Virus record (IMG/VR): IMGVR_UViG_3300010412_000656
Span: 1 to 25,834 of that record
Origin: a virus
Strand: one strand, 5' to 3'
Length of the DNA stretch: 25,834 bases
Below are positions 1 to 25,834 of the stretch, one piece after another. The notes beneath the pieces were generated by a model. The model searched no databases. It was given only the letters and a program-made list of their open reading frames with translations, and had not been told where the DNA came from. Made by a program: the position numbers and the translations under genes. Within the stretch, counting starts at the first letter, position 1; each line of letters starts with the position of its first letter.

Positions 1-102
1 AAGCGGGGCTGGCCCGCTCTGCGGTTCCTGTCGGATGCGTATCCGCCACTACCGCCGTTCACTGACGAGTACGAAGGAGTAAGGTTCGATGACGAAGCGT
101 AA
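1..102 (+). CDS. 3' end of a truncated upstream gene
   Basis: Frame 1 is open from the first base to a TAA at 100-102 and gives 33 residues rich in Pro, Asp and Glu near the end (FTDEYEGVRFDDEA). It would overlap the next gene by 14 bases. Frame 2 is also open, to a TAA at 80-82, ending just before the next start, but its product is unusually Cys/Arg-rich. I prefer frame 1 for its more ordinary composition, without certainty. The usual occupant of this place would be a small terminase subunit or another packaging gene; nothing in 33 residues shows which. Confidence 0.4.
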   Translation, partial: KRGWPALRFLSDAYPPLPPFTDEYEGVRFDDEA

Positions 103-430
103 CAGGCCTCTGTCCAACCGCATGGATGAGGGCATGCTGGCGGCCATCGCAACTGCCGGTCTGCGGATCGTTCTGCAGGCCAACATCAGCGCGACGGGCT
201 CCGCCAACGTCTCCTACACAGTCCAGGACGCGGCCACTCGACGTGTGATGGTTGTTCACAACGCTGGTGCGGCGTTTGACATCCGTGTGGAGAGGAATGC
301 TGCGGCCACGGCCACAGACTTCCCGATCATCCCGCAGTTCTACTTCGCCATAGACTGCGAGAAGGATGACACGATCCAGTTTTATAACGTGGGTACTACC
401 ACTACGGTATACATCCTGGAGCTGGAGTAG
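89..430 (+). CDS. Small beta-rich protein upstream of terminase
   Basis: A 113-residue protein starting at ATG 89, after GAAGGAGTAA at 73-82. The first 25 residues are polar and helical; the rest is predicted beta strand with alternating hydrophobics, ending in VYILELE. No signal peptide or membrane helix is visible. Its size, beta content and C-terminal acidic-hydrophobic strand recall the three small proteins behind the capsid gene (which end in ERLD), but no clear alignment can be made by eye. It overlaps the terminase start by one base (TAGTG), so the two are probably translated together. Family not recognised; a small structural or decoration protein is a guess. Confidence 0.8.
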   Translation: MTKRNRPLSNRMDEGMLAAIATAGLRIVLQANISATGSANVSYTVQDAATRRVMVVHNAGAAFDIRVERNAAATATDFPIIPQFYFAIDCEKDDTIQFYNVGTTTTVYILELE

Positions 431-1989
431 TGTTTCAGGATCGGGAGCGGCTGCTGCGGCTGGCTGAGGAGGAACTAGCCAGGCGCGAGCGTGATGATCC
501 GCTTGCCTATGGCTATACCCCGCACGCGTTCCAGGTACTGGCGCATCAGGATAATCATGACATCTTGATCGTGCTGGGCGGGAACCGTTCGGGGAAGTCT
601 CATTTTGCCATGGCCGAGGCTCTGGATGTCGTGCTGGAGCGACAGCGCTGGAAGAGGCACCGCTCCGTCAAGCACGGCCTGGGCCCCGTGGTGTGGTACA
701 TCATGCCCTCGATCCCCACGTTCAAGCGAGCCATCGAGCCCAAGTTCTGGGCCATGGTTCCTCGCAAGTACCTGCTGGACTGGAACAAGCAGGACAAGGT
801 GGCCACTTTCAGGACGGAGCTGGGACACGTAGGCAAGCTGCACTTCCTGTCCGCTGAGATGCGACAGATCAGGCTGCAGGGTGCCTCCGTAGACCTGGTG
901 GTCATGGACGAGACTCCCGATGAGGACGTATTCAAGGAGGCCAACATCCGTCTGGTCGACCGTAAGGGCCGCATGATCATGGTGTTCAGCCCTATCGACA
1001 TCCGCTCTTACTGGGTGCGTGACAAGCTGATCATCCCCGCACAGATCGGGGAAAGGAAGGACATAGACATCAAGGGAATCCCTGTGGCGGATGAGGAAGG
1101 GAAGGTCATCGTTCCCCACCTGGACCAGGAGGACGTGGACCGTATGTTCCGTCAGTATCCTGATCCGGCCGACAGGGAGGCTCGTATCTACGGTCGCTTC
1201 ACTTCCAGGCAGGGTCTGGTATTCAAGCAGTTCCGCCCGGAGGTCCACCTGCTGCCGCGCTTCAAGGTTCCTGAGATGTGGTCCAGGTTCTGGGTGGTGG
1301 ACCCGCAGTACCATCGCTTTGCCGCCCTGCAGTTCGCCGTGGACGACAAGGGCACCTACTATGTTACGGACGAGTACTTTTCCCAGGACGAGACCCTGAG
1401 CGTTAGGGCCACCCGTATCTGGGCCATTACTGTAGAGATGAACAAGCCAGACAGGTCCCTGCCTGTCTATGTGGACTCGGCTAACCCGCAGGACATAGCC
1501 GAGTTGAACTATCACTTCCGGAAGGTCGGGGCCAAGCTGGGAGCTATCCCTCTGCCCATGCAGAAGCAGATCCACAAGATGCTGCTCCGCACGCAGAGTC
1601 TCATGGAGCCCGACGACGAGCGGGAGTATCCGCCAGAGGCTGGCCCAGCAACCAAGGGCATCTTCGGCGCTCCGCGCCTATTCATCTTCGAGGATCTGTT
1701 CTCAAGCTGGATGCTAGCGGATCGCCGGATGGCCTCCTCAAGGCTGCTGTGGGAGATGACCCACTTGGCCTGGGGAGCGCATGACAAGCCGGAGAAGAAG
1801 AGCGCGGACGGTGCGGACTGCGCAGACTGCTTCATCTATGGCACCAGCATCCTGTCCAAGGGCTTCATGGAGAAAGACCCGCTGGCGTGGACCAAGGGCT
1901 TGTCCGAGGCCGACCTGATCATTAGGATGGCAGAGAAGAGGATGGAGACACTGGAGAGGTTGAACTGGCCTGGCTTTGACAGGCTATAG
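430..1989 (+). CDS. terL: Terminase large subunit (packaging ATPase/nuclease)
   Basis: This is the motor that pumps DNA through the portal and cuts the concatemer; it acts in the cytoplasm docked to the prohead. The 519 residues are a normal length. The ATPase half has Walker A GGNRSGKS at about 50-57, Walker B VDLVVMDE at 154-161 with the catalytic Glu, and a coupling motif around VFSPID at 185-190. The C-terminal nuclease half shows the expected acidic residues: Asp in VVDPQ (about 291), Asp in YVDSAN (about 349), and Asp in the ADGADCADC stretch (about 460-466). The start is GTG, overlapping the previous stop by one base, with GGAG just upstream; no ATG before the Walker A region is better. 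The small subunit is not visible in this window. Confidence 0.96.
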   Translation: MFQDRERLLRLAEEELARRERDDPLAYGYTPHAFQVLAHQDNHDILIVLGGNRSGKSHFAMAEALDVVLERQRWKRHRSVKHGLGPVVWYIMPSIPTFKRAIEPKFWAMVPRKYLLDWNKQDKVATFRTELGHVGKLHFLSAEMRQIRLQGASVDLVVMDETPDEDVFKEANIRLVDRKGRMIMVFSPIDIRSYWVRDKLIIPAQIGERKDIDIKGIPVADEEGKVIVPHLDQEDVDRMFRQYPDPADREARIYGRFTSRQGLVFKQFRPEVHLLPRFKVPEMWSRFWVVDPQYHRFAALQFAVDDKGTYYVTDEYFSQDETLSVRATRIWAITVEMNKPDRSLPVYVDSANPQDIAELNYHFRKVGAKLGAIPLPMQKQIHKMLLRTQSLMEPDDEREYPPEAGPATKGIFGAPRLFIFEDLFSSWMLADRRMASSRLLWEMTHLAWGAHDKPEKKSADGADCADCFIYGTSILSKGFMEKDPLAWTKGLSEADLIIRMAEKRMETLERLNWPGFDRL

Positions 1990-1997
1990 GGGGAACG

Positions 1998-2198
1998 ATG
2001 CCTACAGAGGTCATAGTAGCGATCATGCTGTTGTCCCTGGTGGCAGGAGCAGGTGCTGGCTGGATAGCCTGCACAGTAGCTCAGGTGCTGCCTATGCAGG
2101 AGAAGATCATGCAGATGCGGATCATGGGCTTTGATCCTGTGCGAAGGCCGCCCCCTCCTCCTGAGGAGGACAGCTTCCCAGAGGTCAACGAAACGTAG
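1998..2198 (+). CDS. Small single-helix membrane protein
   Basis: A 66-residue protein with GGGGGA at 1989-1994 as ribosome site. Residues 4-30 form one hydrophobic helix with Ala/Gly (VIVAIMLLSLVAGAGAGW), followed by a polar segment and a proline run PPPPPEED near the end. It sits between terminase and portal with gaps of 8 and 10 bases. The topology (short N-terminus outside, tail inside or the reverse) cannot be decided. Small membrane proteins within phage late operons can be holins, spanin parts or virion proteins; nothing here decides among them, and the location between packaging genes argues mildly against a lysis role. Confidence 0.8.
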   Translation: MPTEVIVAIMLLSLVAGAGAGWIACTVAQVLPMQEKIMQMRIMGFDPVRRPPPPPEEDSFPEVNET

Positions 2199-2208
2199 GA
2201 GTCGATAG

Positions 2209-4278
2209 ATGACACGCCTAACTCCAAAGGCCACGCAGGACGATATCACGCGGTTCACAGAGGATGCGTGGCGTTCCCTGGACCCGCTCTACAACTTCTG
2301 GTCCCGCCGTTGGCGCAGGACCATCGAGTTCCTGCGGGACGAGCACTGGAATGTCCTGAAGGATATTAACATAGACGAGGTGCCGAAGTGGCGCAGGTTC
2401 CCGGTTATCAACTACACCCAGCGTATCTTCATGGATATTCTGGGCAAGATGTTGCAGTCCCAGGTACGCTATAGCGCCGTGCCCGCGTCAGGAGACTTCG
2501 CGGACATCTCCTCTGCCAATATGGCAGAGAGCCTTCTCCAGCACGCGTGGGAGATCATGGAGATGGACGAGAAGAAGTTCGAGCTGTTGGCCTGGCTCAT
2601 CTCCACAGGCAATGCCTCCCTGCGTAGCTATTGGAACACAGACACCGGGATTATGATCCCTCTGGCCCTGCCCGATCCGCAGACTGGAAGGCTGCTCCCG
2701 ATCAATCCGGAGACCATGCAGGTCGATCTCTCCATGCCGGAGCCCATCATGCTGGACAGGGGAGAACTGGGTGTCGACGTGCTGAATCCCCAGCTAGTAC
2801 GCTACCCCCGCAACAAGAGCAACGGAGTTCTCGTGGGTATGCTCATGACCCAGGACGAGGTCTCCCAGCGCTACGGCGAGGAGTCTGTGGATAAGCTGAG
2901 CTTCAGCAAGATCAACCAGCAGTATCTGGTAGACCTGTCGTTCGCCAGCGAGCCCGGCATCGTGATCGGTGGGGACGAGGTCAAGCGCGCCCTCATCATC
3001 GAGCACTACCTGCCGCGCTCCAAGTGGTATCCCAAGGGGCTGTGGTGGACGCTGGCTGCCAACTCCAGTCACTTCCTGACCGAGCCTTCGGATCTGCCGG
3101 GTGGCGTCGTGCCTATCACGCAGTTCCGCTGGGTGCCTATACCTGGAACACGCCTGGGGGCCACACCCCTGTACGGCATTACGTTCTCCAACAAGATGTA
3201 CGACGAGGTCTCCGGAAAGATCCAGGAATGGATGATCAAGGTCGTACCTAAGGTCATCCTCAAGGAGGGTGGCGGTCTGGAGATGGGCAGCTTTGACGAT
3301 GAGCCATTCCAGGAGGTCGTGGCTAACGTGGGTGGCGAGCCTGACTTTGCCGTCCCACCTGAGGTTCCGGCCCATCTGTTCAAGATGCTGGAGAAGAACG
3401 TCAGTGATATGCGCTTCCAGGGCGGCTACGAGTTGAAGGACCAGCCTCAGCAGGCGCGTGGGCAGGTGCAGGGAACCAACCGCATGCCTGTGCAGGAGAG
3501 GCAGCGTGACGAGACCACTTTGCTGGAGATTGCCTCCAAACCGAGCTGGCAGCATTTTGGCCGCGTCACGCTCGCCTTCATCAAGGAGTACTATACTGAG
3601 GGCCGCGTGATTAGCGTGGTCGGACCCGACAAGCTGCACCAGTGGTTCTACTTCAGTCAGGAGGACCTGGCCAGGCTACCAGAGAGTATCCATGTAGATG
3701 AGATACCTCTGTACGCCCACAACCGCCAGAACCTCAGGGACACGGTGATCGGCATGATGAACAGCCCTGCGGCCCAGGTTATCTTCTCCGAGATCACGGA
3801 GGACGGCCAGTTCGTCATTGACAAGGACCGTATCGAGACCGCTATGCAGGCCACGGGCATCGATGTTGGCATCAGCGATCTGGACCCGGACGTTGCAGAG
3901 GCTAGGAATGAGCTGGCCATGCTCATGATCGGTCAGCCCTCTCCCGTCGAGCAGTATCAGAACCACGCTGTTCACATAGCGGAACACAAGAGGGCTCTCA
4001 AGAGTATGAAGGTTAAGTCTGCGCCTCCCGAGCTGAAGCAGACCCTGATTCAGCACATGGGTGAGCATGAGCAGATCCTGGCTGACGCCGCACAGGCTCA
4101 GGAGCAGGCTGTCATTGCCCGCGAGAAGCAGATGCGCGACATTCGCGAGACTGCGGAGATGCAGGCTAACGTCAAGGAGATGATCGCTGAGGCGATTGTG
4201 GAGGCCGTTGGCGAGGGTATGAAGCAGGCCATGGCCGATATCATGTCCATCAAGGAGGAGCGGGGATCCAATGAGTAA
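2209..4278 (+). CDS. Portal protein, P22/T7-like class
   Basis: The portal forms the ring at one capsid vertex through which DNA enters and leaves, and nucleates assembly. Support: 689 residues, placed between terminase and scaffold, N-terminal Trp/Arg-rich helices (about 17-50), then the typical NYTQRIFMDILGKML helix (68-82) followed by a P-x-D-type stretch, and a 'LISTGNASLRSYW' segment as in podoviral portals. The last 100 residues are a long charged helix rich in Gln, Glu, Ala and Met, resembling the extended C-terminal barrel or helix of P22-type portals. AGGAG at 2197-2201 overlaps the previous stop and sets the start. The end overlaps the next gene by eight bases. Family assignment comes from sequence feel and position, not from a search. 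Confidence 0.9.
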   Translation: MTRLTPKATQDDITRFTEDAWRSLDPLYNFWSRRWRRTIEFLRDEHWNVLKDINIDEVPKWRRFPVINYTQRIFMDILGKMLQSQVRYSAVPASGDFADISSANMAESLLQHAWEIMEMDEKKFELLAWLISTGNASLRSYWNTDTGIMIPLALPDPQTGRLLPINPETMQVDLSMPEPIMLDRGELGVDVLNPQLVRYPRNKSNGVLVGMLMTQDEVSQRYGEESVDKLSFSKINQQYLVDLSFASEPGIVIGGDEVKRALIIEHYLPRSKWYPKGLWWTLAANSSHFLTEPSDLPGGVVPITQFRWVPIPGTRLGATPLYGITFSNKMYDEVSGKIQEWMIKVVPKVILKEGGGLEMGSFDDEPFQEVVANVGGEPDFAVPPEVPAHLFKMLEKNVSDMRFQGGYELKDQPQQARGQVQGTNRMPVQERQRDETTLLEIASKPSWQHFGRVTLAFIKEYYTEGRVISVVGPDKLHQWFYFSQEDLARLPESIHVDEIPLYAHNRQNLRDTVIGMMNSPAAQVIFSEITEDGQFVIDKDRIETAMQATGIDVGISDLDPDVAEARNELAMLMIGQPSPVEQYQNHAVHIAEHKRALKSMKVKSAPPELKQTLIQHMGEHEQILADAAQAQEQAVIAREKQMRDIRETAEMQANVKEMIAEAIVEAVGEGMKQAMADIMSIKEERGSNE

Positions 4279-5341
4279 GTTCACTTACGAAGAGGACATG
4301 GAGCTACTGGAGAGGTACGGGCATGGAGAGTCGCAGGCAGACATAGCCAAGAAGATGAAGAGGCCCCGCACGTCCGTCAGGGACCGGGGCTATTTCTATG
4401 GGCTGGACTGGAGCGAAGAGAGCCAGCAGAAGCGCTGGCAAGTAGCCGTCCAGCTCAGGGCTGACATCACCCAGGCGCAGCAGACTACGCCCACTCTCCA
4501 GCCCATCAACATCACTGTAGAACCACGCAAGACCAGGGCGCTGATCGATAACCTGCCCTGGGTCGATCTGATCTATGGCGATCTCCACATCCCATTTCAT
4601 GACCCGGCAGCCCTGGATGTGCTTTACAAGCTACTAGAGCTTATTAAAGTAGACAGGGTTGTCGACATCGGGGACGTGGTGGACAACTGGCAGATCAGCA
4701 ATTTCCTACCGCCCGACGAGCAGAAGCTTACGGCGGTCCAGAAGGACTTTTCTCAGCAGTTTCAGCTAGCGGCCGAGCACTTGGGCCAGGTTCGCTCCCT
4801 CGCTCCGGAGGCCGAACTTCTCCTGTTGGAGGGCAACCACGAGGAGCGCTGGGACAGGATGCTGCGTCAGGCTCAGACGGACCATCGCTGGCGTCATATC
4901 CTCAATCTGCCCAAGATCCAGGAGGCTATGAAGATGCACTCACTGCTGGGTATCGAGGGCTCTGGGTGGAAGTATTACGACTACAAGAACAACGAAGTCA
5001 TGCTCAATCGGCATGTGCTAGCCACGCACGGGGATCGCTGCACCAAGTGGGTCACCCGCCAAATGCTGGAGCGGTATGGCAAGAGCGTGATCTTCGGCCA
5101 CACCCACAGGGTTCAGAACTGGGTCAAGCGCGACCTCAAGGCCACAGAGGCGGCCTGGAGCATCGGCTGCCTGTGCGATGTGAACCCTCACTATGGCGAC
5201 TCGCTGGCTGTGGACTGGGCTCAGGGACTGGTGCTGCTCGTTGCGGATGGCCCTCCTGAGGAAGTGAACCACTTCAACGTGATCCAGCTCCGCATCCATT
5301 GGGGCAACTGCACGACACCCTGGGGAACTATCAAGGCGTAG
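4271..5341 (+). CDS. HTH domain fused to calcineurin-like metallophosphatase
   Basis: A 356-residue protein with two parts. Residues 4-45 look like a homeodomain-type helix-turn-helix (LLERYGHGESQADIAKKM then RPRTSVRDRG). Residues about 98-330 carry all metallophosphatase blocks in order: GDLH (103-106), GDVVDN (134-139), GNHEE (188-192), THGD (252-255) and GHTH (276-279), so the two-metal site looks intact. Such enzymes cleave phosphodiesters or phosphomonoesters; the substrate here is unknown. The start lies inside the end of the portal gene (8-base overlap), so it is co-translated with head genes. Possible roles are DNA end processing during packaging, nucleotide or alarmone turnover, or protein dephosphorylation. 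The enzyme class is secure; the role is not. Confidence 0.92.
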   Translation: MSKFTYEEDMELLERYGHGESQADIAKKMKRPRTSVRDRGYFYGLDWSEESQQKRWQVAVQLRADITQAQQTTPTLQPINITVEPRKTRALIDNLPWVDLIYGDLHIPFHDPAALDVLYKLLELIKVDRVVDIGDVVDNWQISNFLPPDEQKLTAVQKDFSQQFQLAAEHLGQVRSLAPEAELLLLEGNHEERWDRMLRQAQTDHRWRHILNLPKIQEAMKMHSLLGIEGSGWKYYDYKNNEVMLNRHVLATHGDRCTKWVTRQMLERYGKSVIFGHTHRVQNWVKRDLKATEAAWSIGCLCDVNPHYGDSLAVDWAQGLVLLVADGPPEEVNHFNVIQLRIHWGNCTTPWGTIKA

Positions 5342-5355
5342 GGGGAGTTATGAGG

Positions 5356-5568
5356 ATGACCAATCCTTACTGCGAGGGCAGCCCGGAATGGAGGGCATTC
5401 GAGGCCGGGCGCCGTGAGGGCAGACAGGAAGCCCTCATGAAGCTGGCAGACGTACACGCAGGCACGTTCTATCGCTACAAAGAGCTGTGCGCTGCGGCTG
5501 GCGTGGATCAATATGGCTACTTCAAGGGGGAGAAAGAGTTGCTTGACATAGGCTCTCCTGAGAGCTAG
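5356..5568 (+). CDS. Small charged protein of unknown function
   Basis: About 70 residues, Arg/Glu-rich at the N-terminal half (EWRAFEAGRREGRQEAL) with three Tyr and two Cys, likely helical. The frame is open from 5299, but that would overlap the phosphatase by 43 bases without a ribosome site. GGGGGAG at 5341-5347 is 8 bases before ATG 5356 and only 2 before ATG 5350, so 5356 is chosen; 5350 adds two residues. I do not recognise the family. The N-terminal segment (seen as 'AFEAGRREGRQEAL') resembles short amphipathic helices common in small phage proteins. Confidence 0.75.
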   Translation: MTNPYCEGSPEWRAFEAGRREGRQEALMKLADVHAGTFYRYKELCAAAGVDQYGYFKGEKELLDIGSPES

Positions 5569-5608
5569 GCTATCAGCGTGTACACGAACCATTTCATAGG
5601 AGTTAGTC

Positions 5609-5884
5609 ATGGCTAAGATCAAGCGTTACAGCGGTGGGGTGAAGAACAACCTGGGCAGCTCCCAGACCAAGGTTGCCAAGGTCGCCCCCAACCAGCCGGG
5701 CGGAGGGCAGAACCCTACCGTAGCGGCAGGAAGTCTGCAGGGGATCATCTCCGGCAGGTCTAACCGGCCACCCAGCACGAGCGGGCCGTCCCGTTCCAAG
5801 CCTGGAGCGGCCAAGGAGGTCAATAGTGCGGGTCCCAGCGTGAACCCGCCAACAAGCCCTAACATGCCGCCCAAGGCCAAGTAG
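5609..5884 (+). CDS. Disordered basic Pro/Ser/Gly-rich protein
   Basis: A 91-residue protein with AGGAG at 5598-5602 before ATG 5609. It is low complexity: Lys, Pro, Ser, Gly and Asn dominate, with almost no hydrophobic core (NNLGSSQTKVAKVAP, SNRPPSTSGPSRSKPG), and a basic end (MPPKAK). It lies directly before the scaffold gene. A basic, unfolded small protein here could be a scaffold or DNA-binding accessory, or a capsid minor component; this is inference from position. No family recognised. Confidence 0.8.
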   Translation: MAKIKRYSGGVKNNLGSSQTKVAKVAPNQPGGGQNPTVAAGSLQGIISGRSNRPPSTSGPSRSKPGAAKEVNSAGPSVNPPTSPNMPPKAK

Positions 5885-5907
5885 GGTAACAAGGAGGAGC
5901 AACCATT

Positions 5908-6924
5908 ATGAACGATCCAACGGTAGCTTCCCGTATGGAGGCGCTGCCTGAGGTCAAGGGCACGCATGATACGGGAGAGGCTGCGCGTAGCGCGGCCCAG
6001 AGCCTGGTTAAGGGCATGCGGGGCGTCGAGCCCGCTGCCGAGCCAGAGCCTACACAGGGGCTTCCTTACGAGCGTACAGTACCCGAGCCCGAGCCTGTAG
6101 AGGCTGGGGGAGAGCCTGCTGTCGAGCCTGCCGTAGAGCCTGCGGTAGAGGATGATGGCTGGTCTGAGTTCCAGGCAGACAATACACTGCTGGACACTCT
6201 GGCCGAGATGGGTGTGGAGCTGGGCGTAGATCCGGAGACCATTCCTGCGGAACTGATGCCTCAGTTCAACGCTCTTGCCAGGGCCGCTGTGATGATGGCC
6301 GACCAGGTTATTGAGAAGGATGTGGAGGCCGAGTCCCTCCGACTTCAGCAGCAGGAACTCTCGAAGCAGATCTCGGAGGATCCCACTAAGTTCTTGCTGG
6401 CCATGATGTTGACGTACCCAGATCAGTTCAAGAGCGTCATCGAGGTGGCCCAGCAGGCAGAAGTAGATGATGCTGTGAAGGAGCGCGTCTATAAGGAGCT
6501 GGAGGCCGAGGCCAAGCTCCGAGAGGCAAACCGCAAGGAACAGCTCTATACACACCGGGAGAAGCTACAGCGAGCGCGCCAGCTCACATACCTGACTCGT
6601 CAGGCAGCCAAGCGTTACGGTGTAGATGCGAGTCTGGCTGAGCAGACTGTGGCCACTCATATCAAGGCGCAGGGCGGAAACCTGTCTCTAGAGGCCGTGG
6701 ACCAGATCGTTCGCGGCATTCGCGGCGGGCAGGGCAGCCGTCGTGCCGCCTTCCAGCCCCATGTAAAGCCGGGCCAGGCCAAGTCTCAGCAGACGGCTCC
6801 CGGCCCTACACCCGGTCAGGATGCCCCACCAGGAACGGCGCCAGCCACCCCAAGGCGGGGGCTGCAGTCGCCCATCCGCAAGATCATTGGCGATTCCTTC
6901 CGGAAGGCCGTGACCGGAGGCTAG
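5908..6924 (+). CDS. Capsid scaffolding protein
   Basis: A 338-residue protein placed between portal and capsid genes, with the make-up of a scaffold: an acidic Pro-rich N-terminal third with three and a half copies of EPAV (about 69-81), a long helical coiled-coil middle (about 120-250, heptad-like with many Glu, Gln, Lys and Ala), and a Pro/Gln linker ending in a basic helix (RKIIGDSFRKAVTGG). In P22-type phages the basic helical C-terminus binds the capsid protein; I infer the same here. AAGGAGGAG at 5891-5899 is a strong ribosome site, consistent with abundant product. No protease active site is visible, so the scaffold is not obviously self-cleaving. Confidence 0.85.
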   Translation: MNDPTVASRMEALPEVKGTHDTGEAARSAAQSLVKGMRGVEPAAEPEPTQGLPYERTVPEPEPVEAGGEPAVEPAVEPAVEDDGWSEFQADNTLLDTLAEMGVELGVDPETIPAELMPQFNALARAAVMMADQVIEKDVEAESLRLQQQELSKQISEDPTKFLLAMMLTYPDQFKSVIEVAQQAEVDDAVKERVYKELEAEAKLREANRKEQLYTHREKLQRARQLTYLTRQAAKRYGVDASLAEQTVATHIKAQGGNLSLEAVDQIVRGIRGGQGSRRAAFQPHVKPGQAKSQQTAPGPTPGQDAPPGTAPATPRRGLQSPIRKIIGDSFRKAVTGG

Positions 6925-6955
6925 TACTCCCACTGCTCTTTCGAGGGTAGTGCGC

Positions 6956-6975
6956 AGGGGGCCTACGGGCCCCCT
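6956..6975 (+). terminator. Hairpin with UACG tetraloop after scaffold gene
   Basis: AGGGGGCC (6956-6963), loop TACG, then GGCCCCCT (6968-6975): an 8-bp GC-rich stem closed as C(UACG)G, a member of the extra-stable UNCG tetraloop class. The following bases (TGCTACTTG) lack a proper U run, so it is either a weak or factor-dependent terminator, or a structure that shields or sets the end of the upstream mRNA. It separates the early head genes from the capsid gene. Confidence 0.5.
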
Positions 6976-7005
6976 TGCTACTTGACAAGGCCCATTGCCG
7001 TACTG

Positions 7006-7030
7006 CACATTGGCTATGCACGCCAATGTG
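7006..7030 (+). promoter_or_regulatory. Perfect 9-bp inverted repeat in the capsid gene leader
   Basis: CACATTGGC (7006-7014), a 7-base spacer TATGCAC, and GCCAATGTG (7022-7030) form a perfect palindrome. It lies in the 199-base gap 6925-7123, the largest in the window, upstream of the capsid start. The core arms ACATTGG/CCAATGT recur in the hairpin at 20735-20760. Outer bases GTACTG (7000-7005) and CAGTAC (7067-7072) could extend the fold. It may be an operator, an RNA stem at a processed 5' end, or both. A TTGACA lies upstream at 6982-6987, but no convincing -10 box is at the right distance. Confidence 0.55.
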
Positions 7031-7109
7031 GCAGACGCGCAACTGCTAGCATGGCATTGGAAACAGCAGTACCGGAACCACCAGACAACCAACTTCGACT
7101 CATAAGCTG

Positions 7110-7115
7110 AAGGAG
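7110..7115 (+). promoter_or_regulatory. Strong ribosome-binding site of the capsid gene
   Basis: AAGGAG, eight bases before ATG 7124. The context AGGAGAAATA(C/A)C before ATGG is nearly the same as that of the gene at 20790 (AGGAGAAATAACATGG), the only other gene preceded by a hairpin with the same arms. Confidence 0.7.
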
Positions 7116-7123
7116 AAATACCA

Positions 7124-8413
7124 ATGGCTGTTGTACAGGCTGACCTCACCCGCCTGGATGCCGTCCTGAAGGACAGGCCTCTGGTTGATGCGGTGCAGGA
7201 GGCACTGAACAAGGCCACGCCTTTCGCTGAGCAGATCACGCAGGAGCTAACACTCTCCGGCCGTAAGGGCATTTTCCCTGCCCAGTTCGGCGTGAACGAG
7301 GGTGTGTACATGCGTGGTGATGGTGGTAGCTTCGGTGATGCCAAGGCTAACCAGCCACAGCTGGCGGAGGTAACGGCCAAGTTCATGTATGCCCTGTTCG
7401 AGATCACGGGCCCAATCATGTCCGCGTCTCGTGACAACCCTGGTGCCTTCGAGGACGGACTCGCTCTGTCCATCGAGAACACCATCGACGGACTCAAGCT
7501 GGACGCTGCCCGTCAGTACATCGGCTTCGGTAAGGGCCTCATCGGCGTTGTTGACTCGCGTACGAACGCAACCACTCTGGTGCTGCGTGACCTACACGGT
7601 GTTGGCTACACGCTGGCTGCTGCCGCTCAGACCGATACCGATTACATGGGCGATGTCCCTGTTAAGAACATTCTGCGTGTGGACATGGCGTTCGACTGCA
7701 TCGACGAGAACGACGGTAGCACCGTCAACATCTCGAACGGTACAGTGACGTCCATTACTCACACCGACACCCTGACAACCATCGTCCACGACGGTACCGA
7801 GTCCGCTACACCAGCGGCTGGCGACTGGATCGTGCGAGCAGGCAACCTGGACAAGGAGATCCAGGGCTTCCTGGAGGGCGTGGAGGAGACGGGTACCTAC
7901 CTGGGTATCTCGCGTACTGGCCGCCCCGGCTGGCAGGGTGTAATCGTTGACGCTACGGACGGCGGCAGTGTGGCCGTTCCGCTCGACCCCAACGACCTGC
8001 GTGACACCATCGACTTGATCGTTGAGACTAGTGGCCAGGAGCCACAGTTCATCGTCGGTAACTTCAAGCAGCGTCGTAACGTGTACAACCTGAGTGCCCC
8101 TCAGATCCGTTACGCGCCGAAGACTGCCGATCAGGGACTCGTGTCTAGTGGTCCTATGGACATGACGGTCACGTTCGACGGCATGCGCTTCATCACTGAG
8201 CGCTTCTTCCCGCCACAGCATCTGGGCTTCGTCAACACGAAGTTCTGGTACCACGCTATCGACAAGGACGTGGAGTGGATCCAGGGTAACAACGGAACCG
8301 TTCTGCACTTCCTGCTGACTAGCGATACGTACCGCGCTGTGATGAGGACGTACCGCAACCTCGCATGCCTGTATCCAGCGGCCAACGGCCTGCTGTACGG
8401 GCTAGAGGAGTAA
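7124..8413 (+). CDS. Major capsid protein, HK97 fold
   Basis: The shell protein; 429 residues. It follows the scaffold and has the layout of the HK97 class: an N-terminal helix, an extended-loop region with Gly and charged residues (about 45-85), the spine-helix region (NPGAFEDGLALSIENTIDGL, about 104-123), a beta-rich middle (about 180-260) that may be a domain insertion, and a C-terminal P/A-domain part (PQFIVGNFKQRRNVYNL, and later TERFFPPQHLG). Arg codons are mostly CGT/CGC with only two AGG, unlike its neighbours, and the ribosome site is strong; both fit high expression. No N-terminal cleavage site stands out. Assignment rests on position and these patterns. Confidence 0.88.
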   Translation: MAVVQADLTRLDAVLKDRPLVDAVQEALNKATPFAEQITQELTLSGRKGIFPAQFGVNEGVYMRGDGGSFGDAKANQPQLAEVTAKFMYALFEITGPIMSASRDNPGAFEDGLALSIENTIDGLKLDAARQYIGFGKGLIGVVDSRTNATTLVLRDLHGVGYTLAAAAQTDTDYMGDVPVKNILRVDMAFDCIDENDGSTVNISNGTVTSITHTDTLTTIVHDGTESATPAAGDWIVRAGNLDKEIQGFLEGVEETGTYLGISRTGRPGWQGVIVDATDGGSVAVPLDPNDLRDTIDLIVETSGQEPQFIVGNFKQRRNVYNLSAPQIRYAPKTADQGLVSSGPMDMTVTFDGMRFITERFFPPQHLGFVNTKFWYHAIDKDVEWIQGNNGTVLHFLLTSDTYRAVMRTYRNLACLYPAANGLLYGLEE

Positions 8414-8423
8414 CCTGGGGCCT

Positions 8424-8431
8424 AAGGAGGT
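8424..8431 (+). promoter_or_regulatory. Full-length Shine-Dalgarno AAGGAGGT
   Basis: AAGGAGGT at 8424-8431, six bases before ATG 8438, is the complete anti-16S complement. It implies that the first of the three paralogous small proteins is made in large amounts, close to the level of the capsid protein. Confidence 0.7.
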
Positions 8432-8437
8432 AAAACC

Positions 8438-8854
8438 ATGGCTGCAACAAAGCGCAAGGGGCATGCCTCCCTAGTGAGCCCTGACGTAGTGTCTTGGCGT
8501 GACTTGGTGGTGACTACTACGGTCCTGACTACAACGGGCCGTAGTGTCCCCGTTCTGTACTGCCCGTACGATCTCCGCGTGAAGAGGGTAACCTTCGTGC
8601 AGGAGGCCGACGCGGCGGGTACGGCCATGACCGTCAAGGTACGCAACGAGACCCAGTCTACCGACATCACTAGCACCCTGGACATTGCTGCCCTGGGTGC
8701 GCTGGCGGGCGGAGTTGTGCCTGTTACGGCAGCCGGTGCGGCCCTGCGCTGCGCGGCTGGCGACGTGCTGTCTCTGGTGCATGCTGTAACGTCTGGTACG
8801 ACAGCACCTGATGAGTGCCAGGTAGTCCTGGATATCGAGCGTCTCGACACATAG
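8438..8854 (+). CDS. Putative capsid decoration protein, paralog A
   Basis: A 138-residue protein, first of three tandem relatives. Shared marks: a Lys-rich start, SLVSPDVVSWRDL (about 11-23), a central strand KRVTFVQEADAAG followed by MTVKVRN, the block DITSTLDIAALGA, and the end LDIERLDT. The pattern is beta-sandwich-like with no membrane helix or signal peptide. Location right behind the capsid gene and the full Shine-Dalgarno site suggest an abundant head protein such as a decoration or cement protein; that is inference. I do not know a named family. Alternative: a head-tail joining or fibre-like spike on the shell. Confidence 0.82.
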   Translation: MAATKRKGHASLVSPDVVSWRDLVVTTTVLTTTGRSVPVLYCPYDLRVKRVTFVQEADAAGTAMTVKVRNETQSTDITSTLDIAALGALAGGVVPVTAAGAALRCAAGDVLSLVHAVTSGTTAPDECQVVLDIERLDT

Positions 8855-8864
8855 GGGGTAAGGC

Positions 8865-9281
8865 GTGAGTGCGATTAAACCTAAAGCGCACACCGTCCTT
8901 GTCCACCCACGAGTGGTCTCTTGGCGCGAGTACGCTCAAGCCATAGTAGACCTGGATGGAAGCACTACGCGGACGGTGGCCATATTCGCGGCCCCGTTCG
9001 CGGGTGCTATTTGCGATGCTGCCTACACCCAGGAGAAGGATGCGGACGGAGACAAGACCGTCAAACTGCGCAACCTGACGAAGGGAGTAGACATAACACA
9101 GGAACTGGATGTCGATGCGCTGGGCGCAAACGGCTCCTCAACCTTCACCATTATCAGGGCTGCGGCCGAGTTCGAGGAACTGGATGTAGTCGGCCTGGTC
9201 TATACGGTGAATACGGCCGGTACGGTAAATCCGGAGCAAATTAGCATCTCCATGGATCTTGAGAGGCTAGACAGTGAGTAG
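8865..9281 (+). CDS. Putative capsid decoration protein, paralog B
   Basis: A 138-residue protein starting at GTG 8865, after GGGGGTAAGG. It aligns end to end with paralog A without large gaps: KPKAHTVLVHPRVVSWREY near the start, TQEKDADGDKTVKLRN in the middle, then DITQELDVDALGA and the end MDLERLDSE. B is closer to A than to C. It overlaps the next gene by eight bases (GTGAGTAG). DNA similarity to A is low, so the duplication is old. The likely role is the same surface or head function as A, perhaps in mixed oligomers. Confidence 0.82.
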   Translation: MSAIKPKAHTVLVHPRVVSWREYAQAIVDLDGSTTRTVAIFAAPFAGAICDAAYTQEKDADGDKTVKLRNLTKGVDITQELDVDALGANGSSTFTIIRAAAEFEELDVVGLVYTVNTAGTVNPEQISISMDLERLDSE

Positions 9282-9696
9282 GAGGAAGCCCAAGGTCTTC
9301 GGCTCCCTTGTCAGCCTGGGAGATGTAGAGTGGCGTCAGCTACTACTACTGAGTTTTGAAAAGGATGCCAGCCTGGGCCAGGATGTCGCTATCTACCGTA
9401 CAGTGGCTCCGATGCGGATCAAGCGCATGATCCTGACACGCGAGACAGCAGCAGGCGACTTCTTTTTCAGGGTGAAGGTGTGGCTGCCCTCCAGCGTGCA
9501 GTACTTCAGTAACTATATTGGTGCTGCCAGTGCGCCCGCTGCGAATGAGGCTCTTGATATGCCGCTCTCTGCTGCCAATAAGGCTCGCACGATCCCTGTT
9601 GGTAGCTGGATCGAGGCTGAGTGGGCTTTCGCCGCTGGCGGAGAGTGGAACCACTGCAGCCTCACACTGGAAGTAGAACGACTAGATACGGAGTAA
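9274..9696 (+). CDS. Putative capsid decoration protein, paralog C
   Basis: A 140-residue protein starting at GTG 9274 inside the end of paralog B. It keeps the ends of the family (KPKVFGSLVSLGDVEWRQL at the start; LEVERLDTE at the end) and the central RIKRMILTRETAAGDFFFRVKVW, but the middle is divergent: the DIT-LD-ALGA block of A and B is replaced by a longer polar stretch with Tyr, Asn and Trp. This pattern (conserved frame, variable middle) would fit a common base with a changed exposed face. Role inferred as for A and B. Confidence 0.8.
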   Translation: MSRRKPKVFGSLVSLGDVEWRQLLLLSFEKDASLGQDVAIYRTVAPMRIKRMILTRETAAGDFFFRVKVWLPSSVQYFSNYIGAASAPAANEALDMPLSAANKARTIPVGSWIEAEWAFAAGGEWNHCSLTLEVERLDTE

Positions 9697-9700
9697 GAAG

Positions 9701-9994
9701 ATGCCGATCAACACTCCCATCGATAAGGGTATGGGATCCAACACCATTGCCAACGCTCTTGGAGCCAGGATGATGCAGGGCGCCAACCCCCAGGGGCTAC
9801 CGGCCAATGATGGTTCCACGCCCGAGGGGCTATTGAAGATGCTGGCTAGCGGCCAGATCGGAGCTGAGCAGCTGATTCAGCTGCTGACCATGCTCAGCGG
9901 TCTTGGCCCTCAGGGCCTGCAGGCAGGGCCCCCAGCTCCGGGCCCGACAGAAGAGGAGATCGCTGGTCCCATTGGCCAGGCCATGATGGGCTAG
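9701..9994 (+). CDS. Small Gly/Gln/Pro-rich protein, unknown
   Basis: A 97-residue protein with GGAG at 9690-9693. Residues 10-30 and 46-75 are helical and mildly hydrophobic (NTIANALGARMM, LLKMLASGQIGAEQLIQLL), followed by a Gly/Pro-rich tail ending in AMMG. No strong membrane helix, no motif. It opens a block of unknown genes between the decoration-like proteins and the connectors. I do not recognise it. Confidence 0.75.
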   Translation: MPINTPIDKGMGSNTIANALGARMMQGANPQGLPANDGSTPEGLLKMLASGQIGAEQLIQLLTMLSGLGPQGLQAGPPAPGPTEEEIAGPIGQAMMG

Positions 9995-10004
9995 GGAGGT
10001 TCCC

Positions 10005-10604
10005 ATGCCTGATTGGCCACCAAAGGTCTACCCAGACCACTTCTATTGGAGCTGGGACACGGCGAAGCGCAGGATCAACGAGGAGATCGTTGGGCCTGCC
10101 CGTCGACTGCTGTCCCGAGGTTCTACCAGCCCGTCTATTCAGGAGGCACTGGCTAATCCCAGCCCGGCAGTCTCTACGGCAGTGGGCAATCAGCCCGGCT
10201 CCAACTACGAACTGTACCGCAGGCAGGCTCCAAGTGATATAGAGGCTATCGGAGGTATGGTCGGTCGGGAGGTTGTCCGACCTGCCAGTGATATCCTGGG
10301 CAAGCTGTGGCGCGGAGACCCCGTTCTCCCGAGGAGGGAGCCGGGAACCCAGCCCACTAGCGGGCAGATTATGTGGCATGCTCTCAAGACACGTCCGGTG
10401 CAGATGGGATCCAAATTGATGGTGGCTGGCACACCCTTTAGGAACACGGTCATTCCTATCCCTCTAGGCGGAGGGGTGGTTAGTCGCAAGACGCCTATCC
10501 AGCGTGTCATGACTGAAATGGACATTGCTGAAGAGAACATGACGGCTAGGGAGAAGGAAGCGGAGTTGCTCAGGCAGTTCCGCGCGCGGCAGGAGAGGAT
10601 GTAA
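10005..10604 (+). CDS. Unknown 199-residue protein
   Basis: Starts after GGGAGG (9994-9999). The N-terminus is rich in Pro, Trp and Tyr (PDWPPKVYPDHFYWSW), the middle is polar with scattered Pro and Arg, and the last 35 residues form a charged helix (EENMTAREKEAELL then RQFRARQERM). No catalytic motif, signal or membrane helix is seen. The stop overlaps the start of the putative peptidase (TAATG), so the two are probably coupled and may act together. Basic overall. Family not recognised; a minor virion or internal protein is possible. Confidence 0.78.
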   Translation: MPDWPPKVYPDHFYWSWDTAKRRINEEIVGPARRLLSRGSTSPSIQEALANPSPAVSTAVGNQPGSNYELYRRQAPSDIEAIGGMVGREVVRPASDILGKLWRGDPVLPRREPGTQPTSGQIMWHALKTRPVQMGSKLMVAGTPFRNTVIPIPLGGGVVSRKTPIQRVMTEMDIAEENMTAREKEAELLRQFRARQERM

Positions 10605-11161
10605 TGTCCAACGGCAAGCCACAGGATCCGATCAGGGCTGCCATGGAGGTCCCTATCGCAACCCTCCGTGAGATGAAGCATAAGCCCAAGCCCGAACTGG
10701 CGGATTCGCTGCGCGTCCCCTTCGTGCGCGATACACTGGAGATGCTGGTAGGGAAGCCCCAGGCCTACGTGATGCTACCTGATGACGTGGGCACAGTTGA
10801 TCCTGAGACCGGCAATGCCTATCAGATCTACGGTCGTTACTACTATCCTCAGAACCCGGAGGGGCTGCAGGACATTATTGCGATTTCTTCCAGCACGATC
10901 CCCCCTGAGGGCCGGTTCTCGTTCCGTAACACTATCGCCCACGAGTTCGGCCACAAGTTTCTGGGCGACAGTGAGGACATGGCAGAAGAGTTCAGTCACA
11001 TCATGAACGCGCTGAGTGCTACGCAGGACTTCACGCCGAAGCAGGCGCAGGGTATCTACAGGGCGCTACGGAAGCGTGGTAGCACCAGCCGCCATATTCT
11101 GGACGCAGTGCTGGCCAATGACTTCTACGCAGAACACCCGATGAGGAAGGGGAACAAGTAA
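10604..11161 (+). CDS. Putative zinc metallopeptidase (HEFGH)
   Basis: A 185-residue protein with IAHEFGHKFLGDSEDMAEEF at about 111-130: HExxH with His113, Glu114 and His117, then acidic residues (Glu124, Glu128, Glu129) that could give the third zinc ligand, in the manner of ImmA/IrrE-like and other gluzincin peptidases. The lead-in DIIAISSSTIP followed by FRNT resembles the strand and helix that precede such a site. It starts within the previous stop (TAATG) and ends the same way on the next gene. The N-terminus MSNGKPQDPIRAA resembles that of the gene at 11698. Possible roles are maturation of virion proteins, attack on a host protein after injection, or wall degradation. The motif is clear; activity and target are inferred. 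Confidence 0.8.
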   Translation: MSNGKPQDPIRAAMEVPIATLREMKHKPKPELADSLRVPFVRDTLEMLVGKPQAYVMLPDDVGTVDPETGNAYQIYGRYYYPQNPEGLQDIIAISSSTIPPEGRFSFRNTIAHEFGHKFLGDSEDMAEEFSHIMNALSATQDFTPKQAQGIYRALRKRGSTSRHILDAVLANDFYAEHPMRKGNK

Positions 11162-11595
11162 TGAACGAACTGCTGATTGTAGCTATAGCTGCGATGATCT
11201 TTGTTGGGCTGCTGTACTGGTACGTACGTACGCACCCTCTCTATACTGAAGACGATTGCCCCGACATCTCTTTCCCTGACGATGTCTGGGAGGACGTGCC
11301 GGAGGAGCCGGAAGAGGTAGAGCCTGAGAAGGAGCGCGGGAAGTCGGAGCCCAAGGGTAAGGCCCTGGGCCACGAGAAGATGCCTCCAGGCCAGGAGAAG
11401 AAGGAGGATGAGGATATGCCCATCAGGAAGGTAAAGGGTGGCTACAAGTGGGGTGGCCATGGCAAGGTCTATAAGTCCCGGAAGGGCGCGGAGAAGCAGG
11501 CGGCAGCTGCTCATGCCTCCGGCTATAAGAGCGATGGAAGCAAGAGTCACAGTCGGAAGGGCAAGGCCAAGGCACCCAAGAAGAAGGGCAAGTAG
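11161..11595 (+). CDS. Membrane-anchored protein with phage GGYKWGxxGK tail motif
   Basis: A 144-residue protein in three parts: a membrane helix at about 4-22 (LLIVAIAAMIFVGLLYWY), an acidic Pro/Glu linker (30-85), and a basic C-terminus (86-144) that begins with MPIRKVKGGYKWGGHGKVY and has KGAEKQAAAAHASGYK. The last part resembles small stand-alone phage proteins of about 60 residues with a GYKxGxxGKxY...AxxKQxxAxxASGYK pattern that I know as common in phage late regions, function unknown. The C-terminal part may also be made on its own (see the nested start at 11416). Coupled to the peptidase by TAATG. Confidence 0.78.
   Translation: MNELLIVAIAAMIFVGLLYWYVRTHPLYTEDDCPDISFPDDVWEDVPEEPEEVEPEKERGKSEPKGKALGHEKMPPGQEKKEDEDMPIRKVKGGYKWGGHGKVYKSRKGAEKQAAAAHASGYKSDGSKSHSRKGKAKAPKKKGK
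11401..11407 (+). promoter_or_regulatory. Internal Shine-Dalgarno AAGGAGG inside the 11161-11595 gene
   Basis: AAGGAGG at 11401-11407, eight bases before an in-frame ATG at 11416. It is stronger and better spaced than the site of the full-length gene, and points to a second translation start. Confidence 0.6.
11416..11595 (+). CDS. Possible nested small basic protein (internal start)
   Basis: Starting at the internal ATG 11416, 59 residues are read in the frame of the longer gene: MPIRKVKGGYKWGGHGK, then a Lys/Ala-rich helix with HASGYK, and a very basic end (RKGKAKAPKKKGK). This is exactly the part that resembles free-standing small phage proteins, and Met is its natural first residue. Both a long membrane-anchored form and a short soluble form may be made. 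The alternative is that the Shine-Dalgarno site is a by-product of the Lys-Glu-Asp codons. Confidence 0.5.
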   Translation: MPIRKVKGGYKWGGHGKVYKSRKGAEKQAAAAHASGYKSDGSKSHSRKGKAKAPKKKGK

Positions 11596-11597
11596 CG

Positions 11598-11693
11598 ATG
11601 AAGACTATCTTGATGGCGGTAGTCACGGTCCTCCTCCTGCTAGGCTGGGTAGCTTTCAGGGTGATCCAGTGGATCAAGAGGACTAAGGACTAG
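11598..11693 (+). CDS. 31-residue membrane microprotein
   Basis: An ORF filling the gap between 11595 and 11698: MKTILMAVVTVLLLLGWVAF, then RVIQWIKRTKD and a TAG stop. It is one hydrophobic helix (about 4-20) followed by a basic Trp/Arg/Lys tail, with a Met-Lys start, a topology typical of an N-out or signal-anchor helix with the tail inside. The ribosome site is weak (AGGGCAAG at 11586-11593). It lies two bases after the preceding stop and four before the next start. Holin-like or signal-peptide-like small proteins have this form, but I cannot claim a function. Confidence 0.6.
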   Translation: MKTILMAVVTVLLLLGWVAFRVIQWIKRTKD

Positions 11694-11697
11694 GGCG

Positions 11698-12849
11698 ATG
11701 CCCAACGGCAAGAAGAAGGAAGAGGATCCTATCAAGGAGGCGCTGAGGAATGCGGCTCCAGCTGATGTAGCGGTAGCTTACCTGCCGGTGCAGCGGGAGA
11801 GGACTATCCTTCAGCCGTTCACTCCAGAGCGCCGGGCTTCCATTCGTTCTCTGTCTGAGGCAGAGGCTGCTAAGCTCGGACTCGGCCAGAGGAATCTGGC
11901 GGAGGTGGTCTATGGGCTGAAGCCGGGGCAGGCACCGCCCCACCCAATTGTTGAGGCCCTTGCTAGCATAGACCCAATCGAGTTTGTAGATGCTCCTGTA
12001 GCAGCCGGGGTTGCCGCGTTCCGCCGAGGAAGGAAGGTCAAGAGCCTGGTCAAGGAGTATGCTGACGATGTTTCTAATCAGATCGCATCAGCTCGTCATG
12101 TTAGAAACGCCGGTTACTCTCCTACGCCCCAGCAGGTTGAGAATCCTATCCGTCTGGCCATCCTTCAGCAGGCGCGTAGGGAGGCTGAGCCACTGATTCG
12201 GCGTCAGTACAGGCGCGAGAACAGGGGTGAGTACCTAAGGCGTCTGTTCCTTAGGAAAGATAGGCCTGCTGACTACAGCGGTTGGAGGGATCCTGTAGTT
12301 CCGTGGGATTACATGGATCGGAAGCAGGAAGAGATAGCCAGGGCGCTTACAGAAGCAATGGATGCAGGTGACCCTCGCGTCTTGGGCAGGTACCTTGAAG
12401 GATCACAGCATATAGAGGACTTTCCTGCTTACTACGATAGATGGGCTAAGGATCTAGATCTTGATGCGTGGCGGTCTGCGGAGAGGCAGAAGATTATTAA
12501 GCAGGCCCTTGGCGCACAGACGCCACACGGCACGCCGAATAGAGCAGACCTCAGGTGGGCTACGGAGACAGCGGATGAGTTGCTGGTTCCTCTAGAGCGC
12601 CTGAGCATAATACGGGGGAAGAGCTACCGTAAGGTTGGGGGAGCTGCGTTTGCCAACATGGTACCCGACCTTATGACTGAGGACGAGGTGTATAAGATAA
12701 AAAGGGCCTTGACAGCTCGTGTGCAGGGTCAGGGCAGGAACGGGCCTGTAAATCCGGAGATGCCCTGGGATCAGTTCATTAAGAAGGTAGGCAGCAGTCA
12801 GCTAGATAAGCTGGCACGAGCAGCAGCTATGGTACGACTAGGAGGATAG
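11698..12849 (+). CDS. Large helical unknown protein with MxNGK...DPI start
   Basis: A 383-residue, Arg/Glu/Ala-rich, mostly helical protein without signal peptide or clear membrane helix (a short hydrophobic stretch APVAAGVAAF near 99-108). It begins MPNGKKKEEDPIKEAL, resembling the start of the HEFGH protein (MSNGKPQDPIRAA). Later parts have Trp/Tyr-rich segments (YSGWRDPVVPWDYMDRK; DFPAYYDRWAKDLDLDAW). AGG and other rarer codons are frequent and the local base content is slightly more AT-rich than in the capsid genes. I do not recognise the family; an internal or ejected virion protein is possible. Confidence 0.8.
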   Translation: MPNGKKKEEDPIKEALRNAAPADVAVAYLPVQRERTILQPFTPERRASIRSLSEAEAAKLGLGQRNLAEVVYGLKPGQAPPHPIVEALASIDPIEFVDAPVAAGVAAFRRGRKVKSLVKEYADDVSNQIASARHVRNAGYSPTPQQVENPIRLAILQQARREAEPLIRRQYRRENRGEYLRRLFLRKDRPADYSGWRDPVVPWDYMDRKQEEIARALTEAMDAGDPRVLGRYLEGSQHIEDFPAYYDRWAKDLDLDAWRSAERQKIIKQALGAQTPHGTPNRADLRWATETADELLVPLERLSIIRGKSYRKVGGAAFANMVPDLMTEDEVYKIKRALTARVQGQGRNGPVNPEMPWDQFIKKVGSSQLDKLARAAAMVRLGG

Positions 12850-12850
12850 A

Positions 12851-13429
12851 ATGCGGATCACATTCGGACACGACGGGTGCAGGAGGGAGATCCCACCCGC
12901 GTTCAAGCACAGGTTGGAAGAGTTTAACAGGCACAGGCGCCACCCCGTCTACCTGATCTGGAATCCCAGGGCCAAAACTATAGTCCCCCACGCGTGGGTC
13001 AAGGCTACAGGCCAGTTCCAGAGGGGCGAGTACGAGGGCCGCTGGGAGGTATGGGTAGGGCATGACGAATCCCGGCATCCTGGCCGCACTCGCATACGCG
13101 ATAAGGACAGGCGTCTGCTCCCTGGGGGTATAGAGGCCATCAAACTGATGGACTACGAGTGGTCTGATGGCTCCTATGCCGACCCCTTTAATGAGAACTT
13201 CCTGCGCGTCATGCACCTGGCCGACAGCTGGACATCCGAGTCCAGGCACTCCGGCCCGCAGGCACAGCTCAACGACCTCATGCTGTATGAGGCCATGCAA
13301 GATGATGCCTTGAAGAAGGATATGCTGGCCATTGCTTCAGGCACCATGGAGTATTATCGTCGGTATGACAACCCGGTAGTCGGACCAGGATCTAAGGGAG
13401 ATTGGCGCTGGCGGCTACCCCACAGGTAA
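12851..13429 (+). CDS. Unknown 192-residue protein
   Basis: ATG 12851 follows GGAGG at 12841-12845. The protein is basic and rich in His, Arg, Trp and Tyr. The first 75 residues look like an alpha/beta fold (RHPVYLIWNPRAKTIVPHAW; RWEVWVGHDESRHPGR), then a Trp/Asp-rich part and a C-terminal helix. No known catalytic motif is visible, although His and Asp residues are frequent. Family not recognised. It sits in the same gene block as the putative peptidase and zinc-finger-like protein. Confidence 0.78.
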   Translation: MRITFGHDGCRREIPPAFKHRLEEFNRHRRHPVYLIWNPRAKTIVPHAWVKATGQFQRGEYEGRWEVWVGHDESRHPGRTRIRDKDRRLLPGGIEAIKLMDYEWSDGSYADPFNENFLRVMHLADSWTSESRHSGPQAQLNDLMLYEAMQDDALKKDMLAIASGTMEYYRRYDNPVVGPGSKGDWRWRLPHR

Positions 13430-13441
13430 GGAGAGAGCATC

Positions 13442-13735
13442 ATGGTTAAGTACGCCATCAAGCGGGACAAGGACGGCAGGCGTATAGGGATAGGCGCGGC
13501 AGACAAACCGATGGGCAAGCCTGTAGAGGTGAAGAAGCCCAACGGTCCCACGCTTCCCGGCGCCCAGCAGGTAGTGTTTCAGTGTGTTGCGTGCGAGGTC
13601 GATGGTAAGAACACGGCACCCCGGTTCAAGCTGAAGGCTATCCTCGCCAACCACTTCAAGAAGGTCCACCAGAGTCTCTATCTGGATAGGGACACCTGGA
13701 AGAACTACGTACGGGAGATCGTACTAGAGGACTAA
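13442..13735 (+). CDS. Small protein with C2H2-like zinc-binding pattern
   Basis: A 97-residue, basic protein. AAGGAGAGAG before ATG 13442 is a good ribosome site. Residues 46-78 contain C48-x2-C51, 19 residues, H71-x4-H76 (FQCVACEVDG then ILANHFKKVH), a layout like a C2H2 finger but with a longer middle (12 is usual). The FKLKAILANHFKKVH helix is what such fingers have after the second Cys. It could bind DNA or another protein. It lies just before the connector genes. Metal binding is inferred from the residue pattern. Confidence 0.75.
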   Translation: MVKYAIKRDKDGRRIGIGAADKPMGKPVEVKKPNGPTLPGAQQVVFQCVACEVDGKNTAPRFKLKAILANHFKKVHQSLYLDRDTWKNYVREIVLED

Positions 13736-13738
13736 GTC

Positions 13739-14446
13739 ATGGCAATCACAGCTTCGGACGTTCTAGACACCGCTAAGCTCCTGGCTCATCCCTATGCCCA
13801 GGGGCCCTACCCGGTCGCCACTATGCAGCTGGTGAGTCAGCTCTCCAGCCTGGACCGGGAGATCGCAATGGACATAGCGAAGGTAGCCCCTGAGTTGCTG
13901 GCACAGAACGCCAGCGCCGACATCACGATAGTCAAGAGCAGCAATGCGGCTGGCTATTCCCTAGAGAGTGGGGCCATGCGCTACTTCGACTTCACTTACG
14001 TGGCGGATGACAGCGAGTACCATAGGAACATTAGAATGGTTCCGTTGGGCCAGTTTGATCAGGCCCCCGGTCACCCGGCCGCCACGGTGCAAGGCGACAA
14101 GTTCTATCCGTGCGATCCATTGAATAGGCGATGGAGCGGGCAGGACGACCGAACCTTCTTCAACGGGGACGGGGAGGTCGTGCGCTATCGCTTTGTCGCT
14201 GTTCCGGCGGCACTTACTGGCCCCACATCCAGTCTGACGAGCCCCGACTTCGCCCGTCCTTACTTCGAGCAGGCGCTGGTGGTGACGCTGTTGATGCTGA
14301 ACAGCGCTCCGGCACCGATGCTCCAGACGGCTATGCTGCGTGAGCAGATTCTGCGCAGGCAGCTGGGCCTGAACATCTACAACTACGCCCAGAAGAACTC
14401 CTCTTGGGGACAGTCTGGTGAGATGGATTACTGGAGGTATTACTAA
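13739..14446 (+). CDS. Putative head-tail connector/adaptor protein 1
   Basis: A 235-residue protein. N-terminal helices (VLDTAKLLAHP..., MQLVSQLSSLDREIAMDIAKVAPELLAQ) are followed by a beta part (about 58-165) and C-terminal helices (FEQALVVTLLMLNS; LQTAMLREQILRRQLG). This helix-beta-helix layout and the position between capsid and nozzle genes fit an adaptor or head completion protein that sits under the portal. It shares an N-terminal pattern with the next gene. The gene ends by overlapping it (TAATG). Family name not certain. Confidence 0.7.
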   Translation: MAITASDVLDTAKLLAHPYAQGPYPVATMQLVSQLSSLDREIAMDIAKVAPELLAQNASADITIVKSSNAAGYSLESGAMRYFDFTYVADDSEYHRNIRMVPLGQFDQAPGHPAATVQGDKFYPCDPLNRRWSGQDDRTFFNGDGEVVRYRFVAVPAALTGPTSSLTSPDFARPYFEQALVVTLLMLNSAPAPMLQTAMLREQILRRQLGLNIYNYAQKNSSWGQSGEMDYWRYY

Positions 14447-15144
14447 TGGCTACCACGCAGGATATCATTGACCGCGCTATGGCTCGTAGTGAGCAGAATG
14501 AGAGCGGTCTGATCTCCACTGCCGACATGGTGGACATCGTTAGTGATGCCCAGAAGACAGTGTACATGCTGGCGGCTCAGGAGGCTCCCAACTTCTTCGG
14601 CCAGGACGGCAGCACTTCCGTGCGCAGCACCTACACGGCCGACTGGGATATCAGTAACCTGAGGGCGGGCGTGATCACGCGTGTGGAGATCAAGACCATT
14701 ACGGGGGCTGTTACCGGCCTAGCCGCAGGTGACAAGATCAACCTGATTGACTTGCGGTTCCCCGAGCTGGAGGTTGCTCCTCGCGCGCATATCCGCAACC
14801 AGAAGATCAAGGGGTACGGTACGGACCTGGGAGCCGCAGACGCGAACATGGTCACACAGTTGACTATCTACTATAGCTACGTTCCGGGCAGCCTGACAGA
14901 TGAGAACTCCATCATTTCCCTGCCCGAGCGGTGGATCGAGATGCTCGTTCTGCCTCTGGCCAGGAAGCTTGCTGTAGCTGACGGCGGCCGACAGCCTGAG
15001 GTCCAGGCTTACGAGGCTGAAATGGCCACGGAGACAGCCAGGTTCATCGCAGCCATCAGCACTTACGATTACACGGCCGTACGCCCGGCTACAGCGCGCA
15101 GCCCGCTCCAGATACTGGGCATTCCGAAGCCGGAGGGTGAGTAA
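14446..15144 (+). CDS. Putative head-tail connector/adaptor protein 2
   Basis: A 232-residue protein. N-terminal helices (IIDRAMARSEQ; MVDIVSDAQKTVYMLAAQEAPNFF) align with those of the previous protein (M..LVS.......A.....AP.L..Q), then a beta part with the strand IKTI and ITRVE, a loop region, and C-terminal helices (RWIEMLVLPLARKLAV; YEAEMATETARFIAAI) like those of podoviral adaptors that bind portal and nozzle. The Shine-Dalgarno (GGAGG) lies in the end of the previous gene. It overlaps the nozzle gene at TAATG. Role inferred from layout and position. Confidence 0.72.
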   Translation: MATTQDIIDRAMARSEQNESGLISTADMVDIVSDAQKTVYMLAAQEAPNFFGQDGSTSVRSTYTADWDISNLRAGVITRVEIKTITGAVTGLAAGDKINLIDLRFPELEVAPRAHIRNQKIKGYGTDLGAADANMVTQLTIYYSYVPGSLTDENSIISLPERWIEMLVLPLARKLAVADGGRQPEVQAYEAEMATETARFIAAISTYDYTAVRPATARSPLQILGIPKPEGE

Positions 15145-17321
15145 TGGTAAACCCTGTCTGGCAGAGCTTCCCGGTGGCTATCGCGCCTGGAGGCCTATCG
15201 CAGTCGAGGGCTATCCCCGAGCCTGGGGATATGATCGACCTGCACAACTTCGTCAACTTTAGGGGCCGCTGGGGTCTGAGGCCCGGAGCTGAGGACGAGG
15301 GCATCACGCTCACAACTAACGGTTCCACGGCAGTGGACCAGGTTCTGGACATCATAGACTTCAACGGAGAGTTCTGGATCGCTACCTTCGAAACCAGCGC
15401 TGGGACTCAGCTCCAGCGGTACACCAAGGCGGGCGTGCTCAGGGAGCGCGTGACGGTCTGGTCCGATAGTGCGGCTCCTCTCATCCAGATGGAGGTGATG
15501 GCGGCCAGTGATGGTACAGAGGTGGATACCAGCGAGCAGAGGCTCTATGTCACGGACTACCTGCAGAGTCAGAACCATTGGAGCCGGTATGTGGTACCCG
15601 ATCAGACAGACCCGTACGCCAGCACGATCACAGACCTACTCCTGGATCTGGATCTGGACAACGCAAGTCAGGCCCAGGAGCGGTGCTTCTTCCGTACGTT
15701 CAAGCAGTATCAGTACCACATGTGGGGGACTGGCTTCCACTATAGGAAGGCTACGGCGGGGGACATCATCCTCAGGGGTGAGATGCTTAGGTTCTCCCAG
15801 CCCGGTCTCCTGCCTGGTGTGGACGAGGACGAAGGCGATTACAGCCTCACACAGGACTGGTGGAAGACTGATTGGCGAGGTGTAGGCGCCAGGTACGACG
15901 ACGTGATAGCTCTCAGCCAGAGCGCTGGAGGCATGGTCGTCGGCAAGAAGCGCGAGCTGTATGTCATATCTGGCTTCGACAGGGACAGCTGGGCTCTGGA
16001 GCAGCTCTCTCGCAAGGTGGGCATCATCGGTCCTAACGCGGCCGACTACACGGACGAGGGACTGTGCTTCTTCTGGTCCGAGAAGGGACCTTTGATGACG
16101 GATGCTCAGAGGGTCGTGGACCTGGGAGAGGACATCCGGGAGTACGTCAACCTGACCAGCACTGATGAAGCCTACAGTGTGCAATACAGTCCGGATGATG
16201 GCCTGGTGTACTTCATAACGAGCGTGGCTGGCTCTACCGGCCCGGATCGCTTCTTCACTTTCGATGTGCAGCGTCAGAAGTGGGCCAGGGGCGAGTGGTG
16301 GCTGGGTTCCAGCACGCGTGTATTGGTGAACGTAATCAGAAGTGTGGGTGTGGATACGCTGCCCGGTCCCGCTAGCGCGCCAAGCAGCTTGGCTGTGCAG
16401 TCCAAGACCTACAACAGCGTGTTCCTGGAGTGGACGAACGGTGACACGGCCATCGGCACGACCACAGAGATCTGGGGCAAGCTGAACAGCGCTACCAGCG
16501 GTAACTGTGGTACGGTGCCTACAGGCTGGGCTATGATCGATAGCGTGGTCGCGGGTGTGGACGAGTACAATGCTACGGGTCTCAACAGCCGTAACTATCA
16601 CTGCTTTGCCGTGCGCCACCTGCGTAACGGTCAGTACAGCAGCTGGTCCAACCAGCTCAGTGACACGCAGACGGATCTGGCTCCGCCTAACTCTCTGGCC
16701 TGCGAGGCCAAGAGTGATGGCATCACGCTCAACTGGGTCAATGTAGAGAGTACGGGCAACGTGCAGATCCAGAGGCGGGCTCTACCTAGTGGCAGCTTTG
16801 GTGACCTGGACAACCCCGCTAATGGTGGTGCGGGAGCCCAGCAGTACAATGATACGACCTGCACATGCAGCACCGAGTATGAGTATAGGGTCAGGGCTGA
16901 GGAGGCCAGCTGGGATGACAGCGACTGGTCCAATACGGACAGCAAGGAGTGCTGCCTAAGCCCGATCAGCATCAGTCTGTGCGAGCACGATCTGACTGCT
17001 CTCACAGCCTACTGCCCAGATCCGAATAACGTGCAGATCGACTTTACGATCAGCGGTGCGCAGCCAGGCGATACATACAAGGTGTGGCGCTCGCTAGAGG
17101 CAAGTTCTGGGAGTCCGAGCTACGATGACCAGCGTGACTATGGTTCCGCCTCGAACGGCAGCAACACTGTCTATGATACGTTCGGTGCTATCACAGGCAG
17201 CGACACCCGCTACCTCCAGTACAAGATCGAGGTCTATGATGGAGGGGTCACGCTGGTAGACAGCTGCGAGACTACGGAAGAGACCATAAGTATCGACAGT
17301 ACGGCCAACTGCCCGGAGTAA
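15144..17321 (+). CDS. Tail nozzle/tubular protein with C-terminal Cys-rich FN3-like domains
   Basis: A 725-residue protein. Residues 1-400 fit a podoviral tail nozzle or tail tubular B-type (beta-propeller-like) protein: an N-terminal NFVNFRGRWGLRPG segment as in many nozzle proteins, repeated beta blades, and the late blade region DDVIALSQSAGGMVVGKKRELYVI followed by the Trp-rich FDVQRQKWARGEWW. Residues about 405-510 and 510-605 look like FN3 domains (P-x-SLAVQ, LEWTNG, SSWSNQLSDTQT; then LAC, LNWVN, SDWSN), and a third, similar domain fills the end. Cys is rare in the first 400 residues (2) but frequent after that (11), which suggests disulfide bonds. Role: terminal tail tube, perhaps with binding ability. 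Confidence 0.8.
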   Translation: MVNPVWQSFPVAIAPGGLSQSRAIPEPGDMIDLHNFVNFRGRWGLRPGAEDEGITLTTNGSTAVDQVLDIIDFNGEFWIATFETSAGTQLQRYTKAGVLRERVTVWSDSAAPLIQMEVMAASDGTEVDTSEQRLYVTDYLQSQNHWSRYVVPDQTDPYASTITDLLLDLDLDNASQAQERCFFRTFKQYQYHMWGTGFHYRKATAGDIILRGEMLRFSQPGLLPGVDEDEGDYSLTQDWWKTDWRGVGARYDDVIALSQSAGGMVVGKKRELYVISGFDRDSWALEQLSRKVGIIGPNAADYTDEGLCFFWSEKGPLMTDAQRVVDLGEDIREYVNLTSTDEAYSVQYSPDDGLVYFITSVAGSTGPDRFFTFDVQRQKWARGEWWLGSSTRVLVNVIRSVGVDTLPGPASAPSSLAVQSKTYNSVFLEWTNGDTAIGTTTEIWGKLNSATSGNCGTVPTGWAMIDSVVAGVDEYNATGLNSRNYHCFAVRHLRNGQYSSWSNQLSDTQTDLAPPNSLACEAKSDGITLNWVNVESTGNVQIQRRALPSGSFGDLDNPANGGAGAQQYNDTTCTCSTEYEYRVRAEEASWDDSDWSNTDSKECCLSPISISLCEHDLTALTAYCPDPNNVQIDFTISGAQPGDTYKVWRSLEASSGSPSYDDQRDYGSASNGSNTVYDTFGAITGSDTRYLQYKIEVYDGGVTLVDSCETTEETISIDSTANCPE

Positions 17322-17324
17322 GCT

Positions 17325-17792
17325 ATGCCGAACCCACTGTACATCTGCCCATCGAACACGAACAAGATCTTCCGTGTGGGAAGGATCGGGTTCGATACGG
17401 CTACCCAGGACCCCAACTCCACCGACTTCACCGGAGAGCTGACGACGGAGAGGCAGAGCCCCGCTGGTGAGACGGGAGAGGTCCTGTACAGGGGAGCCGT
17501 ACTGCGTGTTCTGCTAAGTGGAAGCTATACCTTCGTGGTACGCTTCTACGTGGACGGGGTGCAGACCGTGGACGGCGAGGGGGACGACCAGAGCATTTCC
17601 TTCACAGGCTCGGGGAAGCCCCTGGGCGAGTACCTCTTCGAGTGCGCTTTTCGGGCTAAGGGAACCTACGTCCAGCTGGAGATAGAGTTGACGGCCAGCG
17701 ACGTGGATGGGGTATTCCTCCCCGAGAGTGCTCAGGTCTTCTACATGCCGCTGAGTACCGCTAAGAGGACACCCACAGTTGAGGTGGCCTAA
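17325..17792 (+). CDS. Small beta-rich tail-associated protein
   Basis: A 155-residue protein starting after GGAG (17315-17318). Strands with alternating hydrophobics (VLRVLLSGSYTFVVRFYVDGVQ; YVQLEIELTASDVDG) suggest a beta-sandwich; there are many Gly and no membrane helix. It is placed between the nozzle and the fibre, a common place for a small attachment or fibre-adaptor protein. Coupled to the fibre by TAATG, with the site GAGGTGG in its own end. Not recognised as a named family. Confidence 0.78.
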   Translation: MPNPLYICPSNTNKIFRVGRIGFDTATQDPNSTDFTGELTTERQSPAGETGEVLYRGAVLRVLLSGSYTFVVRFYVDGVQTVDGEGDDQSISFTGSGKPLGEYLFECAFRAKGTYVQLEIELTASDVDGVFLPESAQVFYMPLSTAKRTPTVEVA

Positions 17793-19903
17793 TGGGTACC
17801 TCCAGGTTTCCTGTATGGCCTAGGGGCATAGCCCACCCGCAGCTCCAGCGCTTCTTCGAGACCCTGCGCAAGAGGGTCTTCGAGCTGGAAGAGACTGTGC
17901 TGGCGGGCGGGGTCCCCTGGACTAGCCTCACGAACAACTATCTTCCTAAGTATGATAGTGGTGGGGATGAGCTGGTTGATTCCGTAGCCTATGAGGATAC
18001 TGGTTGGATCACTACCCAGCAGATGCGGGTTGGCGGGGCAGTCCCTCGACTGGAGATATACGACTCCGACTACAGTTTTTCTGATGCCAGGCGCTGGCGC
18101 TTCTACCAGAGCGGAGCGCAGCTGCGCTGGGCGGCTGTCACCGAGGACCAGGCTACAGTCAGGGACTTCATGTCCATTGTCAGGCTGAGCGGCGATTACA
18201 GCTACCCCACACAGATCAAGTGGTACCCGACCAACTTCGCGTCCAGGACTGTACAGTTTACTATCGGTTCCACCGGCCACCAGACTAGTGCCTTGCTGGA
18301 GGTTAACACTAACGGCAATAATGCTGGATTCGCCGTCTATAACAGCCATATCTACCTGCACAATGCTGGGTCCCCAACTGCTGCTAACATAATCCAGTGG
18401 GGTACGAGCACGGTCTTCGGCAAGATCGTTGGCAACTACCTGTCTGGTAACGGCCGTATGGAGTACTTCTCCGGAGACCACACTCACTTTGTGCTGGATA
18501 GCCGCAGCCTAGTCGCAGATGCTGAGTTCGTCATCCGCATGCACAATACATCCGGGTCTTACTATCTCTCTTTCACGGAGGGTGCAGGCCTGGGCTGGGA
18601 CAAGGACGGGGCCAGCTGGACCAACACAATCGGTAGTTCGGATGATATTCTGTCCCTACCCCTGGCTAACAACACGAGCCTGACGTGGCGCAACGCAGGA
18701 GATACTGCGGACATCAACGTCCTCAAGGTCGACGCCAGCGACGATACAGTCCTGATGGCTGACACCAGCGACCAGATCCTGTTCTATAGCGGCGCTACCC
18801 TGGCTATGACGATCAGTGGTACGGGCACGATCCAGATAGAGAACACCCTGACAATGAACACGGCCGATATCTACATGTCTACCGGCTATGCTGTCAGGGA
18901 CAGTTCGGATGCCGATCATGCCTACCTGCCAAGGCCAGCGGCCGATCAGGCACTCCTGCGCAGCGCGGGCAACGTCATCATCCAGCTGGATTCGGATGCC
19001 ACCTCTAGTGGCAACTACTTCCAGATCAGGCACGACGCCAGCACCTACAGCGGTGGAAGCCTGCTGTGGCAGATAGACGAGACCGGGGCCATCTCGCAGT
19101 ACGGTGCCCTGACGATCACCGGGAACCAGGCCAGCGAGTTCGTCGCTCTGAAGCTGGATAACCTGGACAATACGGCAGCAGGGTTCACAAAGCTGCTCAT
19201 TGAGACTACGCATGCAGACGCCGATCCTGTCATTACGTTCGCGGCGGCCGGTACGACGGCTAACACATGGACTATAGGTACGGACGGCAGTACTTCCACA
19301 GACAACTTTGTCATCGCTGTGGGCCAGAATCTCAGCAGCATACCGGCACTCTGGATCAAGCGCACTGCTGTTGCAGGAGACGTATTCATTGCTGGTGACA
19401 TGAATATTGCCTCCGACAATTATGTCAACTTCACGCCTGCGGACAGCAATACCAGCATTCGCAGGACTACTACAGGCTACTTTACGGATGCTACGCTGGA
19501 GTTCAACTCCTACGGTACGGCGAACGTGGGAGGCTTTGCCTTCCATCGTAGGGGGCCTGGTTCCGAGGCGCTGCTCACTATCGACTGCGATAGCAATAAT
19601 CTGGGAGAGACCATCGTCCACTACACACTGGTGGTGGGCACAGATCCGGGAGGCACGAAGACTGTCAGGGTGGCAGCGGACATGCTGGTCGGCACAGACC
19701 TGGAGATAGATGGTAGTCTAGATCACGACGGCTCTACAGTAGGCTTCTATGGTACTACCCCGGTGGCTCAGAGTTCCGCTTACACGGTCTCCAATGGCTC
19801 TACAGATAGGGCCCTAGACGTGACGGGCGATTCTCTGGCCCAGGTGGCGGCTGTTCTGGGCACACTGATCGGTGATCTGCAGGCACTGGGCCTAATTGGC
19901 TAG
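17792..19903 (+). CDS. Tail fibre protein
   Basis: A 703-residue receptor-binding fibre candidate. The N-terminus has a short helix (HPQLQRFFETLRKRVFELEE) and then NYLPKYDSGGDELVDSVAY, a pattern common in phage fibres (LPKY/LVDS). The middle is beta-rich with many Ser, Thr, Asn and Gly, typical of fibres, and AYLPRP in the later part repeats the fibre theme. The end has GFYGTTPVAQSSAY, a frequent C-terminal fibre motif, and a final helix ending DLQALGLIG. No peptidase or lyase motif is seen, so it is more likely a binding than a degrading spike. The target on the host is unknown. Confidence 0.85.
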   Translation: MGTSRFPVWPRGIAHPQLQRFFETLRKRVFELEETVLAGGVPWTSLTNNYLPKYDSGGDELVDSVAYEDTGWITTQQMRVGGAVPRLEIYDSDYSFSDARRWRFYQSGAQLRWAAVTEDQATVRDFMSIVRLSGDYSYPTQIKWYPTNFASRTVQFTIGSTGHQTSALLEVNTNGNNAGFAVYNSHIYLHNAGSPTAANIIQWGTSTVFGKIVGNYLSGNGRMEYFSGDHTHFVLDSRSLVADAEFVIRMHNTSGSYYLSFTEGAGLGWDKDGASWTNTIGSSDDILSLPLANNTSLTWRNAGDTADINVLKVDASDDTVLMADTSDQILFYSGATLAMTISGTGTIQIENTLTMNTADIYMSTGYAVRDSSDADHAYLPRPAADQALLRSAGNVIIQLDSDATSSGNYFQIRHDASTYSGGSLLWQIDETGAISQYGALTITGNQASEFVALKLDNLDNTAAGFTKLLIETTHADADPVITFAAAGTTANTWTIGTDGSTSTDNFVIAVGQNLSSIPALWIKRTAVAGDVFIAGDMNIASDNYVNFTPADSNTSIRRTTTGYFTDATLEFNSYGTANVGGFAFHRRGPGSEALLTIDCDSNNLGETIVHYTLVVGTDPGGTKTVRVAADMLVGTDLEIDGSLDHDGSTVGFYGTTPVAQSSAYTVSNGSTDRALDVTGDSLAQVAAVLGTLIGDLQALGLIG

Positions 19904-19931
19904 AATTGACCTGTGAGAGGACTTTAAGCCT

Positions 19932-20135
19932 ATGCCCTGTGACTGCCCTAAGCGCCTGCGTGAAACGCTCACACGGGCAGGATACGCCCTAAAGCGGGGT
20001 ATCTGGAGCAACGGGAAGGACCGGATTCCAGACACTGCCATCGATGAGCATCACAAGAGGATCATGGCGACCAGGCCTGGCTTGTATAAGGAGGCGGCCA
20101 CGGTTATCATCAGAGACGTAATGGAGCATCTGTAA
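19932..20135 (+). CDS. Small unknown protein
   Basis: A 67-residue protein with C-D-C at its start (MPCDCPKRLRETL) and a basic composition. The start is set by ATG 19932; the ribosome site AGAGG is 11 bases away, so expression may be lower. Two short helices are likely; two Cys near the N-terminus and a His pair (EHH, about 39-41) could bind metal, though this is speculation. Its stop overlaps the next start (TAATG). Not recognised. Confidence 0.7.
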   Translation: MPCDCPKRLRETLTRAGYALKRGIWSNGKDRIPDTAIDEHHKRIMATRPGLYKEAATVIIRDVMEHL

Positions 20136-20353
20136 TGGCTACACGCGACATCATACGGTTCATGGTCTACTTCGATGAGGCAGGCACTCTCTTGAAGGTA
20201 GAGGCCATAGGGGACATCACTACCAGTGATGGTTACAGGCTGCTGCGAGGCTACAAGCGGGATGCCAGCGTCCTGCCTGCGGGCTTCGTGCAGGACATGG
20301 AGACAGCACACGACCAGATCGTAGCATATCTGGACACGGACGAACCAGCATAG
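20135..20353 (+). CDS. Small unknown protein
   Basis: A 72-residue protein, predicted alpha/beta with VYFDEAGTLLKVEAIGD near the N-terminus, and acidic at the end (DTDEPA). It starts within the stop of the previous gene. No family recognised. Small size and place after the fibre suggest a chaperone or accessory role for the fibre or internal proteins, but nothing shows it. Confidence 0.7.
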   Translation: MATRDIIRFMVYFDEAGTLLKVEAIGDITTSDGYRLLRGYKRDASVLPAGFVQDMETAHDQIVAYLDTDEPA

Positions 20354-20361
20354 GGGGCACT

Positions 20362-20748
20362 ATGAACATGGCACGAGCGAGGGATGCGTTCTCCGCCATC
20401 GAGACTCTGATGACGGAGAGGCTGCCCATGGAGGTGGCCTATAAGGTAAGGCAGATCTGGCGGGCGCTCAAGGTGGTGGCCGAGGACTATGCCACCCTGG
20501 TAGGTAAGAAGATGGAAGAATTTGCCGAGCGGGACGAAGAGGGAAATGTGGTCCGTCCCACTCCTGGGCAGATCAAGCTGGCTGACAGGGACGGCTTTCT
20601 CGCTGCTGTGGCAGCCTTCGACAACGAAGAGGCCGCCGTGCTGGACGGGCTACCAGTATTGACCAAGGAAGAGCTGAAGGGCATAAGTATGGAGGGCTGG
20701 GTTCTGGACGCATTGATAGAGGCGAAGCTTCTTGACATTGGGTCTTAG
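20362..20748 (+). CDS. Small helical phage protein, DUF1617-like
   Basis: A 128-residue helical protein. LPMEVAYKVRQIWRALKVV followed by EDYATLVGKKMEEF and ERDEEGNVV, then FLAAVAAFDNEEA and a C-terminal hydrophobic/acidic tail (WVLDALIEAKLLDIGS), resembles a small helical protein I have seen often in phage late regions (LP.KVAYK... and KY..KD..G), sometimes labelled DUF1617. That label is a guess from memory. Function unknown. Its stop codon lies in the loop of the hairpin at 20735-20760. Confidence 0.72.
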   Translation: MNMARARDAFSAIETLMTERLPMEVAYKVRQIWRALKVVAEDYATLVGKKMEEFAERDEEGNVVRPTPGQIKLADRDGFLAAVAAFDNEEAAVLDGLPVLTKEELKGISMEGWVLDALIEAKLLDIGS

Positions 20749-20760
20749 AGACCCCAATGT
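20735..20760 (+). promoter_or_regulatory. Inverted repeat sharing arms with the capsid leader
   Basis: ACATTGGGTC (20735-20744), loop TTAGA, GACCCCAATGT (20750-20760) with one bulged C: about ten base pairs. The stop codon TAG of the preceding gene (20746-20748) lies in the loop. The arms ACATTGG/CCAATGT match those at 7007-7029 upstream of the capsid gene. No U run follows, so it is not a standard terminator. It is 30 bases before the start of the internal-protein block at 20790. TTGACA lies at 20732-20737, overlapping the left arm; a usable -10 box is not clear. Confidence 0.55.
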
Positions 20761-20789
20761 AATGCAGTAACCTAGCTAGGAGAAATAAC

Positions 20790-21479
20790 ATGGTAGGTCT
20801 GGCAGAGTTCTTCTTGAGGGGCCGACAGGGGACTGGCACGACCAATACAGGCGTTCCCTTCAGCTCTGATACCCTAAGGCAAAGGCGGCAGCAGCTTTAC
20901 AGGCGCTGGGGTGAGGGCTACAGCCCCATGGTCCCAGGCAGCTTCCCTGATGATAGGATGTCCGGAGCCTCCCAGGCCCCTGGAGCCCGCTACCTGCGAA
21001 CTCTGGGAGAGCAGTTCGTTCTCCCTCAGGTCCAGGCACAGGGACTTCAGAGTGGAGCCCTCAATCAGATGCTGTTCAGTTCCCTCCAGGGTGATCCTGG
21101 AGAGGCTGGCTTGAAGTACGCCCAGGAAGCCACTAAGGCATACGCAGAGGATATAGGCCGCCCTGGGGGCCCCATTGCCCAGGCTATTCAGCAGAGCTTG
21201 CGCGGTAGCGTGCAGTCCGGTTTTGGTCCTGGTGGAACTGGCAAGACCACGAGCGATGCCTTCGGCATTGCCCGAGAGGGTGCCAGGAGCGTGTCCAACT
21301 TCTTCACACAGCAGGCGTTGACCGCTCGGGGACAGGGTATTCAGCGTGAAGCTACATTGGGCGGCCTGGCTGGTGCCCAGGCTGATCGTTACCTGAGCCT
21401 GCTGGGTGGCCTGATGGGTATCAATATGAGCGCCGAGCAGCTGGGACTCCAGCGCTGGGCCATCAACAAGCAGACCTAA
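20790..21479 (+). CDS. Putative internal/ejection protein, Gly/Gln-rich
   Basis: A 229-residue protein, first of the final block. AGGAGA at 20778-20783 is a good ribosome site. It is rich in Gly, Gln, Arg and Ala with amphipathic helices (YLRTLGEQFVLPQVQAQGLQ; AREGARSVSNFFTQQALTARG; LGGLAGAQADRYLSLLGGLM). No membrane helix, no enzyme motif. This composition and place after the tail genes are typical of podoviral internal proteins that are ejected with DNA, but the family is not recognised. Confidence 0.72.
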   Translation: MVGLAEFFLRGRQGTGTTNTGVPFSSDTLRQRRQQLYRRWGEGYSPMVPGSFPDDRMSGASQAPGARYLRTLGEQFVLPQVQAQGLQSGALNQMLFSSLQGDPGEAGLKYAQEATKAYAEDIGRPGGPIAQAIQQSLRGSVQSGFGPGGTGKTTSDAFGIAREGARSVSNFFTQQALTARGQGIQREATLGGLAGAQADRYLSLLGGLMGINMSAEQLGLQRWAINKQT

Positions 21480-21480
21480 T

Positions 21481-21741
21481 ATGGCTGGCCCTGTCTATTC
21501 TGCGCTGGCGGCTGGCAATCCTCCCCCTGCGATGATCGCTGGGGCCCGTGGCTCTTCAGGGTCGCGGCTGCTCGCTACACGCAATCCGGATGCGGGCGAG
21601 AGTCGTCAGCGCAGTCTCATCTTTCAGGCTATGGGTGAGCCATCGAAGCAGCCCCGCATGCTGTTCACCAGCCAGCGGGTACGTGCCATACAGGAAATAC
21701 GCAAGCGTGCGCAGCAAATACAGGAGCTAGCAAATGGCTAA
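21481..21741 (+). CDS. Small basic protein in the internal-protein block
   Basis: An 86-residue protein, Ala/Gly/Arg/Gln-rich: a weakly hydrophobic start (GPVYSALAAGNPPPAM), a disordered Ser/Arg part, and a basic helix (SQRVRAIQEIRKRAQQIQEL). It starts one base after the previous stop and overlaps the next gene by eight bases. No motif recognised. It could be a chaperone or minor internal component. Confidence 0.72.
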   Translation: MAGPVYSALAAGNPPPAMIAGARGSSGSRLLATRNPDAGESRQRSLIFQAMGEPSKQPRMLFTSQRVRAIQEIRKRAQQIQELANG

Positions 21742-22156
21742 CTTCGTCCCTTACGTGGAGTTTCAGGCCCCGCGCATCCAGAAGCAGGGTGGTGGGCCGT
21801 TCTCTGATATTGGCCAGGCCCTAGGTACAGTGGGCGGGGCTGTTGTAGGCTCCGTAGTTCCAGGCGCTGGCACGGTCATCGGAGCGCAGGTTGGAGGCAT
21901 GCTTGGCCGCACGGCTGGCGGAATGATAGGGGGCGAGGGCAGCTCTCCTGGAGCCAGCATGGCAGGTCCCATCTCCCAGGCTATGTTTACTAGGGAAGAG
22001 GATGAAGAGGAAGAGGAGGAGGGCGTGCCGCCCGCTCCTCAGCCCGGAGGTGCCGCGAGCATAGGTGGTGAAGAGGACATTGATGCTGCTATAGCGGCTG
22101 CTCTTGGCCTGGGTCCAGGCATGTATTTTGGTAGCGGTCAGGGCTATCAGTTCTAG
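21734..22156 (+). CDS. Glycine-zipper protein with FVPYVEF N-terminal module
   Basis: A 140-residue protein. Residues 4-13 FVPYVEFQAP and the following Gly-rich part (about 30-67) contain repeated GxxxG steps (GTVGGAVVGSVVPGAG, then VGGMLGRTAGG), the mark of glycine-zipper membrane-inserting helices. An acidic run of Glu/Asp (about 88-96) and a Pro/Gly-rich end follow. The first 45 residues match the start of the next gene. A role in making a pore or channel in the host membrane during DNA ejection fits, by analogy with other small Gly-rich phage proteins; this is inference. Confidence 0.75.
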   Translation: MANFVPYVEFQAPRIQKQGGGPFSDIGQALGTVGGAVVGSVVPGAGTVIGAQVGGMLGRTAGGMIGGEGSSPGASMAGPISQAMFTREEDEEEEEEGVPPAPQPGGAASIGGEEDIDAAIAAALGLGPGMYFGSGQGYQF

Positions 22157-22165
22157 GAGTAGACT

Positions 22166-24037
22166 ATGCCACAGTTCATTCCGTTCGTCCAGTTCTCCGC
22201 TCCTGCGGTCTCCAGGCGTCCGGGCTTCGGAGAGAAGCTACTGGATACCCTCACAGGGGCTGTTGTCGGGGGCGCTGCCCAGATAGCGGCCACCAAGGTC
22301 GGGACTGACATTCGCTCCAAGGCCGAGAAGGAAAACCTGGCTTACAGGATAGCGGCGGAGCAGGAGGCAGAGCTGGCGACTAACTGGGCACCGCTGACCC
22401 AGGAGATTAAGGACTCGGCTGCGGCCCAGAATCTGAGGCTCAGCCCAAGGACTTTCCAGGGCCAGGAATATGTCAGTCGCGCGGATCTTGCCCAACTGGA
22501 GCAGCGGGAGTTTACACGCGAGTACGCCCAGGAAGAGGTGTCTGTTCCGGGCGCTGGAGTTAGCGGGCCCCGTGAGGAAATTGAGCTAGGCGTCAGGGCT
22601 GGCACACTCGGCCGTATGATACCTGCTTCCGAGACTGAGAGGCAGGCAGCTCTGGATCAGGCGAAGGCCGAGAACGAGGCCAGGAAGAGGCTAGGGCTTC
22701 CTACTGCCCACGCTGAGCTGATCAACGCTATCGAGACCAATCAGCCCCTGAGCATAGACGATCTCAATGCGGTGCAGCAGGCCGTGGTCTTCTCTTATGG
22801 AGCTGCTGCTTCGACAGCCCAGGAAATCCGTACTCGCTACCAGTTCAACTACAATGCTGAGCGTGAGCTGGCGGCTGACGTCATGACGATGATGATGGGT
22901 GCCGACCTCGTAAATCAGGAGGGCAATCTAAGGATTCCCATAGGTCCAGACATGGCCCGTATGTGGCTGATGGACACAGAAGAGAAGCAGCAGATGTACG
23001 CCCGAGGCTGGCGGGTGATGGAGAAGAAGGCACCTATAGACCTTGGAGAGTACATCAACAATGTGCTGACCAAGCCCGAAGGCGAGCCCCTCAAGCTATG
23101 GTACACCAAGATCTTGAAGGAGGCCGGGATCGCGGTCAACCCCGACGGCAGCGCTCTGTCTGATCCTGAGGTGAAGGCGGCCCTCGACTCCAACTCTGCC
23201 TACGCTACAATCTGGGTCGGTGGTATCACACTGACTGGTATGTACAGCCCATTGATGGGAGGGTGGAAGTCCCTGGCTGCTGCCTATGAGGCAGGTAAAC
23301 TGCCTGACATAGTCTATGACATGCCCGCCATGATGGTCATCGCCGGTCAGGTCTACCGCAATTTCTACAACCAGGAGAGCCCGACCGATGCTGAGATCAG
23401 GGCGCTCATTGGCAACAGGGACAACATGGCCGACATGGGTGGTGACCCAGCCCTTGGCCCAGCTTCCCTGAGGCGTGACCCGACGACAGGTGACATTGTA
23501 GACCTGAGTGGAGAGGTAGTGGCCAAGGCCAACGAGCCTAGTGCCTTCAGGCTTTTCGCAGAGGCAGGCAACGTAGGCAACCCGAACAGGCAGGCTGCGG
23601 CTGTGGGCAAGCTGGGTACACAGTTCGGCTTCATTCCAACAGGCACGCCGGGAGTCACTCCTGAGCAGGCGGCCAAGGTCAGGGAGAGGCAGGCCTTCAC
23701 ACGCTACGAGGGTATGGAGGACCCGCACTACAGCTCTACTGTGAACTCGTTCCTGGACGCTATTACGAACAACCCAGGTGACACCATCAATATGTTTGGT
23801 GAGCTGACAACCTATACACAGAACCCGACGCTGCTCAGGGACTACCTGAAGGGCAGCCTCGGAAACCGTCCTGACATCGGGCCAGAAGACAGGCAGCGTA
23901 TCGCCCGATCTCTGGATGCGCTAGACTTGAACAATCCAGAGGATGTGGCTGTACTGAGGAGTGCGGCCAACGATTTGCTGGATGCCTACACACAGGCACT
24001 GAGCATTTATAACGCGCGGGTAGAGTCTCCTAAGTAG
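22166..24037 (+). CDS. Large internal virion protein with FIPFVQF N-terminal module
   Basis: A 623-residue protein starting after AGGAG (22155-22159, overlapping the previous stop). Residues 4-13 FIPFVQFSAP and 27-36 (DTLTGAVVGG) match the previous protein. The rest is largely helical, rich in Ala, Glu, Gln and Arg (AEKENLAYRIAAEQEAELA; AEINELTNP-type regions absent), with a moderately hydrophobic centre around the TIWVGGITLTGMYSPLMGG stretch (about 350-368). No lytic transglycosylase or protease motif is visible. Size and place fit an ejected internal protein of a podovirus. Not recognised as a named family. Confidence 0.78.
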   Translation: MPQFIPFVQFSAPAVSRRPGFGEKLLDTLTGAVVGGAAQIAATKVGTDIRSKAEKENLAYRIAAEQEAELATNWAPLTQEIKDSAAAQNLRLSPRTFQGQEYVSRADLAQLEQREFTREYAQEEVSVPGAGVSGPREEIELGVRAGTLGRMIPASETERQAALDQAKAENEARKRLGLPTAHAELINAIETNQPLSIDDLNAVQQAVVFSYGAAASTAQEIRTRYQFNYNAERELAADVMTMMMGADLVNQEGNLRIPIGPDMARMWLMDTEEKQQMYARGWRVMEKKAPIDLGEYINNVLTKPEGEPLKLWYTKILKEAGIAVNPDGSALSDPEVKAALDSNSAYATIWVGGITLTGMYSPLMGGWKSLAAAYEAGKLPDIVYDMPAMMVIAGQVYRNFYNQESPTDAEIRALIGNRDNMADMGGDPALGPASLRRDPTTGDIVDLSGEVVAKANEPSAFRLFAEAGNVGNPNRQAAAVGKLGTQFGFIPTGTPGVTPEQAAKVRERQAFTRYEGMEDPHYSSTVNSFLDAITNNPGDTINMFGELTTYTQNPTLLRDYLKGSLGNRPDIGPEDRQRIARSLDALDLNNPEDVAVLRSAANDLLDAYTQALSIYNARVESPK

Positions 24038-24065
24038 ACCTGCCCAGGAATCCAGGAGTAAAAAG

Positions 24066-25834
24066 ATGTCCAACGGTGGCCCACCAAAGCCAAGTCGTGA
24101 TGATCTGCTAGCCCTGACCTCCGGGGCCTTTCGTGCAGAGCAGCCAGGTAAGCGTTTCCAGAGGTATGGTGGCGGAGGGGTTCGTGACCTCCCGCTGATC
24201 GGTGAGTCCCTCCTTCTGTCCGAGATAGGTCCCAGGCAGGCTAATCTTCCTGCGGGCTACCAGATGGCTCAACTGTTCGGTGACATGATCAGTGGAGTCA
24301 TGCGGATGGTAGGCCTGGACGATGAGGCCACGGCCTATGAGCAGTCCGTCGAGAGTCCTACGGGCCGTCCTGCGGGCGGTCGTGTGATCGACGTGACGGA
24401 CCCAGGCGTAGAGCTTCCCGAAGACTTCAAGCTGACGGCTACTGAGCAGCGCATGCGTCTGATGCGCAGGTTCGGACGCGGTCTGCGTATTCTCGGTCCT
24501 ATCGCTCAGGCGGCTGCTTCGGGCCAGGACCCGGTACAGTTTGCTAATGTCATGGCTCGTTCCGGCTTCGGTACTGGAGAGCTGCCTATGACCACAGCCG
24601 GTCTCCAGAAGTTCGGGCAGATGGCCCCAGCCAGGACAGAGGCAGAGCAGGTCATGGACTTCGCGGCCGAGATGGTTCCAGGCATTGCCGCCGGTATCCC
24701 CGAGTACATGGTCACTCGTCAGCTGGCACTTCAGGGCATCAGGCAGTTCGCCACTACCCCCAAGGGAGCCGAGCTGCTTCTCAGGGGCGCGGAATGGTGG
24801 GCGCGCAGGGTAGGCGCCAAGGCCGGTCCCCAGGTCATGGCTCAGGTTGCCGCTCGCAGGGCTGCTGCTGAGCAGATCATTCCCGAGTTCCTGGCTGACA
24901 TGACGGCCGAGGTGTTCACAGGTATCATTGCCGGAGCCCACGAGGGTGCGCGTCTGGCTGAGCCCAAGGGCACCATTGAGATGAAGGACGTGGCCTACGG
25001 CGCTCTGTTCGGCGTGGCTGCGGGTATTACCCTGGGATCGGGCATCAACATCGGTGTGAATACGACCCGAGCTATCCGCGCGGCTAACAGTCTGACCTAT
25101 CTCTTGAGGCAGGGCGTTTTCCCAGATGCCTACATGGCTCCAAAGGGTATAGACATTCGCCTCAGAAACCTGAGGGTAGGTGACAAGACGGCTGTCGGCT
25201 ACAGGGCGGATGGTAGCATCGTCTGGCAGGGACCGAAGGGAAAGATTACCAAGGCTCCCACCCCTGACGAGGTAAGGACATGGGGCAGTGAGCTGGTCGA
25301 GCAGTTCCGCGCCAGCAAGGCCGAGGCCGAGTCGCTGGTCGGTAAGGGTAAACAGGCCAAGACAGCCACAACTCCTGAGCAGAAGGCGGCAGGCCAGCCC
25401 TCTACCTACAATGAGCGCGCGATGCAGGCCCATGAGGTAAACTACCGGGCCGACGCCGAGGTAGAGGCAAGGCTATGGGCCGGGCATCCAGAGGTCGTTG
25501 AGCAGCAGGCGGATGTTCTTGAGGCCTGGGCGATTGGCAACACGGCCACCGAGTCGCAGTCCCTCAAGGCGCTGGGTCATGCCCGCGCCCTCCGTAAGGC
25601 TTTGGGGCAGGATGTCCATCCTATCTCTGCCCTGGCTCCGGAAGAGGAGGAGGTTGCTCAGAAGTTCATCCGCACTATGAGTCCGGAAGACGCGCTGGAG
25701 CAGGCCAACCTTTACGAGGCCAAGGGCAAGACCAACGTCGCCGCTCGTATCAGGGAGCTGGCTGACAAGGGCATCCCTGACTCAGATGTGGGCAAGGACC
25801 TGGGTGATATCCTAAGGGATGCCTCTCACGCTAC
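24066..25834 (+). CDS. Very large internal virion protein, partial (runs off the end)
   Basis: From ATG 24066 (AGGAG at 24054-24058) the frame stays open for 589 codons to the end of the window, so the gene is longer than seen. The start MSNGGPPKPSRDDL resembles the starts at 10604 and 11698. It is rich in Gly, Ala, Arg and Glu: a Gly-rich basic start, amphipathic helices (LMRRFGRGLRILGPIAQAA, about 132-150), a hydrophobic Gly-rich stretch (about 309-332, VAYGALFGVAAGITLGSG), then a beta segment and long charged helices. The hydrophobic stretch could insert in a membrane. No enzyme motif is visible in the part seen. Likely an ejected internal or polyvalent protein; the class is inferred. Confidence 0.82.
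   Translation, partial: MSNGGPPKPSRDDLLALTSGAFRAEQPGKRFQRYGGGGVRDLPLIGESLLLSEIGPRQANLPAGYQMAQLFGDMISGVMRMVGLDDEATAYEQSVESPTGRPAGGRVIDVTDPGVELPEDFKLTATEQRMRLMRRFGRGLRILGPIAQAAASGQDPVQFANVMARSGFGTGELPMTTAGLQKFGQMAPARTEAEQVMDFAAEMVPGIAAGIPEYMVTRQLALQGIRQFATTPKGAELLLRGAEWWARRVGAKAGPQVMAQVAARRAAAEQIIPEFLADMTAEVFTGIIAGAHEGARLAEPKGTIEMKDVAYGALFGVAAGITLGSGINIGVNTTRAIRAANSLTYLLRQGVFPDAYMAPKGIDIRLRNLRVGDKTAVGYRADGSIVWQGPKGKITKAPTPDEVRTWGSELVEQFRASKAEAESLVGKGKQAKTATTPEQKAAGQPSTYNERAMQAHEVNYRADAEVEARLWAGHPEVVEQQADVLEAWAIGNTATESQSLKALGHARALRKALGQDVHPISALAPEEEEVAQKFIRTMSPEDALEQANLYEAKGKTNVAARIRELADKGIPDSDVGKDLGDILRDASHA

Follow-up and report, generated by a model that had tools for sequence, protein, structure and literature searches.

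Two adjacent genes on the plus strand of the window (here the whole 25,834-base virus record that was analyzed) encode proteins that share a module of roughly 45 residues, a real common element that is confined to their N-termini. ORF A (140 aa; 21734..22156, + strand) contains the module, a glycine-zipper-like hydrophobic stretch (residues 27-66), a Glu-rich low-complexity stretch, and a short C-terminal part. ORF B (623 aa; 22166..24037, + strand) has the same N-terminal module, is predicted to be mostly helical, and has no database match. Both proteins start MxxF[VI]P[YF]VxFxAP, which is followed by a variable linker and then by a glycine-rich hydrophobic segment with GAVVG. The reading that we favor, at a probability of about 0.4, is that the module is a docking or sorting segment that was duplicated in part and is coupled to a membrane-compatible helix, on two probable ejection proteins.

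The N-termini of A and B are credible, because an AGGAG Shine-Dalgarno-like sequence lies just 5' of the ATG in both genes. When the proteins are aligned from the first residue (MANFVPYVEFQAPRIQKQGGGPFSDIGQALGTVGGAVVGSVVPGAGTVIG in A; MPQFIPFVQFSAPAVSRRPG--FGE--KLLDTLTGAVVGGAAQIAATKVG in B), there are 19 identities, including the Met, and two short gaps. Residues 4-13 form the aromatic-proline segment, FVPYVEFQAP in A (21743..21772, +) and FIPFVQFSAP in B (22175..22204, +). The linker that follows differs by four residues between A and B and leads into the hydrophobic segment, which is Gly-rich, contains GAVVG, and spans residues 26-50 in A (21809..21883, +), and which spans residues 25-46 (LLDTLTGAVVGGAAQIAATKVG) in B (22238..22303, +). 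Residues 1-15 of the two proteins align with a BLOSUM62 score of 48 (best of 20,000 shuffles, 44) and residues 1-50 with a score of 81 (best of 20,000 shuffles, 59). With B as the query, HMMER recovered A over residues 1-51 at 37% identity (E 0.001), and A and B were the top-scoring N-terminal pair among the 32 CDSs of the window that were compared. The original prediction, that the starts of A and B share an F-[VI]-P-[YF]-V-x-F-x-A-P motif plus GAVVG and that the proteins otherwise differ, is thus upheld on both counts: none of the 20,000 shuffles matched the score of the shared stretch, and past residue 60 the similarity between A and B is not significant (score 43, reached by 7% of shuffles). 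The module is absent from the three other ORFs of the same block, namely a 229-aa ORF (20790..21479, +), an 86-aa ORF whose last 8 nt overlap the start of A (21481..21741, +), and a giant ORF that runs off the window after 589 aa (24066..25834, +). As the giant ORF and the 229-aa ORF lack it, the module does not act as a packing signal for the block in general.

The codons used in the module bear on its age. A and B use the same codon at 5 of their 18 shared non-Met residues, against 6.5 expected from codon usage, which indicates that synonymous positions are saturated and that the likeness is old or convergent and is held at the protein level. The agreement between the two proteins would then reflect constraint, or convergence. 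Within residues 4-12, five identities fall at every second position (F4, P6, V8, F10, and A12), an arrangement that has a chance of 1/126 and was noticed post hoc. Alternation of this kind would fit an extended strand of which one face is conserved.

To judge from its terminase (430-1989), P22-type portal (2209-4278), major head protein (7124-8413; phrog_14242), and SU10-type adaptor (14446-15144; slightly under the curated Pfam cut-off), the source of the window is an uncultured phage of the short-tailed type. The closest named relatives are remote, at about 20-26% identity, and comprise Arthrobacter phage Jasmine, LUZ24-like Pseudomonas phages, and two uncultured podovirus genomes from Manatee Spring (MW202795 and MW202554). 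Scans with portal and terminase profiles likewise found relatives at only about 20-36% identity, the upper values being over short segments. The genes of the window run in the order portal, capsid, adaptor, nozzle, fiber, A and B, and giant ORF, the nozzle-like ORF (15144-17321) being assigned by its place in the gene order common to the relatives. A candidate scaffold gene lies at 5908-6924. Jasmine, MW202795, MW202554, and a further relative, G008, have the same succession of nozzle, small ORFs, a mid-size ORF, and a giant ORF. In the relatives' blocks the nozzle and small ORFs are followed by an ORF of 195-354 aa, one of 394-431 aa (Jasmine, MW202795, and G008), and a giant ORF of 1106-1803 aa; the ORF sizes are 684, 86, 238, 431, and 1803 aa in Jasmine and 728, 86, 210, 401, and 1178 aa in G008. 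The giant ORF of the window stands in the same place as that of the relatives, B takes the slot of the mid-size ORF, and A is an additional small one ahead of B. By its position, the 229-aa ORF is possibly an ejection or structural protein of gp7/gp14 size.

A and B thus lie after the nozzle and fiber genes and before the giant ORF in a phage with a P22-type portal, and this position suggests that they are probably ejection proteins, injected with the DNA. Neither protein matches a known ejection family of PHROG or Pfam, by sequence or by profile, and a phmmer comparison of the tail-block proteins with all ORFs of the relatives returned a weak adaptor match only. Such dissimilarity is expected, because members of ejection-protein families share from single-digit to about 20% identity (PMC8954989). 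As A and B show no sequence likeness to the block proteins of the relatives, it is from gene order that we infer their virion location; the original claim that both are internal agrees with this order, and packing inside the capsid would follow from position.

A similar arrangement is seen in better-known phages. In T7, as probably here, a small membrane-type protein (gp14) is followed by a mid-size helical protein (gp15) and a giant protein (gp16), and a domain can move from one mosaic ejection protein to another (PMC8954989). The resemblance of A to gp14 is limited, since gp14-like proteins have about 200 aa and two to five predicted TM helices, whereas A has 140 aa, one hairpin-like stretch, and no sequence match to them. 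P22 likewise combines a portal of this family with ejection genes (gp7, gp20, and gp16) that come after the tail genes; in contrast to A and B, the P22 proteins are not described as sharing an N-terminal module in the available part of the source (PMC8402733).

The hydrophobic part of the module is more pronounced in A than in B. GxxxG occurs in A at residues 27, 31, 35, 46, 50, 54, 58, 62, and 63, and only once in the module of B; the Kyte-Doolittle maxima over 19 residues are 1.56 for A and 1.21 for B. A also has a weak match to the Pfam Gly-zipper_Omp type (14.7 bits; cut-off 25), and residues 21-71 match tape-measure and lysin families of PHROG, probably because of composition. The AF2 models of A and B are both of low confidence (pLDDT 53 and 41, respectively). 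The model of A has residues 1-21 extended and helices at 22-41 and 46-65, and that of B is mostly helix; in both, residues 1-20 are without helix, and a helix begins at residue 21-22.

We propose that A and B are ejection proteins, internal to the virion and encoded side by side, of a phage with a P22-type portal, and that their modules would be homologous copies left by partial (5') gene duplication or recombination, the downstream parts having then been replaced or diverged. Residues 4-13 would form a short extended peptide that, while the particle assembles, docks on a partner common to both proteins, possibly the scaffolding protein, the portal, or the adaptor, and docking would bring A and B to the portal vertex ahead of packaging. 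Residues 26-47 would form a glycine-rich hydrophobic helix that lines a pore or enters a membrane after ejection, and that in A may continue into a glycine-zipper hairpin. A docking or sorting role is suggested by the N-terminal location of the module, by its constrained start as compared with the unrelated remainder of the proteins, and by precedent in P22 and T4. The common attachment site that sharing limited to the N-terminus generally marks in fibers and spikes also speaks for it. A more specific version, in which the module serves as a single docking code, appears doubtful to us: an aromatic-proline strand of about 10 residues would bind a shared acceptor at the portal vertex, with the membrane helix following it, and one module would load both proteins into the head and later co-assemble them in the host envelope.

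The precedents support in part the original suggestion of a sorting or docking tag. According to PMC8402733, ten N-terminal residues of the T4 internal protein IPIII suffice to direct a fusion protein to the inside of the head; the T4 capsid targeting sequence (CTS) of internal proteins IPI-IPIII is also covered in PMC3012670. Like the A/B module, the CTS is a short N-terminal sequence carried by several proteins of one phage that otherwise differ, in T4 internal ones (PMC3012670, PMC8402733), and A and B are a case of the same short N-terminal sequence on at least two otherwise unrelated proteins of one phage. The likeness is one of kind, and we claim none of sequence: unlike the CTS, the A/B module runs on into a Gly-rich hydrophobic helix. 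The CTS is also processed proteolytically in the prohead; no prohead protease was recognized among the window ORFs that were scanned. A 185-aa ORF in the structural region (10604-11161) has a metalloprotease-like HEFGH motif and sub-threshold matches to Peptidase_M78 and phrog_87. In P22, the N-terminal parts of gp7 (residues 21-154) and gp20 (residues 1-314) carry scaffold-dependent procapsid binding and incorporation, gp7 largely withstands loss of its residues 1-20, and the ejection proteins bind at separate sites of their own (PMC8402733). By analogy, the separate sites and the tolerated gp7 deletion would count against the docking reading, as does the lack of the module in the giant ORF and the 229-aa ORF. 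Shared N-terminal targeting or anchoring modules are therefore already known, and the A/B sequence itself is new and comes from a single phage. The original statement that no description existed accordingly holds for the sequence of the module and fails for the kind of thing it is, because N-terminal signals of T4 and P22 have been described. For P22-type phages, the routing of ejection proteins to their sites in the procapsid has been worked out only in part: the scaffold is needed, and the exact signals are undefined. A portable N-terminal tag common to two proteins would offer a simple handle on ejection-protein placement and on the loading of foreign proteins into heads.

The module is known from a single uncultured phage. 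Anchored at the N-terminus, the motif had one match in IMG/VR viral contigs, antisense to another ORF; unanchored, it had seven, of which none stood where a plausible gene begins. Among 84,980 prokaryotic genomes the anchored motif had 34 matches, of which almost all fell in very short frames. The only long frame among them (L099), a mycobacterial sequence of low complexity that is rich in Pro and Met and lies within a longer frame, was rejected. A tblastn search of 50,697 phage records matched neither the N-terminus of A nor B, and searches there with the portal, the giant ORF, and the 229-aa ORF gave no match either. None of 92 remote relatives with a related portal or terminase carries the module when searched with its profile, and no homologue of A or B was found in any collection searched. 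The notion that the motif might recur at the N-termini of other phages' proteins thus met with no credible match in IMG/VR, the 84,980 genomes, or the 50,697 phage records. Because these collections contain only remote relatives, this absence says little about closer kin, and it limits the generality of the tag and does not disprove it.

The main rival is a membrane-entry role for the whole module, which would insert in the host envelope after ejection so that A and B co-oligomerize in one pore, other parts of the proteins driving packing. We regard this as somewhat unlikely. It gains from the hydrophobic segment within the shared stretch of both proteins, from the GxxxG series and predicted helical hairpin of A, and from the universal presence of membrane helices in gp14- and gp16-type ejection proteins (PMC8954989). 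The segment in B, however, is only marginally hydrophobic and contains Asp27 and Gln39, and the aromatic-proline part, which a plain membrane helix does not need, is significant by itself.

That the module is only residual homology, A and B being old tandem duplicates with slower-diverging N-termini and no separate tag task, seems to us distinctly unlikely. Tandem duplication is seen in this genome (three paralogues at 8438-9696) and in its relatives. Yet the rest of A and B shows no detectable similarity, while 9 of the 10 residues at 4-13 are identical or differ by V/I, Y/F, or E/Q, a disparity that points to constraint on the N-terminus.

There is a slim chance that A and B are external structural or tail proteins that the module attaches to a common site, as in spikes and fibers. 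A common N-terminus of tail fibers or spikes is generally taken as the mark of a common virion attachment site, and A and B lie downstream of a fiber gene. We surveyed 5,789 neighboring same-strand ORF pairs of the window and remote relatives (3,520 + 2,269) and found significant N-terminal sharing in a small number of clusters, most of them tandem paralogues or fiber/spike-type genes (Jasmine gp17/gp18; L060, G070, and G090), the latter accounting for most cases in which similarity was limited to the N-terminus. In Jasmine, a tail spike (gp17) and an adjacent esterase (gp18; L008:11823-15254) share the N-terminal sequence DDI[ST]LIL.KAKLNGFLPDVK and have largely different remainders. The Jasmine and A/B pairs are alike in that neighboring genes share an N-terminus and for the most part differ beyond it, but spikes and fibers are outside receptor-binding or enzyme proteins, which A and B would not be on the reading we favor, and the Jasmine sequence is longer and different. 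The block order fits ejection genes, and B is predicted, with low confidence, to be mostly helical, unlike a beta-rich fiber. No further A/B-like pattern was recognized in an ejection-type block among the 5,789 pairs, which makes the pattern unusual there; the idea that neighboring ejection proteins often share N-termini, tested on the remote relatives, was not supported.

Chance, composition, or convergence of two unrelated N-termini, for which it speaks that there are two sequences only and that the second half is rich in Gly, Ala, and Val, is already disfavored and hardly credible, given that residues 1-15, although free of Gly, score above all 20,000 shuffles, and that the best other N-terminal window in the subset of relatives scored reached 24.5 against 47.5-48.5 for the 10-residue motif of A and B.

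Several other features of these genomes were recorded. Directly 3' of the portal gene, the window encodes a calcineurin-like metallophosphoesterase (4271-5341) whose N-terminal part weakly matches sigma-70 region 4 (helix-turn-helix). The three tandem paralogous ORFs (8438-8854, 8865-9281, and 9274-9696; 138-140 aa) lie directly after the major head protein, have 26-39% identity and ERLDT/ERLDS ends in common, and possibly encode decoration or head-fiber proteins. In MW202554, the terminase large subunit is annotated as two ORFs (L007:32005-34542), and the larger of these, which shows poor alignment to other terminases, may contain an intein-like insertion. Bases 1-18,472 of the window have 99.97% identity to the end of a 62 kb IMG/VR contig, IMGVR_UViG_3300010413_000031, which ends short of A and B and in which B finds no match. 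This sister contig carries 25 tRNA genes in about 2 kb (L115:13362-15301) that cover nearly all amino acids, an array that belongs to the same phage population as the window.
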